From assembly GCF_003344965.1 (NCBI RefSeq), contig NZ_CP031194.1:4836001-4900000 (forward strand): a stretch of DNA of 64,000 nucleotides, in the 5' to 3' direction. Under the pieces are notes generated by a model. It was not told the DNA's origin and made no database searches. It saw only the letters and a list, made by a program, of their open reading frames with translations. Each line of letters begins with the position of its first letter. The first letter of the stretch is position 1. The position numbers and the translations under genes were made by a program. Below, piece after piece: positions 1 through 64,000 of the stretch. This stretch comes from Streptomyces paludis (GTDB lineage: Bacteria; Actinomycetota; Actinomycetes; Streptomycetales; Streptomycetaceae).

Positions 1-190
1 GTGCGGGTGGGCGGTACGGAATCGGGCCGCCCGGAGAAGGACGCTAAGCGCAAAGATCACGGTCCGGCATCGACGGAGCGGTATTGACCGGAGGTGATGG
101 CTCCGGGACGATTTGCGATCGAAACGCTTCCGGATGGTGGCGCCGGATGGCCGCGACCGACCGGACCCGTCAGGTCGTCGCCGCGCTCCG

Positions 191-226
191 GAGCTGACCG
201 GCGCGGCGGGCGCCGCCGGTCAGCTC
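191..226 (-). terminator. Terminator after the C40 peptidase-like gene
   Basis: A 13-bp perfect stem (GAGCTGACCGGCG pairing with CGCCGGTCAGCTC) closes a GC-rich loop 18 bases past the stop codon of the leftward C40 gene. There is no long U tract, as is usual for Streptomyces terminators. Confidence 0.6.
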
Positions 227-243
227 CGTACAGGGACCGCCGG

Positions 244-1656
244 TCAGGCCGGGCGGACGCTGCCGAAGATCGGCAGGTAGTAGATCGATTCCTCGCGGAC
301 GTTCGCGCCCATCTTGGGCGCGTGGATCATCATGCCGTCGCCGATGTAGATGCCCGCGTGGCTGACATCGTCGTAGAAGAAGACGATGTCACCGGGGAGG
401 AGATCGTCCGTCGCGACCCGGGTGCCGGTCGCGACCTGGTCCCAGGTCGTGCGCGGCAGCTCGACGCCGGCCACCCGCCAGGCGGCCTGGGTCAGGCCCG
501 AGCTGTCGTACGAACTGGGGCCCGAGGCGCCCCACACGTACGGCTTGCCTATCTGGGCGCGGGCGAAGGCGAGAACCTTCGCGGCCTTGGTGGCGTAGCT
601 GACGGCGGGCGCGGCGGCCGTACCCGTACCTGCTGCTGGAGCAGTGGCCGCAGCCGCGTTCGCGCCCGGAACCGGACCGGCGGCGGTGAGCGCCCCCGGG
701 TCCATGTCCATGCCCTGGTCCGCGTCCGTGCCGACGGCCGTGACCCGGCCCGTGACCGCGCCCGGGCCCGCGACGGCGGTGGTGTCCGGCCGGACCAGCA
801 GCTCCTGGCGCTCCCACTCGGCGGCCTCCGCCGCGGCGCGTGCCTCGGCTTCCGCCTGGGCCTGGGCGCGGGCCTGCACCTGGGCCTCGATCTGGGCCTG
901 CGCCTGTGCCTGGGCTTGTGCCTGGGCCTGCGTCTCCGCCAGGCGGCGGGCCTCTTCCTCTTCCTGCTCGCGCTCCTGCTGCCGGCGCTCCAGCGCGGCC
1001 AGCCGTGCCTGCTCGCCCGCTGTCGCCTTCGACAGCAGGGCGCGCGCGTCGGCCAGCTTCTTCTGGACGGTCTCCTTGTTGCTCCGCAGGGACGACGGCG
1101 GCGCGTCCTGTGCCTCGGCCGGTACGGCGGGCGTGGCGGGCATGACCGGCATCGCGGGCACAGCGAGAGCGGGCACAGCGGGCATGGCCGGTGCGGTCTG
1201 CGGCACCGGCGGCTGGGTCGGCCGCGGCGGCGCGCTCTGCTGGGGGCGCTCGGCGGTCCGGTCCGCGGTCCGGTCCACGAACGTCAGGGCGGCGGCCGGG
1301 GCGGGGCTGCCCTCCCGGTACTGCGTGGGCGCGTAGGAACTGAGCGTACGGCGGGCCTCGTTCAGCTTGTCCGCGCTCTTGGCGACGTTGTCACGCACCC
1401 GGTCGACGGTGCGCTTCTGCTTCGTCGTACCGGGCTTGGGCTTGCTGAACTGCTGGTTGGCGCCCCCGGCTTGGCGGTACAGGTCGTCGACCTTTTTCTG
1501 TACCTCTTCCACCGAGGGGTTCGGCTCGGCGGGCGCGGCGTCCGCGCTCTGCGTCGACAGCAGCGTGACCGAGGCGATGGCGGCCGTAGTGACCCCGACG
1601 GCGGGGGAGTTGGTGCCTGCGCCGCCACGGTTGCGCGACTTGCGATGCGACGCCAA
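244..1656 (-). CDS. NlpC/P60 (C40) family cell-wall protein with Ser in place of the catalytic Cys
   Basis: About 470 residues. Family members hydrolyse peptidoglycan stem peptides outside the membrane. The sequence shows a hydrophobic export-signal-like segment near residues 18-42 ending in ADAAP, a charged and Gln-Ala-dipeptide-rich coiled-coil region near 220-275, a Pro/Ala-rich linker, and a C-terminal NlpC/P60 domain of about 115 residues (IGKPYVWG, LPGDIVFF, SHAGIYIGDG with the active-site His). The nucleophile motif, normally DCSGL, reads DSSGL here (Ser codon AGC at 502-504). It may therefore be a non-hydrolytic wall binder, a regulator, or a serine variant. Start: the ATG at 1665 lies inside the Shine-Dalgarno GGAAGGAG, so TTG at 1656 (spacing 9, N-terminus ASHRK as in related Streptomyces proteins) is preferred. 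A c-di-AMP riboswitch precedes it. The gene is divergent from pcrA. Confidence 0.85.
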   Translation of the reverse strand: MASHRKSRNRGGAGTNSPAVGVTTAAIASVTLLSTQSADAAPAEPNPSVEEVQKKVDDLYRQAGGANQQFSKPKPGTTKQKRTVDRVRDNVAKSADKLNEARRTLSSYAPTQYREGSPAPAAALTFVDRTADRTAERPQQSAPPRPTQPPVPQTAPAMPAVPALAVPAMPVMPATPAVPAEAQDAPPSSLRSNKETVQKKLADARALLSKATAGEQARLAALERRQQEREQEEEEARRLAETQAQAQAQAQAQAQIEAQVQARAQAQAEAEARAAAEAAEWERQELLVRPDTTAVAGPGAVTGRVTAVGTDADQGMDMDPGALTAAGPVPGANAAAATAPAAGTGTAAAPAVSYATKAAKVLAFARAQIGKPYVWGASGPSSYDSSGLTQAAWRVAGVELPRTTWDQVATGTRVATDDLLPGDIVFFYDDVSHAGIYIGDGMMIHAPKMGANVREESIYYLPIFGSVRPA

Positions 1657-1675
1657 GGTCGGCATCTCCTTCCGT

Positions 1676-1858
1676 AGACCGCCTACCGGGTTAGCTGTCG
1701 GGTTCGGGCGGAACGGAAGGCTGCCCTACGGGCCTGGCGTACGGCGGACGTACGGCCCGATTCACCCCGGTGGTGCAGAGTGGGTCCCCGGTTCCGGGCC
1801 TCCTTGGGGGGAGGCCGAATTCGGCGTGGGCCGCCCGCTCGGCGTGGATCGCCAGGGG
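1676..1858 (-). promoter_or_regulatory. c-di-AMP riboswitch (ydaO/yuaA type)
   Basis: Read on the minus strand, this leader contains the conserved blocks of the ydaO class in order: GCCGAATTCGGCC, then AACCGGGGACCCA, then GGGGTGAATC, then GTAGGGC, and finally CGCCCGAACCCGACAGC followed by TAACC..GTAGGCG. It ends about 10-20 bases before the start of the C40 peptidase-like gene. In Streptomyces this riboswitch class sits in front of cell-wall hydrolase genes (rpfA, NlpC/P60, M23) and turns them down when c-di-AMP is high. I see no clear intrinsic terminator between aptamer and start, so the control mechanism is undecided. Confidence 0.9.
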
Positions 1859-1880
1859 GAAACGGACTGCCTGATCGAGC

Positions 1881-1910
1881 ACGCTAGCCAAGTTGTGCTG
1901 CTGATGTGAA
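1881..1910 (-). promoter_or_regulatory. Probable promoter of the riboswitch transcript
   Basis: Minus strand TTCACA - 18 bases - TAGCGT, close to the Streptomyces HrdB consensus (TTGAC N16-18 TAGRRT). The expected start of transcription near 1874 leaves a leader that holds the whole c-di-AMP aptamer. The rest of the gene-free stretch 1911-2100 shows nothing I recognise. Confidence 0.5.
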
Positions 1911-2104
1911 GGTGGATGGTCGATATGCCCGGAACATTTTCGTGACCATTTGCTGGAGTGAGGTGCGAGGAGCGTCAATCGAGGGTATAGCGTCACGCTC
2001 GGTAGCCCACTGACCGCGTGGCGGCGAAGGTGAGGACGGACGGGAGCTGTACGCGGGCCGGATGTGAAGACGGGTGCGGGCTGTACGGGAAGACGGGCGC
2101 GGAG

Positions 2105-2126
2105 TGTCAGTGGGGCCGCCTAGACT
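2105..2126 (+). promoter_or_regulatory. RecA-independent DNA-damage (PafBC-type) promoter of pcrA
   Basis: TGTCAGTG, exactly 8 bases, then TAGACT. This matches the actinobacterial RecA-NDp motif (tTGTCRGTG N8 TANNNT) used by PafB/PafC in mycobacteria. The -10 ends 9 bases before the pcrA ATG, so the mRNA would be leaderless or nearly so. The motif is seen in the sequence; damage control here is inferred from the mycobacterial work. Confidence 0.7.
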
Positions 2127-2135
2127 CGGAAAGCG

Positions 2136-4649
2136 ATGAGCAGCCTTTTTGATGACAGTTTCCTGGCGGACCTCCAGCCCTCCGGCGACGAACACCCGCC
2201 GCCGCCCGAGGAGCGGGACGACCACGCCCCGGAGCAGGTGCCCGACGACCTGTTCGGAGGCGTCTTCGACGCGCCGCCGCCGCGCGACGCGTACCACCGC
2301 GGCGGCAGCCCGCGCTCGGTCGTGGACCCGGCCGCCCTGCTGGAGGGGCTGAACGCCGAGCAGCGCGCGGCCGTCGTGCACACGGGCACGCCGCTGCTCA
2401 TCGTGGCCGGCGCCGGATCCGGCAAGACGCGGGTCCTCACGCACCGGATCGCGCATCTGCTGGGCAGCCGCGGGGTCCACCCCGGCCAGATACTGGCGAT
2501 CACCTTCACCAACAAGGCCGCGGGCGAGATGAAGGAGCGGGTCGGCGACCTGGTCGGCGCGCGCGCCAACGCCATGTGGGTGCTGACGTTCCACAGCGCC
2601 TGTGTGCGGATCCTGCGCCGGGAGTCCAAGCGTCTCGGCTTCACCTCGTCGTTCTCGATCTACGACGCGGCCGACTCCAAGCGGCTGATGGCGCTGGTCT
2701 GCCGGGATCTCGACCTCGATCCGAAGCGCTATCCGCCGAAGGCGTTCAGCGCCAAGATCTCGAATCTGAAGAACGAGCTGATCGACGAGGAGACCTTCGC
2801 CGGCCAGGCCGCCGACGGCTTCGAGAAGACGCTCGCCGAGGCGTACCGGATGTACCAGAGCCGGCTGCGCGAGGCCAACGCCCTGGACTTTGACGACATC
2901 ATCATGACCACCGTGCATCTGCTCCAGGCGTTCCCCGACGTCGCCGAGCACTACCGGCTCCGCTTCCGCCATGTGCTGGTGGACGAGTACCAGGACACCA
3001 ACCACGCGCAGTACACGCTTGTACGCGAGCTGGTGGGCCCCTCGGGCGAGGGGAACGACCCGGCCGAGTTGTGCGTCGTCGGCGACGCCGACCAGTCGAT
3101 CTACGCGTTCCGGGGCGCCACGATCCGCAACATCCTCCAGTTCGAGGAGGACTACCCGGACGCGACGACGATCCTGCTGGAGCAGAACTACCGCTCCACA
3201 CAGACCATCCTCAGCGCCGCCAACGCGGTCATCGAGCGCAACGAGAGCCGCCGTCCGAAGAACCTGTGGACGAACGCGGGCGCGGGCGCGCAGATCACCG
3301 GGTACGTCGCGGACACGGAGCACGACGAGGCGCAGTTCGTCGCCGAGGAGATCGACCGGCTGACGGACGCGGGTGACGCCAAGGCGGGCGATGTCGCCGT
3401 CTTCTACCGGACGAACGCGCAGTCGCGTGTCTTCGAGGAGATCTTCATCCGGGTCGGCCTGCCGTACAAGGTCGTCGGCGGGGTGCGCTTCTACGAGCGC
3501 AAGGAGGTCCGCGATGTGCTGGCCTACCTCCGGGTGCTGGCCAATCCGGAGGACAACGTACCGCTGCGCAGGATCCTCAATGTGCCCAAGCGCGGCATCG
3601 GGGACCGCGCGGAGGCGATGATCGACGCCCTCGCCCTCCGGGAGCGGATCACCTTCCCGCAGGCGCTGCGGCGCGTGGACGAGGCGTACGGGATGGCGGC
3701 GCGCTCCGCCAACGCCGTCAAGCGCTTCAACACGCTGATGGAGGACCTGCGCACGATCGTCGAGTCGGGCGCCGGGCCCGCGACGGTCCTTGAAGCCGTG
3801 CTGGAGCGGACCGGCTATCTGGCCGAGTTGCAGGCGTCGACCGACCCGCAGGACGAGACCCGGATCGAGAACCTTCAGGAACTGGCCGCCGTGGCGCTGG
3901 AGTTCGAGCAGGAGCGCGGCCAGGCGGCGGGCGAGGCGGAGGGGGAGCCGGCCGACGCGGCGGACACTGCCGACACGGCCGTTGTCGCCCCGACGCCGAC
4001 CCTCGCCGAGTTCCTGGAGAAGGTCGCGCTCGTCGCGGACTCCGACCAGATCCCCGACGAGGACGAGGACGGCTCCGGGGTCATCACCCTGATGACGCTG
4101 CACACCGCCAAGGGCCTCGAATTCCCGGTGGTGTTCCTGACCGGCCTGGAGGACGGCGTCTTCCCGCACATGCGGTCCCTCGGCCAGACGAAGGAGCTGG
4201 AGGAGGAGCGGCGCCTCGCGTACGTCGGCATCACGCGCGCGCGGGAACGGCTCTATCTGACGCGGTCGTCGATGCGCAGCGCCTGGGGGCAGCCCTCGTA
4301 CAACCCGCCGTCGCGGTTCCTGGAGGAGATCCCGGGACAGCATCTGGAGTGGAAGCGGACGGGCGCGCAGATCCCGGCGGGTCCGACGCAGGGCATCGCG
4401 TCCTCGCTGTCGTCCTCGGCCGCCGCGCGGTCGCGGACCGGCGGCCCCTCGGGCTTCGCCACCCGGCGTACGGCGGACAAGCCGGTGATCGCACTGGCCA
4501 CCGGGGACCGCGTCACCCACGACCAGTTCGGCCTCGGCACGGTCATGGCCGTGACGGGCACGGGCGCGGACGCCCAGGTGACCGTCGACTTCGGGGATGC
4601 CAAGCCCAAGCGGCTGCTGCTGCGTTACGCGCCGGTCGAGAAGCTGTAG
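2136..4649 (+). CDS. pcrA: ATP-dependent DNA helicase PcrA/UvrD-like
   Basis: 837 residues, a superfamily 1A 3'-to-5' helicase for repair and replication restart, in the cytoplasm. Motifs in order: Walker A AGAGSGKT (residues 91-98), motif Ia ITFTNKAAGEMKER, Walker B VDEYQDTN, motif III GDADQSIYAFRG, motif IV EQNYRST, motif V VITLMTLHTAKGLEFPVVF, motif VI AYVGITRARERL. The C-terminus carries the short Tudor-like segment DQFGLGTVMAV...VDFGD seen in PcrA proteins that touch RNA polymerase. The first 70 residues are an acidic, Pro-rich extension typical of Streptomyces. An acidic Ala-rich insert lies before LAEFLEKVALV. The gene stands alone, divergent from the C40 gene and convergent with the M23 gene. 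Confidence 0.97.
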   Translation: MSSLFDDSFLADLQPSGDEHPPPPEERDDHAPEQVPDDLFGGVFDAPPPRDAYHRGGSPRSVVDPAALLEGLNAEQRAAVVHTGTPLLIVAGAGSGKTRVLTHRIAHLLGSRGVHPGQILAITFTNKAAGEMKERVGDLVGARANAMWVLTFHSACVRILRRESKRLGFTSSFSIYDAADSKRLMALVCRDLDLDPKRYPPKAFSAKISNLKNELIDEETFAGQAADGFEKTLAEAYRMYQSRLREANALDFDDIIMTTVHLLQAFPDVAEHYRLRFRHVLVDEYQDTNHAQYTLVRELVGPSGEGNDPAELCVVGDADQSIYAFRGATIRNILQFEEDYPDATTILLEQNYRSTQTILSAANAVIERNESRRPKNLWTNAGAGAQITGYVADTEHDEAQFVAEEIDRLTDAGDAKAGDVAVFYRTNAQSRVFEEIFIRVGLPYKVVGGVRFYERKEVRDVLAYLRVLANPEDNVPLRRILNVPKRGIGDRAEAMIDALALRERITFPQALRRVDEAYGMAARSANAVKRFNTLMEDLRTIVESGAGPATVLEAVLERTGYLAELQASTDPQDETRIENLQELAAVALEFEQERGQAAGEAEGEPADAADTADTAVVAPTPTLAEFLEKVALVADSDQIPDEDEDGSGVITLMTLHTAKGLEFPVVFLTGLEDGVFPHMRSLGQTKELEEERRLAYVGITRARERLYLTRSSMRSAWGQPSYNPPSRFLEEIPGQHLEWKRTGAQIPAGPTQGIASSLSSSAAARSRTGGPSGFATRRTADKPVIALATGDRVTHDQFGLGTVMAVTGTGADAQVTVDFGDAKPKRLLLRYAPVEKL

Positions 4650-4680
4650 GCCGGGCGCCGGAGCTTGTGGGTGGTACGCC

Positions 4681-4713
4681 GATCGGGGCCTCCCCTGGGG
4701 GGAGACCCCGATC
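4681..4713. terminator. Bidirectional terminator between pcrA and the M23 peptidase gene
   Basis: Hairpin GATCGGGG-C-CTCCC ... GGGAG-A-CCCCGATC between two convergent genes, 32 bases after the pcrA stop and 51 bases after the M23 stop. Confidence 0.65.
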
Positions 4714-4763
4714 CGGTCGTGCGTACGGTGCGGTGTCGCGGGCGCCGGAGCGCCCGGGCGCTC

Positions 4764-6578
4764 TCAGGTCGGGTCGACGCCGTGGCTGCGCAGCCACTGG
4801 AGCGGGTCGACCGCGGAGCCCGCGCCGGGCCGTACCTCGAAGTGCAGGTGCGGTCCGGTGGAGTTGCCGGAGCTGCCCGAGTAGGCGATCACATCACCGG
4901 CCTTGACCGAGCCCGTGCGGATCTTGGTGCTGCTGAGGTGGCAGTACCAGGTCTCGGTGCCGTCGGGGGAGGTGACGATGGCCATGTTGCCGTAGGCGCT
5001 GTTGTACTGCGTCCGTACGGTGCCGTCCGTCGCGGCCATCACGGGCGTCCCGTACGAGACGGGGAAGTCGATCCCGGTGTGTACGGACATCCAGTTGACG
5101 CCGGCCTGGCCGTAGTACGCGCTGAGGCCGTGCTGCGAGACGGGGAGCACGAACTTGGGGCGCTCGGCCTCCTTGCGCGCCTCCTCCGCGATCCGCTTCT
5201 TGCGGTCCGCTTCCTGCCGGGCCTGGAGGTCGATGCGCTCCTGCGTACGGCTGGCCCGGTCGCCGAAGTCGCGGGCGCCCTCGCTGAGGGTGGTGATCTG
5301 GGTGTCGAGCTTCTTGTTGGCCGCCGCCGCCGCGGCGGCCGGTTTCTCGGCGGCGGTGTCGGCCGCCGACGCGGTGGTCGCCTTGTCGTCCTTGACGTCC
5401 TCGCCGCCGCCGAGTCCGCTGACGGAGGCCGCCGCGATTCCGGCGACGCCCATCACACAGGCGGAGGGAACGGCGATGGTGAGGAGTGCGGAGCGTTTGG
5501 CGGGGGTACGGCGGCGGCCCCGGCCACCGCTGCCACCGCCGCCCGCGGCCCGGCTCACCGGGCGGGGGGTGACATTGACGGTGGGGACGGCCATGGTCGC
5601 CGCCATGTGCAGCGACTCGGCCTCGGGGGCGTTCTCGGCGGTGGGGTCCGGGGCGTCGGCCGCTCCGGTCAGGTCCGTCCGGTCGTCCTGGTCGCCCGGT
5701 GTGCCCGGGGCGGCGGCGTGCTCGACGCCGTCCTCGGTGCCGTACGCCCGTTCAGGCTCGGGCCCCGGGGCGCCGTAGTCGGCGTCGGGGCTGTACTGCG
5801 AGGACGGTTCCGCCTCGTACGAGGCGTCGTACGCGGGGGCCGTCCATACGGCGGTGGCCTCGTAGTCGAGGGGCGCGTCCGCGGACCGGAACTGATCGGC
5901 GTCGAACTGGGCCATCTCGAACTGGGCCGGGAGGTCGTACCCGAACTGGGTGCTGTCGGCGCTGTCGACGGACACGTTCTGGAACTGGCCGCTGTCGAAC
6001 TGGCTGTTCTGGAACTGACCGTTCTCGAACTGCGTGCTCTCGAACGGTGTGTTTTCGAACGGTGTGTTTTCGAACTGCGCGCTGTCCACCATCACGGTGT
6101 CGAAGTGCGTGCTGGCGAACTGGCCGCTGTCGACCTGGCTGCCGTCGAACTGCCCGGTACCGCCGGAGCCGTTCGGCTGGTCCGCCGGTGTCCAGCCGTC
6201 CGTGTTCCACTGCCCGGAGGAGTCGGCGGTGACGGTGGCCCACTGGCCGCTCGTGTCGTACTGCGGTGTGGCGTACGCGTCGTATCCGGCCACCGGGGCG
6301 GCGACCTGGTGGCCGCCGGTGTCCCACTGCCCCGAGTCGTACGGGCCGGTGCCGTATGCCGTGGAGGGCGCCGCGACGGTCTGGTAACCACCGGTCTCGT
6401 AGCCCGTGGCGCCGTTCTCGTAACCGGCGGTTCCGTATCCCGCGGTCCCGTATCCGGTCTGGTCGACCGGAGCGGCCGAGCCGTCCGGAAGGGTACCGAA
6501 GAGGGGATCCGGTGTGTAGCTGCCGTTCTGGTAACCGTCATGTGCGGCGTACCCGGCGTGGGCGTGCTGGTCGTTCAC
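4764..6578 (-). CDS. M23-family (LytM) peptidoglycan endopeptidase with N-terminal FxNxQ-like repeats
   Basis: 604 residues from the GTG at 6578, chosen because AGAGAGAAG precedes it at the right distance. Order of parts: a Tyr/Gly/Gln-rich N-terminus of about 150 residues; a block of roughly 18 five-residue repeats such as QFENG, QFQNS, QFDSG, QFENT (nucleotides about 5880-6150); an acidic linker; a basic RGRRRTPAKR patch before one membrane segment (LLTIAVPSACVMGVAGIAAA); a coiled coil; and a C-terminal M23 domain with zinc ligands in HTGIDF and HLHFE. Known role of the family: cutting peptide cross-links in the wall. With a single internal membrane segment, the enzyme is probably anchored with the repeat region inside and the peptidase outside. 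No riboswitch was found in front of this gene. Confidence 0.9.
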   Translation of the reverse strand: MNDQHAHAGYAAHDGYQNGSYTPDPLFGTLPDGSAAPVDQTGYGTAGYGTAGYENGATGYETGGYQTVAAPSTAYGTGPYDSGQWDTGGHQVAAPVAGYDAYATPQYDTSGQWATVTADSSGQWNTDGWTPADQPNGSGGTGQFDGSQVDSGQFASTHFDTVMVDSAQFENTPFENTPFESTQFENGQFQNSQFDSGQFQNVSVDSADSTQFGYDLPAQFEMAQFDADQFRSADAPLDYEATAVWTAPAYDASYEAEPSSQYSPDADYGAPGPEPERAYGTEDGVEHAAAPGTPGDQDDRTDLTGAADAPDPTAENAPEAESLHMAATMAVPTVNVTPRPVSRAAGGGGSGGRGRRRTPAKRSALLTIAVPSACVMGVAGIAAASVSGLGGGEDVKDDKATTASAADTAAEKPAAAAAAANKKLDTQITTLSEGARDFGDRASRTQERIDLQARQEADRKKRIAEEARKEAERPKFVLPVSQHGLSAYYGQAGVNWMSVHTGIDFPVSYGTPVMAATDGTVRTQYNSAYGNMAIVTSPDGTETWYCHLSSTKIRTGSVKAGDVIAYSGSSGNSTGPHLHFEVRPGAGSAVDPLQWLRSHGVDPT

Positions 6579-6671
6579 CAACTTCTCTCTCGCCTCGGCA
6601 GCAGAAGCAGAACCAGGGTTGTCCGGAACTCGTCCTGATCGGAAGGGTCCCGGAGGAAAGCAGTGGCCGCG

Positions 6672-6701
6672 ACTGTACCCGGCGGTATGCGACGGCGACA
6701 A
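6672..6701 (-). promoter_or_regulatory. Possible promoter of the M23 peptidase gene
   Basis: Minus strand TTGTCG - 18 bases - TACAGT, about 90 bases upstream of the GTG start. The fit to the HrdB consensus is fair. Confidence 0.4.
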
Positions 6702-7199
6702 TCTTCCGAGAGTTTTGCGCGTTGAGGAAACGGGCATTCGGCCGTGTTTCGGCAGTCTGCGGACGCAGCCTTGGCCCTACGTTCGATAAATGTTCGATCA
6801 ACTGGCCCGGGATGAACGGTTGTCAGGGTCGGAAGACGGGCGCGGATCCGTCGAATTTGCCGCCTCCGGCGTCCAGATGTTCGATATGCGCCGCGTCGCA
6901 CGCCGCGTCCGTACGGGGGGCTCCGCCCCGCGCCGAGCCGCTCCGTCACGGAGCCGTTCCGCCGTGCCGCGCGGCCGGCGGCACGGTGGAACGGCCGCCC
7001 GTGCGGCGACTTTCGCTGCGGCTTCCCTCGGCCCCCCGGCCCCGCCGGTCGGCCGACCCGGTCGGCGGCGGGATCGAGTGGTGACGGAACGCCGCAAAGC
7101 GAACATGTCGCAGGTGTGATTTCCCCCTCGGGGGCCTCCGCGAAACGGCGGGGTGCGGGATGCTGAGGATAACGTTCGTTCACTACGGCGCCGTCGACG
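6702..7199. other. Gene-free divergent region
   Basis: About 500 bases between the M23 gene and the mutase-subunit gene. It holds a direct repeat GTTCGAT (6781-6787 and 6792-6798), a short CCCCC/GGGGG hairpin near 7123-7134, and a -10-like TAACGT at 7170-7175 that may serve the rightward gene. No coding frame with normal codon bias was seen and no known RNA motif recognised. Confidence 0.4.
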
Positions 7200-7210
7200 T
7201 GGAGGCAGTG

Positions 7211-7624
7211 ATGGGTGTGGCTGGTCCGATTCGTGTGGTGGTGGCCAAGCCGGGCCTCGACGGCCACGATCGCGGGGCGAAGGTGATCGCGCGGGCACTG
7301 CGCGACGCGGGCATGGAGGTCATCTATACGGGCCTGCATCAGACGCCCGAACAGATCGTGGACACCGCGATCCAGGAGGACGCCGACGCGATCGGCCTTT
7401 CCATCCTCTCCGGCGCCCACAACACGCTCTTCGCGAAGGTGATCGAGCTGCTGAAGGAGAAGGACGCGGCGGACATCAAGGTCTTCGGCGGCGGCATCAT
7501 CCCGGAGGCCGACATCGCGCCGCTGAAGGAGCTGGGCGTCGCGGAGATCTTCACCCCGGGCGCGACGACGACGGCCATCGTCGCCTGGGTGAACGCCAAC
7601 CTCCGTCAGCCCGCGGGAATGTGA
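7211..7624 (+). CDS. icmB: Cobalamin-binding small subunit, isobutyryl-/methylmalonyl-CoA mutase type
   Basis: 137 residues, the usual size of IcmB. Start at ATG 7211, with GGAGG at 7201-7205 six bases upstream (a GTG directly before it is an alternative). It has the complete B12-binding signature DGHDRG (His that replaces dimethylbenzimidazole), then SILSGAHN and GGGIIP. The small subunit pairs with a large subunit encoded elsewhere to form the adenosylcobalamin mutase that interconverts isobutyryl-CoA and n-butyryl-CoA (or methylmalonyl- and succinyl-CoA), feeding polyketide precursors. The large subunit is not in this window, so the exact substrate is inferred from length and the lone small-subunit arrangement. 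Confidence 0.85.
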
Positions 7625-7748
7625 CGGGACGACGGAATCCGCGGACGGTGAGGGCGGCGCCCGTGAGGGCGGTCGGCGGTGAGGGCGGGCGTGGTGGCCG
7701 TGGCCGCGATGGCCGCCGCCGGGGGCCGGCCGGCGCGGCCCCCGCCGG

Positions 7749-9494
7749 TCAGGGAGGCGCCGGGCCGTCCAGCTCCGCCAGCAGGGCCGCGCGCAGCCGC
7801 AGCGTGGCGACCAGCCGCTGGAACGCCTCCGACCAGTAGCCGTCCGCGCCGTGCCGGGTGTCCTCCGTCTCCGGCCCGTCGGGCGCGGCCGTGAGAAGGG
7901 CGAGCCGGTCCGCCTCCGCCGGGTCCAGACAGCGTTCGGCCAGGCCCATGACCCCGCTGAAGCTCCATGGATAGCCGCCCTCGTCCCGCGCGGTGCCCAG
8001 GGCGTCCACGACCGCGCGGCCGACCGGCTCCGCCCAGGGCACCGCGCAGACCCCCAGCAGCTGGAACGCCTCCGACAGACCGTGCGCCGCGATGAACGCG
8101 GCGATCCATCCGGACCGTTCGGCAGGCGGCAGCGTGGCGAGCAGCCGCGCCCGTTCGGCCAGCGACGAGGTGCCCGGTCCGGTGGCCGGCGCGGCCGAGG
8201 GCGGCCCTGGGGCGTGTTTCAGAAGTCCCGCCTGCCCGGAGGCGGACGGCGCTACTTCTGAAACACGCCCCAGCAGCGCGGCGGACCAGAGCGCGTCCCG
8301 CTGCCGGACGGCCGCCCGGCACCAGGCGGCGTGCAGCTCGTCCGCCCAGTCGTCCAGGACGGGCAGCGCGACGATCTCCTCCGGTGTCCGGCCGCCCAGC
8401 CTGGCCGGCCAGGTGGCCAGCGGCGCGGCCTCCACCAACTGCCCCAGCCACCACGACCGTTCACCCCGGCCGGCGGGCGCCGTTGGAACCACACCGTCAC
8501 GCCGCATGTCCGCGTCGCACTCGTGCGGCGCCTCGACCACGATGACTTGGCCGCCGCCCGTACGGTCCATGCTCACGCAGGTCGCCGCGCGGGCCGCCAT
8601 CCGGCGCGCGAACGCGGACCCGGGCAGCGCGGACAGCAACTCGGCCGCCGTGGCGCGGATATTGCGGCTTCGGTCCGACAGCGCCTCCTCCAGGAAGGGT
8701 TCGTCCGCCGGAGAGAGCCCGGTGCGCAGCGAGTCGAGGAACAGCAGCCGGTCCTCGGCGCGCTCGGTGGACCAGAGCGAGCCCAGCAGCTCCCGCGCCG
8801 CCGCCGGGTCCTCGGCCCGTACGGCGGACAGCAGCGCGATCCGCTCGGCGAACAGCCCTTCCGCCCAGAGCCGCCGGACCGCCTCGGTGTCCCGGACCGG
8901 TGGCAGGGCGCCGCTCCCCGACGCGTCGCGCAGCGCGAACCGCCACTCCGGATTGAGCCGGGCGAGCCACCGCCCGCGCGCCCCTGCGAACAGCAGTGCC
9001 CCCGGCCGCAGATCGGTACGGGCGCGAGCGGCGTCGAGCAGCGCGGGCAGTACGGCGGCGGGCGCGCGGTAGCCGCGCGCGTTGGCGGCGGCCAGCCACT
9101 GCGGCAGCAGCTCACCGAGGTCGGGCGCCGTGCCCCGGCGGCCCCCGCCGGCCCCCGCCGACCGGTCGGCCAGCAACTGCGCGAGCCGTGTCCCGGCCGC
9201 CTCCGGCACCGGCCGCCGGCCGTCGTACGGCGCGGGCTCGGGACGCGGCGCGGCACGCGCGGGACGCAGACCGGCCCTGCGCCGCACGGTGTGGAGCGCG
9301 GCGGCGTCCAGCAGCGCCAGGGGCGCGTCCGGGCCGCCGGCCGGCGGATCCGTCGGCGGGGGACGCCGGTCCGTACCGAGCAGCGCCGAGACGACGAGCT
9401 GCTCCCAGGAGGCGGTGAGGGCCCCGGCCGTGCCGGACGGGTTGGTCGTGGTGGTGGCGTGGGACGTAGTGGTGGCGTGGGACGTGGTGGTCAT
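7749..9494 (-). CDS. DUF5691 family protein (HEAT-like), with a palindromic repeat inserted in frame
   Basis: 581 residues from ATG 9494 (Shine-Dalgarno GGAGGAG). Not enzymatically characterised. Mostly helical with Leu/Ala-rich repeats resembling HEAT units (LWSTERAEDRLLFLDSLRTGL, FLEEALSDRSRNIRATAAELLSAL). The N-terminus has a low-complexity TTTSHATTTSH stretch coded by a GTGGCGTGGGACGTAGTG-like direct repeat. About 20 residues (GRVSEVAPSASG..., coded by 8207-8273) come from an inserted 67-bp perfect palindrome that keeps the frame open. It lies downstream of the truncated SWIM-family gene on the same strand, separated from it by a second, longer copy of the same repeat family. In Streptomyces this protein belongs with the AAA+/DUF5682/VWA genes next door. 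Confidence 0.8.
   Translation of the reverse strand: MTTTSHATTTSHATTTTNPSGTAGALTASWEQLVVSALLGTDRRPPPTDPPAGGPDAPLALLDAAALHTVRRRAGLRPARAAPRPEPAPYDGRRPVPEAAGTRLAQLLADRSAGAGGGRRGTAPDLGELLPQWLAAANARGYRAPAAVLPALLDAARARTDLRPGALLFAGARGRWLARLNPEWRFALRDASGSGALPPVRDTEAVRRLWAEGLFAERIALLSAVRAEDPAAARELLGSLWSTERAEDRLLFLDSLRTGLSPADEPFLEEALSDRSRNIRATAAELLSALPGSAFARRMAARAATCVSMDRTGGGQVIVVEAPHECDADMRRDGVVPTAPAGRGERSWWLGQLVEAAPLATWPARLGGRTPEEIVALPVLDDWADELHAAWCRAAVRQRDALWSAALLGRVSEVAPSASGQAGLLKHAPGPPSAAPATGPGTSSLAERARLLATLPPAERSGWIAAFIAAHGLSEAFQLLGVCAVPWAEPVGRAVVDALGTARDEGGYPWSFSGVMGLAERCLDPAEADRLALLTAAPDGPETEDTRHGADGYWSEAFQRLVATLRLRAALLAELDGPAPP
8207..8273. repeat. MITE-like palindromic repeat, short form (copy A), inside a coding region
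   Basis: Perfect 20-bp terminal inverted repeats (CTGGGGCGTGTTTCAGAAGT at 8207-8226 and its complement at 8254-8273) around a core CCCGCCTGCCCGG...GGCGGACGGCGCT. The core matches the two ends of the full-length copy B (9544-9725), so this is an internally deleted member of the family. It is inserted without breaking the DUF5691 frame. Confidence 0.85.
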
Positions 9495-9543
9495 GCGGAC
9501 TCCTCCGTATCGGATCCCGGCCCGTGCCGGGAGCAGACAGGGC

Positions 9544-9725
9544 CTGGACGAGTAAGTCCGAAGTCCCGTCTGCCCGGCGGCGCCCAGCACGCACGCTCGC
9601 CGCGTTCCCGAAATGCCCTAGTAGCTCCGCTACGAGGGCACCCCGGCGCCTTGCGATCGCACGCACCGGACACCGCCGGGCCCGCCCCAGGGGCGGACGA
9701 CGCTACTTCGGACTTACTCGTCTAG
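9544..9725. repeat. MITE-like palindromic repeat, full length (copy B)
   Basis: 182 bases with 21-bp terminal inverted repeats differing at one base (CTGGACGAGTAAGTCCGAAG left; the complement of CTAGACGAGTAAGTCCGAAG right). The core shares GCACGCACGCTCGCCGCGTT and CTTGCGATCGCACGCACC with copy C at 50524-50704. A central hairpin (GCCCTAGTAGC / GCTACGAGGGC) is kept in copy C as a hairpin of different sequence. It fills the gap between the truncated SWIM gene and the DUF5691 gene. Confidence 0.85.
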
Positions 9726-9726
9726 G

Positions 9727-10665
9727 TCAGGTGAGCGGCACCGGTCCCGGTATGTCCTCGGCCCAGGCCGTCAGCGGAAGGAAGCCGCGGTGGCCGAACT
9801 CGCCGAAGACGGTGACCGGTCCGCCGCCGGAGAGCGCCGCGAGCTTCCACAGCCCGGAGCGGGACAGCCCCGCCGACGCGAGGGGCAGCGCGGCGCCGCC
9901 CACCGCGTCCGCCAGCTGCCAGCCGCCCCCGGCCCCCGGCACCGGCACGACCTGGCACAGCGTCACCGGCAGTGCGTCCAGCCAGGGATCGGTCAGCAGC
10001 GCCGCGCCGTACGCCTCGATCGCCGCCTCCGTGGAACCGCCGGGCGGCGGCTCCACGATGGGGGCCGGCGCGCCGAACCGCTCACCCCAGTCGGCCCGGA
10101 GCTGCCCGGCGCCCGGGTGCGGCACGATCTCGGCGTCGATCATCAGGCCCACCGGCAGCTCCAGCGCCGGGGCCCGGCCCCCCGCGCCGAACGAGAGCAC
10201 CAGCGCCGAGCGCCCCGAATCCCGTCCGTACAGCCGGATCCGGCGCGTGACGAGCCTGCCGTCCGACGTGTCGTACCGCGCGAGCACCAGCCAGTGGTCC
10301 CGGACCGGCGGGCCCCCGGCGGACGAGGGGAGGCCGACCCGGGTGCGGACCGTGGCCGCCAGCGGCTCCGGCAGCCGGTCGCGGCCCTGCCATGCCGTGC
10401 TCAGCAGATGCAGCAGCGCGGACTCCTCCAGCAGCCGCGCCGGCCACCCGGGCCCCGAGCCGGGGATCGCCCCCAACTCCCGCACCCGGCCCGCCAGCCC
10501 GGGCGCCTGCGCGTCGACCATCCGGGCCGCCGTCTCCTCCCACATCCCGTCCCCCGACTGCTGCCCCGCGGCCAGCCCGCCGCGCAGCAGATCCGTCAGC
10601 CGCCGCTCCAACTCCGTCGCGCCCGCCGTGATCCGCGCGGCCCGCCGTTCCCCCGTCAGATTCAT
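9727..10665 (-). CDS. SWIM-family protein lacking its N-terminal SWIM zinc finger
   Basis: 312 residues. The sequence from GERRAARITAGATELERRL to the end matches, as I remember the family, the C-terminal two thirds of the Streptomyces SWIM zinc finger protein that goes with DUF5691. The first ~130 residues with the CxC...CxH finger are missing: the frame opens MNLTGERRAAR directly at the promoter. The ATG at 10665 lies 8 bases after a good -10, so the start of transcription and of translation coincide (leaderless). This fits a clean deletion that fused the first codons to the C-terminal part. Function unknown; without the finger it probably cannot bind nucleic acid or partner as the full protein does. 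Transcribed toward the DUF5691 gene. Confidence 0.75.
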   Translation of the reverse strand: MNLTGERRAARITAGATELERRLTDLLRGGLAAGQQSGDGMWEETAARMVDAQAPGLAGRVRELGAIPGSGPGWPARLLEESALLHLLSTAWQGRDRLPEPLAATVRTRVGLPSSAGGPPVRDHWLVLARYDTSDGRLVTRRIRLYGRDSGRSALVLSFGAGGRAPALELPVGLMIDAEIVPHPGAGQLRADWGERFGAPAPIVEPPPGGSTEAAIEAYGAALLTDPWLDALPVTLCQVVPVPGAGGGWQLADAVGGAALPLASAGLSRSGLWKLAALSGGGPVTVFGEFGHRGFLPLTAWAEDIPGPVPLT

Positions 10666-10672
10666 GTCCACG

Positions 10673-10695
10673 ACGTTAGAGCCCCCCACTGACAA
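10673..10695 (-). promoter_or_regulatory. Leftward RecA-NDp (PafBC-type) promoter, leaderless
   Basis: Minus strand TTGTCAGTG, 8 bases, TAACGT, an exact match to the damage-promoter motif. The ATG of the truncated SWIM gene follows 8 bases after the -10. Confidence 0.7.
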
Positions 10696-10721
10696 TCGCT
10701 CTGACCTGCGGATACGGCCGA

Positions 10722-10744
10722 TTGTCAGTGGCGTGGTGCACCGT
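10722..10744 (+). promoter_or_regulatory. Rightward RecA-NDp-like promoter
   Basis: TTGTCAGTG at 10722-10730, 8 bases, then CACCGT (weak -10: only A2 and T6 of TANNNT kept). It is a mirror image of the leftward promoter; the two TTGTCAGTG boxes form an inverted repeat 26 bases apart. The AAA+ gene start is at 10784 with its own Shine-Dalgarno. Confidence 0.5.
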
Positions 10745-10783
10745 GGAAACCCACATCGGGTCGAACGATCCGGAGGGGGAACC

Positions 10784-11938
10784 ATGACCGTGACCCAGAC
10801 CCAGTCCGACGCCCAAACCGACACCCAGACCGACACCCGAACCGAGCCCCAGACCGGCGCCGAGATCCTGCGCCCGCACGCCGAGGACGCGTTCGCCGAT
10901 GAGCTGACGGCCCTGGCCGCCGCCGACGACCGGCCGCGGCCCGCCGGCTGGCGGCTGTCGCCCTGGGCCGTGGCCACCTATCTGCTCGGCGGCACCCTGC
11001 CCGGCGGGACGCTGATCACACCGAAGTACGTGGGACCGCGCCGGATCGTCGAAGTCGCCGTCACCACCCTCGCCACCGACCGGGCGCTGCTGCTCCTCGG
11101 CGTGCCGGGCACGGCCAAGACCTGGGTCTCCGAACATCTCGCGGCGGCCGTCAGCGGTGACTCGACGCTGCTCGTCCAGGGCACCGCGGGCACACCCGAG
11201 GAGGCGATCCGGTACGGCTGGAACTACGCGCGGCTCCTCGCCGAAGGCCCCAGCCGCGCCGCGCTCGTCCCCAGCCCGGTGCTGCGGGCCATGGCGGAGG
11301 GGATGACCGCGCGCGTCGAGGAGCTGACGCGTATCCCCGCCGATGTGCAGGACTCGCTCATCACGATCCTCTCCGAGAAGACCCTGCCGGTGCCCGAGCT
11401 GGGGCAGGAGGTGCGGGCCGTCCGCGGCTTCAACCTGATCGCGACGGCCAACGACCGGGACCGCGGGGTCAACGAGCTGTCCAGCGCGCTCCGCCGCCGG
11501 TTCAACACCGTCGTCCTGCCGCTCCCCGCCGACCCGGAGGCGGAGGTCGGCATCGTCGCGCGCCGTGTCGACCAGCTGGGGCGCTCGCTCGGTCTGCCGG
11601 GCGGGCCCGAGGGCATCGACGAGATCCGCCGGGTCGTCACGGTCTTCCGCGAACTGCGCGCCGGCGTCACGGCCGACGGCCGCACGAGGCTCAAGTCCCC
11701 TTCGGGGACGCTCTCCACCGCCGAGGCGATCTCCGTCGTCACCAACGGCCTCGCCCTCGCCGCCCACTTCGGTGACGGTGTGCTGCGCCCCGGCGACCTG
11801 GCGGCGGGCATCCTCGGCGCGGTCGTCCGCGATCCGGCGGCGGACCGGGTGATCTGGCGGGAGTACGTGGAGACGGTCGTCCGCGAGCGCGACGGCTGGC
11901 AGGACTTCTACCGAGCCTGCCGCGAGGCCGGCGCGTGA
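10784..11938 (+). CDS. MoxR-type AAA+ ATPase
   Basis: 384 residues from ATG 10784 (Shine-Dalgarno CGGAGGGGG). A Thr/Gln-rich start (TQTQSDAQTDTQTDTRT) is followed by the AAA+ core: Walker A GVPGTAKT (106-113), a MoxR-like LLVQGTAGTPEEAIRYGWNYA segment, and sensor/arginine-finger region LIATANDRDRGVNELSSALRRRFN. MoxR ATPases act as chaperones with VWA-domain partners. The VWA protein is two genes downstream in the same operon, which supports this. Start overlaps: the next gene begins GTGA within this stop codon. Confidence 0.88.
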   Translation: MTVTQTQSDAQTDTQTDTRTEPQTGAEILRPHAEDAFADELTALAAADDRPRPAGWRLSPWAVATYLLGGTLPGGTLITPKYVGPRRIVEVAVTTLATDRALLLLGVPGTAKTWVSEHLAAAVSGDSTLLVQGTAGTPEEAIRYGWNYARLLAEGPSRAALVPSPVLRAMAEGMTARVEELTRIPADVQDSLITILSEKTLPVPELGQEVRAVRGFNLIATANDRDRGVNELSSALRRRFNTVVLPLPADPEAEVGIVARRVDQLGRSLGLPGGPEGIDEIRRVVTVFRELRAGVTADGRTRLKSPSGTLSTAEAISVVTNGLALAAHFGDGVLRPGDLAAGILGAVVRDPAADRVIWREYVETVVRERDGWQDFYRACREAGA

Positions 11939-14271
11939 CCACCGCGCGCGGGCCGCTGCTACTCGGGGTCAGGCACCACGGCCCCGGCTCCGCGCGGGCG
12001 GTCCGGGCCGCGCTCGACGCGGGCGCGCCCCGGGTCGTCCTGATCGAGGGGCCGCCCGAGGCGGATCCGCTGCTCGCGCTCGCCGCCGACCGGGCCATGC
12101 GGCCCCCGGTGGCGCTCCTGGCGCACGCCGTGGACGATCCGGGGCGCGCCGTGTTCTGGCCGCTGGCCGCGTTCTCCCCGGAGTGGGTCGCCCTGCGCTG
12201 GGCGCTGGACCACGGCGTACCGGCCCGGTTCATCGATCTGCCGGCCGCGCACTCCCTGGCGGCCGGGCCCGCGCCGGACGGCCCGGGTGACGACGGCGGG
12301 CCCGATCCGCTCGCCGCGCTCGCGGCTGCCGCCGGTCACGACAGCCCGGAGACCTGGTGGGAGGACGCCGTCGAGCACCGGGGGCCGGGGACCGGGTCCG
12401 GCGGCCCCTTCGCGCCGTTCGACGCCGTCGCCGAGGCGATGTCCGCGCTGCGCGAGGAGTACGGCGACGGCGGATCCGCGCGCGATCGGGTCCGCGAGGC
12501 CCATATGCGGCTTCAGTTGCGTTCGGCGCGCAAGGAGTTCGCGGAGCACGGCGACGCGGCGGTCGCCGTCGTCTGCGGCGCCTGGCATGTGCCCGCGCTG
12601 CGCGAGCGGACCACCCTCGCCGCCGACCGCGCCCTGTTGAAGGGGCTGCCGAAGGTCAGGACCGACATCACCTGGGTGCCCTGGACCCACCGCAGGCTGG
12701 CCCGCCGCAGCGGTTACGGCGCGGGCATCGACGCCCCCGGCTGGTACGGGCATCTCTTCGACGCGCCCGACCGGCCCGTGGAGCGCTGGCTCACGAAGGT
12801 CGCGGGGCTGCTGCGCGAGGAGGACCACCCCGTGTCGCCCGCCCATGTCATCGAGGCCGTACGGCTCGCCGAGGCCCTCGCCGCCCTGCGCGGCCGGCCG
12901 CTCGCCGGGTTGGCCGAGACCATGGACGCGGTCCGGGCCGTCCTGTGCGAGGGCTCCGACGTGCCGGTCGGGCTCATCAAGGAGCGGCTCGTCGTCGGTG
13001 ATGTGCTCGGTGAGGTCCCCGACACGGCGCCCGCCGTGCCGCTTCAGCGCGATCTCACCCGGCTCCAGCGCTCCCTGCGCCTCAAGCCGCAGGCCGGGGA
13101 GCGCGAGCTTGACCTCGACCTCCGTAAGGAGGGCGACGCGGCGAAGAGCGCGCTGCTGCACCGGCTGCGGCTGCTCGGCGTCGGCTGGGGCGAGCCCGCC
13201 GAAGGCAGGACGGGCACCGGCACCTTCCGGGAGGGCTGGCGGCTGCGCTGGGAGCCCGAACTCGCCGTACGGGTCGCGGAAGCCGGCGTCTGGGGCACGA
13301 CCGTGCTCGCCGCCGCGACCGCCAGGGCGGAGTCCCTGGCCCGCTCGGCGGTCACGCTCGCGGAGGTCACGGCGCTGGCCGAGAGCTGCCTCCCGGCCGC
13401 GCTGCCGGACGCCCTCCCCGTCGTCATGCGGGCCCTCGCGGACCGGGCCGCCCTGGACACCGATGTCGGCCGCCTCGCACGGGCGCTGCCGGCACTGGCC
13501 CGCGCGGCGCGGTACGGAGACGTACGGACCGGGACCGGCGCCAAGACCGGCAGCGGTACCGGCACCGCGGCTCTCGCGGAGGTCGCGGCCGGGCTCGCGG
13601 AACGCGTCTGTGTGGGGCTGCCGCCCGCCTGCGCCGGGCTCGACGCGGACGGCGCCGCCGAGATGCGCGGCCATCTCGACCGCGCACACACCGCCATCGG
13701 CCTGCTGACCGGCGGCCAGGACCGGGCCGGGGAGGCCGCCGGGCTGCGAGGGCGCTGGGAGGGCGTCCTCCACAGACTCGCGGAACGGGACACCGTGTCC
13801 GGCGGGATCCGGGGCCGGGCCGTCCGCCTGCTGCTGGACGACGGGCGACTCGACCGGGACCGGGCCGCCGTTCTGATGGGGCTCGCCCTGTCGCCCGGCG
13901 TCCCGCCCCCGGAGGCCGCCGCCTGGATGGAGGGCTTCCTGGGCGGCGCGCCGGGCGGCGGCCTGATCCTGGTCCACGACGAACGCCTTCTCGGCCTCGT
14001 CGACGCCTGGCTGACCGGGGTGGCGCCCGGCGCCTTCACGGACGTACTGCCGCTGCTGCGACGCACGTTCTCCGCGTACGAACCGGGCGTACGCCGCGCG
14101 CTGGGCGAGCGCGTACGGCGCGGGCCGGGCGGCGCCGGGGGCCCGGCCGGGCACGGGCCCGGCGCGCCGGGCTTCGGCCCCGGCCTGGACGAGGGCCGCG
14201 CCGACGCCGTAATGCCGCTCCTCACGCTCATCCTCGACAGGACCCACGATCTCGCGGAGGTGACGGGATGA
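11935..14271 (+). CDS. DUF5682 family protein
   Basis: 778 residues, GTG start overlapping the AAA+ gene by 4 bases (GTGA), so translation is coupled. Unknown function. Seen: an N-terminal LLLGVRHHGPGSARAV motif, VVLIEGPPEADPLL, RFIDLPAAH, and near residue 215 VAVVCGAWHVPALRERT. The spacing of these His-containing motifs recalls the TraB/TIKI/erythromycin-esterase-like fold, which is my inference only. The C-terminal half is Ala/Leu-rich and helical. It is one of the fixed partners of the AAA+ and VWA genes. Confidence 0.8.
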   Translation: MTTARGPLLLGVRHHGPGSARAVRAALDAGAPRVVLIEGPPEADPLLALAADRAMRPPVALLAHAVDDPGRAVFWPLAAFSPEWVALRWALDHGVPARFIDLPAAHSLAAGPAPDGPGDDGGPDPLAALAAAAGHDSPETWWEDAVEHRGPGTGSGGPFAPFDAVAEAMSALREEYGDGGSARDRVREAHMRLQLRSARKEFAEHGDAAVAVVCGAWHVPALRERTTLAADRALLKGLPKVRTDITWVPWTHRRLARRSGYGAGIDAPGWYGHLFDAPDRPVERWLTKVAGLLREEDHPVSPAHVIEAVRLAEALAALRGRPLAGLAETMDAVRAVLCEGSDVPVGLIKERLVVGDVLGEVPDTAPAVPLQRDLTRLQRSLRLKPQAGERELDLDLRKEGDAAKSALLHRLRLLGVGWGEPAEGRTGTGTFREGWRLRWEPELAVRVAEAGVWGTTVLAAATARAESLARSAVTLAEVTALAESCLPAALPDALPVVMRALADRAALDTDVGRLARALPALARAARYGDVRTGTGAKTGSGTGTAALAEVAAGLAERVCVGLPPACAGLDADGAAEMRGHLDRAHTAIGLLTGGQDRAGEAAGLRGRWEGVLHRLAERDTVSGGIRGRAVRLLLDDGRLDRDRAAVLMGLALSPGVPPPEAAAWMEGFLGGAPGGGLILVHDERLLGLVDAWLTGVAPGAFTDVLPLLRRTFSAYEPGVRRALGERVRRGPGGAGGPAGHGPGAPGFGPGLDEGRADAVMPLLTLILDRTHDLAEVTG

Positions 14272-15482
14272 CCACGGACCCGGACGTGCGGGAAGAGCGG
14301 CTGCGCCGCTGGCGGATGGTGCTCGGCGGGGACGGCGCCGACGGGACGGGACACGCCCTCACCGGCACGGACGCGGCGATGGACGGCGCGCTGACCGCCC
14401 TGTACGGAGCGGGAAACGGGACAGGGAGCCCCGGCCCGGGCTCCGGTCCCGGCCCCACCGCCGGGGGAGGCCGGGCGGCCGGGGGCGGCCGGGCCGGCGG
14501 TCTCGGCGGATCGGCGCCGTCCGTGGCGCGCTGGCTCGGCGACATCCGTACGTACTTCCCGAGCACCGTCGTCCAGGTCATGCAGCGCGACGCGATCGAC
14601 CGGCTCGGTCTCGCCTCGCTGCTGCTGGAGCCCGAGACCCTGGCGGCGGTCGAGCCCGACGTCCATCTCGTCGCCACCCTGCTCTCGCTCGGCAGGGCCA
14701 TGCCCGAGACCACCCGGGAGACCGCCCGCGCCGTCGTCCGCCAGGTCGTCCAGGACCTCGAACGGCGGCTCGCCGCCCGTACCCGCACCACGCTCGGCGG
14801 CGCGCTCGACCGCTCCGCGCGGATCAGCCGACCGCGCCACCGGGACATCGACTGGGACCGGACGATCCGCGCCAACCTCAAGAACCGGCTGCCGGAGCGC
14901 GGCACGATCGTCCCCGAACGGCTCGTCGGACACGGCCGGTCCTCCCGGGCGGTGCGCAAGGAGATCATCCTCTGCGTCGACCAGTCCGGGTCGATGGCCG
15001 CCTCCGTCGTCCACGCCGCCGTCTTCGGCGCGGTCCTGGCCTCCATGGGGTCCCTGGCCACTCGGCTCGTCGTCTTCGACACCGCCGTCGCCGACCTCAC
15101 CGATCAGCTCGCCGACCCCGTCGACGTGCTCTTCGGCACCCGGCTCGGCGGTGGCACCGACATCAACCGGGCGCTTACGTACTGCCGCTCCAGGATCACC
15201 CGTCCGGCGGACACCGTCGTCGTACTCATCAGCGATCTCTACGAAGGGGGGATACGCGACGGGATGACCGCGCGGGTCGCGGAGATGAAGGCGTCCGGCG
15301 TGGAGGTCGTGGCGCTGCTCGCGCTCTCGGACGAGGGGACGCCCGCCTACGACCGCGCGCACGCGGCGGCCCTCGCCGCGCTGGGGGTGCCCGCCTTCGC
15401 GTGCACGCCGGACCGCTTCCCGGAGGTGATGGCGGCGGCGCTGGAGAAACGCCCGATTCCTGTACCGGACACCGATCTGTGA
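14268..15482 (+). CDS. VWA domain protein (MoxR partner)
   Basis: 404 residues, ATGA overlap of 4 bases with the DUF5682 gene. A Gly/Pro-rich region (about 50-80) is followed by a helical segment and a von Willebrand A domain with a complete metal-ion-dependent adhesion site: DQSGSM (near residue 240), the Thr in GGGTDINRAL, and the Asp in LISDLYEGG. The CoxE-like VWA form is the usual partner of MoxR AAA+ ATPases. Last gene of the operon. It is followed by a pair of direct repeats rather than a clear terminator. Confidence 0.87.
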   Translation: MTTDPDVREERLRRWRMVLGGDGADGTGHALTGTDAAMDGALTALYGAGNGTGSPGPGSGPGPTAGGGRAAGGGRAGGLGGSAPSVARWLGDIRTYFPSTVVQVMQRDAIDRLGLASLLLEPETLAAVEPDVHLVATLLSLGRAMPETTRETARAVVRQVVQDLERRLAARTRTTLGGALDRSARISRPRHRDIDWDRTIRANLKNRLPERGTIVPERLVGHGRSSRAVRKEIILCVDQSGSMAASVVHAAVFGAVLASMGSLATRLVVFDTAVADLTDQLADPVDVLFGTRLGGGTDINRALTYCRSRITRPADTVVVLISDLYEGGIRDGMTARVAEMKASGVEVVALLALSDEGTPAYDRAHAAALAALGVPAFACTPDRFPEVMAAALEKRPIPVPDTDL

Positions 15483-15490
15483 AGGCGCGA

Positions 15491-15530
15491 TGTGACGGGT
15501 ATCACCGCTCTGTGACAGGTATCACCGCTC
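15491..15530. repeat. Two tandem 20-bp direct repeats upstream of sucC
   Basis: TGTGACGGGTATCACCGCTC followed at once by TGTGACAGGTATCACCGCTC (19 of 20 identical). Each unit contains the imperfect inverted repeat GTGAC..GGTATCAC. Located 192-231 bases upstream of the sucC start; a possible regulator site for sucCD. Confidence 0.75.
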
Positions 15531-15721
15531 ATGTGTGATCCGCGATTTAGGGACCCACGGCGCACGGGGATAACCTGCGAGGCGGACATGCCGCGTACCG
15601 GACAGCGTGTACGCCTCCCTCAGTGACAGTGCAGTCACGTTGCCCTTCGCGGCACGCCCACGCAGACAACGAACCCGCGATCACCAGGCTGCGGTTTTAA
15701 GAAGACAAGGGACGGACGCGC

Positions 15722-16897
15722 GTGGACCTGTTCGAGTATCAGGCGAGGGACCTCTTCGCCAAGCACGGTGTACCGGTGCTGGCCGGTGAAGTCATCGAAA
15801 CGCCTGAGGCCGCCCGCGAGGTGACCGAGCGTCTCGGCGGCAAGGCCGTCGTCAAGGCGCAGGTCAAGGTCGGTGGCCGCGGAAAGGCCGGCGGCGTGAA
15901 GCTGGCCTCCGACGCGGCGGACGCGGTCGAGAAGGCCGGTCAGATCCTGGGCATGGACATCAAGGGCCACACGGTCCACAAGGTCATGCTCGCCCAGACC
16001 GCGGACATCGCGGAGGAGTACTACGTCTCCTTCCTGCTGGACCGCACCAACCGCACCTTCCTCGCCATGGCCTCCGTCGAGGGCGGCGTGGAGATCGAGG
16101 TCGTCGCGGAGGAGAACCCCGACGCGCTGGCCAAGATCCCGGTCGATGCCAACGAGGGCTGCACGCCCGAGAAGGCCGCCGAGATCGTCGCCGCCGCGAA
16201 GTTCCCGGCCGAGATCGCGGACCAGGTCGCGGACGTGCTCCAGAAGCTGTGGACGGTCTTCATCAAGGAGGACGCCCTCCTTGTCGAGGTCAACCCGCTG
16301 ATCAAGTCCGGCGACGGCAAGATCATCGCGCTCGACGGCAAGGTCTCGCTGGACGAGAACGCCGAGTTCCGCCAGCCGGAGCACGAGGCGCTGGAGGACA
16401 AGGCCGCGGCGAACCCGCTGGAGGCCGCCGCCAAGGTGAAGAACCTCAACTACGTCAAGCTCGACGGCGAGGTCGGCATCATCGGCAACGGCGCGGGTCT
16501 GGTCATGTCGACCCTCGACGTCGTCGCGTACGCCGGTGAGGCGCACGGCGGCGTGAAGCCCGCCAACTTCCTCGACATCGGTGGCGGCGCCTCCGCCGAG
16601 GTCATGGCGAACGGCCTGGAGATCATCCTCGGCGACCCGGACGTCAAGTCCGTGTTCGTCAACGTCTTCGGTGGCATCACCGCGTGCGACGAGGTCGCCA
16701 ACGGCATCGTCCAGGCGCTGGAGCTGCTCGCCAGCAAGGGCGAGAAGGTCGAGAAGCCGCTGGTCGTGCGGCTCGACGGCAACAACGCGGAGCTGGGTCG
16801 CAAGATCCTGTCCGACGCCAACCACCCGCTCGTGCAGCGCGTGGACACCATGGACGGCGCGGCCGACAAGGCCGCCGAGCTGGCCGCGGCCAAGTAA
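15722..16897 (+). CDS. sucC: Succinyl-CoA synthetase (ADP/GDP-forming), beta subunit
   Basis: 391 residues, GTG start at 15722 after AAGGGACGG. ATP-grasp domain at the N-terminus ([39 protein letters not shown]) and a flavodoxin-like C-terminal half ([30 protein letters not shown]) that binds CoA and meets the alpha subunit. Works in the citric acid cycle, converting succinyl-CoA to succinate with substrate-level phosphorylation. Full length. sucD follows after 21 bases in the same operon. Confidence 0.97.
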
Positions 16898-16918
16898 AAG
16901 GACAGGGACTCCAACACC

Positions 16919-17803
16919 ATGGCTATTTTCCTGACCAAGGAAAGCAAGGTCATCGTCCAGGGGATGACCGGCGCCACCGGCATGAAGCACACCAAGCTCA
17001 TGCTCGCCGACGGCACCAACATCGTCGGCGGCGTGAACCCCCGTAAGGCCGGTACGTCGGTCGAGTTCGGCGAGACCTCCGTACCCGTCTTCGGCTCGGT
17101 GGCCGAGGCCATCGAGAAGACCGGCGCCGACGTCTCCGTCGTCTTCGTGCCGCCGGCCTTCGCCAAGGCCGCCGTCGTCGAGGCGATCGACGCCGAGATC
17201 GGGCTGGTCGTCGTCATCACCGAGGGCATCGCGGTCCACGACTCCGCCGCCTTCTGGGCGTACGCGAGCAGCAAGGGCAACAAGACCCGCATCATCGGTC
17301 CGAACTGCCCCGGTCTGATCACCCCCGGTCAGTCCAACGCCGGCATCATCCCGGGCGACATCACCAAGCCCGGCCGGATCGGTCTCGTGTCCAAGTCCGG
17401 CACGCTGACCTACCAGATGATGTACGAGCTGCGCGACATCGGCTTCTCCTCGGCCGTCGGCATCGGTGGCGACCCGGTCATCGGTACGACGCACATCGAC
17501 GCGCTCGCCGCGTTCGAGGCCGACCCCGAGACCGACCTCATCGTGATGATCGGCGAGATCGGCGGCGACGCCGAGGAGCGCGCGGCCGACTTCATCGCGA
17601 AGAACGTCACCAAGCCGGTCGTCGGCTACGTCGCGGGCTTCACCGCGCCCGAGGGCAAGACCATGGGCCACGCCGGCGCCATCGTCTCCGGCTCCTCCGG
17701 CACGGCCCAGGCGAAGAAGGAGGCCCTGGAGGCCGCCGGTGTGAAGGTCGGCAAGACGCCGACCGAGACGGCCGGGCTCGCCCGCGCCATCCTCGCCGGC
17801 TGA
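16919..17803 (+). CDS. sucD: Succinyl-CoA synthetase, alpha subunit
   Basis: 294 residues, ATG start. Rossmann CoA-binding domain ([19 protein letters not shown]), the ligase domain with [11 protein letters not shown], and the phospho-accepting His in the GHAGAIVSG motif are all present. Forms the heterodimer or heterotetramer with SucC. A strong terminator follows. Confidence 0.97.
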
Positions 17804-17850
17804 CACCGGGCACGGCAGCGGCCCGGGCCAGGGCCCGGGTCACGGCACTC

Positions 17851-17895
17851 GCGCGTGGGCCCGTACTCCTTTCGGGGGGTACGGGCCCACGCGCG
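17851..17895. terminator. Bidirectional terminator after sucD
   Basis: Long perfect hairpin: CGCGTGGGCCCGTAC and GTACGGGCCCACGCG around an ~11-base loop, placed 48 bases after sucD and 44 bases after the stop of the convergent regulator gene. Confidence 0.9.
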
Positions 17896-17938
17896 TTTCG
17901 CCGTGCGCCGCGCCGGACGGCTTGCTCCGGTTATTCCG

Positions 17939-19366
17939 TCACTCCGGGCGCGGCAAGAGGCGGTACGGGCCGTTCGCCGGCTGGGCGCGGAGATGGGCGC
18001 GGAGCTTCACGTCCTGCCGGGTCAGCCGCTGCGGACCGGCCGCGGCGGGGACTCCGCCGACCCGCTCACCCGCGGCCACCGGCGCGTGGTACTGGGTCGG
18101 GGCGGTGGTCACGGTGAAGGCCGTGGCGCCGACGATCAGCGTGGTGAACGAGATGGCGGCCCGCGTCCAGAGCCGGATCCGCCGCTCGCTGCGCGTCCGT
18201 ACGGTCCCCGGCGGCGCGAGCGACGGCGGGGTGACCGCGCCCGCCAGCGCGTCGAGGCGCGCGTGCAGCAGCGCCGGATCCGCCAGCTCCGGCAGGTGCG
18301 CGGCGAGCGCGGCGCGGGCGTGCATCAGCCGGTTGACGGTGGCCGGGGTGCTCGCCTCGGTCTCGGCGGCGGTCTCCGGCAGATCGAGCCGCAGACCGTC
18401 GTAGAGCAGCAGCGTCCGGCGGTACGAGGGCGGCAGCGCGAGCAGCGCCTCGTGCAGTGCCCGGGCGCCGGGGCCCTGGAGTTCGCCGGGGGTCGCCGGA
18501 TCGGGGTGCCGGTGGGCGCGGCGCATCGAGTGCCAGGGCGACATCGCGTACTCGTACGCGGCGACCCGTACCCAGCCCGGCGGATCGCGGTCCACGGCGA
18601 CCTCCGGCCAGCGCTGCCAGGCCAGATGGAACGCCTGCTCGACGGACTCCTTGGACAGGGCGCGCCGTCCGGTGAGCAGGAATGTCTGGCGGGCAAGGGC
18701 GGGCCCGGTGTACGTGTACAGCACGTCGAACGCCTGCTCGGGGGTGGTCGCGGCGGCGAGGGCGGCCAGGGCGGCGGCCTTGGCTTCGGCGGCCCGCGCG
18801 GCGGCCTCGGCTTCGGCCACCGCCGCCGCTTCCACCGCCGCCGCCACTGCTGCCGCTGCCTCCGCCTCCGCTTCGGCGGCGATGACCGACTCCGCCGATG
18901 ACGCTGACACCGCCTCAGCTCCGCTGTCGGCAGGCGCCACGAGCACGGCCGCGGCGGTCACCGGTCGCGCCGCCGGTTCCGCGGCCGGCTCGGCGCGCGG
19001 CTCCGGGTGCGACCCCGGGTGCTGGTCCGGGTGCTGCTCGGGGTGGTCCTGGAGCGGTGCGCCGTGGGTGTTCAGGAGACGGGCCGCCGTCCGTTCCTGA
19101 GCCGCCTTCACCGCCGCCCGTTCCGTTCTGCGGGCCAGCGCCGCCCGCTCCAGCAGCTCCAGCTCGATCCCGGCGAGCAGCTTCGCGTACGACTCCCGCT
19201 TACGGCCCCGGGGATTCGTACGGCCGGTCTCCCAGGACCTGATCGTCGACCGCGTGACGCCCACCGCCGTCGCGATCTGCTTCTCCGTCAGCGGCTTGGC
19301 CTCACGCAGCCTGCGGCGCTCCTCGGGAGGCGGCAGCGTGGCGCTCCGCGTGGTGTTCTGCGTCAT
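17939..19366 (-). CDS. Hybrid regulator: XRE-type HTH fused to a sigma-70-like region, with a C-terminal membrane segment
   Basis: 475 residues from ATG 19366 (GGGGAG upstream). Parts seen in order: an HTH (LTEKQIATAVGVTRSTIRSWETG, about 25-47) followed by KRESYAKLLAGI; a spacer; a very Ala/Glu-rich stretch of about 45 residues (coiled coil or rigid rod); a segment that looks like ECF sigma region 2 (LYTYTGPALARQTFLLTG, SVEQAFHLAWQRWPEV) and region 4 (LALPPSYRRTLLLYDGLRLDL ... TPATVNRLMHARAALAAHL); then one hydrophobic segment (SFTTLIVGATAFTVTTA) near the C-terminus. The sigma-like part lies before the membrane anchor. Targets unknown. Divergent from the PerM-like gene over an AT-rich 116-base region. 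Confidence 0.75.
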   Translation of the reverse strand: MTQNTTRSATLPPPEERRRLREAKPLTEKQIATAVGVTRSTIRSWETGRTNPRGRKRESYAKLLAGIELELLERAALARRTERAAVKAAQERTAARLLNTHGAPLQDHPEQHPDQHPGSHPEPRAEPAAEPAARPVTAAAVLVAPADSGAEAVSASSAESVIAAEAEAEAAAAVAAAVEAAAVAEAEAAARAAEAKAAALAALAAATTPEQAFDVLYTYTGPALARQTFLLTGRRALSKESVEQAFHLAWQRWPEVAVDRDPPGWVRVAAYEYAMSPWHSMRRAHRHPDPATPGELQGPGARALHEALLALPPSYRRTLLLYDGLRLDLPETAAETEASTPATVNRLMHARAALAAHLPELADPALLHARLDALAGAVTPPSLAPPGTVRTRSERRIRLWTRAAISFTTLIVGATAFTVTTAPTQYHAPVAAGERVGGVPAAAGPQRLTRQDVKLRAHLRAQPANGPYRLLPRPE

Positions 19367-19482
19367 GTAGGGCTCCCCACAGCGCGATACTGGGTAAAAA
19401 AGCACATAAACGTATATTGGTCGACACGGCGAGTATTCGCCTGTTACGTGGATACGGCGCGTGTCGTGGGCAGCATGACCTT

Positions 19483-21258
19483 GTGACCCAATTGACCGAG
19501 TGCAGCACGCCGTTGTCTTCGGCCTCCGCGGTGGAGCGGGGCCGGGCCGCCGCGCTGACCGCCGCCTTCCTCCGTGGAGCCATCGCCGCCGGCCTCGGGC
19601 TCGGCGCGCTCGCCGTGCTGGTCATGGCGGCGTGGATCATCTCGCCGTATCCGGACAGCGGCGCCGGTGGGGCCCTGCGGGTGACGGCCGGGCTCTGGCT
19701 GCTGGCGCACGGGGTCGAGCTGATCCGCCCCGACACCCTGTCAGGGACCCCGGCGCCGCTCGGTGTCGTGCCGATACTCCTCCTCGCCCTGCCGGTCTGG
19801 CTGGTGTACCGGACGGTGCGGGACACACTCGAACCGGACGAGGGGCGGCCGCGGCTCACCGCGTTCGGCGCGGTGTCCACGGTGTGCGGCGGATATCTGC
19901 TGGTCGGGGCCGCCGCCGTGGTCTTCGCGGCGAGCGGTCCGCTGATCGGGCGGCCGTCGCGCGCGGCCGTCGCGCTGCCGCTCCTCGTGCTGGCGTCCTC
20001 GGCGGCCGGGGCATGGCGGGCGGGCGGCCGGCGGCGCGGCGCGCTGCCCCGCCGGCTGCCGGGCGCCGTCCGGGCGGCGCTGGTCCGTACGGTGCGGTCG
20101 CCCGGCGCCCGAAGACGGACGGCGGTGGCGGGGCGGGCCGGGGCCGCGGCCGTCCTGCTGCTGCTGGGCGGTGGCGCGCTGCTCGTCGGGGTGTCGCTCG
20201 GCCGGCACATGGACCCGGCGCACGCCTCGTTCGTGAGCCTGGCGGGGGACTGGTCCGGGCGGTTCGCCGTGCTGCTCCTCGGGCTGGCCCTCGTGCCGAA
20301 CGCGGCGGTCTGGGGCGCGGCGTACGGGCTGGGCCCCGGCTTCGCGCTCGGTACGGCGGCGACGGCCACCCCGCTCGGCGTCGTCGGCACCCCGGCCCTG
20401 CCGTCCTTCCCGCTCCTCGCGGCGGTGCCGGGCGTCGGCCCGGGGACGGCGGCGAACTGGGCGGCCGGGCTGGTGCCGGTGGCGGCGGGGCTGGCGGTCG
20501 CCTGGTTCACGGTCCGTACGGCGGCGCCTCCGTACTCCGTACGGGACGAGGCGTGGAGCGCGCGCGAGACGGCGCTGACGGCGGGGCTCGCCGGCGGGGT
20601 GTGCGCCGTGCTGACGGCGAGTCTGGCGGCGCTGTCGGGCGGGCCGCTGGGCAACAGCGAGCTGGCGGCCTTCGGCCCGGTGTGGTGGCTGACGGGCGCG
20701 GCGGCGCTGGGCTGGACGGTGGCGCTCGGTGTGCCGATGGCCCTCCTGCTGCGGACCTGGCGGCTGCGGGAGCGCCGGGCGGACGCCCTGGCGGAGCCAG
20801 AGACGGGGCCCGGGGCCGAGAGCGAGGCGCGGGCGGTCGCGGAGGCCGGGGAGCCGGGTCCGGCGGGCGGCGGCCGGTGGTGGGCGCCCTGGTGGCGCCG
20901 CGTGCCCCCGGGCGCTGCTCCGGCCGTCGTACCCGTACCCGTAACAGGGTCGGGGTTCGGATCCGGGCCCGGGCCGGTCGTGCAGGCCGTGGCGGGCGGT
21001 CCGGAGCCGGTGCCGTACGACGTCCTGCCCGTCGACGCGTGGCACGAGCGCGGGGCGCGTCAGGTGCGGTGGGCGGCGTTCAAGGAGGCGTCGGGCGGGC
21101 TGATGGCCGACTTCCCGGCCGCCCCGGAAGCCCCGACCGCTCCCGCTGCCCCCGCACCCGCCCCCACCCCTGCCCCCACCCCCGCTCCCGCCGCGGTGGA
21201 GCCGGAGGAGGGAGAGCGAGGTGAGAGCCCGGTGGTAGGTCCCGCGGTTACTCCTTGA
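19483..21258 (+). CDS. DUF6350 membrane protein, PerM-like (cell division)
   Basis: 591 residues from GTG 19483. There is no Shine-Dalgarno; a -10-like CAGCAT ends 6 bases upstream, so the gene may be leaderless. About ten hydrophobic segments (for example AIAAGLGLGALAVLVMAAWII and VVPILLLALPVWLVY) precede a Pro/Ala-rich cytoplasmic tail. Its place next to purN-purH matches Mycobacterium tuberculosis perM (Rv0955), needed to stabilise the divisome. The name rests on this context and on membrane topology. Its 3' end overlaps the convergent gene by 11 bases. Confidence 0.75.
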   Translation: MTQLTECSTPLSSASAVERGRAAALTAAFLRGAIAAGLGLGALAVLVMAAWIISPYPDSGAGGALRVTAGLWLLAHGVELIRPDTLSGTPAPLGVVPILLLALPVWLVYRTVRDTLEPDEGRPRLTAFGAVSTVCGGYLLVGAAAVVFAASGPLIGRPSRAAVALPLLVLASSAAGAWRAGGRRRGALPRRLPGAVRAALVRTVRSPGARRRTAVAGRAGAAAVLLLLGGGALLVGVSLGRHMDPAHASFVSLAGDWSGRFAVLLLGLALVPNAAVWGAAYGLGPGFALGTAATATPLGVVGTPALPSFPLLAAVPGVGPGTAANWAAGLVPVAAGLAVAWFTVRTAAPPYSVRDEAWSARETALTAGLAGGVCAVLTASLAALSGGPLGNSELAAFGPVWWLTGAAALGWTVALGVPMALLLRTWRLRERRADALAEPETGPGAESEARAVAEAGEPGPAGGGRWWAPWWRRVPPGAAPAVVPVPVTGSGFGSGPGPVVQAVAGGPEPVPYDVLPVDAWHERGARQVRWAAFKEASGGLMADFPAAPEAPTAPAAPAPAPTPAPTPAPAAVEPEEGERGESPVVGPAVTP

Positions 21259-22240
21259 CGCCGAAGACCCGCTCCAGCGAGTGCGGCAGCAGCTCGTTGC
21301 AGGAGAGCTGGCCGGTCTTGGTGAGCGCGTCGTTGACGCAGGAGTAGTAGTCCGGGTAGGCGAGGCGCACACCGAAGGTCGTCGCGACGAAGAGCAGCGC
21401 GAGCGCGGCGGCGACCAGACCGCTCACCGCCGCCGTCCGCTGCGGCCGGGTGGATGAGGAGGCGCCCTGGTCCGGCGCGGTCTTCGTCAGGCGTACGGCG
21501 GCGGGGGAGGAGCCGGAGGCGCCGGCGGAGCCGTCGGTGACCGCGCTCTTCGCGCCGTCCTTGGCGTCCGCCGCCTTCGGTTTGTTCTTGTTGCGGAGCG
21601 AGCTGGCGCCCCAGTAGACGGCGAGCGAGCCGAGGAGCAGGGCGACCTCGGGCAGGTCGAAGAGCACGAAGAAGAGCGCCCACATCCCGCCGAGCAGCGC
21701 GTACCGCGCCCGGCGCTGGGACACGTCCGTCGGATCCCAGCGCAGCCCGCCGCGACCGCCGTCGGGGCCGTCCTGACCGCCGTCCTGGCCGGACTGGCCG
21801 CCCTGGCCCTGCTGGGCGCCGGGGCGGCTGCCGAAACCGCCCGACGAGCGGCCCGGCTGGCGGCTGCTCCACTGGCTGCCCCAGCCGCCCCGGCCGGAGC
21901 CGGAGCCGTCGTCGGCGGAGCCGCCGTTCTCCGGGAGGCGCGGCTGCCACGGCCGGTCGGGCGTGCCCTCGGGCGGCGGCGCGAACGGATTGTCCTCACC
22001 GGCGCCCGACGGCTCGCGGGTACTTCCGGAAGGCTCGGAAGGCGCTGCGGGCGAGGATCCCGAAGGCCCTGTGGATCCCGTGGAGGACCCCGAACCCTGG
22101 GTCTCCGGGGCATCCGAGGAGTCCGAGGAGCCCGGGGTCCCCGGCGAACCGGTGGAGGAGGACTGGCGTTCCCGTGGCAGCAGCACCGGTCCAGCGGGCG
22201 GCGGGAGGTGGAGAGCTGTGCGGCGGCGTCGGTCCGGCAT
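21248..22240 (-). CDS. Membrane protein of unknown function, Ser/Gly/Pro-rich N-terminus
   Basis: 330 residues. The first 165 are low complexity (Ser, Gly, Pro, Gln repeats such as GSGSSTGSTGPSGSSP). Then come a basic stretch RRARYAL, two membrane segments (LLGGMWALFFVLFDLPEVALLLGSLAVYWGAS), a second linker, and another segment (AVSGLVAAALALLFVATTFG) followed by a Cys-containing tail (YYSCVNDALTKTGQLSCNELLP), probably outside the cell with a disulfide. I do not recognise the family. Convergent with the PerM-like gene; no terminator between them. Confidence 0.7.
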   Translation of the reverse strand: MPDRRRRTALHLPPPAGPVLLPRERQSSSTGSPGTPGSSDSSDAPETQGSGSSTGSTGPSGSSPAAPSEPSGSTREPSGAGEDNPFAPPPEGTPDRPWQPRLPENGGSADDGSGSGRGGWGSQWSSRQPGRSSGGFGSRPGAQQGQGGQSGQDGGQDGPDGGRGGLRWDPTDVSQRRARYALLGGMWALFFVLFDLPEVALLLGSLAVYWGASSLRNKNKPKAADAKDGAKSAVTDGSAGASGSSPAAVRLTKTAPDQGASSSTRPQRTAAVSGLVAAALALLFVATTFGVRLAYPDYYSCVNDALTKTGQLSCNELLPHSLERVFGVKE

Positions 22241-22483
22241 CTGGTGAACGTCTTCCCCTCAGACCCTGCGCGTCAGACCCTGCGCGCGGGGGTCTTGTCT
22301 CGTCACTTCATGGCCCGTCTCGGAGACGGACCCGTCCCCAGACGCTACCTCCCGGCCCAGGACTTGTCGTCCAGGCCCCTTGCCGGGCCCCTTGCCGGGC
22401 ACCGGGCCCGACGCGGGCGCGGGCCTCGCCCGGCACCGGGCGCGGCCCCCGTCCCGAGGGGGTGCGGCCGGCTGCCGGTATCG

Positions 22484-22511
22484 TTGCTGCCGGTCGGCTT
22501 CTTCGTAGAGT
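22484..22511 (+). promoter_or_regulatory. Probable promoter of purN-purH
   Basis: TTGCTG - 16 bases - TAGAGT, close to the HrdB consensus, 65 bases before the purN GTG. The rest of the gene-free stretch 22241-22483 shows only GC-rich repeats of the type GCCGGGCCCCTTGCCGGGC. Confidence 0.5.
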
Positions 22512-22575
22512 TCCCCGTATCGGGGGGCACGACTCGTTCGTACGACCGCACAAAGCTCCAAGAAAGGCGCCCGCT

Positions 22576-23250
22576 GTGGCCTCCCCTCCCCCCGGCCGGA
22601 CGGCCCCTGCCCCGGCTACCGCCCCGGCCTCCGCCCCCGCGCCCGCCCGGCTCGTGGTGCTCGTCTCCGGCTCCGGTACGAACCTCCAAGCCCTGCTGGA
22701 CGCCATCGGTGACAACCCCGCCGGTTACGGGGCGACGGTCGTCGCCGTCGGCGCCGACCGCGACGCGATCGCCGGTCTGGAGCGCGCCGAGCGCGCCGGG
22801 CTGCCGACCTTCGTCCGGCGGGTGAAGGACTACGGAACGCGCGCCGAGTGGGACGCCGCGCTCACCGACGCGACCGCGGCGTACGCGCCGGACCTGGTGA
22901 TCTCGGCCGGCTTCATGAAGATCGTGGGCAAGGAGTTCCTGGCCCGCTTCGGCGGCCGGACCGTCAACACGCATCCCGCCCTGCTCCCCAGCTTTCCCGG
23001 TGCCCATGGTGTGCGCGACGCGCTCGCCTACGGAGCGAAGGTCACCGGCTGCACCGTCCACTTCGTCGACGACGGCGTCGACACCGGCCCGATCATCGCG
23101 CAGGGCGTGGTCGAGGTGCGGGACGAGGACGATGAAGACGCTCTCCACGAGCGCATCAAGGAAGTCGAGCGACGCCTGCTCGTCGAGGTCGTGGGGCGTC
23201 TGGCCCGGCACGGCTATCGCATTGAGGGACGAAAGGTAACGATCCAGTGA
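22576..23250 (+). CDS. purN: Phosphoribosylglycinamide formyltransferase (GAR transformylase)
   Basis: 224 residues from GTG 22576. Step 3 of purine synthesis: transfers the formyl group of 10-formyl-tetrahydrofolate to GAR. A short Pro/Ala-rich start is followed by [17 protein letters not shown] (phosphate loop), [12 protein letters not shown], the catalytic Asn-His in [12 protein letters not shown] and the Asp in [15 protein letters not shown]. Overlaps purH by 4 bases (GTGA), so the two are translated together. Confidence 0.96.
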
Positions 23251-24809
23251 CCGCCGAAGGTACGAAGCGCCCTATCCGCAGGGCTCTGGTCAGCGTCTAC
23301 GACAAGACCGGCCTCGAAGAGCTGGCCCGTGGACTGCACGAGGCGGGCGTCACCCTGGTCTCGACCGGCTCCACCGCGTCGCGGATCGCCGCCGCGGGTG
23401 TCCCGGTCACCAAGGTCGAGGAGCTGACCGGCTTCCCGGAGTGCCTGGACGGCCGGGTCAAGACGCTGCACCCGCGCGTCCACGCGGGCATCCTCGCGGA
23501 CCTCCGGCTGGAGTCCCACCGCGAGCAGCTCGCCGAGCTGGACGTCGAGCCGTTCGACCTCGTCGTCGTGAACCTCTACCCGTTCCGCGAGACGGTCGCC
23601 TCCGGCGCCTCCGCCGACGAGTGCGTCGAGCAGATCGACATCGGCGGCCCCTCCATGGTCCGCGCCGCCGCCAAGAACCACCCCTCGGTCGCCGTCGTCA
23701 CCAGCCCCGAGCGGTACGCGGACGTCCTCGGCGCCGTCCAGGACGGCGGTTTCGACCTCACGACCCGCAAGCGCCTCGCGGCGGAGGCGTTCCAGCACAC
23801 CGCCGCGTACGACGTGGCCGTCGCCTCCTGGTTCGCCGACGACTACGCGGCAGCGGATGACTCGGGCTTCCCGGACTTCCTGGGCGCCACGTACACCCGT
23901 AAGAACGTGCTCCGTTACGGCGAGAACCCGCACCAGCCCGCCGCGCTCTACACCAGCGCCGAGGGCGGTCTCGCGGAGGCCGAGCAGCTGCACGGCAAGG
24001 AGATGTCGTACAACAACTACACGGACACGGACGCCGCGCACCGTGCCGCGTACGACCACGCCGAGCCGTGCGTCGCGATCATCAAGCACGCCAACCCGTG
24101 CGGGATCGCCATCGGTGACGATGTCGCCGAGGCGCACCGCAAGGCGCACGAGTGTGACCCGCTGTCCGCGTTCGGCGGTGTGATCGCCGTCAACCGGCCG
24201 GTCTCCGTCGCGATGGCCGAGCAGGTCGCCGAGATCTTCACCGAGGTCATCGTCGCGCCCGGCTACGAGGACGGCGCCGTCGAGGTGCTGGCGCGCAAGA
24301 AGAACATCCGCGTGCTGCGCTGCCCCGACGCCCCCTCGGCGCGGGTCGAGGTCAAGCCGATCGACGGCGGGGCGCTGCTCCAGGTCACCGACCGGCTCCA
24401 GGCCGACGGCGACGACCCGGCCAACTGGACCCTCGCGACCGGCGAGGCGCTCACCGAGGACGAGCTGCGCGAACTGGCCTTCGCGTGGAAGGCGTCGCGC
24501 GCGGTCAAGTCCAACGCGATCCTGCTGGCCAAGGGCGGTGCCTCGGTGGGCGTCGGCATGGGCCAGGTCAACCGCGTCGACTCCGCGAAGCTCGCGGTCG
24601 AGCGGGCGGGGGAGGAGCGGGCGCGGGGCTCGTACGCGGCGTCGGACGCGTTCTTCCCGTTCCCCGACGGCCTGGAGATCCTGCTGGCCGCGGGCGTCAA
24701 GGCCGTGGTGCAGCCGGGCGGTTCGGTCCGGGACGAGCTGGTCGTCGAGGCGGCGAAGAAGGCGGGCGCGACGATGTACTTCACGGGGACGCGCCACTTC
24801 TTCCACTGA
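23247..24809 (+). CDS. purH: Bifunctional AICAR transformylase / IMP cyclohydrolase
   Basis: 520 residues, the usual length. The N-terminal MGS-like cyclohydrolase domain ([45 protein letters not shown]) is followed by the transformylase domain with the catalytic KHANPCG motif and [13 protein letters not shown]. Catalyses the last two steps of IMP synthesis, again using 10-formyl-tetrahydrofolate; folD, which makes that cofactor, lies 1 kb downstream. Confidence 0.97.
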
Positions 24810-24826
24810 GCGGGCCTCGTTACGGC

Positions 24827-24860
24827 GAAGGCCGCGTTCCCTCCGGGGAACGCGGCCTTC
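24827..24860. terminator. Bidirectional terminator after purH
   Basis: Perfect 15-bp stem GAAGGCCGCGTTCCC / GGGAACGCGGCCTTC with a TCCG tetraloop, between purH and the convergent RDD gene. Confidence 0.9.
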
Positions 24861-24892
24861 GTGCCGTCGACCGGGCTTCGGTCACCGGGTGG

Positions 24893-25495
24893 TCACTTGG
24901 ACTTGACGACCACCGTCGAGCAGACCTTGTCCGCGAACGTCTGCTTCTTCTGGTCCCACAGCGGCCACAGCCAGCCGATGTAGCAGGCGATGTTGTCCAG
25001 GAAGTGGGCGAGCCCGCGGACGAACGCCATACCGGCGCCGATCGGCTGGCCGTCGTTCTCGCGCAGCAGCCGGATGCCCACGACCTTCTTGCCGACCGTC
25101 TGACCGGTCGAGCCCTCCTGGATCACCTGCCAGATGAAGATGCCGAGCATGGCGAGCCCGCCGACCAGGGCGAGGACCGGGCCGATGCCGCCGTCGGAGC
25201 TTGCGCCGGCGACGAGGATGAAGTACGGCACGACGTACAGCAGGCCGTCGATGAGCTTGCCGCCGAACCGCAGGCCCCAGTGGGCGAGTTCCGGCATGCC
25301 GCCGCCGTAGCCGGGCTGGCCCTGCGGGTAGGCGCCGTACGGCTGGCCGGGCTGCTGGGGATAGCCGTAACCCTGCGGCGGTACACCCTGGGGGGCCTGC
25401 TGCGGGTAGCCGTAACCGGGCTGGGGCTGTCCCGGCTGCGGCTGGCCCGGCTGGCCCTGCTGGCCGTACGGGTTGTTGGGGTCGCCGAAACTCAT
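24893..25495 (-). CDS. RDD family membrane protein
   Basis: 200 residues; Shine-Dalgarno GGAGGA before ATG 25495. An N-terminal Gln/Pro/Gly/Tyr-rich tail of about 75 residues ([13 protein letters not shown] repeats) leads into the RDD domain ([17 protein letters not shown] ... [24 protein letters not shown]) with three membrane segments. RDD proteins are of unclear function; some act in cation transport. The conserved Arg and Asp (FGGKLIDG) are present. Confidence 0.85.
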
Positions 25496-25797
25496 GGGGT
25501 AATTCCTCCGTTGGTGGTGCTGGGGACGACGCGACCCGCACGGAGGAACTTCTCAGGTGCTACTGAGCGGTCTGCCCCCCGATACACTGCCGGCCGCGCG
25601 CTGCGCGGTAATCGTGGTATTAACTGCCCATTCTTGTCCAGTGGCTTTCGACAGCTGTTGTGCAAGTGCAACCTGTTGTGCGGTACGGCGACGGACGCGG
25701 CCGGGATCCGGACCGGGGCCCGTCGGGATCCGGCCCGGTCGCGGTCCGATCCCGGCCTGATTGGAACAGCGGAGGGGTAATCCGCGAGGATGGGGGT
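25496..25797. other. Gene-free divergent region between the RDD gene and folD
   Basis: 302 bases. It contains a short GC-rich palindrome (CCGCGCGCTGCGCGG near 25593) and a comparatively A/T-rich patch (about 25610-25680) that probably holds the divergent promoters. No recognisable riboswitch or coding frame was seen. Confidence 0.35.
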
Positions 25798-26670
25798 ATG
25801 AGCGCCCAGATTCTCGATGGCAAGGCCACCGCAGCCGCGATCAAGTCCGATCTCACCGTCCGCGTGGCGGCCCTCAAGGAGCGGGGGATAACGCCGGGCC
25901 TGGGGACCCTGCTGGTCGGCGACGACCCGGGCAGCCGCTGGTACGTGAACGGCAAGCACCGCGACTGCGCCCAGGTCGGCATCGCCTCGATCCAGCGGGA
26001 GCTGCCGGACACGGCCTCCCAGGAGGAGATCGAGGCGGTCGTGGCGGAGCTGAACGCCAACCCCGAGTGCACGGGCTACATCGTGCAGCTCCCGCTGCCC
26101 AAGGGCATCGACACCAACCGGGTGCTGGAGCTGATGGACCCGGCCAAGGACGCCGACGGACTGCACCCGATGAGCCTCGGCCGGCTGGTGCTGGGCGTGG
26201 AGGGCCCGCTGCCCTGCACCCCGTTCGGCATCATCCAGCTGCTGCGTCACCACGGTGTCGAGATCAAGGGCGCGCATGTGGTGGTCGTGGGCCGCGGGAT
26301 CACCGTCGGCCGGTCCATCCCGCTGCTGCTGACCCGGCGGACCGAGAACGCGACGGTGACGCAGTGCCACACCGGCACCCGTGATCTGCCGGCGCTGCTC
26401 AAGCAGGCCGACATCATCGTGGCGGCGGCGGGTGTGCCGCACATCATCAACCCCGAGGACGTCAAGGAGGGCGCCGTCGTGCTCGACGTCGGGGTCAGCC
26501 GTGACGCGGACGGCAAGATCGTCGGCGATGTCCACCCGGGCGTGGCGGAGGTGGCCTCCTGGATCTCGCCGAACCCGGGCGGTGTCGGCCCGATGACCCG
26601 CGCCCAGCTGCTGGTCAATGTCGTCGAGGCGGCCGAACGCACCGTCGACGCGGACGCGGACGCGGGCTGA
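25798..26670 (+). CDS. folD: Methylenetetrahydrofolate dehydrogenase / methenyltetrahydrofolate cyclohydrolase
   Basis: 290 residues from ATG 25798 (GAGGATGGGGGT upstream). Family signatures present: YVNGKHRDC (catalytic Tyr and Lys), [19 protein letters not shown], and the NADP site [17 protein letters not shown]. Converts 5,10-methylene- to 10-formyl-tetrahydrofolate in two steps, supplying PurN and PurH. The DUF3017 gene follows after 32 bases. Confidence 0.96.
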
Positions 26671-26702
26671 GCGCGGGCCGAAGCGGAAAGGGGCGCCACA
26701 CC

Positions 26703-27398
26703 ATGGGTGCTGGTACGAGTGAGGGCGGCGCGGCCGGGCCCGCCGAGCAGCCGCGTGAGCCCGCCGAGGACCCGGTGCGGAACGACGGGAGCGGTGGCTC
26801 CGCGGGGGCTCCCGCGGAGACCGACAAGACGGCCGAGGCGGCCGAGGCTGCTGGGACCGATGAGGCGGCCGGGGCCACTGAGGCCAACGAGGGCGCGGGG
26901 GCGACGCCCGTACCCGTATCCGAGCCCGTACCCGTATCCGTGCCCGCGCGCGCCGATACGGGCCAGGGCCAGGGCGCGGGATCGGGCGCCGGCTCGGGCG
27001 ACGACCCCGGCAGCCGGTTCTCGCTCACCCAGGACACGGCGCGCCCCGAGGGCGGCGGCCGGGCCGCCCCCCGCGACGCCGCCGCGCCGGTCCGGCAGTG
27101 GCCGCTGCTCGCCGTGCTCGGCACGACCGGGCTCGGGCTGCTGATCGTCGGTCTGCACCCCTTCGCCGAGGCCGTCCGGATCGGCACGATCCTCATCGGC
27201 GTCGCCCTGATCGGCGGCGCGGTCCTGCGCCGCGTCCTGCCGTCCGTCGGGATGCTCGCGGTCCGGTCCCGCTTCACCGACATGCTGACGTACGGCCTGC
27301 TCGGCGTCACGATCGTGCTGCTGTCCCTGATGACCCAGCCGAAGCCGTGGCTGGAGATCCCGTTCCTGGAGGACATCGTCCACTCGACCGTGCCTTAG
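26703..27398 (+). CDS. DUF3017 membrane protein
   Basis: 231 residues; Shine-Dalgarno GAAAGGGG. A disordered Ala/Glu/Gly/Pro-rich N-terminal half with VPVSEPVPVSVP repeats is followed by three hydrophobic segments (WPLLAVLGTTGLGLLIVGL, IGTILIGVALIGGAVLRRVL, LTYGLLGVTIVLLSLMTQP) that form the DUF3017 domain. Function unknown. It is commonly found directly after folD in Streptomyces and is probably co-transcribed with it. Confidence 0.8.
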   Translation: MGAGTSEGGAAGPAEQPREPAEDPVRNDGSGGSAGAPAETDKTAEAAEAAGTDEAAGATEANEGAGATPVPVSEPVPVSVPARADTGQGQGAGSGAGSGDDPGSRFSLTQDTARPEGGGRAAPRDAAAPVRQWPLLAVLGTTGLGLLIVGLHPFAEAVRIGTILIGVALIGGAVLRRVLPSVGMLAVRSRFTDMLTYGLLGVTIVLLSLMTQPKPWLEIPFLEDIVHSTVP

Positions 27399-27449
27399 CG
27401 GCGCGTGACTTGGGTGCGTGACTTCAGCGTGTGACTTCGGCAGGTGCGC

Positions 27450-27492
27450 GACGGCGTCCGTCCTCTCCCCCGGGATGAGGACGGACGCCGTC
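27450..27492 (+). terminator. Terminator after folD-DUF3017
   Basis: Perfect 16-bp stem GACGGCGTCCGTCCTC / GAGGACGGACGCCGTC with an 11-base loop, 51 bases after the DUF3017 stop. Confidence 0.85.
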
Positions 27493-27902
27493 CTGCATGG
27501 CGGTGAGAGCAGCGTCACGGACCGCGAGCGACAGTTCAAGGTCCAGATGTGGCCTGTGGCACGGAAGTGACCATTCCGCCATGGTGTGATCAGTGGGCAA
27601 CGGATGGGAGACTGAGGCGGTGACCGAGACCGGGGGCGCGCGACGGCGCGCGAAGAAGGCTCCGGTTGCTTCCATGCGCTGCCGGTGAGGGAACTGGCAT
27701 CCTGGCTCGGAACATCCCTGTGGGTAGTCCGTGAGGTGGACCGTACGGACCGACGTGAGTCGGCCCTGACGCGGCCGGCTCGGGGACCGGAGCGCCGTGG
27801 GGCTCCGCCGGGGAGAGCCGGGGGCGGTGAGCGCGGAGGCGGCAGGGGGATGAACGGCGCGGGGCACATCAGGCACGTGCGGGGGGACAAGGGGGAGGCA
27901 GA
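27493..27902. other. Gene-free region upstream of the HTH-DUF2690 gene
   Basis: About 410 bases. The only features I can point to are an A/T-richer patch near 27520-27600 and the Shine-Dalgarno GGGGGAGG just before 27903. Short frames here lack Streptomyces codon bias. Confidence 0.35.
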
Positions 27903-29186
27903 ATGCCTCGTTGGAAGGCGCTTCCGGAGGAGCTGGACCCGGAAGTCAGCGAATTCACGCTTCAGTTGCGCGCGCTGGTCGACCGCAGTGGTCTGAGCAT
28001 CGCCGCGGTGGGCGACCGGACCGGTTACAGCAAGACGTCGTGGGAGCGGTATCTCAACGGCCGGCTGCTCGCGCCCAAGGGCGCGATCGTCGCGCTGGCC
28101 GAGGTCACCGGCACGCATCAGCAGCATCTGATCACGATGTGGGAGCTGGCGGAGCGGGCCTGGAGCCGCTCCGAGATGCGGCACGACATGACGATGGAAG
28201 CGATACGGATCTCCCAGGCGCGGCAGGCGCTCGGCGAGTTCAGCCCGGGAGCGGCCGGCAGCGTGAGCGGCCCCGGCGGCGGTCCCGGGGGGCGCGGGGG
28301 TCCGGGCGGCGTCGGCGGTCCCGGCGGTCCCGGTGGGCCCAAGCCCGGTGCCGGTGGCCGTGGTGGACGCCCGCCGGCGGCGGCAGGCGCGACCATCGAC
28401 TTCGGCGCCGGCGCGCGCGGCGGCAGGCCCGGCGCGGGACCCGGCTCGGGCGCCGTACCGCAGCAGCGGGGGCCCGGGGGCCCCAGACCGTCCGCGCCCG
28501 GCCAGGCGCAGGGGCCGGGGCTGTACCCCGGTCAGAGTTACGGCGGGTACGGACCGGCCGCCGGTGCCCCCGGCGCGTACCCCGGCCCGGCCCGGCCGGG
28601 AGGCCCGGCAGGCGGCCCGGGTGGCCCGGGCGGTCCTGGTGGCTCCGGTGGCCCCGGCGGACCGGCCGCACCCGGGCGTGGCCGGCGTCGCGCGCTGATC
28701 TTCGGCGCGGCGGTCGTCGGCGCGCTGGTGGTCGCGGGCGGCGCGCTGCTGACGCTGAACCTCGGCGGTGACGGCGACACCGGCAAGCCCGTCGCCCAGT
28801 CCCCGTCCCCCTCCCCGGTCACCAGCAAGCCCGTCCTGCCCGACGGGGTGAAGTGCTCCGGCGACGACTGCACGGGCGAGGACCCGGAGGAGATGGGCTG
28901 CGGCGGCCAGTACGCCGAGACCGTCTCCAGCGCCACGGTCGGTACGACGCTGGTCGAGGTCCGCTACAGCAAGACCTGCGGCGCCGCCTGGGCGAGGATC
29001 ACGCAGGCGGCGATCGGCGACGAGGTACGGATCAGCTCGCTCCGGGCCACCGGCGAGGAGCAGACCGGCGTGGTGGAGACGACCACGGACGCGTACACGC
29101 CCATGGCCGCCGTTCCGGACGCCGACAGCGCGAAGGCGTGCGCGACGCTCGTGAGCGGTACGAAGGGGTGCACGACGGCGGAGTGA
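27903..29186 (+). CDS. XRE-family HTH protein with membrane segment and DUF2690 extracellular domain
   Basis: 427 residues. The N-terminal HTH domain (FTLQLRALVDRSGLSIAAVG, YSKTSWERYLNGRLLAPKGAI, residues 20-75) is followed by a 130-residue Gly/Pro-rich linker, one membrane segment (RRALIFGAAVVGALVVAGGALL), and a C-terminal DUF2690 domain with four Cys (KCSGDDCTGEDPEEMGCGGQY, TCGAAW), likely outside the cell. The layout suggests a membrane-tethered DNA-binding protein that could link an outside signal to transcription; that is inference. It stands alone, followed by GTGCGTGAGCC triplet repeats. Confidence 0.85.
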   Translation: MPRWKALPEELDPEVSEFTLQLRALVDRSGLSIAAVGDRTGYSKTSWERYLNGRLLAPKGAIVALAEVTGTHQQHLITMWELAERAWSRSEMRHDMTMEAIRISQARQALGEFSPGAAGSVSGPGGGPGGRGGPGGVGGPGGPGGPKPGAGGRGGRPPAAAGATIDFGAGARGGRPGAGPGSGAVPQQRGPGGPRPSAPGQAQGPGLYPGQSYGGYGPAAGAPGAYPGPARPGGPAGGPGGPGGPGGSGGPGGPAAPGRGRRRALIFGAAVVGALVVAGGALLTLNLGGDGDTGKPVAQSPSPSPVTSKPVLPDGVKCSGDDCTGEDPEEMGCGGQYAETVSSATVGTTLVEVRYSKTCGAAWARITQAAIGDEVRISSLRATGEEQTGVVETTTDAYTPMAAVPDADSAKACATLVSGTKGCTTAE

Positions 29187-29294
29187 CCGGGGGACGGCCC
29201 GTACCTCGCGCGCGAGCCGTACGAGCCGAGCCGTACGAACCGCCGGAGGCCCGTGCGTGAGCCGTGCGTGAGCCGTGCCACAACGGGGGCGTGG

Positions 29295-30438
<1,144 letters not shown>

Positions 30439-30456
30439 CCGTACGGATGTACGACT

Positions 30457-30492
30457 AGTGCCCCTGGTAGCCGAGAGGCCGCCAGGGGCACT
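30457..30492 (+). terminator. Terminator after mdh
   Basis: Perfect 11-bp stem AGTGCCCCTGG / CCAGGGGCACT, 18 bases after the mdh stop. Confidence 0.85.
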
Positions 30493-30632
30493 CGTCGTGC
30501 ATGCGTCGTGCATTCGGCCTGCACCCGTCGTTCCGGCACGTGAGCCGGAGCACTTTCCGTCACGCCATGCGCATGGTTTCCGCTCCCCGGGGCAGGCACC
30601 GGAATCCCCAGTCCTCGCTGGTGGAGAACGTT

Positions 30633-30652
30633 CCGGTCGGCATTCCGACCGG
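30633..30652. promoter_or_regulatory. Palindrome upstream of the betaine operon
   Basis: Perfect hairpin or operator CCGGTCGG-CATT-CCGACCGG, 20 bases before the aldehyde dehydrogenase start region, followed by a second half-site GGGATTCCGG. It could be a repressor site (choline control) or an mRNA leader hairpin. Confidence 0.4.
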
Positions 30653-30672
30653 GATTCCGGTAAGGGAAGGCA

Positions 30673-32184
30673 TTGCGCGACGTGTCGGCACAACAGACGA
30701 TTCATGTGGACGGAAAGTGGCGTGAAGCCGCGTCCGGAGCCACGCGTGACATCCTCGACCCCGCCGACGCGACGGTCCTCGCCGTCGTGTCCGAGGGCGG
30801 GGCCGAGGACGCCGACGCGGCCGTCGCCGCCGCGCGCAGGGCGTTCGACGAGGGCCCCTGGCCCCGTACCCCCGTGGCCGAACGGGCGGCGCTGCTGCGC
30901 CGGACCGCCGAGCTGCTCGTCCGCAACCGCGAGAAGATCGCGCTGCTGGAGAGCCGGGACGCCGGCAAGACCCTGGAGGAGGGCCGGGTCGACGTCGACT
31001 GTGTCGCCGACGCCTTCCGGTACTTCGCGGACCTCGTGATGAACGAGAGCGGCGGCCGGGTCGTCGACGCCGGTTCCGCCACCGTCCACAGCGTGGTCGT
31101 GCATGAACCCGTCGGGGTCTGCGCGCTCATCACCCCGTGGAACTACCCGCTGCTCCAGGCCAGTTGGAAGATCGCCCCGGCCCTCGCCGCGGGCAACACC
31201 TTTGTGATCAAGCCGAGCGAGATCACCCCGCTCTCCACCGTCGACCTCATCGACCTGCTCGCCGAGGCCGGTCTGCCGCCCGGCGTCGCCAACCTCGTGA
31301 CCGGCGCCGGCGACCCGGTCGGTGCCCGGCTGTCCGCCCACCCGGACGTCGACCTCGTCTCGTTCACCGGCGGCCTGAGCAGCGGTACGAAGGTGATGCA
31401 GGCCGCCGCGCCCGGCGTGAAGAAGGTCGCGCTCGAACTCGGCGGCAAGAACCCCAACGTCGTCTTCGCGGACGCCTGCGCCACCGACGAGAGCTTTGAC
31501 ACCGCCGTCGACCAGGCCCTGAACGCCGCGTTCATCCACAGCGGCCAGGTCTGCTCCGCCGGCTCGCGCCTCATCGTCGAGGAGTCCGTACGCGAGCGCT
31601 TCGTCGCGGAACTCGCCCGCCGCGCCGGCCGTATCCGCCTCGGCCGCGGCACCGAACCGGGCGTGGAGTGCGGACCGCTTGTCTCGGACCGGCAGCTCGC
31701 CAGGACCGAGGAGTACGTGGCGTCCGCCCTCGCGGAGGGCGCCGTGCTGCGCGCGGGCGGCCTCCGGCCCGACCCGTCCGACATCCGCCCGGCGGCGGGC
31801 TACTTCTACCGGCCGACCGTCCTCGACCAGTGCCACCGCGAGATGCGCGTCGTACGCGAGGAGATCTTCGGCCCGGTCCTGACCGTCGAGACGTTCCGTA
31901 CGGAGGACGAGGCCGTCGCCCTCGCCAACGACACCGAGTACGGCCTCGCCGGCGCGGTCTGGAGCGCGGATCCCGGGCGGGCGCGGCGGGTGGCCGGACG
32001 GCTGCGGCACGGCACCGTATGGATCAACGACTTCCACCCGTACCTCCCGCAGGCCGAGTGGGGCGGCTTCGGCAAGTCCGGCGTCGGCCGGGAGCTGGGG
32101 CCGGCCGGGCTCGCGGAGTACCGCGAGGCGAAGCACATCTACCAGAACCTCGAACCGCGCCCGGTGCGCTGGTTCGCGGGCTGA
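30673..32184 (+). CDS. Betaine-aldehyde dehydrogenase (NAD(P)-dependent aldehyde dehydrogenase)
   Basis: 503 residues from TTG 30673; GTG 30682 (500 residues, starting [12 protein letters not shown]) is equally likely, as AAGGGAAGG lies between the spacings ideal for each. ALDH motifs: [28 protein letters not shown], the FTGG loop, the general-base Glu in [10 protein letters not shown], the catalytic Cys in [11 protein letters not shown], and [10 protein letters not shown]. Placed directly before the choline oxidase-like gene and the glycine betaine transporter, so the substrate is most probably betaine aldehyde; family resemblance alone would leave this open. Confidence 0.88.
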
Positions 32185-32301
32185 TCCACCGCCGGACGCC
32201 ATACGCGCTCGTCCCACGCCCCCGCACGTCCGCACCCCCAGGTATCCACCGCACACCCACGTATCCACCGCACACCTTCAGCGAAGGAGCAGGAGACAGC
32301 C

Positions 32302-33849
32302 ATGGGATCCACGGTCGAGTACGACTACGTCGTCGTCGGGGGCGGCACGGCGGGCTCGGTGATCGCCTCCCGGCTCACCGAGAACCCGGACCTCGACGTC
32401 GCCGTCATCGAGGGCGGCCCCTCCGACGTCGGCCGCGACGACGTGCTGACGCTGCGCCGCTGGATGGGACTGCTCGGCGGTGAGCTGGACTACGACTATC
32501 CGACCACCGAGCAGCCGCGCGGCAATTCGCACATCCGGCACAGCCGCGCCCGCGTCCTCGGCGGCTGCTCCTCGCACAACACCCTCATCGCGTTCAAGCC
32601 GCTCCCCTCCGACTGGGACGAGTGGGCGGCGGCCGGCGCCGAGGGCTGGGACGCGGGCGCGATGGACCCGTACTTCGACCGGCTGCGCAACAACGTCGTG
32701 CCGGTCGACGAGCGCGACCGCAACGCCATCGCCCGCGACTTCGTCGACGCGGCGCGGCGCGCGCTCGACGTCCCGCGTGTCGAGGGCTTCAACCGGGAGC
32801 CGTTCCACGAGGGCGTCGGCTTCTTCGATCTCGCCTACCACCCCGAGAACAACAAGCGCTCCTCCGCCTCCGTCGCCTATCTCCACCCCTTCCTCGACCG
32901 GCCCAACCTCCATCTGCTGCTGGAGACTTGGGCGTACCGGCTGGAGCTGACGGGCAGCCGCGCAACCGGTGTGCGCATACGGTCGGCCGATGGCGCCGAG
33001 ACGCTGGTCCGCGCCCGCCGCGAGGTGATCGTCTGCGCGGGCGCCGTCGACACACCGCGGCTGCTGCTGCACTCGGGCATCGGCCCCCGCGCCGATCTGG
33101 AGAAGCTCGGCATCCCGGTCGTCCACGATCTGCCGGGCGTCGGCGAGAACCTGCTCGACCACCCCGAGTCGGTGATCGTCTGGGAGACGGACGGGCCGAT
33201 ACCGGAGAACTCCGCGATGGACTCCGACGCGGGTCTCTTCGTACGGCGCGACCCGGCCGCCGACGGGCCCGACCTGATGTTCCACTTCTACCAGATCCCG
33301 TTCACCGACAATCCGGAGCGGCTGGGGTACGAACGCCCCGCGCACGGTGTGTCCATGACCCCGAACATCCCCAAGCCGCGCAGCCGCGGCCGGCTTTATC
33401 TGACGAGCGCGGACCCCGAGGTCAAACCAGCCCTCGACTTCCGCTACTTCACCGACGAGGACGACTACGACGGCCGTACCCTCGTGGACGGCATCCGTAT
33501 CGCACGGCGGGTCGCGGCGGCCGAGCCGCTGGCACACTGGCTGAAACGGGAGGTCGCCCCCGGGCCCGAGGTCACCTCCGACGAGGAACTGAGCGAGTAC
33601 GCCCGTAAGTGCGCGCACACCGTCTACCACCCTGCGGGCACCTGCCGGATGGGCGCGGTGACCGACGAACAGGCCGTCGTGGGGCCCGATCTGCGGATCC
33701 GGGGGCTCGACTCGATCCGTATCGCGGACGCCTCGGTCTTCCCGACGATGCCCGCGGTCAACCCCATGATCGGGGTCCTCATGGTCGGTGAGAAGTGCGC
33801 GGAACTGCTGACCGGTGGGACCGGCGACGACGAGGGGCTGAACCGATGA
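32302..33849 (+). CDS. Choline oxidase-like GMC flavoprotein
   Basis: 515 residues, Shine-Dalgarno AAGGAG. N-terminal FAD site [24 protein letters not shown], where His92 matches the residue that carries FAD covalently in Arthrobacter choline oxidase; GMC signature APGVKK-like loop replaced by [17 protein letters not shown]; and the catalytic His and Asn in [13 protein letters not shown] and PAVNPMIG. The family oxidises choline to betaine aldehyde and, in the oxidase subgroup, on to glycine betaine with O2. Four-base overlap (ATGA) with the transporter ATPase gene. The upstream gap repeats GTATCCACCGCACACC twice. Confidence 0.87.
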
Positions 33850-35069
33850 GCGAAGGCAACGGAAACAGCGAAAGCAGCGCGAGCGACGGCGTTCCGGGTA
33901 CGGATACGGGGGCGAGCCCGCGCCCCGAACCCGTGGAAGTTCCCGAGGCACTTGTAACACCCGCAGCAGCCGAAGCGCCCGAAGTCTCCGAACGACCACC
34001 GGTGTTCGCCCTCCGCGGCCTCTGGAAAGTCTTCGGCCCCCAGGCCGACGCCGTCCCCCACGACCCCGCGCTCGCCGCCCTCGACCCCGCCGAACTGCGG
34101 GCCCGTACCGGCTGTACCGCCGCCGTCCGTGATGTCTCCTTCGACGTCCGCAAGGGCGAGGTCTTCGTCGTCATGGGGCTGTCCGGCTCCGGCAAGTCCA
34201 CGCTCGTACGATGTCTCACCCGGCTCATCGAGCCGACCTCCGGCGCCCTCACCATGGATGGCGAGGACGTCCTGGCGATGGACCGGACACGCCTGCGCGA
34301 ACTGCGCCGCCACCGCGCCGCCATGGTCTTCCAGCACTTCGGGCTGCTGCCGCACCGCTCGGTGCTCGACAACGTCGCGTACGGCCTGGAGATCCAGGGC
34401 ATGGCCCGCGCCGAACGCCGCGCCAAGGCCGCCGAGGTCGTCGGCAAGGTCGGCCTCGAAGGGCTGGAGGACCGGCGCCCCGGCCAGCTCTCCGGCGGCC
34501 AGCAGCAGCGGGTGGGGCTGGCGCGGGCGCTTGCCGTGGATCCTCAAGTCCTGCTGTTCGACGAGCCGTTCAGCGCGCTCGACCCGCTGATCCGCCGCGA
34601 CATGCAGGAGGAGGTCATCCGGCTGCACCGCGAGGAGCGGCGCACGATGGTCTTCATCACGCACGACCTGACCGAGGCGCTGCGCCTCGGCGACCGTATC
34701 GCGCTGATGCGCGACGGCCGCGTCGTACAGCTCGGCACCCCGGAGGAGATCGTCGGCCGGCCCGCCGACGCGTACGTACGGGACTTCGTCCGCGATGTGC
34801 CGCGCGAGCAGGTCATCACGGTGGGCGCCGCCATGCGCGCCGCCGGTCCCGGTGACGGCGACGCGGGCCCGGAGCTGGCGCCGACCGCGACCGTCTCCGA
34901 GGCGATCGAGGCGGTCGCGCGCTCCGGTGAGGCGGCGGCCCGCGTGGTCGACGGGCGGGGCGGCCTCCTCGGCGTCGTCGACCGGGAGCGGCTGCTCGGT
35001 GTGGTGGCGGGGACGGCGCGGATGCCGGAGACGGCTCGGATGTCGGAGACGGGAACGGCGCTGCGATGA
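33846..35069 (+). CDS. proV: Glycine betaine/proline ABC transporter, ATP-binding subunit
   Basis: 407 residues from ATG 33846. An acidic N-terminal extension leads to the nucleotide-binding domain: Walker [11 protein letters not shown]-loop [12 protein letters not shown], signature [15 protein letters not shown], Walker [14 protein letters not shown], switch FITHDL. A single CBS-like motif ([29 protein letters not shown]) is at the C-terminus; in OpuA/ProV such domains sense ionic strength. Overlaps both neighbours by ATGA. Confidence 0.93.
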
Positions 35070-37039
35070 CCTCCGCCTCCCCGGCCGCGACCAAGGCCGC
35101 CCCGTACCCGGCGGGCCTGCTGGCGAACCGTACGGTCGTCGTCGGCAAGCTGCTGCCCTTCGCCGTGTTCGCCGCCGTCCTCGTACCCCTCGCGCTCACC
35201 CGCTGGTCGGGATCGACCGCCTGGCCCGACGCGCTCACCGTCGATCTCTCCGGTCCGCTCGGCCGCACCAGCGACTGGATCATCGACAACCGCGACCACC
35301 ACCCCCTCTTCCTCTACTTCTTCGGGCACGTCAGCAACGCCGTCGTGCTCTCCGTACGCGCCGTCTACCTGCTGCTCCTCGCCCTCGGCTGGGCCGGTGT
35401 GACGGCGGGCGCCGCGCTGATCGCGTGGCGGGTCGCGGGCGGGCGGCTCGCGGTCACCGCGGCCGTCGCGTTCGCCGTGTGCGGCGGGCTCGGCATGTGG
35501 GTGCCGACCATGCAGACGCTCGCGCTGATGGTCGTGGCCGTCACCGCGTCCGTGGTGCTCGGCGCGCTGCTCGGCCTCGCCGCCGGGCTCTCCGACCGGC
35601 TGTACCGCATGACGCGCCCGCTGCTCGACACCATGCAGGTGCTGCCCGCGTTCGCGTATCTGCTGCCCGTCGTGCTGATCTTCGGCATCGGTGTCCCGGC
35701 GGCGGTCCTCGCGACCGTCGTGTACGCGGCGCCGCCGATGGCGCGCCTCACCGCGCTCGGGCTGCGCGAGGCCGACGGCGGGGTGATGGAGGCAGTGTCC
35801 TCGCTCGGCGCGACGGCGAAGCAGCGGTTGCTGACGGCCCGGCTGCCGCTCGCCCGGCCGCGGCTGCTCCTCGGCCTCAACCAGACGATCATGATGGCGC
35901 TCTCCATGGCCGTCATCGCGTCCGTGATCGGCGCCGCCGGGCTCGGGGACCGCGTCTACCAGGCGCTGGCCTCGGTCGACGTCGGCGCGGCGCTCGCGGC
36001 CGGGCTGCCGATCGTACTGCTGGCGGTGGTACTGGACCGTACGACAGCGGCGGCGGGCGCGGGTACTTCCGACACCAACGGCGGTGACCTCCGGGGCGGT
36101 TGGCGCGGCTGGGCCGTCGTGGTCCTGGGGATCGGCGCCGTCGCCGTCGCCGGGCGGCTGGCGGGCCGGCTCGACTGGCCCGCCGGGGGTACGGTGCCGA
36201 TCGCCGAGCCGGTGAACCGTGTCGTCGACTGGATGACCGACCACCTCTACTCCGGCGTCCCGGTCGTCGGCGGCACCGCCGACTGGGCCGGCCACTTCAC
36301 CACCTGGGTCCTCGACCCGCTGCGCGGCGGCCTCCAGGCGCTGCCCTGGTGGGTCCTGCTGCTGGCGGTCGCGGCGCTCGCGCTGCTCATCGGTACGTGG
36401 CGGACCGCGCTGACCGCTGTGCTCGCCCTGGCCGCGATCGGTGTCCTCGGCGTGTGGAAGCCCTCGCTCGACACGCTCTCGCAGGTCCTGGCCGCCGTCG
36501 CCGTCACACTCGTCATCGGCTTCGCGGCGGGCATCGCGGCGGCGCGCAGCGCGCGGGTGGAGGCGCTGCTCAGGCCGGTGCTGGACGTCTTCCAGACGCT
36601 CCCGCAGTTCGTCTATCTGATCCCCGTCGTCGCGCTCTTCGGCGTGGGCCGCGCCCCGGCGGTCGCCGCCGCCGTGGTCTACGCGCTGCCCGCCGTCGTA
36701 CGGATCACCACACAGGGGCTGCGGCAGGTCGACCCGGCCGCGCTGGAGTCGGCGCGCTCCCTCGGGGCGACCGGCGTACAGCAGCTCCGGCAGGTCCAAC
36801 TGCCCCTCGCCGGACCGGCGTTGCGGCTCGCGCTCAACCAGGGCGTTGTCCTCGTACTGGCCGTTGTGATCATCGGCGGACTGGTCGGCGGGGGCGCGCT
36901 GGGCTACGACGTGGTGTACGGGCTGGCGCAGGGCGACCTGGCGACCGGGCTGGTCGCGGGCGCGGCCATCGTCTGCCTGGGGCTGATGCTCGACCGGGTG
37001 ACCCAGCCGGCCGAACGCGTACGACGGAAGGGCGCCTGA
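35066..37039 (+). CDS. proW: Glycine betaine ABC transporter permease, two permease domains fused
   Basis: 657 residues, about twice a ProW. Two homologous membrane domains each carry the EAA loop that meets the ATPase: [20 protein letters not shown] and [20 protein letters not shown]. Each half begins with a similar periplasmic-type segment ([25 protein letters not shown]). The fusion replaces a homodimeric permease. ATGA overlap with proV; the binding-protein gene starts 1 base after the stop. Confidence 0.92.
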
Positions 37040-37040
37040 C

Positions 37041-38006
37041 ATGCGTACGTACCGCACACTGACCGCCGCCCTCGTCTCGGCGGGCGCGCTGCTCGCCGTC
37101 ACGGGCTGCGGCGCGGCCGACATGACCAAGCAGGCGTCCCCGTACGCCAACGCGGGCGGCGCGAAGACCGTCACCCTCTCCGTACAGTCGTGGGTCGGTG
37201 CCCAGGCCAACGTCGCGGTCGCGGCGTATCTGCTGGAACACGAACTCGGCTACCGCGTCGACACCGTCCAGGTCGACGAGGTCCCCGCGTGGGACGCGCT
37301 CAGCCAGGGCCGGGTCGACGCCATCCTGGAGGACTGGGGCCACCCGGACCAGGAGCAGCGCTACGTCAAGGACAAGAAGACGATCGCGCCCGGCGGCGAC
37401 CTCGGGGTGACGGGCCACATCGGCTGGTACGTCCCCACGTACTTCGCCGAGAAGCACCCGGACATCACCGACTGGCGCAACCTCAACAAGTACGCCGGTC
37501 AGATGCGCACACCGGAGAGCGGCGGAAAGGGCCAACTGCTGGACGGCTCACCGTCGTACGTCACGAACGACAAGGCGCTCGTGGCCAATCTGGACCTCGA
37601 CTACCAGGTCGTCTTCTCGGGTTCCGAGGCGGCGCAGATCACCCAGATCAAGCAGTTCGCGAAGGAGCGCAAGCCGTTCCTCACGTACTGGTACACCCCG
37701 CAGTGGCTGTTCGAGAAGGTCCCGATGACGGAGGTGAAGCTGCCCGCGTACAAGGAGGGCTGCGACGCCGACCCGGAGAAGGTCGCCTGCGCGTATCCGC
37801 ACACGCCGCTCCAGAAGTATCTGAACGCGGACTTCGCGAAGGGCGGTGGCCGCGCGGCGGAGTTGCTGAAGAACTTCCACTGGACGACGGAAGAGCAGAA
37901 CGAGGTGGCGATGATGATCGCGGACCAGAAGCTCTCGCCGGAGAAGGCGGCGGAGAAGTGGGTGAAGGCGCACGGGGCGACGTGGAAGAAGTGGCTGGGG
38001 GAGTGA
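37041..38006 (+). CDS. proX: Glycine betaine-binding lipoprotein
   Basis: 321 residues. Lipoprotein signal peptide with lipobox VTGC (Cys24), then an OpuAC-type binding domain (LSVQSWVGAQANVAVAAYLLEHELGY, DAILEDWGHPDQ). Trp and Tyr residues that box the trimethylammonium group are expected in VQSWVGA, GHIGWYVP and TYWYTPQW. Last gene of the aldehyde dehydrogenase-choline oxidase-transporter operon. Confidence 0.93.
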   Translation: MRTYRTLTAALVSAGALLAVTGCGAADMTKQASPYANAGGAKTVTLSVQSWVGAQANVAVAAYLLEHELGYRVDTVQVDEVPAWDALSQGRVDAILEDWGHPDQEQRYVKDKKTIAPGGDLGVTGHIGWYVPTYFAEKHPDITDWRNLNKYAGQMRTPESGGKGQLLDGSPSYVTNDKALVANLDLDYQVVFSGSEAAQITQIKQFAKERKPFLTYWYTPQWLFEKVPMTEVKLPAYKEGCDADPEKVACAYPHTPLQKYLNADFAKGGGRAAELLKNFHWTTEEQNEVAMMIADQKLSPEKAAEKWVKAHGATWKKWLGE

Positions 38007-38029
38007 CGGTGTGAGGTCGTGAACCGGGT

Positions 38030-38061
38030 CTGGGGTGGCGGCTGTTGAGGTCCCACCCCGG
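38030..38061 (+). terminator. Terminator after the betaine operon
   Basis: Stem CTGGGGTGG / CCACCCCGG with a 14-base loop, then CCTTTTG, 24 bases after proX. Confidence 0.55.
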
Positions 38062-38184
38062 CCCAGTACCGGGTTCCTTTTGATGGTTCCTCCCCGGGGG
38101 TTTCTCCCGATTCTCCCGAAACGGGTGTACCGCCGGTCACCGTCCCCGTACCATTCCGGCACGGAACGCGACCCGGGGAGAGCC

Positions 38185-38883
38185 ATGGGGACACCCGCCG
38201 TGGACAAGGGGCCCTTACCCATCCGGGTAGCGGCCGTCGACGACCATCCGATCATTCTGTACGCGCTCAAGGCGACCTTCGCCGAGACCGCCCCCGACAT
38301 CCAGCTCGTGGCGGTGGCGGAGGATGTGGACGCTCTGCTCGCCCAGGACCTGCCGGCCCCGCCCCCGTCGGTCGTGCTGCTCGATCTGCGGCTCCAGGAC
38401 CGCAGCGAGACCGGCGAGAACGTACGGCGGCTCCGCGAGACCGGCGCTCATGTCCTCGCCTACACGACCGAACACCGGCCCGCCCTCGTCCGCAAGGCGC
38501 TGGACGCCGGGGCCGTCGGGCTGGTGCTCAAGGAGGACGCGCAGAGCAAGCTCGTCGAGGCGATCCGGGCCGCGCACGCGGGCGAGACGTATGTCTCCAG
38601 CAGGCTCGCCCAGCAGATCGTGAGCGACCCGCGCGGTGCCACCCGGCTCAGCAAACAGCAGCACCGGGTGCTGGAACTCCTCGCCAGAGGGCTGCCGCAC
38701 CCGCAGATCGCGCTCTTGCTGCACATCACCGAGGACACCGTCCGTACCCACCGCAAACGGGCCATCGAGGCGTACACCCACGAGGGGAAGAGCCTGCTGG
38801 ACCGGAACAGCCAGATCGTCTGGCAGGCGGTGGCGGACGGGCACATCGACATCGTCCCCGAGCGGCCGGAATCCACGGGGTGA
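38185..38883 (+). CDS. Two-component response regulator, NarL/LuxR type
   Basis: 232 residues from ATG 38185 (CGGGGAGAG upstream). Receiver domain with the acidic pair VDDHP (19-20), phospho-acceptor Asp67 (VVLLDLRLQD) and Lys in GLVLKEDA. C-terminal LuxR HTH (LSKQQHRVLELLARGLPHPQIALLLHITEDTVRTHRKRAIEAY). Stop overlaps the kinase start by GTGA, so the two form a pair. Signal unknown. Confidence 0.92.
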   Translation: MGTPAVDKGPLPIRVAAVDDHPIILYALKATFAETAPDIQLVAVAEDVDALLAQDLPAPPPSVVLLDLRLQDRSETGENVRRLRETGAHVLAYTTEHRPALVRKALDAGAVGLVLKEDAQSKLVEAIRAAHAGETYVSSRLAQQIVSDPRGATRLSKQQHRVLELLARGLPHPQIALLLHITEDTVRTHRKRAIEAYTHEGKSLLDRNSQIVWQAVADGHIDIVPERPESTG

Positions 38884-41186
38884 GTGCGGGCTCCTACCGG
38901 TACGGCGTCGAGTGCGGCCTCTCGCGGGCGGTGGCCTCCGTGGCGACGCTGTTCACGGTCGTCTGGGGGGCGTTCCTGCTCAGCCACGTGGGCGGCCTGA
39001 CCCCCGGTGTCCTCGGTGTGTCCGTGGTCTTCACGGCGCTGGTCGGGGCGGTGGCCGTGCGCGGGTTCCGGATCCGGCTGGGGCGGGCGGACGTCGTCGC
39101 CGCCGTCGTGGTGGCGGTCGCCGGGAATCTGGTGATCGCGCTCGACGAACCGGAACAGGTGGTGATCGGGCAGCGCTGCATGCTGGCCGTGCCGGCGGTT
39201 CTCCTCGCGGTCGGATGTCTGCCGCCCCGGGGGGCCCGCTGGGTGTCGCTGCTCGCCATCTGCGCCCAGGTGGCCGCGAGTTGGCCGGTGGACGGCGCGG
39301 CCGGCGCGATCGAGGGCGTCTGGCCGGTCGTGGCGACGGCGATCGCGGGCGTGGTGCTGGCGCCGCTGATGCGCGCGGCGGGCACCGGGGCCGACCGCTC
39401 GGAGCGGCGGGTACGGGCCGCCAAGGCGGCGGCGGCCCGCGCCCGGGGCCGGCGCGAGGCGCACCGCGACTTCCAGGGGATGCTGCACGACGACATCAGT
39501 TCGGCCCTGCGCGCGCTCGGCGTCGCGGGGATCGAGCCGGCGCGCGTACGGGAGGCGGCGCGGGGTGCGGTGACGGCGATCGGCCGGACCCCGGCGCCAC
39601 CGGAGGAGGCCGGGCCGGTCGAACTGGGCGCGCTGGTACGGGCTTTGGCCGCACCGGCGGGTACGGAGCTGACGGTCGAGGCTGCTGGGGCAGTCGGTAC
39701 GACCGGCACGGTGCTGGTCGGCGCCGAGGTGGCCGCTGCCGTCATGGGCGCGGCCGGTGAGGCACTGCGCAATGTGGCGCGGCACGCGAAGGCCCGCAAC
39801 GTACGGGTGAGGCTGCGCGGGCGCGGCGACGGGCAGGGGTTCGACCTCGCGATCACCGATGACGGGATCGGCTTCGCCCCGGCCGGGCTCCGATCGTCGT
39901 CGGTGGGCGTACGGCGGTCGATGATCCGGCGGATGGCGGGGGTCGGCGGCACCGCCGAGGTGCTCAGCGCACCCGGCGGCGGGACGACCGTACGGCTGTC
40001 CTGGGAACGTCCGGGCGATGGTCCCGGGACGGCGGAGCCCTCTGCCGCGTCCCATTCCGCGTCCCGGGCCGGGAAGACCGGGGAGACCGGGAAGACCGGG
40101 AAGACCGTGCGCATGCGGGCGGCGGTCGGGGACGTACGACGCCCACTGGCCGCTGTCTGTCTGCCCTTTGTGCTGGTCATGGGGGTGATCGCGGGCATCC
40201 ACACGGCGGCGACGCCCGGTGCCGGCTGGCTGATGGGCTGGTACGTACTGCTGTCGGCGATCACCGTGGCCCTGCTGCTGCGCGCCCACACCGGGATCCC
40301 CGGGCCGGCGGCGGGCGCGGCGGCGGCGTTCGCGGTGGCGGGGGCGCTCAGCAGCTTTCTCACCCTGCCGCTGGCGGGCCTGGCCGACTACACGTCGTGG
40401 CCGATCGGCGCGGTGACCCCGCTGCTGACCCTGCTCGTGATCGTACGGCCGTCCTGGGAGGCGCTGGTCGCGCTGGGGGCGGAACAGGCGGGCCTGCTCC
40501 TGCTGGTGGCGCTCGGCCCGCCGATCGCGCCGTCCTTCGCGGAGTCGCTGGCGATGACACTGCCCGCGCTGTTCTCGCCCGCGCTCGGGGTGCTGACCGG
40601 GCTGGCCATCGGGTCGAACGTGTCGCGGCTCGGCGGGGTCACGATGCGGGCCAACACCGCCCGGTCGGCCGCGCTCGCCGCGGAGTCGGCCCGTACCGCC
40701 CGGGAGACCCTGCACCGGCGCAGGCTGGCCGATCTGGACGAGGAGATCCTGCCGTTCCTGCGCGCCGCCGCCTCGCCCGTGACGACCTTGGACGACCCCG
40801 AAGTACGTTCCACCGCAAGGCTGTTGGCCGCCGCTGTACGGGACGAGATCCATCTCCCCGGAGTCCTCGACCGGCCGACCCGGGAGCTGCTGAACGCGGC
40901 CCGTACGGCGGGCTGCGACATCACCATCCAGTCGGACGCCGACGACCCCCACCCGCCGGCGCTGCTCCGCCTCCTCCTGACCACCGCGCTGCGCGAGGGG
41001 CCGACACCCCGGGAACTCACCCTCAGCGTGGGCGCCGGCCCGGCCGGGGTCCGCGCGGGCCTGGTCGTCCTCCCGGGCGACCGGCGGCGTACGGACGCGC
41101 TGCGGGAGGCGCTCGCGGGAAGGGCGGCGGCGGTCCGGGGGGCCGATGAATTCACGCTGGTGGAGGTGGACGGCCCCACGCTCTGA
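38880..41186 (+). CDS. Sensor histidine kinase with a second, degenerate kinase-like half
   Basis: 768 residues, GTG start overlapping the regulator gene. First half: about five membrane segments, a HisKA_3 dimerisation helix with phospho-acceptor His203 (FQGMLHDDISSALRAL), and a HATPase with N box GEALRNVARHA and ITDDGIGF (about 280-380). Second half: a linker of GKTGETG repeats, a new set of about five membrane segments (430-570), a helix HRRRLADLDEEILPFL in which the His position is Asp-rich rather than HD, and a tail resembling an ATPase domain without recognisable G boxes. This looks like a fusion or internal duplication in which one half lost catalysis. Partner: the preceding regulator. 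Confidence 0.85.
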   Translation: MSAGSYRYGVECGLSRAVASVATLFTVVWGAFLLSHVGGLTPGVLGVSVVFTALVGAVAVRGFRIRLGRADVVAAVVVAVAGNLVIALDEPEQVVIGQRCMLAVPAVLLAVGCLPPRGARWVSLLAICAQVAASWPVDGAAGAIEGVWPVVATAIAGVVLAPLMRAAGTGADRSERRVRAAKAAAARARGRREAHRDFQGMLHDDISSALRALGVAGIEPARVREAARGAVTAIGRTPAPPEEAGPVELGALVRALAAPAGTELTVEAAGAVGTTGTVLVGAEVAAAVMGAAGEALRNVARHAKARNVRVRLRGRGDGQGFDLAITDDGIGFAPAGLRSSSVGVRRSMIRRMAGVGGTAEVLSAPGGGTTVRLSWERPGDGPGTAEPSAASHSASRAGKTGETGKTGKTVRMRAAVGDVRRPLAAVCLPFVLVMGVIAGIHTAATPGAGWLMGWYVLLSAITVALLLRAHTGIPGPAAGAAAAFAVAGALSSFLTLPLAGLADYTSWPIGAVTPLLTLLVIVRPSWEALVALGAEQAGLLLLVALGPPIAPSFAESLAMTLPALFSPALGVLTGLAIGSNVSRLGGVTMRANTARSAALAAESARTARETLHRRRLADLDEEILPFLRAAASPVTTLDDPEVRSTARLLAAAVRDEIHLPGVLDRPTRELLNAARTAGCDITIQSDADDPHPPALLRLLLTTALREGPTPRELTLSVGAGPAGVRAGLVVLPGDRRRTDALREALAGRAAAVRGADEFTLVEVDGPTL

Positions 41187-41396
41187 GCGGGGGAGTGGCT
41201 GAGTTCCTGAGTGCCTGAGCGGGGGATGTCCCCATTGCTGGGTACAGCGCTTACGCCCCGCGCCAGGGACGATGAACGAAGTGCCGGATCGCTCGATATC
41301 TCATCTCCGGCACCTGGTTCACCGACTCGGGGAGAGCTTTTGGGACGTCATCGGAATTCCCGTCATCATCCCATCCGGAACTGGTCCGTCGGGCCC

Positions 41397-41744
41397 GTGG
41401 AGAAACAGCTCGGGACTGTCGCCGACCCGCCGGATGTCATCGCGTACGCCATTGAGGCCATTTGCCGGGCGGGCCGGCTGGGCCGGGCGGATCTGGAACA
41501 GGTACTGGCCGCGATCGACCGCGTACTGAGCGGCCGGATGGACTCCTATGAGTCCGCCCAGGTGGCCGGAATGCGGATGGCGCTCCGGGCCCGGCCGGAC
41601 TTCGGTTTCGAGATGTACTTCTACGGGCTGACGTATTTCGGCGCGGCCGGGGTCGAGATGTTCAAGGGTCTGGTTCAGCAGCTGGATACGTTCGAGCCGC
41701 AGTTGGTCGAACTAATAGGCGACGGAAGATTCGACCGAGACTGA
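41397..41744 (+). CDS. Hypothetical protein, possibly the 3' part of a frameshifted gene
   Basis: 115 residues from GTG 41397, where coding-type codon use begins in this frame. No Shine-Dalgarno. Helical, with ADLEQVLAAIDRVLSGRMDSYESAQV and a Phe/Tyr-rich FGFEMYFYGLTYFGAAG. Immediately upstream, ATG 41272 opens a different frame (MNEVPDRSISHLRHLVHRL...) whose codon bias is better than the in-frame alternative and which resembles the helical module of the small proteins further down the locus; a -1 shift near 41390 would join the two into about 155 residues. I cannot tell a sequencing error from a real frameshift. Function unknown; 50 bases before the GTPase gene. Confidence 0.5.
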   Translation: MEKQLGTVADPPDVIAYAIEAICRAGRLGRADLEQVLAAIDRVLSGRMDSYESAQVAGMRMALRARPDFGFEMYFYGLTYFGAAGVEMFKGLVQQLDTFEPQLVELIGDGRFDRD

Positions 41745-41794
41745 AAGACCGAGAAACAAGCGACAAAGGACAACTGTCTCGCAGAGGGGGACAA

Positions 41795-42817
41795 GTGATG
41801 AACTTCAAGCAGAACTTCAAACGTCAGCTCAAGGCGTCGATGGACCGGACCGACGGCCTGTCCCGGGCCGAGCGCGCGGCCGTGATCCAGGAGTACGACG
41901 CGGCGCTCGACCGGGAGAAGCCGCCCCGGCTCGTACTCATCGGGGAGGCGGGCGTCGGCAAGTCGACCACCATCAACGCGCTCTTCAACGCGGGCCAGAA
42001 GGTCGGCCACACACGGGCCACCACGGACCGCGCCGAGGCCGTCACCGTCGAGGAGATCAACGGGGGGAAGGGCAGCCTGGAGGTGGTCGACATGCCGGGC
42101 CTCGGCGACGACGTGGCCAACTACGACCGGTATCTCGATCTCTACCTGCGCGTTCTCCCGACGGCGGACGCCATCTTGTGGGTGCACGCGGCGGAGGACC
42201 GGATGGTCCACCTCGTACAGCAGGCGCTGTTCGACATCTTCAGCAACAGCCGCCCGGAGCTGATCGGCCGGCTGGTCTTCGGCCTCAACAAGGCCGACGA
42301 GATGAACCCGCGCGACTGGAACCCGAGCGCCAACCTCCCCTCGGCGGGGCAACTGGCGGCGCTGGGTGAACGGGAGCAGGACTTCACCGCGAAAGTCCAC
42401 AGGGCGCTGCCGACATGGCGGGGCCGGGCGGTCTCGTATTCGGCGCTGCGCTATTACAACCTGTCGGCGCTGTTCAAGGCGATGATGTACGCCGTACCGG
42501 AGGAGCGGCGGTGGGTGCTGGAGAAGCGGATGGATCTGGCGGACTTCACCACGCTGGTGGACCGAAAGCTGCTTCGCGCGGCAGAGGGAAGGACACTCGC
42601 GGAAGTGACGGAACGGCCCCGTCCCACCCCCACCCCCGCGCCGCCTCCGCCTCCCGCGCCGGACGCTGAAGATCCCGCCGTACCCAATTCCCTCCCGAGT
42701 GCCGTGGATTCGGCGATCGCGGGGTTGTCGGAGACGCAGTGGCGGAAGCTGAGTTCCGACCGGGACCTGTTCCGCGCGTTCCTCCGGAACGTGGAAGAGC
42801 AGGAGAAGAGCGGATGA
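41795..42817 (+). CDS. Dynamin/YfjP-like GTPase
   Basis: 340 residues. G1 GEAGVGKST (50-58), G3 DMPGLGD (99-105), G4 NKAD (165-168); Thr in the TTDRAEAV switch I region. The order and the insert after G4 resemble the YfjP/YeeP (50S ribosome-binding-like, IRG-related) GTPases rather than translation factors. A helical tail, then a Pro-rich linker (TPTPAPPPPPAP) and a short C-terminal helix (LSETQWRKLSSDRDLFRAFLRN). No membrane segment. Stop overlaps the next start (ATGATG). Biological role unknown. Confidence 0.8.
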   Translation: MMNFKQNFKRQLKASMDRTDGLSRAERAAVIQEYDAALDREKPPRLVLIGEAGVGKSTTINALFNAGQKVGHTRATTDRAEAVTVEEINGGKGSLEVVDMPGLGDDVANYDRYLDLYLRVLPTADAILWVHAAEDRMVHLVQQALFDIFSNSRPELIGRLVFGLNKADEMNPRDWNPSANLPSAGQLAALGEREQDFTAKVHRALPTWRGRAVSYSALRYYNLSALFKAMMYAVPEERRWVLEKRMDLADFTTLVDRKLLRAAEGRTLAEVTERPRPTPTPAPPPPPAPDAEDPAVPNSLPSAVDSAIAGLSETQWRKLSSDRDLFRAFLRNVEEQEKSG

Positions 42818-43113
42818 TGAACGCGGAGCCCGTGGGTTCACCGGGCATGGAGGAAATGCGGGAACGCATCAGGGAGGCCATGCGGGAGCATGAGCTGAAC
42901 ATGAGCGAGATCACGCAGATGTCGGATGTCTCGTTCCTGCACTGGGTCGAGAGCGTGGGACGCAGGATCGCGGCGGCGCTGGGAATCCCCCTCGCCAAGC
43001 TCCACGCGCTCTTCGACGATATGCGGTCCATCGGGGGAAACATGAAGGATTCCTTCCGGGCCTCGTACCGGGACGCGTACAACAGATCGCGGAAAATCAA
43101 GCGCACGGGATAG
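42814..43113 (+). CDS. Small helical protein of the GTPase locus
   Basis: 99 residues from ATG 42814, overlapping the GTPase stop (translational coupling). Amphipathic and charged: EEMRERIREAMREHELNMSE, then DVSFLHWVESVGRRIAAALG, then a basic tail. The segment SFLHWVESVGRRIAAALG recurs in the next protein as SFLAWADGFARRLAGSLG. No known family recognised. Confidence 0.65.
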   Translation: MMNAEPVGSPGMEEMRERIREAMREHELNMSEITQMSDVSFLHWVESVGRRIAAALGIPLAKLHALFDDMRSIGGNMKDSFRASYRDAYNRSRKIKRTG

Positions 43114-43132
43114 CGGGAAAGGAGAAGGGATC

Positions 43133-43558
43133 ATGGCATGGGTTGAATTCCCCTTCCCCGAGTGCCCGGCCTGCTTCCGTTCCTGGAGCAGCAGCCGCCA
43201 CCGGGACTGCCCGGCCGGGGGCGAACGCCTCCTGGAGATCGACCCGGACGCGGCGGAGGTGCGCTGCGCGAGTTGCCGCAGCGCATGGGGCGTGGGCAGC
43301 ACCCGCTTCTTCTGCGCGTGCGGCCGCCGCTTCGAGGCGACGGAGGTGGACGCCGCGCTGCGGGAGATCATCCGGGTCGCGTCCCTGCTGACCGAGATGC
43401 TGGTGGAGCGGGCCCGCGACCTGGCCGAGATCCGCCGGGCGGGCGAGGTCTCGTTCCTGGCGTGGGCGGACGGCTTCGCGCGCAGGCTGGCGGGATCGTT
43501 GGGGGCGCTGGCGGGGCGGGTGGTGGGCGGGCTGCTGAGGGAACTGGACGAGACGTGA
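43133..43558 (+). CDS. Zinc-ribbon-like protein of the GTPase locus
   Basis: 141 residues. Cysteines in pairs at 11/14, 26, 45/48 and 61/63 point to one or two zinc ribbons (CPAC, CASC, CAC). The C-terminal half is helical and ends with the module SFLAWADGFARRLAGSLG shared with the preceding protein. Unknown function; the zinc ribbon may recognise nucleic acid, ribosome or protein. Confidence 0.65.
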   Translation: MAWVEFPFPECPACFRSWSSSRHRDCPAGGERLLEIDPDAAEVRCASCRSAWGVGSTRFFCACGRRFEATEVDAALREIIRVASLLTEMLVERARDLAEIRRAGEVSFLAWADGFARRLAGSLGALAGRVVGGLLRELDET

Positions 43559-43563
43559 GGGGA

Positions 43564-43602
43564 GCGGGGGTACGGGGGTACGGGGGTCTCCCGTACCCCC
43601 GC
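43564..43602 (+). terminator. Terminator after the GTPase locus
   Basis: GCGGGGGTACGG ... CCGTACCCCCGC perfect 12-bp stem directly after the zinc-ribbon gene. Confidence 0.65.
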
Positions 43603-43644
43603 TTCCCGCTTCCCGCCCACCTCTGTCTTCACATCCGGAGAGCT

Positions 43645-43678
43645 GGTAAAATTTTAAGGTTCAAGTAATCATTTTGCC
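43645..43678. promoter_or_regulatory. AT-rich palindrome before the VOC gene
   Basis: GGTAAAAT ... ATTTTGCC (7 of 8 pairs) enclosing TTTAAGGTTCAAGTAATC; very A/T-rich for this chromosome. It lies 22 bases before the VOC start and could be a MarR- or TetR-type operator or promoter. No regulator gene is adjacent. Confidence 0.4.
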
Positions 43679-43700
43679 GGTCCGGATCGAGGGTGTAGCC

Positions 43701-44228
43701 ATGGCCATCAACCGCATGAACCACGCAGTCCTGTACGTACGCGATGTCGAGCGCAGCGCCGCCTTCTACCGCGATGTGCTGGACTTCCGCGAAGTGATGT
43801 CCATGGCGGGCCGGGCGGTCTTCCTCCAGGCCCCCGGCTCCACCAACGACCACGACCTCGGCCTCTTCGCCCTGGGCGCCCAGGCCGGCGACAGCACCGC
43901 CGGCCGCACCACGGTCGGGCTCTACCACCTGGCCTGGGAGGTCGACACCCTCTCCGACCTGGAGGAATACCAAGCGCGACTCGCGGACGCCGGCGCCCTG
44001 GTGGGCGCCAGCGACCACGGCACCACGAAGAGCCTGTACGCACACGACCCGGACGGCCTGGAGTTCGAGATCGCCTGGATCATCCCCGCCAACCTCCTAG
44101 ACGACGAAGCCCGCGCCGCCCGCACCCGCATAGGCCCCCTCGACCTCGCCCAAGAGAAGCGCCGCTACGGAGCGGACACGCAAGGCGGCGTGGGCATCTC
44201 CATCCCGGCGCCGAGCGTTACGCCGTAG
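43701..44228 (+). CDS. VOC (glyoxalase/catechol 2,3-dioxygenase-like) protein
   Basis: 175 residues from ATG 43701. Two beta-alpha-beta-beta-beta modules: MNHAVLYVRDVERSAAFYRDVLDF (His as first metal ligand) and YHLAWEVDTLSDLEEYQARLADAG, ending KSLYAHDPDGLEFEIAW with the second His/Glu ligands. Single-domain dioxygenase or lyase type; substrate unknown. Convergent with, and overlapping by 11 bases, the SpaB_C-type gene. Confidence 0.85.
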   Translation: MAINRMNHAVLYVRDVERSAAFYRDVLDFREVMSMAGRAVFLQAPGSTNDHDLGLFALGAQAGDSTAGRTTVGLYHLAWEVDTLSDLEEYQARLADAGALVGASDHGTTKSLYAHDPDGLEFEIAWIIPANLLDDEARAARTRIGPLDLAQEKRRYGADTQGGVGISIPAPSVTP

Positions 44229-45240
44229 TCGTCACCGGCCATCGAGGATCAAGGATGGCCGTACGTGCCGCCCACGCCAGGGCGCTCTGCTGTCCTATGG
44301 ACAGGCCGAGGCGGTTCCAGTGGAAGATGATGTGGAGAGCCAAGACGCGGCGAAGCCCACGGTCGAGGGATCCGGAGTGGACCGCTTCGGCAAGCGCGAG
44401 GCCGGTGCCACGGAAGGCTTCGGCCCACGCGGCGACAGGTGCCAGCGGTCCTCCGTAGGCCAAGGCGGGGCCGTCCGCCGAGGTGTCGGCGAGGAGCAGC
44501 ACACGCAGGTGTTCAGCCATTTCGCGAAGGCGTTCCTTGGGGATGTCCCCGACGGCTGACCGCTGTTCCTCGCCGATGACGCGGTCCCACACATCGCCCT
44601 GCTCGTACCACTCAAGACCTGCGGCGCGCATCATGATCACGCAGAGCATGACGGACAACTCGCGGCGGCCGAGGGCGACATCGTCGCGCCTTGCCAAGGC
44701 GACGATTTCGCGGCTGTCGGCGACGAAAAGGCGGTGCGCGGCCGACATACCGGCACGGCCCCCGAAGGCAGCGGACTCCGGTTCGTAGATGCCGGGCCAC
44801 CATCGGCGCAGGTGGCCCCCTTCGACAAGGTGATCCAGCGCAACCCCGAGGTCGGTCCTGACGCCGATTCCGGGCTTGATGCGCAGCCGCAGGCGCCAGC
44901 AGGGATGCTTTCGGGTGAACCACCACGCGCTGATGGCGCCGCTCCCTTCGGCACCGCGCAGCAGCGGTTCCAGGTGGTTGACGGCCGTCTGCTCGGCGTT
45001 CGCCCACTCGGTGAACTCAATGCGGACCTGCCACCAATCGGTGACGGCGGCCTGCTCGGCGAGCGCCGCGTGCCCGGCTTGCCGGAACACCTCCACGGCG
45101 TCCGCCAGGTTTGTCGGTTCCACCCCTGACCGGTGTGCGGTGCCGACGACGTCCCGGCCTGCCAGGACATCGAGTACGGCCCGGTCGATGGGCCCGAGCG
45201 CCGGTGGCCGCGCAGCCTCAGTCAGTCGATCAGCAGACAT
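44218..45240 (-). CDS. Thiopeptide-type bacteriocin biosynthesis protein (SpaB_C domain)
   Basis: 340 residues from ATG 45240 (GGGACGC just upstream; ATG 45249 is an alternative). SpaB_C/TIGR03891-type domain: WWQVRIEFTEWANAEQTAVNHL, WWFTRKHPCWRLRLRIKP, YEPESAAFGGRAGMSAAHRLFVADS, and the C-terminal LSIGQQSALAWAARTA. In split lanthipeptide dehydratases and thiopeptide systems this domain eliminates glutamate from glutamylated Ser/Thr. The LanB here already carries such a domain, so this is a second copy. Overlaps lanC by 19 bases; last gene of the lanthipeptide operon. Confidence 0.82.
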   Translation of the reverse strand: MSADRLTEAARPPALGPIDRAVLDVLAGRDVVGTAHRSGVEPTNLADAVEVFRQAGHAALAEQAAVTDWWQVRIEFTEWANAEQTAVNHLEPLLRGAEGSGAISAWWFTRKHPCWRLRLRIKPGIGVRTDLGVALDHLVEGGHLRRWWPGIYEPESAAFGGRAGMSAAHRLFVADSREIVALARRDDVALGRRELSVMLCVIMMRAAGLEWYEQGDVWDRVIGEEQRSAVGDIPKERLREMAEHLRVLLLADTSADGPALAYGGPLAPVAAWAEAFRGTGLALAEAVHSGSLDRGLRRVLALHIIFHWNRLGLSIGQQSALAWAARTAILDPRWPVTTTA

Positions 45241-46436
45241 GCGTCCCATCCGGTGGTCGGTGAGTGGCCGGCGGCGAGGGTGGTCAGGGCGAGGGCGCAG
45301 CCGGCGTCTCCCTCCAGGAGTCCCCGGCCCTGGGGCGAGCCCGCTCGGGCGTTGGCGGTCAACGCCTCCCCCAACGGACCGAGCAGGTGGCTCAGTTGTG
45401 AGCCGGGAGCGTCACAGGATGCCCGGAACGCGGTCTGGTAGATGCCCGCCCAGCCGTGGCACAGGCTGGTGTCGGTGACCCGAGCCAGTTGTACGGGGTC
45501 GGACAGGCACCGGTACAGGGCATCCTCGTAGAAGTGCCGCAGGCCCCGGTCGCCGAGGGCGATACCGGCGAGCTGCCCGGCGCGGGCGATGCCGGGTGTG
45601 CCGTAACACCAGCTCGGCCGGGCCGGGCCAGGTGCGTGGATCCGCCCTGTGGTGACGTCCGAGACGGTGAGATGCTCGGGCCACCATGGTCCGGCGGCGC
45701 CTTCCTGACGCCACCTGTCCAGATGGGCGCAGAGGGAGAGAATGGCCTCCGTCTGCCCGTCCACGCTGATGCCGCGCCGCAGGGACTGGGCGAGGAGCAT
45801 CAGCGGGCCGGTCATGCCATGGGCCGCGCCGAAGTTGCCGTGTCCGCCGGGGAAGCGGGAGGAGTACGTACGGTGCGGGTCGTGACCGACCCACCAGCCA
45901 GGCATGCGGTGACCCTTGCCCGCGGACGGGTGCGTCAGGGAGACCAGGTAGCTCAGGATCCGCTCCAAGGCTCCGGCGCCGGGATCGCTGCGCAGGAAGT
46001 AGGCCCCTATTCCGGTGAGGCCGTAGAAGATGTCGTACTCGGCGAAGCCCGGCAACTCGCCGCGTAACATCCGGGCCGACGCGGCGTCGACGCGCCGGTT
46101 GGCGAGCGCCGTGACATGGGTGTGCAGCGTTGTCCACGCCGGGTGGTAGACGGCGTGGAAGGCGGCAGGCGCGGAATACAGGAGAAACGCGAGGGCAGGG
46201 GCGCCGAAGTAGAGGCCCGTGTGGTCTGCGCCGCTCACCCCGCCGGAGGCCGCCTGTCGGATCCAGCGGTGAGCCGTATGCCACGGCACGGGAAGCGTAC
46301 GGGCCCGTTCCACATGCAGCAGCGCGATGCCGGCCGCCCCGTCGGCCAAGGACTGGTCGCTCGGCTGCTTGTCGGCGGGCCGGGCCAAGTGCTCGGCGAA
46401 CTCATCGATCAGGCAGGACGCGTGAGTGACCGTCAT
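45222..46436 (-). CDS. lanC: Lanthipeptide cyclase LanC
   Basis: 404 residues from ATG 46436 (AAGGAGG). Zinc ligands of LanC present: Cys in SWCYGTPGIA and Cys-His in LCHGWAGI; also GHGNFGAAHGMTGPLML. Catalyses Michael addition of Cys thiols to dehydrated Ser/Thr in the precursor to form (methyl)lanthionine rings. ATGA overlap with lanB. Confidence 0.92.
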   Translation of the reverse strand: MTVTHASCLIDEFAEHLARPADKQPSDQSLADGAAGIALLHVERARTLPVPWHTAHRWIRQAASGGVSGADHTGLYFGAPALAFLLYSAPAAFHAVYHPAWTTLHTHVTALANRRVDAASARMLRGELPGFAEYDIFYGLTGIGAYFLRSDPGAGALERILSYLVSLTHPSAGKGHRMPGWWVGHDPHRTYSSRFPGGHGNFGAAHGMTGPLMLLAQSLRRGISVDGQTEAILSLCAHLDRWRQEGAAGPWWPEHLTVSDVTTGRIHAPGPARPSWCYGTPGIARAGQLAGIALGDRGLRHFYEDALYRCLSDPVQLARVTDTSLCHGWAGIYQTAFRASCDAPGSQLSHLLGPLGEALTANARAGSPQGRGLLEGDAGCALALTTLAAGHSPTTGWDACLLID

Positions 46437-49400
46437 GTCCGTACCTCCTTCTTGGCCGGAAAACGGCACAGGGCCGCGGCACGTGCGAGGCGGAGGGTCA
46501 CGGCCTCGGCACGCGGACCGACACCGAGAGCCCGTACGTGGTGCTGATGGAGCAGCGACCGTACGACCGTGAGCGGTTCACCCTGCTGTCCGGCCAGGGC
46601 CTCCCGGTAGGAACGCACAGCGACATCGCGTGCTTGCCAGGCTTGCGAGACGGTTCCCCCAGCGGGGAGCGAGGCCAGTAGCGACCATCCCCCGGGGGCC
46701 GCGAGCCCGCGAGCCTGGTCGCACAGCTCACGGTCCAGGTGCCCACCGCCTCGGGGCACGTTCTCGATGAGCCACTTCCCGCCCTGGTCCGCCGAGCCGG
46801 CCAGGGCCGCTGTCAGACCGACGACACTCGCGGCCGCGAGGGCCTGCGGAGCGACGGCACCCGTCTCCACGAGCCGGATCTGCGCAAGGGCCGCGGCGGA
46901 GTCGGCGGCGAAGACGCGGTGAGCGGCTTCCAGGGCAGCCGCACGTCCGTACCGGCCCGTCTGCGGTACGTACGTCTCCAGCGTGAGGCGGGAGACCAGC
47001 CGGCTCCGGCGCAGCCCTGCGGCCCAGGCGTTGACCTGCTCGGCGACTGTCCCGTACGTGCCGCTGTCGATGCGCAGGAACAGCGCGAGGTGCTGTCCGG
47101 CCTCGGGCCGGGCCATCTCGCGATGCCGGACGAACCACCACAGCGGGGCGTCGCCGAGAGCTCCGAGGAAGGTGGGCAGGTGACGGTCCAGGATCTCGCT
47201 GTAGCGATCGGGGTGTGCGTGCAGATGCGCACGCAGCACCGTTCCGGCGCCGGGCAGTTGGATATCCTCCTCGGCCGTCGCGATGGCCCGCCGGGGTGTG
47301 GGCAGCGTGACGGCGTCGGGTTGGGTATGAGTGAGGGGGAGCAGAATTTCGTGAGCGCGTCCGATCCAGCCGTACAGGTCGGGATCGGCCACTTCGCGCA
47401 GTTCCAGACGGCGGACGTCGTTGAGGCGGGAGCGCAACAGCCGCCGGTGTACGGGATGGGTCAGGTCGAGGGCGAGTCGTTGATCGAACTCGACCAGGGC
47501 GATCCGGTCCGGGACGCGCAGGCGCGTCCGCCAGGCGGTCAACGCTTCGTCCCAGGCCACGACCGACGCCACTCGTCCGGGAAGGTCCTCGGCCCTCAGC
47601 AGCCAGCGGGCCGGGGTCAGGATGGTCCGGCGATAGCGCACGCGGGGCAGGTACGGGAGCCGTCTTGCCGTGCCGAAATCGAACGGCTTGTAGATCGCAC
47701 ACCGGGCGTTGCCGAGCTCCGTCAGCAGCCGGGCCAGTGGTGGTGTCTGGATCCCGGCTTCGAGCGCGTGCAGCACCCGTACGTCGATCGGCCGGCCGGT
47801 GGAGAGCTGGACGAGATGGAAGCGGCGGGCGTCCGCTGTGACCGCGATGTCCGCCGGCCCGATCACGTGCTCGTCCGCGGCACGGTGCTCGCCCAACGCG
47901 ATGACGTCGGGGAGCAGTCGCGCGGTGCGAGTGACGTTCTCGTTGCGCCGGCGTCGGGGGCCGAAGGAGAGCTGCGCGGTGACCGCGTCAGGCCGGGAGG
48001 AGAGGTAGGTGCCGGCCAGAACGTCCTGGTGCGCGGGCGGCAGGAGGTGGGCGAACCGTCCCAGCATGCTGCTGCCGGGTCGGGGAACGCCGGTGAGCAT
48101 GAGCTGGAACGCGCCGCGCGCCAGATCGGCGGACGAGGACGCACGGATCTCGAAGGCGACCTCCGCGCGGGGAACGAGCGTCGGCCTCTCACTGCCCGCG
48201 GCGTCGGCGAGGCCGGCAACCACCGCGTCGGTCAGGACCAGCTCACCACGGTTCTCCATAAGCGCCTGCTGCACCAGGGCGAGCACCGCGTCATCGCGGT
48301 CGGTCACCTGCTTCGCGGCTCTGCCGCGCTCCGATCCGACGTACTCGGCCGGCCACCCGAGCCCGCTGTCGGCCACCAGTTCCAGCACCGGCACAGCAGA
48401 GCCGACGCCGTACCGGGCCCGGAAGCGCCGGTGGTAGTCGCGCCACTGCTGATAACCGTACGGCTGAGGGGAGAGCCGGTACAGCGCCGATACGGCGGCC
48501 TCGGCTTCCGCGACGACGTGCGCCGGGATTTGCACGTCGCAGTCCAGCGCGGTGTCGATGAGGAGAGGTACCGGGGCGGCGGAGGACTCCTTCGTCATCC
48601 GGTCGATGACCGCACTCAAGGTGCCGGTCGGCAGCGCTGGGGCGCGGCCGTTGAGGTCGTCGCGGATCGCGTACAGGACGCGCACCAGGTCTGCCACGTC
48701 CGGCAGGGTGTGGGCATCCGCCTTCTCCAGCTCGCCGCATACGTGGCCGAGGGCGTCCAGGGTGGTTGACGGCGCCCGCAGGCTGGTGATGAGCAGGTCC
48801 TGCGCGAGGAGATCGGCCAGAAGCGCGTCGATCCTCCCTCCGGCACCGGCCGGGAACATGGCGGTGAGCTCGGCACGCAGCTCTCCGTACGGAGTGGGGA
48901 TCCGGGCCGCTCGCATCGCGGCCTGTACGGTCCGGCGGTACGGCACGGACACCTCGACCGGCGCCATCAGACGGTCGCGGCCGTCTGCCGGAGCGCCCGG
49001 AGCGACGAGGCGGTCGCCGCGTACCTGTGCGGTGTTGTTGGCCACCACGGGCAGGCGTTCCAGCAGGTCCGGGCTGTCTTGCAAGCGCTGGACGATGTCA
49101 GCGATCCAGTCGGCGTCGGCGCGGACCACCTCCCGGTGTGTGTCATCCCACCGCACACGGACTGTCGCTCCGACCGATACCGGGGCTGTGCCCGCGAAGC
49201 GGCCGAAGGGGGTGGGCCGGTGCTGCCAGCGCAACAGGTAGGAGGCGACGGACAGCGCCGCGCGCCGGATCTGCTGCGGCTGGGTCCGCACCCCGCGTAC
49301 GACATCGCCCGCAGCCCGGTACAGGACGGGGCTGGCAGTGCGCACAGCGTCGCGGGTGTCCTCGTGCTGCCACACCCTGCCCAGCCACGACCGGGTGGCG

Positions 49401-49522
49401 GCCGGATCATCGAGATCGAGCGTGCGCGGTAGGTCGGCCGGTCCGGGGCGCGTCGTGGCGCGCAGCATCGCCGCACCCTGCCACCGGTAGTTGACGACTG
49501 CTCTGGAGGCCACGGGCAGCAC
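46433..49522 (-). CDS. lanB: Lanthipeptide dehydratase LanB
   Basis: 1029 residues from GTG 49522 (GGAAGGAA just before; GTG 49513 also possible). Full-length class I dehydratase: the N-terminal glutamylation domain with the family motif RPTPFGRFAG and the long central region, and a C-terminal elimination domain (PLWWFVRHREMARPEAGQHLALFLRI ... RLTLETYVPQTGRYGRAAALEAAHRVFAADS). Uses glutamyl-tRNA to dehydrate Ser and Thr. Only 48 bases separate its start from the left end of an insertion sequence, so its native upstream region has been replaced. Confidence 0.93.
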   Translation of the reverse strand: MLPVASRAVVNYRWQGAAMLRATTRPGPADLPRTLDLDDPAATRSWLGRVWQHEDTRDAVRTASPVLYRAAGDVVRGVRTQPQQIRRAALSVASYLLRWQHRPTPFGRFAGTAPVSVGATVRVRWDDTHREVVRADADWIADIVQRLQDSPDLLERLPVVANNTAQVRGDRLVAPGAPADGRDRLMAPVEVSVPYRRTVQAAMRAARIPTPYGELRAELTAMFPAGAGGRIDALLADLLAQDLLITSLRAPSTTLDALGHVCGELEKADAHTLPDVADLVRVLYAIRDDLNGRAPALPTGTLSAVIDRMTKESSAAPVPLLIDTALDCDVQIPAHVVAEAEAAVSALYRLSPQPYGYQQWRDYHRRFRARYGVGSAVPVLELVADSGLGWPAEYVGSERGRAAKQVTDRDDAVLALVQQALMENRGELVLTDAVVAGLADAAGSERPTLVPRAEVAFEIRASSSADLARGAFQLMLTGVPRPGSSMLGRFAHLLPPAHQDVLAGTYLSSRPDAVTAQLSFGPRRRRNENVTRTARLLPDVIALGEHRAADEHVIGPADIAVTADARRFHLVQLSTGRPIDVRVLHALEAGIQTPPLARLLTELGNARCAIYKPFDFGTARRLPYLPRVRYRRTILTPARWLLRAEDLPGRVASVVAWDEALTAWRTRLRVPDRIALVEFDQRLALDLTHPVHRRLLRSRLNDVRRLELREVADPDLYGWIGRAHEILLPLTHTQPDAVTLPTPRRAIATAEEDIQLPGAGTVLRAHLHAHPDRYSEILDRHLPTFLGALGDAPLWWFVRHREMARPEAGQHLALFLRIDSGTYGTVAEQVNAWAAGLRRSRLVSRLTLETYVPQTGRYGRAAALEAAHRVFAADSAAALAQIRLVETGAVAPQALAAASVVGLTAALAGSADQGGKWLIENVPRGGGHLDRELCDQARGLAAPGGWSLLASLPAGGTVSQAWQARDVAVRSYREALAGQQGEPLTVVRSLLHQHHVRALGVGPRAEAVTLRLARAAALCRFPAKKEVRT

Positions 49523-49570
49523 TTCCTTCCATCTGCCTACGGATGCAGGAGGCGGCGGCGTTTGAGGGGG

Positions 49571-50527
49571 CTAGGTCCTGTCCGGCGGATCATGTGACCT
49601 TCTGACCGGTCGCTCGTTGGTTCGGGTATGGGTCGGGGGGATTTGATGAACCGCGAGTGGTCGTTGCTGGAGCCGCATCTGCCATCTCTGGGTGGCCGGG
49701 GCGGCCGGTGGAACGACCACCGCACCGTGGTCAACGGGATCCTCTTCCGGGTCCGGACCGGTGTCCCGTGGCGTGACCTGCCGGAACGCTATGGCTCGTG
49801 GAAGACCGTCTATGAACGGCATCGCCGCTGGTCGGCGGACGGTACCTGGGACCGGATCCTGCACGCGGTCCAGGCCGACGCCGACCTGGCCGGGCGGATC
49901 GACTGGTCGATGATCGGCATCGACTCGACGTCCTGCCGGGCCCATCAGCACGCGGCCGGCGCCCGCAAGGCCCGTCCGCGGATCCCGAAAAAAGGACGAC
50001 GCCCCGGCACCACCGCCCCGACGAGGGACTCGGACGGTCCCGGGGCGGCCTGACCTGCAAGATCCACCTCGCCGGCGAAGGCGGTTGCCGCCCCATGGCC
50101 CTCCTGCTCACGCCGGGTCAGTGGGGCGACGCCCCGCAGATGGTCGAGGTCCTGGACCGAATCCGGGTCCCCCGGCCACGGGGCGGACGCCCCCGAACCA
50201 GGCCCGACCACGTCAGCGGCGACAAGGCATACAGCTCCCGCCGAAACCGCCGCTACCTGCGAAGACGCCACATCCGGCACACGATCCCGGAACCGAAGGA
50301 CCAGCGGGCCAACCGCCAACGCAGAGGCAGCAGCGGTGGCAGACCCGCCGGCTTCGACCGCGACCGCTACCGGCGCCGCAACGAGGTCGAGCGGACCATC
50401 AACCGGCTCAAGAACTCCCGCGCGGTCGCCACTCGTTACGACAAGCGGGCCTACGTCTTCCACGGCACCGTCACCGCCGCCGCGATCCGACTCTGGCTCC
50501 GCCAGTGATCCGCCGGACAGGACCTAG
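49571..50527 (+). mobile_element. IS5-family insertion sequence
   Basis: About 950 bases bounded by CTAG on both sides. Terminal inverted repeats GGTCCTGTCCGGCGGATCA (left, 49574) and its exact complement (right, ending 50524). One transposase gene read through a frameshift. The CTAG target and end sequence fit the IS5/IS427-type elements of Streptomyces. The right CTAG is shared with the adjoining MITE-like repeat (50524-50704). Confidence 0.9.
49628..50508 (+). CDS. IS5-family transposase, made by -1 frameshifting
   Basis: Two overlapping frames. The first (49628-50053, 141 residues) holds the DUF4096-type N-terminus MNREWSLLEPHLPSLGGRGGRWNDHRTVVNGILFR and the first catalytic Asp (MIGIDSTSCRAHQ). 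The second (frame -1, to 50508) holds DEGLGRSRGGLTCKIHLA, the second Asp in VSGDKAYSSR and the Glu in RRNEVERTINRLKNSRAVATRYDKRA. The frames meet at CCGAAAAAAGG near 49985-49995, a usual slippery site. The DDE triad is complete, so the element may be active. Confidence 0.88.
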
Positions 50528-50704
50528 GGCCTGTCCGACAAATCCCGCCTGGCTCGCGACGCCTGGCACGCACGCTCGCCGCGTTGTCGGGATCACCCCA
50601 GTACGTCCAGTACTGGGGCGACCCTCCGCCTTGCGATCGCACGCACCAGACACCGCGAGCCCCGCCCTACGGGCGGACGGCGCTATTTGCCGGACAGGCC
50701 CTAG
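50524..50704. repeat. MITE-like palindromic repeat, full length (copy C)
   Basis: 181 bases from CTAGGGCCTGTCCGACAAAT to ATTTGCCGGACAGGCCCTAG. Core blocks GCACGCACGCTCGCCGCGTT and CTTGCGATCGCACGCACC are shared with copy B (9544-9725); the central hairpin is CCCCAGTAC / GTACTGGGG. Its ends (CTAG + CCTGTCCG) resemble those of the abutting insertion sequence. Confidence 0.88.
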
Positions 50705-50714
50705 GCCGCTGCCG

Positions 50715-50743
50715 GTGGGCCGGGCGGATCACACCCGGCCCAC
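50715..50743 (-). terminator. Terminator or attenuator after the lanthipeptide precursor gene
   Basis: Perfect 10-bp stem GTGGGCCGGG / CCCGGCCCAC with a 9-base loop, 13 bases past the precursor stop on the minus strand. It would favour precursor message over the downstream enzyme genes, a common arrangement in RiPP clusters. Confidence 0.7.
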
Positions 50744-50756
50744 GGCGAAGGAGCCG

Positions 50757-50954
50757 TCAGGCCGGATCCTCGATGAACGAGCTGCATGCGGAGGCACCGT
50801 TCGCGCACGTCTGGCCGCAGCCGTCATTCGTGGCGCACATGAGCTTCCCGATCGGGTGGACGGCAACGACGATCTTGATGTCGAGCGGTGCGAAGTCGTC
50901 GTCCTGAGCGGCGCCGTCCGGCCGCGCGGCCAGTGCGGTAGGACCGTCGATCAT
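50757..50954 (-). CDS. lanA: FxLD-family lanthipeptide precursor
   Basis: 65 residues from ATG 50954 (GAAGAGAG eight bases upstream; a GTG at 50963 adds three residues). The leader has the acidic DDDFAPLDIKIVV block that carries the FxLD-like motif. The core region after HPIGKLM has four Cys and several Thr/Ser in the order CATNDGCGQTC, ANGASACSSFIEDPA, so up to four (methyl)lanthionine rings are possible. Asp residues in TNDG and EDPA are candidates for the methyltransferase. Too short for ordinary gene finders. No leader protease or exporter gene was found nearby. Confidence 0.88.
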   Translation of the reverse strand: MIDGPTALAARPDGAAQDDDFAPLDIKIVVAVHPIGKLMCATNDGCGQTCANGASACSSFIEDPA

Positions 50955-51011
50955 GGCGTTCACTCTCTTCCCGGTCTGGTGGAGCGGTGCATGACGACCT
51001 GACTCCGACGG

Positions 51012-52250
51012 CTATGCCGGGGGCCAGGAGAGCGAGATCCGGCTGTGGACCTTGTCGATGACCCGGCCACCGACGACCCGGCCACCCGCAATCAGGTCGT
51101 CGGGAGTGCCTGCCGGATAGACCCGGACGACGGGGCCGGGGCCGCCGCGGTGCTCGCGGTTCCAGTCGCGCAGGTGTCCGGCGACCTTGCCGGCAAGGGA
51201 TCCGGCATCGGAACCAAGGGCATGCACAGCGAACTCGACGTGCTTGTCATCCTCGGTGCGGCGGGTGGTGAGGTACGCGAAGCTGCCGCCCTCCACGGCA
51301 GCGAGGGCGAAACTTCTGTTGGCCGGGGCAACGATGCCGGTGTCCAGGTCGGGGTCGACGGCCATGATGCAGAACCCGGGCAGTGCGATCGCCAGGTGCA
51401 TCTGGAGCGTGTCCAGGAGCTCGCTGATACCGAGCGTGATGCCCGTCCAGAGCTCGACCCTGGGCGTACGGACCGCGTTGTCCAGGAGGCCAGGGTTTTC
51501 GGGCAGTCCGTCGTCGAACCGGAGGCCAATCTCCGGGGTGCCGGTGACGAGCAGCAGTTCCTCTTGATGAGCGGAAGCGCCCTGCATGGGCACGAAGCCG
51601 CACACCTTCGAGGACTCACTCTCCAAGTGGCCGTCAACCAGCGTGAAACCGAGGGCCCGGGTCAGGCCGCGTACCCGCAGTGGCACCACGAGGCGCCCGC
51701 CCGGTTTGAGCTGCTGGGTCCAGGCCGGCGGGATGTCCCAGGCCCCGGCGGTCACCAGGACGGCATCGACCTTTCCCACCCCGGGAATCGGCTCCGCGGC
51801 GTCCGCGGTGACCACACGCACGTGGCCGTAGCCGTTGCCGGCCAGGAGGCGTGCAGCCCGGGCGGTGACTTCCGGGTCGATGTCGACCGTGGTCACAGCG
51901 CCGTCCGGTCCCACGAGTTCCGCCAGATAGGCGGCATTGAGCCCGCCGGAGCCGATCTCCAGCACATGGTCTCCGCGCTGGACCCTGGCCTGCTCCAGCA
52001 TCATCGCCTGGATCTGCGGCGCGGATACCGAACTGAGCTGTACGCCGTGCCTGTCCACCTTCGTGACGAAGGCCGAGTAGACCTGGTAGGCCTCGTCCAG
52101 AGTGGCCCCCGGAGTGAACAGGTGGCGCGGGACCGTACGCATCACGGCTTCGATCCGGGGCGAGACGATCGTGCCGGCCGCGCGCAGTTCGTCAACAGCC
52201 TTGTCGCGCAGGGCGGTGGCGGCGTCTGAGTCGACGGTCGCATCGGTCAC
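51012..52250 (-). CDS. FxLD-system methyltransferase (isoaspartyl methyltransferase-like)
   Basis: 412 residues, GTG 52250 with AAGGA six bases upstream. The N-terminal half is a PCMT-type SAM methyltransferase: RTVPRHLFTPGATLDEAY, SSVSAPQIQAMMLEQA, SAM motif VLEIGSGGLNAAYLAELVG, and PPAWTQQLKPGGRLVVPLR. The C-terminal ~180 residues are the extra domain of the FxLD group. Homologues in lanthipeptide clusters O-methylate an Asp side chain of the ring-formed peptide, leading through aspartimide to isoaspartate; that this one does so is inferred. 58 bases upstream of the precursor gene on the same strand. Confidence 0.87.
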   Translation of the reverse strand: MTDATVDSDAATALRDKAVDELRAAGTIVSPRIEAVMRTVPRHLFTPGATLDEAYQVYSAFVTKVDRHGVQLSSVSAPQIQAMMLEQARVQRGDHVLEIGSGGLNAAYLAELVGPDGAVTTVDIDPEVTARAARLLAGNGYGHVRVVTADAAEPIPGVGKVDAVLVTAGAWDIPPAWTQQLKPGGRLVVPLRVRGLTRALGFTLVDGHLESESSKVCGFVPMQGASAHQEELLLVTGTPEIGLRFDDGLPENPGLLDNAVRTPRVELWTGITLGISELLDTLQMHLAIALPGFCIMAVDPDLDTGIVAPANRSFALAAVEGGSFAYLTTRRTEDDKHVEFAVHALGSDAGSLAGKVAGHLRDWNREHRGGPGPVVRVYPAGTPDDLIAGGRVVGGRVIDKVHSRISLSWPPA

Positions 52251-52414
52251 AGGGCTTCCTTCGTGTCGTGCGTGCTGATGAGGGGCCGGGCGCAGCGGCG
52301 CGAGACGGGAACGGCCACCGATCCGGCGGACGTTCCCGGCGAGACCACGCTAGGAACGATGGCCCTTCAGCACCAAGCGAGTCCTACGAAGTTGCACGCG
52401 AGTCTTCACGGTCC

Positions 52415-53266
52415 TCACGTCAGCGAGTCGGCGGCGGACGTGATCAGGCCACGGGCCTCGGCACCGTAGACGGCCATCTCCCGCAGCTCTGCGAAGGCCC
52501 TCATGTACAGCGCGACCTCACTGGGCGCGGTGACCGTGATCTGAGCGGACAGCAATTCCACATGAACCCGCTGCTCGTCAAAGACATTGAACGCTTCAAG
52601 CGTCCAGATGCCCCGCTCTCGCGCGGAGAGAGGGATGACGCCCAGGGAGACCGATGCCAGCGACATCACCGACAGCAGGTGCCCGAGCTGGCCGCCCATG
52701 GTCCGCACGTCCCCGATTTGGTAGCGCAGCACGGACTCCTCCACGACCAGAACGAATCGACGGTCGCCCCTGTGGAGAACCCTGGACCGGTTCATACGCG
52801 CGGCGACCGCCTCGGCGGTGTCGTCCGGTGCGCCGTGAAACCGTCCGACGGCCGACAACAGGGCGGAAGCGTAGGCGGGCGTCTGGAGCAGCCCGGGTAC
52901 CACATGCGAGGCGTACCCCCGGAAATGCCGGGTCCGTTCGTACAGCGGCACTCGGGACTCTTGCAGTCGGCGCAGCCCCGTGCGCTGGAGTCGCTGCCAC
53001 GCCACATACATGGAGTCGGCGGTGCGGGATGCCGCGATGATGTCGGCAGCCTGGTCGGCGACGCCGCAAACCTCGCACCATGTACGGATGTCGCTGTCCG
53101 ACGGCGGAGTGGCCGCGCTCTCCAGACGTGACGTCTTGGACTTGTGCCAGCCGCAGCGAGAAGCCAGCTCATGGCCCTTCAGCCCGGCATCCAAGCGCAG
53201 CTCACGCAGCCTCGCCGCGACAGCCTTGCGGGCAGTCTCGACGTTGGACGACGGGTAGGCGGACAC
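52415..53266 (-). CDS. XRE-family regulator with DUF5753 (Scr1-like) domain
   Basis: 283 residues, GTG 53266 (no good Shine-Dalgarno, start uncertain). HTH in RLRELRLDAGLKGHELASRCGWHKSKTSRLESA (about 18-50); the DUF5753 ligand-binding-like part begins FRGYASHVVPGLLQTPAYASALL. One of many WhiJ-like regulators of Streptomyces that pair with DUF397 and DUF6879 genes. It lies 165 bases upstream of the lanthipeptide methyltransferase gene on the same strand, and could control it. Confidence 0.85.
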   Translation of the reverse strand: MSAYPSSNVETARKAVAARLRELRLDAGLKGHELASRCGWHKSKTSRLESAATPPSDSDIRTWCEVCGVADQAADIIAASRTADSMYVAWQRLQRTGLRRLQESRVPLYERTRHFRGYASHVVPGLLQTPAYASALLSAVGRFHGAPDDTAEAVAARMNRSRVLHRGDRRFVLVVEESVLRYQIGDVRTMGGQLGHLLSVMSLASVSLGVIPLSARERGIWTLEAFNVFDEQRVHVELLSAQITVTAPSEVALYMRAFAELREMAVYGAEARGLITSAADSLT

Positions 53267-53294
53267 AGGCCGGCGATTGCGGGGGATGTACGCG

Positions 53295-53819
53295 TCAGAC
53301 TTCGAAATCCTCGTGTGGCGTGGACAGTTCCCATACCGACTCGAAGGCCGCGGAGCATTGCTTGATCACGGCCGGATCCTCACACAGTTCGTGTCCGGCC
53401 GAAGAGCCGTCGCCGCCGAAGTGGCCGAAGCGAATCAGCCGGTTGTCGAAGAGCCACAGATCGTTTCCGGGAAGGACAAGAGCCGACGCGAGCCGACGGG
53501 GCAGCCACCGGACTTTCTCGCCCGCCGCCACATTGAGATACGTACCGGCATGCTCGTACCGTATGTACTCGCTCACCGGTACGGACACCACACGTGCCCT
53601 GCGGATCTCCACACCCCGCCGGACCGCGCCTTGTACGAGGTCGAGCCACGGGCGCCGTCCTTCCACGGAAGCCGGCGTGATCCGTCCGTACTTCTGCCAC
53701 TCCGCGAAGTCCTCGGCCTCCGACGCGACGCCGTAGACATCACGCATCTCCAGATGCACGGCGGACCGATGACAATCGGAGATCAGGTCAGAGAACTTTG
53801 GCACGCTGCTCTGCGGCAT
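53295..53819 (-). CDS. DUF6879 family protein
   Basis: 174 residues, ATG 53819 after GAAGG. Matches the DUF6879 pattern: RSAVHLEMRDVYGV, FAEWQKYG, RPWLDLVQGAVRRGVEIRRARVVSVPVSEYIRYEH, and DLWLFDNRLIRFGHF. Function unknown; always found with XRE/DUF397 genes. Overlaps the DUF397 gene upstream by 32 bases. Confidence 0.8.
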   Translation of the reverse strand: MPQSSVPKFSDLISDCHRSAVHLEMRDVYGVASEAEDFAEWQKYGRITPASVEGRRPWLDLVQGAVRRGVEIRRARVVSVPVSEYIRYEHAGTYLNVAAGEKVRWLPRRLASALVLPGNDLWLFDNRLIRFGHFGGDGSSAGHELCEDPAVIKQCSAAFESVWELSTPHEDFEV

Positions 53820-54057
53820 CGCAGGCCTTCCTCACGAGTGGCGACTCGGATTCCTGTGGGTCCGTTGGTGTGCCAACCGCGTTGCGGAAGGTGGTCCAGG
53901 TGGTGGGGGTGAGGCGGAGTATGGGGCCGGTGGGGTGTTTGGAGTCGCGTATGGCGACGGTGTCGGGGGCGTTGGTGGCCACCTCGACGCATTCGCCGCC
54001 CGCGGCGCTGTAGGAGGACTTCACGAAGGTGAAGGGGCGCCCTTGCTCGGGGGACAA
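53788..54057 (-). CDS. DUF397 protein (copy 1)
   Basis: 89 residues, TTG start at 54057. DUF397 core TFVKSSYSAAGGECVEVATN, VAIRDSKHPTGPILRLTP, WTTFRNAV. It continues past the usual end with DPQESESPLVRKACDAAEQRAKVL, running into the DUF6879 gene. DUF397 proteins act as small partners (antitoxin-like or anti-repressor) of XRE regulators such as WhiJ. Its core is a near-exact copy of the next gene. Confidence 0.8.
   Translation of the reverse strand: MSPEQGRPFTFVKSSYSAAGGECVEVATNAPDTVAIRDSKHPTGPILRLTPTTWTTFRNAVGTPTDPQESESPLVRKACDAAEQRAKVL
53876..53998. repeat. Duplicated 123-bp segment, first copy (second at 54089-54211)
   Basis: The two segments differ at one base of 123 (T/C in ACGGTGTCGG versus ACGGCGTCGG). 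They cover the same part of both DUF397 genes and lie 213 bases apart in direct orientation, while flanking DUF397 sequence differs. Confidence 0.9.
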
Positions 54058-54058
54058 C

Positions 54059-54256
54059 TCAGTGTCCTCGTGCGTCCGCCGGTGCGCTGACCGCGTTGCG
54101 GAAGGTGGTCCAGGTGGTGGGGGTGAGGCGGAGTATGGGGCCGGTGGGGTGTTTGGAGTCGCGTATGGCGACGGCGTCGGGGGCGTTGGTGGCCACCTCG
54201 ACGCATTCGCCGTTGCCGATGCTGTGGCTGGACTTCGTGAATTCGTAGGGGAACAT
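54059..54256 (-). CDS. DUF397 protein (copy 2)
   Basis: 65 residues, the normal DUF397 size, ATG 54256 with AAGGAG eleven bases upstream. FTKSSHSIGNGECVEVATN, VAIRDSKHPTGPILRLTP, WTTFRNAV. One base separates its stop from the start of copy 1. Probably the partner of the XRE regulator encoded 5 bases upstream. Confidence 0.82.
   Translation of the reverse strand: MFPYEFTKSSHSIGNGECVEVATNAPDAVAIRDSKHPTGPILRLTPTTWTTFRNAVSAPADARGH
54089..54211. repeat. Duplicated 123-bp segment, second copy
   Basis: See the copy at 53876-53998; 122 of 123 bases identical. Confidence 0.9.
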
Positions 54257-54261
54257 CTGAA

Positions 54262-55143
54262 CTAAAGCTCCTTGAGCGCGCGCCTGATGAGCGACTGAGA
54301 GTCGGTCGGCGGCAAGGAGTTCCGCACGACGTGCTCGAAGATGGTCGTGTGGCGGGCCGCGTCCTGTTCGCTCTCCACCCACAGGCTAGACGCAGGGGTG
54401 TCCAGGTAGACCACGTCCAACGCGCCAGGTTCGGCGAACGACAGGATGTTGAAGGCGCCTCCCAGGCCCGCGTGTGCGCCGGAGGTGAACGGAAGTATCT
54501 GGACCTTGATGTTCGGGCGCTCGGTGAGCTTGAGCAGGTGGGTGAGCTGCGCGCGCATTGTGCTGGGGCCGCCCACCTGCTGATGCAGGACACCTTCCGC
54601 GATCACGGCCCACAGCTGGAGCGGGTTCGCGCCGTCGAGCCGCTGCTGGCGGGCGAGGCGTGCTTGCACGACGCGCTCCACCTCGTCCGGCCCTGACCAC
54701 GCTTCGCAGCCGACCGCCAGGGCGCGTGCGTGGTCGGCGGTCTGGAGCAGTCCGGGGACGACGTTGAGCTGCTGAGTGCGCACCTGCGCGGCGACATCTT
54801 CCAGCGCCGCGTACTCGACCTGGGTGCCCAACTCCGGGAACTGCTTCCACCAGCCTTTGGCCTTGCGCCGGTCCCGGTCCGCCTTGGCGAGCGCGAGGAG
54901 GCTCGCGACCGTCTTCGGGTCCCTGGTCTCGTACAGCTCGCACAGTGCCTTGATGTCCAGGTCGCGCACCGGCACCCAGCCCCGTTCCACCTTGGCGACC
55001 TTCGCGACGGATACGCCGAGTGCCTCGGCCGCGTGCGGCTGCTTGAGGCCAACGGCCTCGCGCAGACGCAGCAGTTCGCTGCCCAACCTCCGGGCGAGGA
55101 CGGTGGAGACCGAGGTTCCTCGGCTGGTCCGACTCTCTGGCAC
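54262..55143 (-). CDS. XRE-family regulator with DUF5753 domain
   Basis: 293 residues from GTG 55143 (GGAGGAGAG upstream). HTH in ELLRLREAVGLKQPHAAEALGVSVAKVAKVERG; then WWKQFPELGTQVEYAALEDVAAQVRTQQLNVVPGLLQTADHARAL, the DUF5753 part, ending DSQSLIRRALKEL. WhiJ/AbaA-type developmental or metabolic regulator, target unknown. First of a regulator string (XRE, DUF397, DUF397, DUF6879, XRE) all on the minus strand; divergent from the RsbW-like gene. Confidence 0.87.
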   Translation of the reverse strand: MPESRTSRGTSVSTVLARRLGSELLRLREAVGLKQPHAAEALGVSVAKVAKVERGWVPVRDLDIKALCELYETRDPKTVASLLALAKADRDRRKAKGWWKQFPELGTQVEYAALEDVAAQVRTQQLNVVPGLLQTADHARALAVGCEAWSGPDEVERVVQARLARQQRLDGANPLQLWAVIAEGVLHQQVGGPSTMRAQLTHLLKLTERPNIKVQILPFTSGAHAGLGGAFNILSFAEPGALDVVYLDTPASSLWVESEQDAARHTTIFEHVVRNSLPPTDSQSLIRRALKEL

Positions 55144-55361
55144 TGGCTCTCTCTCCTCCGTGATGTGGCCCCAGTCTGCAACCGATGGAGGGTCGGGAAC
55201 AAGCGCGTTCGAGTAGATGTTTCCCGCAGTCGGGGTTGCTGGCGTCATGCCAGCTGCTCTACCGTCGGTGACGAACCGCTCACACGGTGGTGCCGCCCGG
55301 CGGAGGAAGCCGGCGGCCGCCCCCGTACGGGCACACCCACCGCACAAGGAGGTGCGCGTCC

Positions 55362-55817
55362 ATGACCGCAGACCAAGAGGTCCCCGGACCGCAGGAGTTC
55401 GTCCCGGTGGCGCCGGTCGTCCTCTTCGAGGACTGCCTGAGCTACGCCCCCGTCACCGGCAGCGTGACGCTCGCGCGGCGGCGGGCCGGGCAGGTGGTCG
55501 CCGAGTGGGGGCGGCCCGAACTCGCCTGGTCGGCGGCCCTGTTGGTCAGCGAGCTGGCCACCAACGCGCTGCTGCACGGCTGTCTGCGTGGGCGGCTTTT
55601 TCAGGTGCGCGTCACTCTTCGTACGGACGTCCTCCGGATCGAGGTCAGTGACGCACGTGAGGAGCGGCTGCCGGTTCCGCGTGTCGCGGGTGACGGGGAC
55701 TGCTTCGGCCGGGGGCTGGTCATCGTCCGGGAGCTGGCCGACCGGTGGGGTGTTGGGCCACGTACGGTCGGGAAGACCGTGTTCGCCGAGATCGGCCTTG
55801 AGCTGCCGGAACGGTGA
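55362..55817 (+). CDS. RsbW-like anti-sigma kinase (HATPase_c_2)
   Basis: 151 residues from ATG 55362 (CAAGGAGGTG). GHKL ATPase motifs: N box SELATNALLHG, G1 LRIEVSDAREE (weak), G2 region FGRGLVIVRELADRWG and GKTVFAEI. Streptomyces has many such small kinases, which bind sigma factors or phosphorylate anti-anti-sigma proteins. Next to XRE/DUF397 genes, as is common. GTGA overlap with the next gene. Confidence 0.87.
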   Translation: MTADQEVPGPQEFVPVAPVVLFEDCLSYAPVTGSVTLARRRAGQVVAEWGRPELAWSAALLVSELATNALLHGCLRGRLFQVRVTLRTDVLRIEVSDAREERLPVPRVAGDGDCFGRGLVIVRELADRWGVGPRTVGKTVFAEIGLELPER

Positions 55818-56068
55818 CCGTCACCATGGACGAGCGGACCTTCTGGGGCATGGTTGCCCTCGCGATCAGCTTCACCACGCTGGTGCTCGGCGTGCTCTAC
55901 GCGGCCGGAGCAAGGGGAGACGAGGGCGCGCCACCGCCACCACCTCTGTGGGTGGAGCCCGAGGAGACGTACTCCTACACCTGCCACTGCCACCGCAACC
56001 CCGTCCACATCACCATCCCCAGCCGCCAGGTCCCCCGCATACTCGGACGCGGGCGCTGGCTGCCGTAG
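55814..56068 (+). CDS. Small membrane protein
   Basis: 84 residues, GTG start overlapping the RsbW-like gene. One hydrophobic segment (FWGMVALAISFTTLVLGVLYAAGA), then an acidic Pro-rich stretch and YSYTCHCHRNPVHITIPSRQVPRIL, with a CHCH motif that could bind a metal. No known family recognised; probably a membrane partner of the kinase. Confidence 0.65.
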   Translation: MTVTMDERTFWGMVALAISFTTLVLGVLYAAGARGDEGAPPPPPLWVEPEETYSYTCHCHRNPVHITIPSRQVPRILGRGRWLP

Positions 56069-56147
56069 CTCTGGGGGCGGTTGTGCGTGACTTCGTGGGG
56101 GTTTGCACGGCTGGCCGATACCGGTGCCCTGTGGGGTTGTCGGGTGC

Positions 56148-56482
56148 GGGTCAGTACCAAGGGGTAGAGCGGGATGTACGGTGGCGAGGTGCTGGACGCT
56201 TGGTGCGGGGTGGGCCGCCCCTCCTCCTGTCAGTGTCGCGCCTCCAGGGGAGGTGTAAAGGGCGCTCCTTCGTCGCGTCGGCTGCGCCGATTGCGCTTCG
56301 CTTCACCCTTGACACCTCCCCTTCCGGCGCGTGTACGGGAGAGGGGGGGCGGCCGGGGGGAGGGGGCCCAAGGGGTCCGCTGTCCTGCCGGTCGGTTCAG
56401 GGTCCGGCGGGCGGGTGGGCCCTGCGGGGCTACGCGGCAGAGGAGTGGGGTGACTCGGCCCCGTCTCGGCGGCTGACGGTCC
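56148..56482. repeat. Left arm of a long imperfect inverted repeat
   Basis: About 335 bases, opening GCGGGTCAGTACCAAGGGG. Its complement recurs at 56782-57113. Long blocks are identical between the arms, such as the one containing GGTGCGGGGTGGGCCGCCCC and the one with GGCGGCCGGGGGGAGGGGGC, with scattered mismatches elsewhere. Each arm has its own inner hairpin (GGTGT.AAGGG against CCCTTGACACC). No coding bias seen; 56069-57173 as a whole holds no gene I can support. Confidence 0.85.
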
Positions 56483-56781
56483 GCTGTGTGCTGAGACTCA
56501 AGCCCCGCTGGTCACCGTCGCGTTGTGCTGCCCGGAAGGTGGGCGGGTTCTGCTGCCCGGCCGGGTCTGCGGGCCGGACACCTCCAGCAATCTGCCCGAT
56601 ATGGGGCGTTTTGGCGGGCGGTTGGGGGGCTCTTTGGGCGGCACATGTGTCCTCAGGTGTATTAGCGGCACTCCGGGACGCATGGACTGCCTTCGGGGGC
56701 CCACTTGTTGTCACTCACGTCCCAGCGACCCCACAACCCACACCCGGTGACCAGCCGGGCATGTGTCCCGGCCAACGGGCG

Positions 56782-57113
56782 GCCGTCAGCCGCTGAGACG
56801 AGCCGGGCAGCCCCATTCCTCTGCCGCGTGCCCCGCAGGGCCCACCGGGCCGCCAGCCCCTGAGCCGAGTCGCAGTGCGGCGCCACCCCTTGGGCCCCCT
56901 CCCCCCGGCCGCCCCCCCTCTTCCGTACACGCGCCGGAAGGGGAGGTGTCAAGGGTGGGCGCAGCCCATCGCGCAGCGACGCGACGGAGGAGCGCCCTTT
57001 ACTCCTTCCCTGGAGGCGCGACACTGGCAGGAGGAGGGGCGGCCCACCCCGCACCAGGCGCCCAGCACCTCGCTCCCGTACACCCCGGTCTACCCCTTGG
57101 TACTGACCCGCAG
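56782..57113. repeat. Right arm of the long imperfect inverted repeat
   Basis: Inverted copy of 56148-56482, ending in CCCCTTGGTACTGACCCGC. The ~300-base spacer 56483-56781 pairs weakly at its edges (CTGGTCACCG near 56510 with CGGTGACCAG near 56745) and has no recognisable gene. Confidence 0.85.
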
Positions 57114-57173
57114 GGCCCCACCGGACCGTCGGACCCTGAACCGACCCAGCACCCCACGATTACGGTGTGATCC

Positions 57174-57704
57174 ATGAGCATCGACGTATCGCCCGATGAC
57201 CGCCGATTTCCGCCCGCGCTTGTCGCCATGTCCGAGGTTGAGTTCGACTACGACGACGGGCACGGCATCGACTACGAGCCCTTCGCCGCTTTCCGTACCG
57301 CTGAGGACACCACCGACTGGATACGGGCCTGGACCGGGAACCCCCTGCTGAGCGGTGATGCCTTTCGGCCGTTCGGGCAGGACGGGACCGGGGGTTACGC
57401 GGCGTTGTGGCTGGTCAGGGCGGGGCGGGGGCTGGTGGAGCAGCCTGTGGTTTTTCTGGGGTCGGAGGGCGACGTCGGTGTCGTCGCCCGCGACCTGGAC
57501 AGCTTCCTGTGGTTGCTGGCCGACGGCCTCGGTCCCTGCGAGGCCGTGGAGCAGCGCGGCGGGGACGCCCGGCCCGTGCCGCGGCTGCTTGCCCTGGCCG
57601 AGCGGTTCGCGGTGGGGCCGCGGCGGTCGGCCAGGGAGGTCATGGAGGAGGCGGCGCGGGAGTTTCCCCGGTTCGAGGAGGAGATCCTCGCGTTGTGCCG
57701 CTGA
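57174..57704 (+). CDS. SUKH (SMI1/KNR4)-like protein
   Basis: 176 residues, ATG 57174, no clear Shine-Dalgarno. FGQDGTGGYAALWLVRAGRGLVEQPVVFLGSEGDVGVVARDLDSFLWLLADG fits the SUKH fold (conserved Gly-rich strand, then the FLGSEG turn and the DLxxFLWLLA helix). SUKH proteins often give immunity to polymorphic toxins; no toxin gene is adjacent, so this may be a stand-alone copy. Convergent with the AhpD-like gene. Confidence 0.55.
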   Translation: MSIDVSPDDRRFPPALVAMSEVEFDYDDGHGIDYEPFAAFRTAEDTTDWIRAWTGNPLLSGDAFRPFGQDGTGGYAALWLVRAGRGLVEQPVVFLGSEGDVGVVARDLDSFLWLLADGLGPCEAVEQRGGDARPVPRLLALAERFAVGPRRSAREVMEEAAREFPRFEEEILALCR

Positions 57705-57735
57705 CCGCCGGCGGGCCCAGGGGCGGTTACCGGCG

Positions 57736-58224
57736 TCAGTGGTTGAACGTGCCTGCCTCGTAGGCGCCCGGGACCATGCGCGTGGTCACCGCGAAGCGGT
57801 TCCACGCGTTGATCACGTTAATCGCGGCGATCAGCCGGGCCAGTTCGGTCTCGTCGAAGACCTTGGCGGCCCGCCCGTAGACCTCGTCCGGGACGAAACC
57901 GTCCGTCAGGACCGTGACCGCCTCGGTCAGTTCGATCGCCGCGATCTCCCGCTCCGTGTAGAAGTGCCGGGACTCCTCCCAGGCGCTGAGCTGCACGATG
58001 CGCTGTACGGTCTCGCCCGCCGCCAGGGCGTCCTTCGTGTGCATGTCGAGGCAGTACGCGCAGTGGTTGAGCTGCGAGGCGCGGATCTTGACCAGTTCCA
58101 GCAGCACCGGATCGACGCCCTCGCGGGCCGCCCGGTCGAGCTGGACCATCGCCTTGTAGACCGCGGGGGAGGACTTCGTCCACTCCAGGCGGGGGGTGTG
58201 CGGAGCTGCGTATTCGTTCGTCAT
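57736..58224 (-). CDS. Carboxymuconolactone decarboxylase / AhpD-like protein
   Basis: 162 residues. All-helical AhpD fold with the redox pair and proton relay EL VKIRASQLNHCAYCLDMH (Cys-X-X-Cys, then His). Family members are alkylhydroperoxidases or thiol-disulfide partners. Divergent by 47 bases from a MocR-type regulator, which is the usual position of that regulator's target. Confidence 0.87.
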   Translation of the reverse strand: MTNEYAAPHTPRLEWTKSSPAVYKAMVQLDRAAREGVDPVLLELVKIRASQLNHCAYCLDMHTKDALAAGETVQRIVQLSAWEESRHFYTEREIAAIELTEAVTVLTDGFVPDEVYGRAAKVFDETELARLIAAINVINAWNRFAVTTRMVPGAYEAGTFNH

Positions 58225-58271
58225 ACGTACGACGGTACGCCGCCAGTGGCACAGGGGTATGGTCCACTTCC

Positions 58272-59801
58272 GTGACGGAATCCTGGGCCAATACGCGCAT
58301 CGGCGGGGTCGATCTCCACCTGGATCTGCGAGGCCCGGGGGCGGTCTCCGGGCTGCGGGCCGGGCTCATGGACGCGTTGCGCGAGGCCGTGCGCGGCGGG
58401 CGGCTCGCGCCGGGGACGCGGCTGCCGTCGTCCCGTACCCTCGCCGCTGACCTGGGCGTGGCCCGTAACACCGTCGCCGACGCGTACGGCGCGCTCGTCG
58501 CCGAGGGCTGGCTCACCGCGCGGCAGGGCTCCGGGACCCGGGTCGCCGCGCGGGCCGTGCCGGCGCGGCCCGCGCCCCGGCGGGGCACGGCAGGGGCGGC
58601 AGGGGCGCCGGTGAGCGCCGCCGCGCCGCATCCGGCCGCCGCCGACCGGCCCGCGTACAGCCTGCTGCCCGGCTTCCCGGACCTCTCCGCGTTCCCGCGC
58701 GCGGCCTGGGTCAAGGCCACCCGCCGCGCGCTGAGCGTCGCGCCGTACGAAGCCTTCGCCTGCGCTTACGACGAGACGCGCGGCCGGATCGAGCTGCGTA
58801 CCGCGCTGGCCGGCTATCTGGCGCGGACGCGCGGCGTGGACGCGTCGCCGGAGCGGATCGTGGTCTGCTCCGGCTCGGCCCACGGGCTGATGCTGCTGGG
58901 GAAGGTGCTCAGGGCGCGCCGCGTGCGCGGGGTGGCCGTCGACGCGTACGGGCTGCCCGCGCACCGCGACCTGCTGGCCGCCGCGGGGCTGCGCACCCCC
59001 GCGCTGCCGCTCGACGCGCGCGGCAGCCGCACGGAGGTACTGGCGGACCTGGCCGGGGCGCCGGCCGGAGTCGGGGCCGTCCTGCTCACGCCCGCCCACC
59101 AGTTCCCCACCGGCGGCGCCCTCCACCCCGAGCGGCGCGCCGCCGCGGTCGACTGGGCACGCGCGGCCGGCGGGCTGATCCTGGAGGACGACTACGACGG
59201 CGAGTTCCGCTACGACGGACAGTCCGTCGGCGCGCTCCAGGGGCTCGACCCCGAGCGGGTGGTGTTCATGGGTACGGCGAGCAAGTCCCTGGCCCCCGGG
59301 CTGCGGCTCGCCTGGATGGTGCTGCCGCGCGGGCTGGTGGCGGAGGTGGCGGCGGCGAAGGGCCAGGTGGACTGGGCGTCGAGCACGCTGGAGCAGCTGA
59401 CGCTGGCGGAGTTCATCGCCTCGGGCGCGTACGACCGCCATATCCGCGCCATGCGCGCCCGCTACCGGCGCCGCCGCAACCAACTGGTCGACGCGCTCGC
59501 GGAGTTGGCCCCGGACATCCGTGTCACCGGTATCGCGGCCGGTCTGCACGCCGTCGTCCGGCTGCCGCCCGGGACCGAGCGGGAGACGCTCGCGGTGGCC
59601 CGGCGGCGGGGGCTCAGGCTGGAGGGGCTGTCCGGCTTCCGGCACCCGGCCGACCCGTCGCCGCCGTACGACGCGCTGGTGGTGGGGTACGGGACGCCGT
59701 CCGACAGCGCGTGGACGGGCGCGCTGGACGCGCTGCGGCGCGTACTGCCGTCGCGGCCATCGCACCCGTCACTGCCACCGCCGCTGCCGTCGTCGTCGTG
59801 A
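58272..59801 (+). CDS. MocR/PdxR-type transcriptional regulator (GntR HTH fused to aminotransferase)
   Basis: 509 residues, GTG 58272 (TATGGT ends 8 bases before, so possibly leaderless). N-terminal GntR winged helix (REAVRGGRLAPGTRLPSSRTLAADLGVARNTVADAYGALVAEGWL, 30-75), linker, then a class I aminotransferase fold with LEDDYDGEFRYDG and the PLP Lys in GTASKSLAPGLRLAW. Such proteins bind PLP or an amino-acid derivative and control a divergent gene; here that is the AhpD-like gene. Confidence 0.9.
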   Translation: MTESWANTRIGGVDLHLDLRGPGAVSGLRAGLMDALREAVRGGRLAPGTRLPSSRTLAADLGVARNTVADAYGALVAEGWLTARQGSGTRVAARAVPARPAPRRGTAGAAGAPVSAAAPHPAAADRPAYSLLPGFPDLSAFPRAAWVKATRRALSVAPYEAFACAYDETRGRIELRTALAGYLARTRGVDASPERIVVCSGSAHGLMLLGKVLRARRVRGVAVDAYGLPAHRDLLAAAGLRTPALPLDARGSRTEVLADLAGAPAGVGAVLLTPAHQFPTGGALHPERRAAAVDWARAAGGLILEDDYDGEFRYDGQSVGALQGLDPERVVFMGTASKSLAPGLRLAWMVLPRGLVAEVAAAKGQVDWASSTLEQLTLAEFIASGAYDRHIRAMRARYRRRRNQLVDALAELAPDIRVTGIAAGLHAVVRLPPGTERETLAVARRRGLRLEGLSGFRHPADPSPPYDALVVGYGTPSDSAWTGALDALRRVLPSRPSHPSLPPPLPSSS

Positions 59802-59827
59802 CAGCGCGCGCCGGTCCGTTTTAGGAT
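59798..59827 (+). promoter_or_regulatory. Promoter of the second VOC gene
   Basis: GTGACA - 18 bases - TAGGAT, a good HrdB-type promoter that begins inside the stop region of the MocR gene. Confidence 0.55.
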
Positions 59828-59910
59828 CTTCAGTACGGCATCGCGTGTCGGTCACCGTCCGGGTGAGGCATGGAGGTGCCCGTGAGTCTGCCTTTCGGAG
59901 GCATTCCACC

Positions 59911-60300
59911 GTGTCTGTTCAGTTGAATCACACCATCGTCCACGCCAGGGACAACCGGGAATCCGCGGATTTCCTGGCGCACATCATGGACCTCGAAGCC
60001 GGTGAGCAAGCGGGTCCGTTCATCCCCGTCGAGCTGAGCAACGGGGTCACCCTCGACTACGCGACCATCCCCGCCGAGTCGATCACCATGCAGCACTACG
60101 CCTTCCTGGTCACCGAGGCGGAGTTCGACGGGATCTTCCAGCGGATCCAGGACGCCGGGATCGGCTTCTGGGCCGATCCGCACCAGAAGCACCCCGGCGA
60201 GATCAACCACAACGACGGCGGCCGGGGAATCTACTTCCTCGACCCGGCGGGCCACGCCCTGGAGGCGATCACCCGGCCGTACGGCGGCTTCCCGAGCTAG
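59911..60300 (+). CDS. VOC family protein
   Basis: 129 residues, GTG 59911 after CGGAGG. SVQLNHTIVHARDNRESADFLAHIMDL at the start and GGRGIYFLDPAGHALEAITRPYG at the end give the usual His and Glu metal positions of a glyoxalase-like fold. Substrate unknown. Confidence 0.85.
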   Translation: MSVQLNHTIVHARDNRESADFLAHIMDLEAGEQAGPFIPVELSNGVTLDYATIPAESITMQHYAFLVTEAEFDGIFQRIQDAGIGFWADPHQKHPGEINHNDGGRGIYFLDPAGHALEAITRPYGGFPS

Positions 60301-60344
60301 CCCGCTCTGTTCTGCCCTGCACTGCCCGGGCCGGGGGCATTCCG

Positions 60345-61214
60345 TTACGGCGCGCCCCCGGCCGTCTTCCCTGGCGTGTCCCCGGCCGCCTCCCCGGCTG
60401 TCGGCGGTTCGCCGAACCGCGCCAGCGCCAGCGCCCCGGCCACCGCGACCGCGAAGCCCGCCACCGCCAGCCACTCCAGGCCGTCGCGCGTACGGTCACC
60501 CAGCCAGACCACGCCGACCAGCGCCGGGCCGATCGTCTCGCCGAGGACCATGCCCGCCGTCGCCGTCGTGACCGAGCCCCGCTGGAGCGCCGAGGTCAGC
60601 AGCAGGAACGCCGCGCCCCCGCCCAGCAGCAGCGCGTAGAGCGCCGGATTGGCCGGATCCGGCCCGTCGATGAGCCGGACCGAGACCTCCACGACCCCGA
60701 AGCCGAACCCGGACCCCAGGCCCAGCACCAGCGCGCGCGGCCGGTCGGGGAGCCGGCCCGCCGCCGCACCGGCCAGCAGCACCGCGCCCGCCACCGCCAG
60801 CATCACCCAGCCCAGCGCCGCCGGCCCCGCGCGGTGGCCCTCCGGCCCCGACGCCAGCCCCAGCAGCGCGAGCCCTCCGCACACCACCGCCACCGCGCCC
60901 CACTCGGCGCCGCTGAGCCGCACCGCCAGCAGCCGCGCCGCCACCACCGCCGTCACCGCCAGACTCGCCGCCAGCGCCGCGCCCACCGCGTAGATCGGCA
61001 GCGAGCGCAGCGCGACGATCTGGAGGGCGAACCCCAGCCCGTCCAGCGCCAGCCCGGCCCCGTACCGCCACTGCCGCAGCGCGCGCAGCAACAGCGCCGG
61101 ATCCACCCCGGACCCCGTCCCCGGCTCGGCGGTGCGGGTGGCGACGGCCTGGAGGACGGAGGCGGTGCCGAAACAGACCGCGGCGCCAAGTGCGCAGATC
61201 ATCCCAAGAAGCAC
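60345..61214 (-). CDS. DMT/EamA-type membrane transporter
   Basis: 289 residues with about ten hydrophobic segments; start GTG 61214 or ATG 61202. N-terminal MICALGAAVCFGTASVLQAVA and a helix pair with WGAVAVVCGGLALLGLASG are typical of drug/metabolite-type transporters (half of the EamA duplication each). Substrate unknown. Same strand as rocD, 93 bases after its stop. Confidence 0.78.
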   Translation of the reverse strand: MLLGMICALGAAVCFGTASVLQAVATRTAEPGTGSGVDPALLLRALRQWRYGAGLALDGLGFALQIVALRSLPIYAVGAALAASLAVTAVVAARLLAVRLSGAEWGAVAVVCGGLALLGLASGPEGHRAGPAALGWVMLAVAGAVLLAGAAAGRLPDRPRALVLGLGSGFGFGVVEVSVRLIDGPDPANPALYALLLGGGAAFLLLTSALQRGSVTTATAGMVLGETIGPALVGVVWLGDRTRDGLEWLAVAGFAVAVAGALALARFGEPPTAGEAAGDTPGKTAGGAP

Positions 61215-61307
61215 AAAGGGACTGTAGGCCCTGCCCGGCCGCCCCGGGACCCCTGCCCCGGGACCCCCGCACCGACCAGGGGCCCCATACCCGACCCAGG
61301 AACCCGC

Positions 61308-62555
61308 TCAGTCCGCCAGTACCGCCCGCAGCTGCTCCAGCCCCCAGTCCAGGTCCCCCTTGCTGATCACCAGCGGCGGCGCGATCCGGATCGTGGCGCC
61401 GTGGGTGTCCTTCACCAGCACCCCCCGCTCCATCAGCCGCTCCGAGATCTCCCGGCCCGTGCCCCGCGACGGCGCGATGTCCACGCCCGCCCACAGACCG
61501 CGCCCCCGCACCTCCTCGACGGCGCCCGTCTCCCGGAGCCGGCCCAGCTCGCGGTGGAGATGGTCGCCCAGCTCGGCGGCGCGCCGCTGGAACTCGCCCG
61601 TCCGCAGCATCGCCAGCACCTCCAGCGCCACCGCGCAGGCCAGCGGATTGCCGCCGAAGGTCGAGCCGTGCTCGCCCGGGCGGAACACGCCGAGGACGGC
61701 CGCCGAGGAGACCACCGCCGAGACCGGCACCACCCCGCCGCCCAGCGCCTTCCCGAGGACGTACATGTCCGGGACGACGTCCTCGTGCTCGCAGGCGAAC
61801 GTCTTCCCCGTACGGCCCAGGCCCGACTGGATCTCGTCCGCCACGAAGAGCACGTTCCGCTCGCGGGTCAGCCGCCGTACCCCGGCCAGATAGCCGGCCG
61901 GCGGGACCCGTACCCCGGCCTCGCCCTGGACCGGCTCCAGCAGCACGGCCACGGCGTTCTCCGTCAGCGCCGCGTCCAGGGCCGTGAGGTCGCCGTACGG
62001 CACGATCTCGAAGCCGGGGGTGTACGGGCCGAAGTCCGCCCGTGCCTCCGGGTCCGTCGCGAAGCTGACGATCGTCGTCGTACGGCCGTGGAAGTTGTCC
62101 GCCGCGACCACGATCTTTGCCATGCCGTCCGGCACGCCCTTGACCCGGTAACCCCACTTCCTGGCCGTCTTGACGGCCGTCTCCACCGCCTCCGCGCCCG
62201 TGTTCATCGGCAGGACCATCTCCATGCCGCACAGCTCGGCCAGCCGCGCGCAGAACTCGGCGAACCGGTCGTGGTGGAACGCGCGGGAGGTGAGCGTCAC
62301 CCGGTCCAGCTGGGCCTTCGCCGCGTCGATCAGCCGCCGGTTGCCATGGCCGAAATTGAGCGCCGAATACCCGGCGAGCAGATCGAGGAAACGGCGCCCC
62401 TCGATATCGGTCATCCACGCGCCTTCGGCGGAGGCGACGACGACGGGGAGCGGGTGGTAGTTGTGCGCGCTGTGGGCCTCCACCGCGGCGATGGCGCGTG
62501 CGGTGGCCGCCGGAGGCGGCGCGGCCGGTGTTCGCGGGGGTGCCACCGGTTCCAC
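61308..62555 (-). CDS. rocD: Ornithine aminotransferase
   Basis: 415 residues, GTG 62555 with CGGAG six bases upstream. Class III aminotransferase: NYHPLPVVVASAEGAW, FLDLLAGYSALNFGHGN, MNTGAEAVETAVK, FVADEIQSGLGRTGK, and the PLP Lys in YVLGKALGGG. Transfers the delta-amino group of ornithine to 2-oxoglutarate giving glutamate semialdehyde, linking arginine breakdown and proline. Matches RocD over its full length. Confidence 0.93.
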   Translation of the reverse strand: MEPVAPPRTPAAPPPAATARAIAAVEAHSAHNYHPLPVVVASAEGAWMTDIEGRRFLDLLAGYSALNFGHGNRRLIDAAKAQLDRVTLTSRAFHHDRFAEFCARLAELCGMEMVLPMNTGAEAVETAVKTARKWGYRVKGVPDGMAKIVVAADNFHGRTTTIVSFATDPEARADFGPYTPGFEIVPYGDLTALDAALTENAVAVLLEPVQGEAGVRVPPAGYLAGVRRLTRERNVLFVADEIQSGLGRTGKTFACEHEDVVPDMYVLGKALGGGVVPVSAVVSSAAVLGVFRPGEHGSTFGGNPLACAVALEVLAMLRTGEFQRRAAELGDHLHRELGRLRETGAVEEVRGRGLWAGVDIAPSRGTGREISERLMERGVLVKDTHGATIRIAPPLVISKGDLDWGLEQLRAVLAD

Positions 62556-62582
62556 GGGATCTCCGTTCGATTGGGCCCATAA

Positions 62583-63734
<1,152 letters not shown>

Positions 63735-63845
63735 GACCGCGCCCGGCCGCACCACCCAGGCCCGGCCGGCCGGTCACACCCCCCCCGCCAACCAATCCAC
63801 CCGACCCGGACACAACCCGGACACACGGACTACTGAGGAGCAGAT

Positions 63846-64000
63846 GTGGGGACCGTAACGCTTGGCGTTTCGATCGCGGTCCCGGAGCCGTACGGCAGCC
63901 TCATCCAGGAGCGGCGTGCGGGCTTCGGCGATCCCGCCGCGCACAGCATCCCCACCCATGTCACGCTGCTGCCGCCCACCGAGGTCGACGCGTCGGCCCT
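63846..64000 (+). CDS. 2'-5' RNA ligase-like protein, 5' part only
   Basis: GTG 63846 after GAGGAG; 51 residues are visible before the window ends. VTLGVSIAVPEPYGSLIQERRAGFGDP and the first HxT motif of the 2H phosphoesterase family, in THVTLLPPTE. Such genes follow trpS in Streptomyces. Confidence 0.75.
   Translation, partial: MGTVTLGVSIAVPEPYGSLIQERRAGFGDPAAHSIPTHVTLLPPTEVDASA

Follow-up and report, generated by a model that had tools for sequence, protein, structure and literature searches.

The closest described relatives of the locus reported here are the olv and coi clusters, two family members that have already been reconstituted. Acedo et al. 2019 are said to have described a topology of four rings for OlvA. 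PAMT-containing lanthipeptide clusters as a whole are numerous, with 1305 counted in PMC10787088. Lanthipeptide activity depends on stereochemistry, which published work predicts from the lyase sequence; according to PMC9486935, all full-length LanBs are predicted to be anti-eliminating, and OlvB is grouped with the canonical anti-lyases. The syn-lyase signature given in PMC9486935 and PMC9011353 comprises Lys in place of the anti-lyase Tyr, a hydrophobic residue at NisB Arg826, no equivalent of His961, and two retained Arg. 

We analyzed a stretch of 64,000 nucleotides from Streptomyces paludis (NZ_CP031194.1, positions 4,836,001 to 4,900,000; hereafter the window, with positions counted from its first letter), which carries five open genes on the minus strand, read right to left (44218-52250). 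The first encodes a 412-aa LanSA/PAMT-type PIMT-like O-methyltransferase of the FxLD system (51012..52250) that matches TIGR04364 over its full length (profile positions 1 to 394 of 394) at 524.8 bits against a curated cut-off of 320. The second encodes a 65-aa FxLD lanthipeptide precursor with an ATG start (50757..50954), matching TIGR04363 at 56.1 bits (curated cut-off, 30; positions 1 to 37 of 37). These are followed by a 1029-aa LanB dehydratase (46433..49522) and a LanC cyclase (45222..46436), detected by Pfam scan (PF04738 at 695.7 bits and PF14028 at 107.7 bits for LanB; PF05147 at 115.7 bits for LanC), and by a stand-alone glutamyl lyase (Lant_dehydr_C/SpaB_C, 44218..45249) that scores 198.9 bits against TIGR03891 (cut-off, 48). 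The LanC ATG at 46436 overlaps the LanB stop codon (ATGA), and the longest LanC open reading frame would begin at a GTG at 46469. Chance open reading frames were ruled out because the curated family cut-offs are exceeded. All five genes were detected in this order in 70 of 75 related loci; two of the others (L038 and L106) run off a contig end, and three (L053, L054, and L066) retain the methyltransferase, the precursor, and at most a LanB fragment.

As in class I lanthipeptide systems, a LanB with a glutamylation domain and a LanC lie beside a precursor with a Ser/Thr/Cys core, and thioether rings are predicted. Judged by its sequence, the cluster is a class I lanthipeptide operon of the lanthimiditide type (olv/coi clusters, TxDGC core), a type that is known and abundant. 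The family scores and gene content bear out the initial annotation, which had described an FxLD-type class I cluster combining a 65-residue, four-Cys precursor with LanB, LanC, a stand-alone SpaB_C protein, and an isoaspartyl methyltransferase-like enzyme. Its remark that the precursor looked unreported holds for the exact sequence, which was found solely in the source genome in the database searched, but not for the system, which has its own NCBI models, many counted clusters, and two reconstituted members. What is new is the exact precursor sequence and the altered LanB enzyme; the cluster type is already known.

The precursor leader carries FAPLD, and the core, from about C40, reads CATNDGCGQTCANGASACSSFIEDPA and contains four Cys. 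We found 38 homologues besides the precursor itself, the best-scoring of which are 74 to 75% identical over the full length, and the TxDGC motif is kept in 39/39 (T42-N-D-G-C46 in the window). Across 75 precursor rows, from which L088 was omitted because it shows the end of a longer frame and not the precursor, C40, T42, C46, C50, S55, and C57 are invariant (75/75). Residue 49 is T in 69 rows and S in 6, and residue 59 is S in 51, T in 23, and L in 1, a pattern that agrees with the four rings proposed in the initial annotation. A PDB sequence search with the precursor returned only two weak matches (E values of 0.08 and 0.84). Lanthimiditide/PAMT systems combine a TxDGC core with a PIMT homologue bearing a C-terminal extension of >100 aa, and here the PCMT domain of the methyltransferase (residues 17 to 224 of 412) is followed by a C-terminal part of about 190 aa. 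The predicted isoaspartate or aspartimide, also part of the original description, is well founded in the TxDGC motif and the LanSA-type methyltransferase with its long C-terminal part (PMC13001092, PMC10787088).

LanB consists of a glutamylation domain and an altered lyase domain (residues about 760 to 1015). We anchored the lyase landmarks on the letters of NisB and MibB, both of which read Y-R-R-E-R where the window LanB reads H-A-F-Q-R. The canonical anti-lyase set of full-length LanBs, NisB Arg784, Arg786, Glu823, Arg826, and His961, thus corresponds to A813, F815, Q854, R857, and H992. The R784/R786 pair is absent in 75/75 LanB rows of the window's clade, spanning seven families (in one row, L086, an Arg aligns at 784 and a Thr at 786), and this change is usually accompanied by a local insertion. 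L037, L074, and L106 yielded no lyase columns; separate second pieces of L037 and L074 likewise lack the pair. Asp occupies the R784 position in 31/75 clade rows, and the Glu823 equivalent is changed in all but one (L108). The His and Arg826 equivalents are retained in the window LanB and in 64/75 clade rows, whereas one or the other is lost in 11/75, representing at least five changes on the tree, compared with 0/14 of the other LanBs in the tree. All five landmark residues (R, R, E, R, H) are retained in 16/16 lyase-domain LanBs outside the clade, which are coi-type, olv-type (represented here by L118, L122, and L145, clusters that showed no extra lyase), or from another stand-alone-lyase group. 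One cluster (L135) has a window-type LanB adjoining a coi-type lyase-methyltransferase, and in four related clusters a LanB with no C-terminal lyase match sits beside a fused lyase-methyltransferase.

LanB rows were labeled by the Arg pair itself, and the label needs a single change on the tree, indicating one origin of the loss, where the clade has SH-aLRT support of 99; the tree was built by a quick method with SH-aLRT support only, and L122 and L145 are flagged as meeting long branches. It took the 14 of 16 outside LanBs that were long enough, with L118 and L139 in the alignment only. Median dN/dS was 0.297 for the LanB C-terminal domain (over 205/209 pairs, nonindependent because of shared rows), 0.246 for the N part of LanB, and 0.190 for the stand-alone lyase. 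The C-terminal domain was modeled confidently (pLDDT, 93), and the model matches LanB lyase domains; together with the dN/dS value, this rules out decaying sequence. Because the domain is under purifying selection and has kept its fold, it has a job.

The stand-alone protein carries K114, R119, R121, E158, A161, and I308. Among its 71 rows, K, R, R, and E are found in 71/71, the Arg826 equivalent is A in 70 and V in 1, and the His961 equivalent is I in 67, L in 2, and gapped in 2. K114, A161, and I308, along with R119 and R121, follow the pattern of SptBb and CoiSA(ED), so that the protein bears the published syn-lyase signature, and formation of (E)-Dhb and D-allo-L-MeLan is predicted.

We propose a pathway whose chemical steps and stereochemistry have, in our estimate, an even chance of being right. 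LanB would bind the FxLD leader and move glutamate from Glu-tRNA onto T42, T49, S55, and S59. Because the LanB lyase domain has lost its glutamate-holding residues, elimination would fall mainly or solely to the stand-alone lyase of the syn type, which would convert both Thr to (E)-dehydrobutyrine and both Ser to dehydroalanine. LanC would form four rings, namely, T42-C46, T49-C57, and C50-S59 by homology (the ring pairs of mCoiA1 map onto those of the window; PMC9486935) and C40-S55 by exclusion, and the rings derived from T42 and T49 would be D-allo-L-methyllanthionine. The methyltransferase would methylate D44 inside the T42-C46 ring, leading via aspartimide mainly to isoaspartate, and the leader would be cut off by a protease encoded outside the operon.

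This division of labor is supported by the five-gene order (70/75 loci), the missing Arg pair (75/75 clade LanBs), and the syn-lyase K/R/R/E residues (71/71). SapT, whose only lyase is of the syn type, has one Lan and three D-allo-L-MeLan (PMC9011353), which shows that a syn-lyase can handle Ser. Against it, NisB R784A still gives seven dehydrations in vivo, whereas H961A gives none (PMC4341554). The window LanB retains the equivalents of this His and of Arg826, and its C-terminal domain is under purifying selection. The R51A and R53A variants of CoiSA(ED) are only mildly impaired, and Pro occupies the first Arg position in 6/9 fused coi-type lyases examined; this fold therefore has no strict requirement for the Arg pair. 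Processing of CoiA1-T57S was poor, which its authors read as hinting at a preference of some syn-lyases for Thr; the window syn-lyase would have to act on two Ser. Ring closure by CoiC failed when CoiSA(ED) had made all three Dhb, so the window LanC would have to differ. We put forward tentatively, at less than an even chance, a reading that covers the whole of a widespread actinobacterial clade. LanB would act as a glutamyl transferase; its lyase domain, although retained and under selection, would have stopped eliminating glutamate. The stand-alone syn-lyase would do all elimination, yielding a four-ring isoaspartate scaffold of the OlvA type in which both Thr sites carry D-allo-L-MeLan. The altered LanB domain would serve in another role, e.g., as a dock for the lyase or in passing on the glutamylated peptide.

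A reading with less than an even chance, in our view, is that two lyases work as in coi, with LanB anti-eliminating at T42 and T49 through a glutamate pocket of altered construction. The stand-alone lyase would then serve a single site, probably residue 59, at which a Ser would hide the stereochemical effect. The selection on the LanB C-terminal domain and its retained fold are what two working lyases would leave, as are the catalytic His and Arg826 equivalents in most of the clade, but the further losses of one or the other (at least five) occurred without loss of the cluster. The tolerance of NisB to R784A (PMC4341554) also fits a rebuilt pocket; in the clade, however, both Arg changed together (apart from the aligned Arg784 of L086), usually with Glu823 (74/75) and the local insertion, and the R784 position is often Asp. 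A parallel comes from coi itself: mCoiA1 employs both lyases, CoiC requires the first two Thr to have become (Z)-Dhb, and residue 59 is Thr in 23/75 rows, as at CoiA1 T57.

The operon is interrupted between the precursor and LanB by a 177-bp MITE-like element (50528..50704, no strand assigned) and a 957-bp IS5-family insertion sequence (49571..50527, plus strand), each with inverted ends and genomic copies. The insertion sequence has 22-bp perfect inverted ends, is oriented against the operon, and contains two transposase open reading frames (49628-50053 and 50095-50508) that score 140.3 and 109.5 bits against NF033580 (cut-off, 110). Its seven genomic copies, including that in the cluster, are 99 to 100% identical, indicating recent movement. 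The MITE-like element matches the genome 28 times, and 9 of these matches (cluster copy included) are full length or close to it at 90 to 100%. Both elements had been missed by the initial annotation, as had the changes at the LanB lyase site and a second FxLD cluster in the genome. The precursor-LanB spacing is 1234 bp in the window, compared with 36 to 110 bp in 72/73 relatives and -28 in one. By separating the methyltransferase and precursor from LanB, LanC, and the lyase, the insertions may have left the operon silent or unbalanced here, with intact genes and little product, which would be compatible with either chemistry. The spacing, the opposed orientation, and the recent movement point that way, but we think it unlikely, as all five genes are open with family matches over their full length and IS elements can bear outward promoters.

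For stand-alone SpaB_C proteins, Walker et al. 2020 reportedly raised the idea of another reaction, e.g., [4+2] cyclization. A non-lyase role of this thiopeptide kind is very improbable here: although a [4+2] aza-cyclase and the pyridine synthases PbtD and TbtD are among the fold matches of the protein, the best are MadB and MibB (a PDB sequence search gave one weak match, at an E value of 0.63), K/R/R/E are invariant, the same kind of domain in CoiSA eliminates glutamate (PMC9486935), and no obvious lyase would be left if the LanB domain is weak.

Among the 58 window open reading frames that were Pfam scanned, a subset of the total, there was no lanthipeptide protease or exporter, as first noted. 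The peptidase domains among these frames are NlpC/P60 (244-1665) and M23 (4764-6737), cell-wall hydrolase families about 37 to 43 kb away, and the transporter genes among the scanned frames form an OpuA-type set (33795-38006). No flanking gene conserved with the cluster was found in the window, which has no member in any of the 25 largest flank families built from it and 70 loci; on this ground, the upstream HTH-DUF5753 gene (52415-53266) is not claimed as part of the cluster. In 26/70 loci, the lyase is followed downstream by a protein family of about 400 aa. An Rfam scan gave only one unrelated riboswitch.

If the clade LanBs are indeed non-eliminating, the rule that a full-length LanB is an anti-lyase would fail for a group in at least seven actinobacterial families, in which a full-length LanB would make and hold glutamylated peptides. 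The olv, coi, and window types would then form a natural series with similar Ser/Thr/Cys patterns and different lyase sets. The olv cluster (Streptomyces olivaceus NRRL B-3009; OlvA, OlvB, OlvC, and OlvSA) resembles the window in its FxLD precursor, full-length LanB, LanC, and LanSA-type methyltransferase and in the conversion of Asp to isoAsp inside the N-terminal MeLan ring (PMC13001092; PMC9486935). It has no extra lyase, whereas the window has a stand-alone syn-type lyase (44218-45249) and an altered LanB lyase site. The coi cluster (Streptomyces coelicolor A3(2); CoiA1, CoiB, CoiC, and CoiSA) shares a methyltransferase, LanC, a full-length LanB plus an additional syn-lyase, the conserved Asp, and matching ring pairs (PMC9486935). 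In coi, however, the lyase is fused to the methyltransferase, CoiB retains the lyase residues, and in CoiA1 the first Cys is replaced by Asn and the counterpart of window Ser59 is Thr57; the window operon begins with the methyltransferase gene and ends with a separate lyase gene. The source genome also holds a coi-type cluster, its second FxLD locus (L128). The spt system (SapT; split LanB SptBa plus SptBb) follows the logic predicted here, with glutamylation, a separate syn-lyase, and all MeLan D-allo-L, but SptBa lacks any lyase domain whereas that of the window LanB remains with altered residues, and the excerpt of PMC9011353 mentions no methyltransferase for spt. Class I clusters with a full LanB and an extra elimination-domain protein, as described by Walker et al. 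2020 and Sarksian and van der Donk 2022 (category 3), are alike in gene content in outline. PMC9486935 predicts anti-elimination for all full-length LanBs, but the Arg pair that binds glutamate is missing from those of the window's clade.

The five genes of the FxLD-type class I lanthipeptide operon (44218..52250, minus strand) are all open and run in the order methyltransferase (MT), precursor, LanB, LanC, and stand-alone Lant_dehydr_C protein. The 65-residue precursor (ATG at 50954; core, from C40, CATNDGCGQTCANGASACSSFIEDPA) scored 56.1 bits against TIGR04363 and the MT 524.8 bits against TIGR04364, above the cut-offs of these curated NCBI FxLD models (30 and 320, respectively), confirming the gene set proposed in the initial annotation. 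Pfam matches were PF04738/PF14028 for LanB, PF05147 for LanC, and PF14028 for the stand-alone protein. Between precursor and LanB lie an IS5-family element (49571-50527; 22-bp perfect inverted ends; 7 genomic copies at 99-100% identity) and a 177-bp MITE-like element (50528-50704; 28 genomic matches). The two transposase ORFs of the IS are in different frames and separated by an A-run, an arrangement seen in programmed-frameshift IS, and the MITE-like element abuts the IS directly, at a CTAG site. The precursor-LanB gap is 1234 bp here, about 100 bp without both elements, and an estimated 36-110 bp in 72 of 73 relatives (-28 in the other). The insertion is recent and may uncouple expression.

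Among about 5.8 billion proteins searched, 39 precursors were recovered, including that of the window, whose exact sequence occurred once. The best-scoring others were 74-75% identical over their full length, and some others reached up to 82% over a part; A31, G36, K37, C40, T42, D44, G45, C46, G47, C50, S55, C57, S59, E62, D63, and P64 were invariant in 39/39. Scanning GTDB species genomes yielded 75 loci, with MT, precursor, LanB, LanC, and lyase all detected, in this order, in 70 of them; two of the five remaining loci are at contig ends, and three retain MT and precursor with at most a LanB fragment. Across 75 precursor rows (the window plus 74 loci, with L088 excluded as unusable), C40, T42, D44, G45, C46, G47, C50, S55, and C57 were identical in all, residue 49 was Thr (69/75) or Ser (6/75), and residue 59 was Ser (51/75), Thr (23/75), or Leu (1/75). 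One core (L100) repeats a CSTSA segment, giving additional Ser/Thr and Cys. Downstream of the lyase, 26 of 70 related loci encode a protein of ~400 aa that, judged by eye, may be TPR-like; it was not found beside the window cluster. Published surveys report 1305 PAMT-containing lanthipeptide clusters, most with a TxDGC core (PMC10787088), and a conserved Asp, with this MT in the clusters, in the four largest class I precursor families (PMC7268733). In its exact sequence, the precursor described as unreported-looking was found only in this genome; the cluster adds a member to a family that is already known and abundant.

Syn-lyases are described as having Lys for the anti-lyase Tyr, a hydrophobic residue for Arg826 (NisB numbering), no His961 equivalent, and two retained glutamate-binding Arg (PMC9011353, PMC9486935). 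The stand-alone protein matches this signature throughout (K114, R119, R121, A161, and I308, plus E158), and its K, R, R, and E are constant in 71/71 rows. Its predicted model (pLDDT 91.1) had MadB and MibB as top fold matches, followed by a [4+2] aza-cyclase, NisB, and pyridine synthases.

At landmark positions set from the NisB and MibB letters, those enzymes read Y-R-R-E-R and the window LanB H-A-F-Q-R, with the His961 equivalent present as H992; judged by these letters, the window LanB departs from the canonical pattern. R, R, E, R, and H are present in 16/16 comparison LanBs from 40 further loci of relatives (coi-type, with the lyase fused to the MT; olv-type, with no extra lyase; and another stand-alone-lyase group). 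The Arg pair 784/786 is absent in 75/75 window-type rows, where position 784 is most commonly Asp (31) or Ala (18) and position 823 Gln (54) or His (15). A tree built from the N-terminal part of LanB, lyase domain excluded, with rows labelled by the Arg pair itself, requires a single change of label. The window-type clade (SH-aLRT 99 by a quick method) comprises 78 rows, of which three have no lyase columns, with named records from Streptomycetaceae, Nocardiopsidaceae, Thermomonosporaceae, Micromonosporaceae, Pseudonocardiaceae, Frankiaceae, and Promicromonosporaceae. In 11/75 clade rows, the equivalent of His961 or Arg826 is missing too, through at least 5 changes on the tree, compared with 0/14 LanBs outside the clade in the tree. 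In four other FxLD clusters with a lyase fused to the MT (L125, L127, L134, and L140), LanB frames span about 700-810 aa and lack a C-terminal lyase match. Taken together, the Arg-pair loss, the repeated His/Arg826 losses, and the LanBs without a C-terminal lyase suggest that the LanB lyase is dispensable where a syn-lyase is present. Stand-alone elimination-domain proteins have been noted next to full LanBs (PMC7268733). In the open-licence papers searched, we found no description of a LanB clade that has lost the glutamate-binding Arg pair of its lyase throughout and is paired with a stand-alone syn-type lyase.

Several observations count against an idle LanB lyase. The window LanB retains both the His961 and Arg826 equivalents; in NisB, 7 dehydrations remained in vivo with R784A and none with H961A (PMC4341554). 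In CoiSA(ED), the lyase part of CoiSA, R51A and R53A caused only mild impairment (PMC9486935), and the first Arg position is Pro in 6/9 fused coi-type lyases. The CoiA1-T57S variant was processed poorly, and CoiC failed to cyclise the peptide if CoiSA(ED) had produced each of its three Dhb (PMC9486935). The LanB lyase domain is under purifying selection, with a median dN/dS of 0.297; the corresponding values are 0.246 (LanB N part) and 0.190 (stand-alone lyase), over 205/209 pairs of close relatives, which are not independent. The model of the LanB lyase domain (pLDDT 93.2) best matches MibB (E 1e-11), then MadB and NisB. Given this selection and fold match, we conclude that the domain has a function, not necessarily elimination.

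The same genome holds a second, coi-type FxLD cluster (L128; about G000:C1 1068570-1075530) with a precursor, a LanB with intact lyase residues, LanC, and a lyase fused to an MT. At L050/L135, a coi-type lyase-MT gene directly follows a window-type cluster, so that the two cluster types adjoin. No lyase other than the fused lyase-MT was found in L125, L127, L134, and L140, and the precursors of L127 and L134 have LMCSTxDNC cores. Elsewhere in the window are an NlpC/P60 gene with an upstream c-di-AMP riboswitch (1664-1836, minus strand; RF00379, 65.9 bits), and AAA_5 ATPase, DUF5682, and VWA_CoxE genes (9524-15482, plus strand) with a divergent DUF5691 gene (7749-9590, minus strand), which together resemble a MoxR-VWA set.

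Products of such clusters have been named lanthimiditides; OlvSA methylates a conserved Asp of the cyclised peptide, and the methyl ester proceeds via aspartimide to 70-80% isoaspartate (PMC13001092). The olv and coi systems are compared in PMC9486935, which states that the BGC encodes no protease and pairs C47 with 43, C55 with 50, and C51 with 57 in mCoiA1. By analogy with that map, the predicted window rings would be T42-C46, T49-C57, and C50-S59; with these taken, C40-S55 remains as the fourth pair. The first Cys of the window core is replaced by Asn in CoiA1 and in the L128 precursor (NLTDDGC), and on this ring map it would then correspond to the Cys that forms the additional ring in OlvA.
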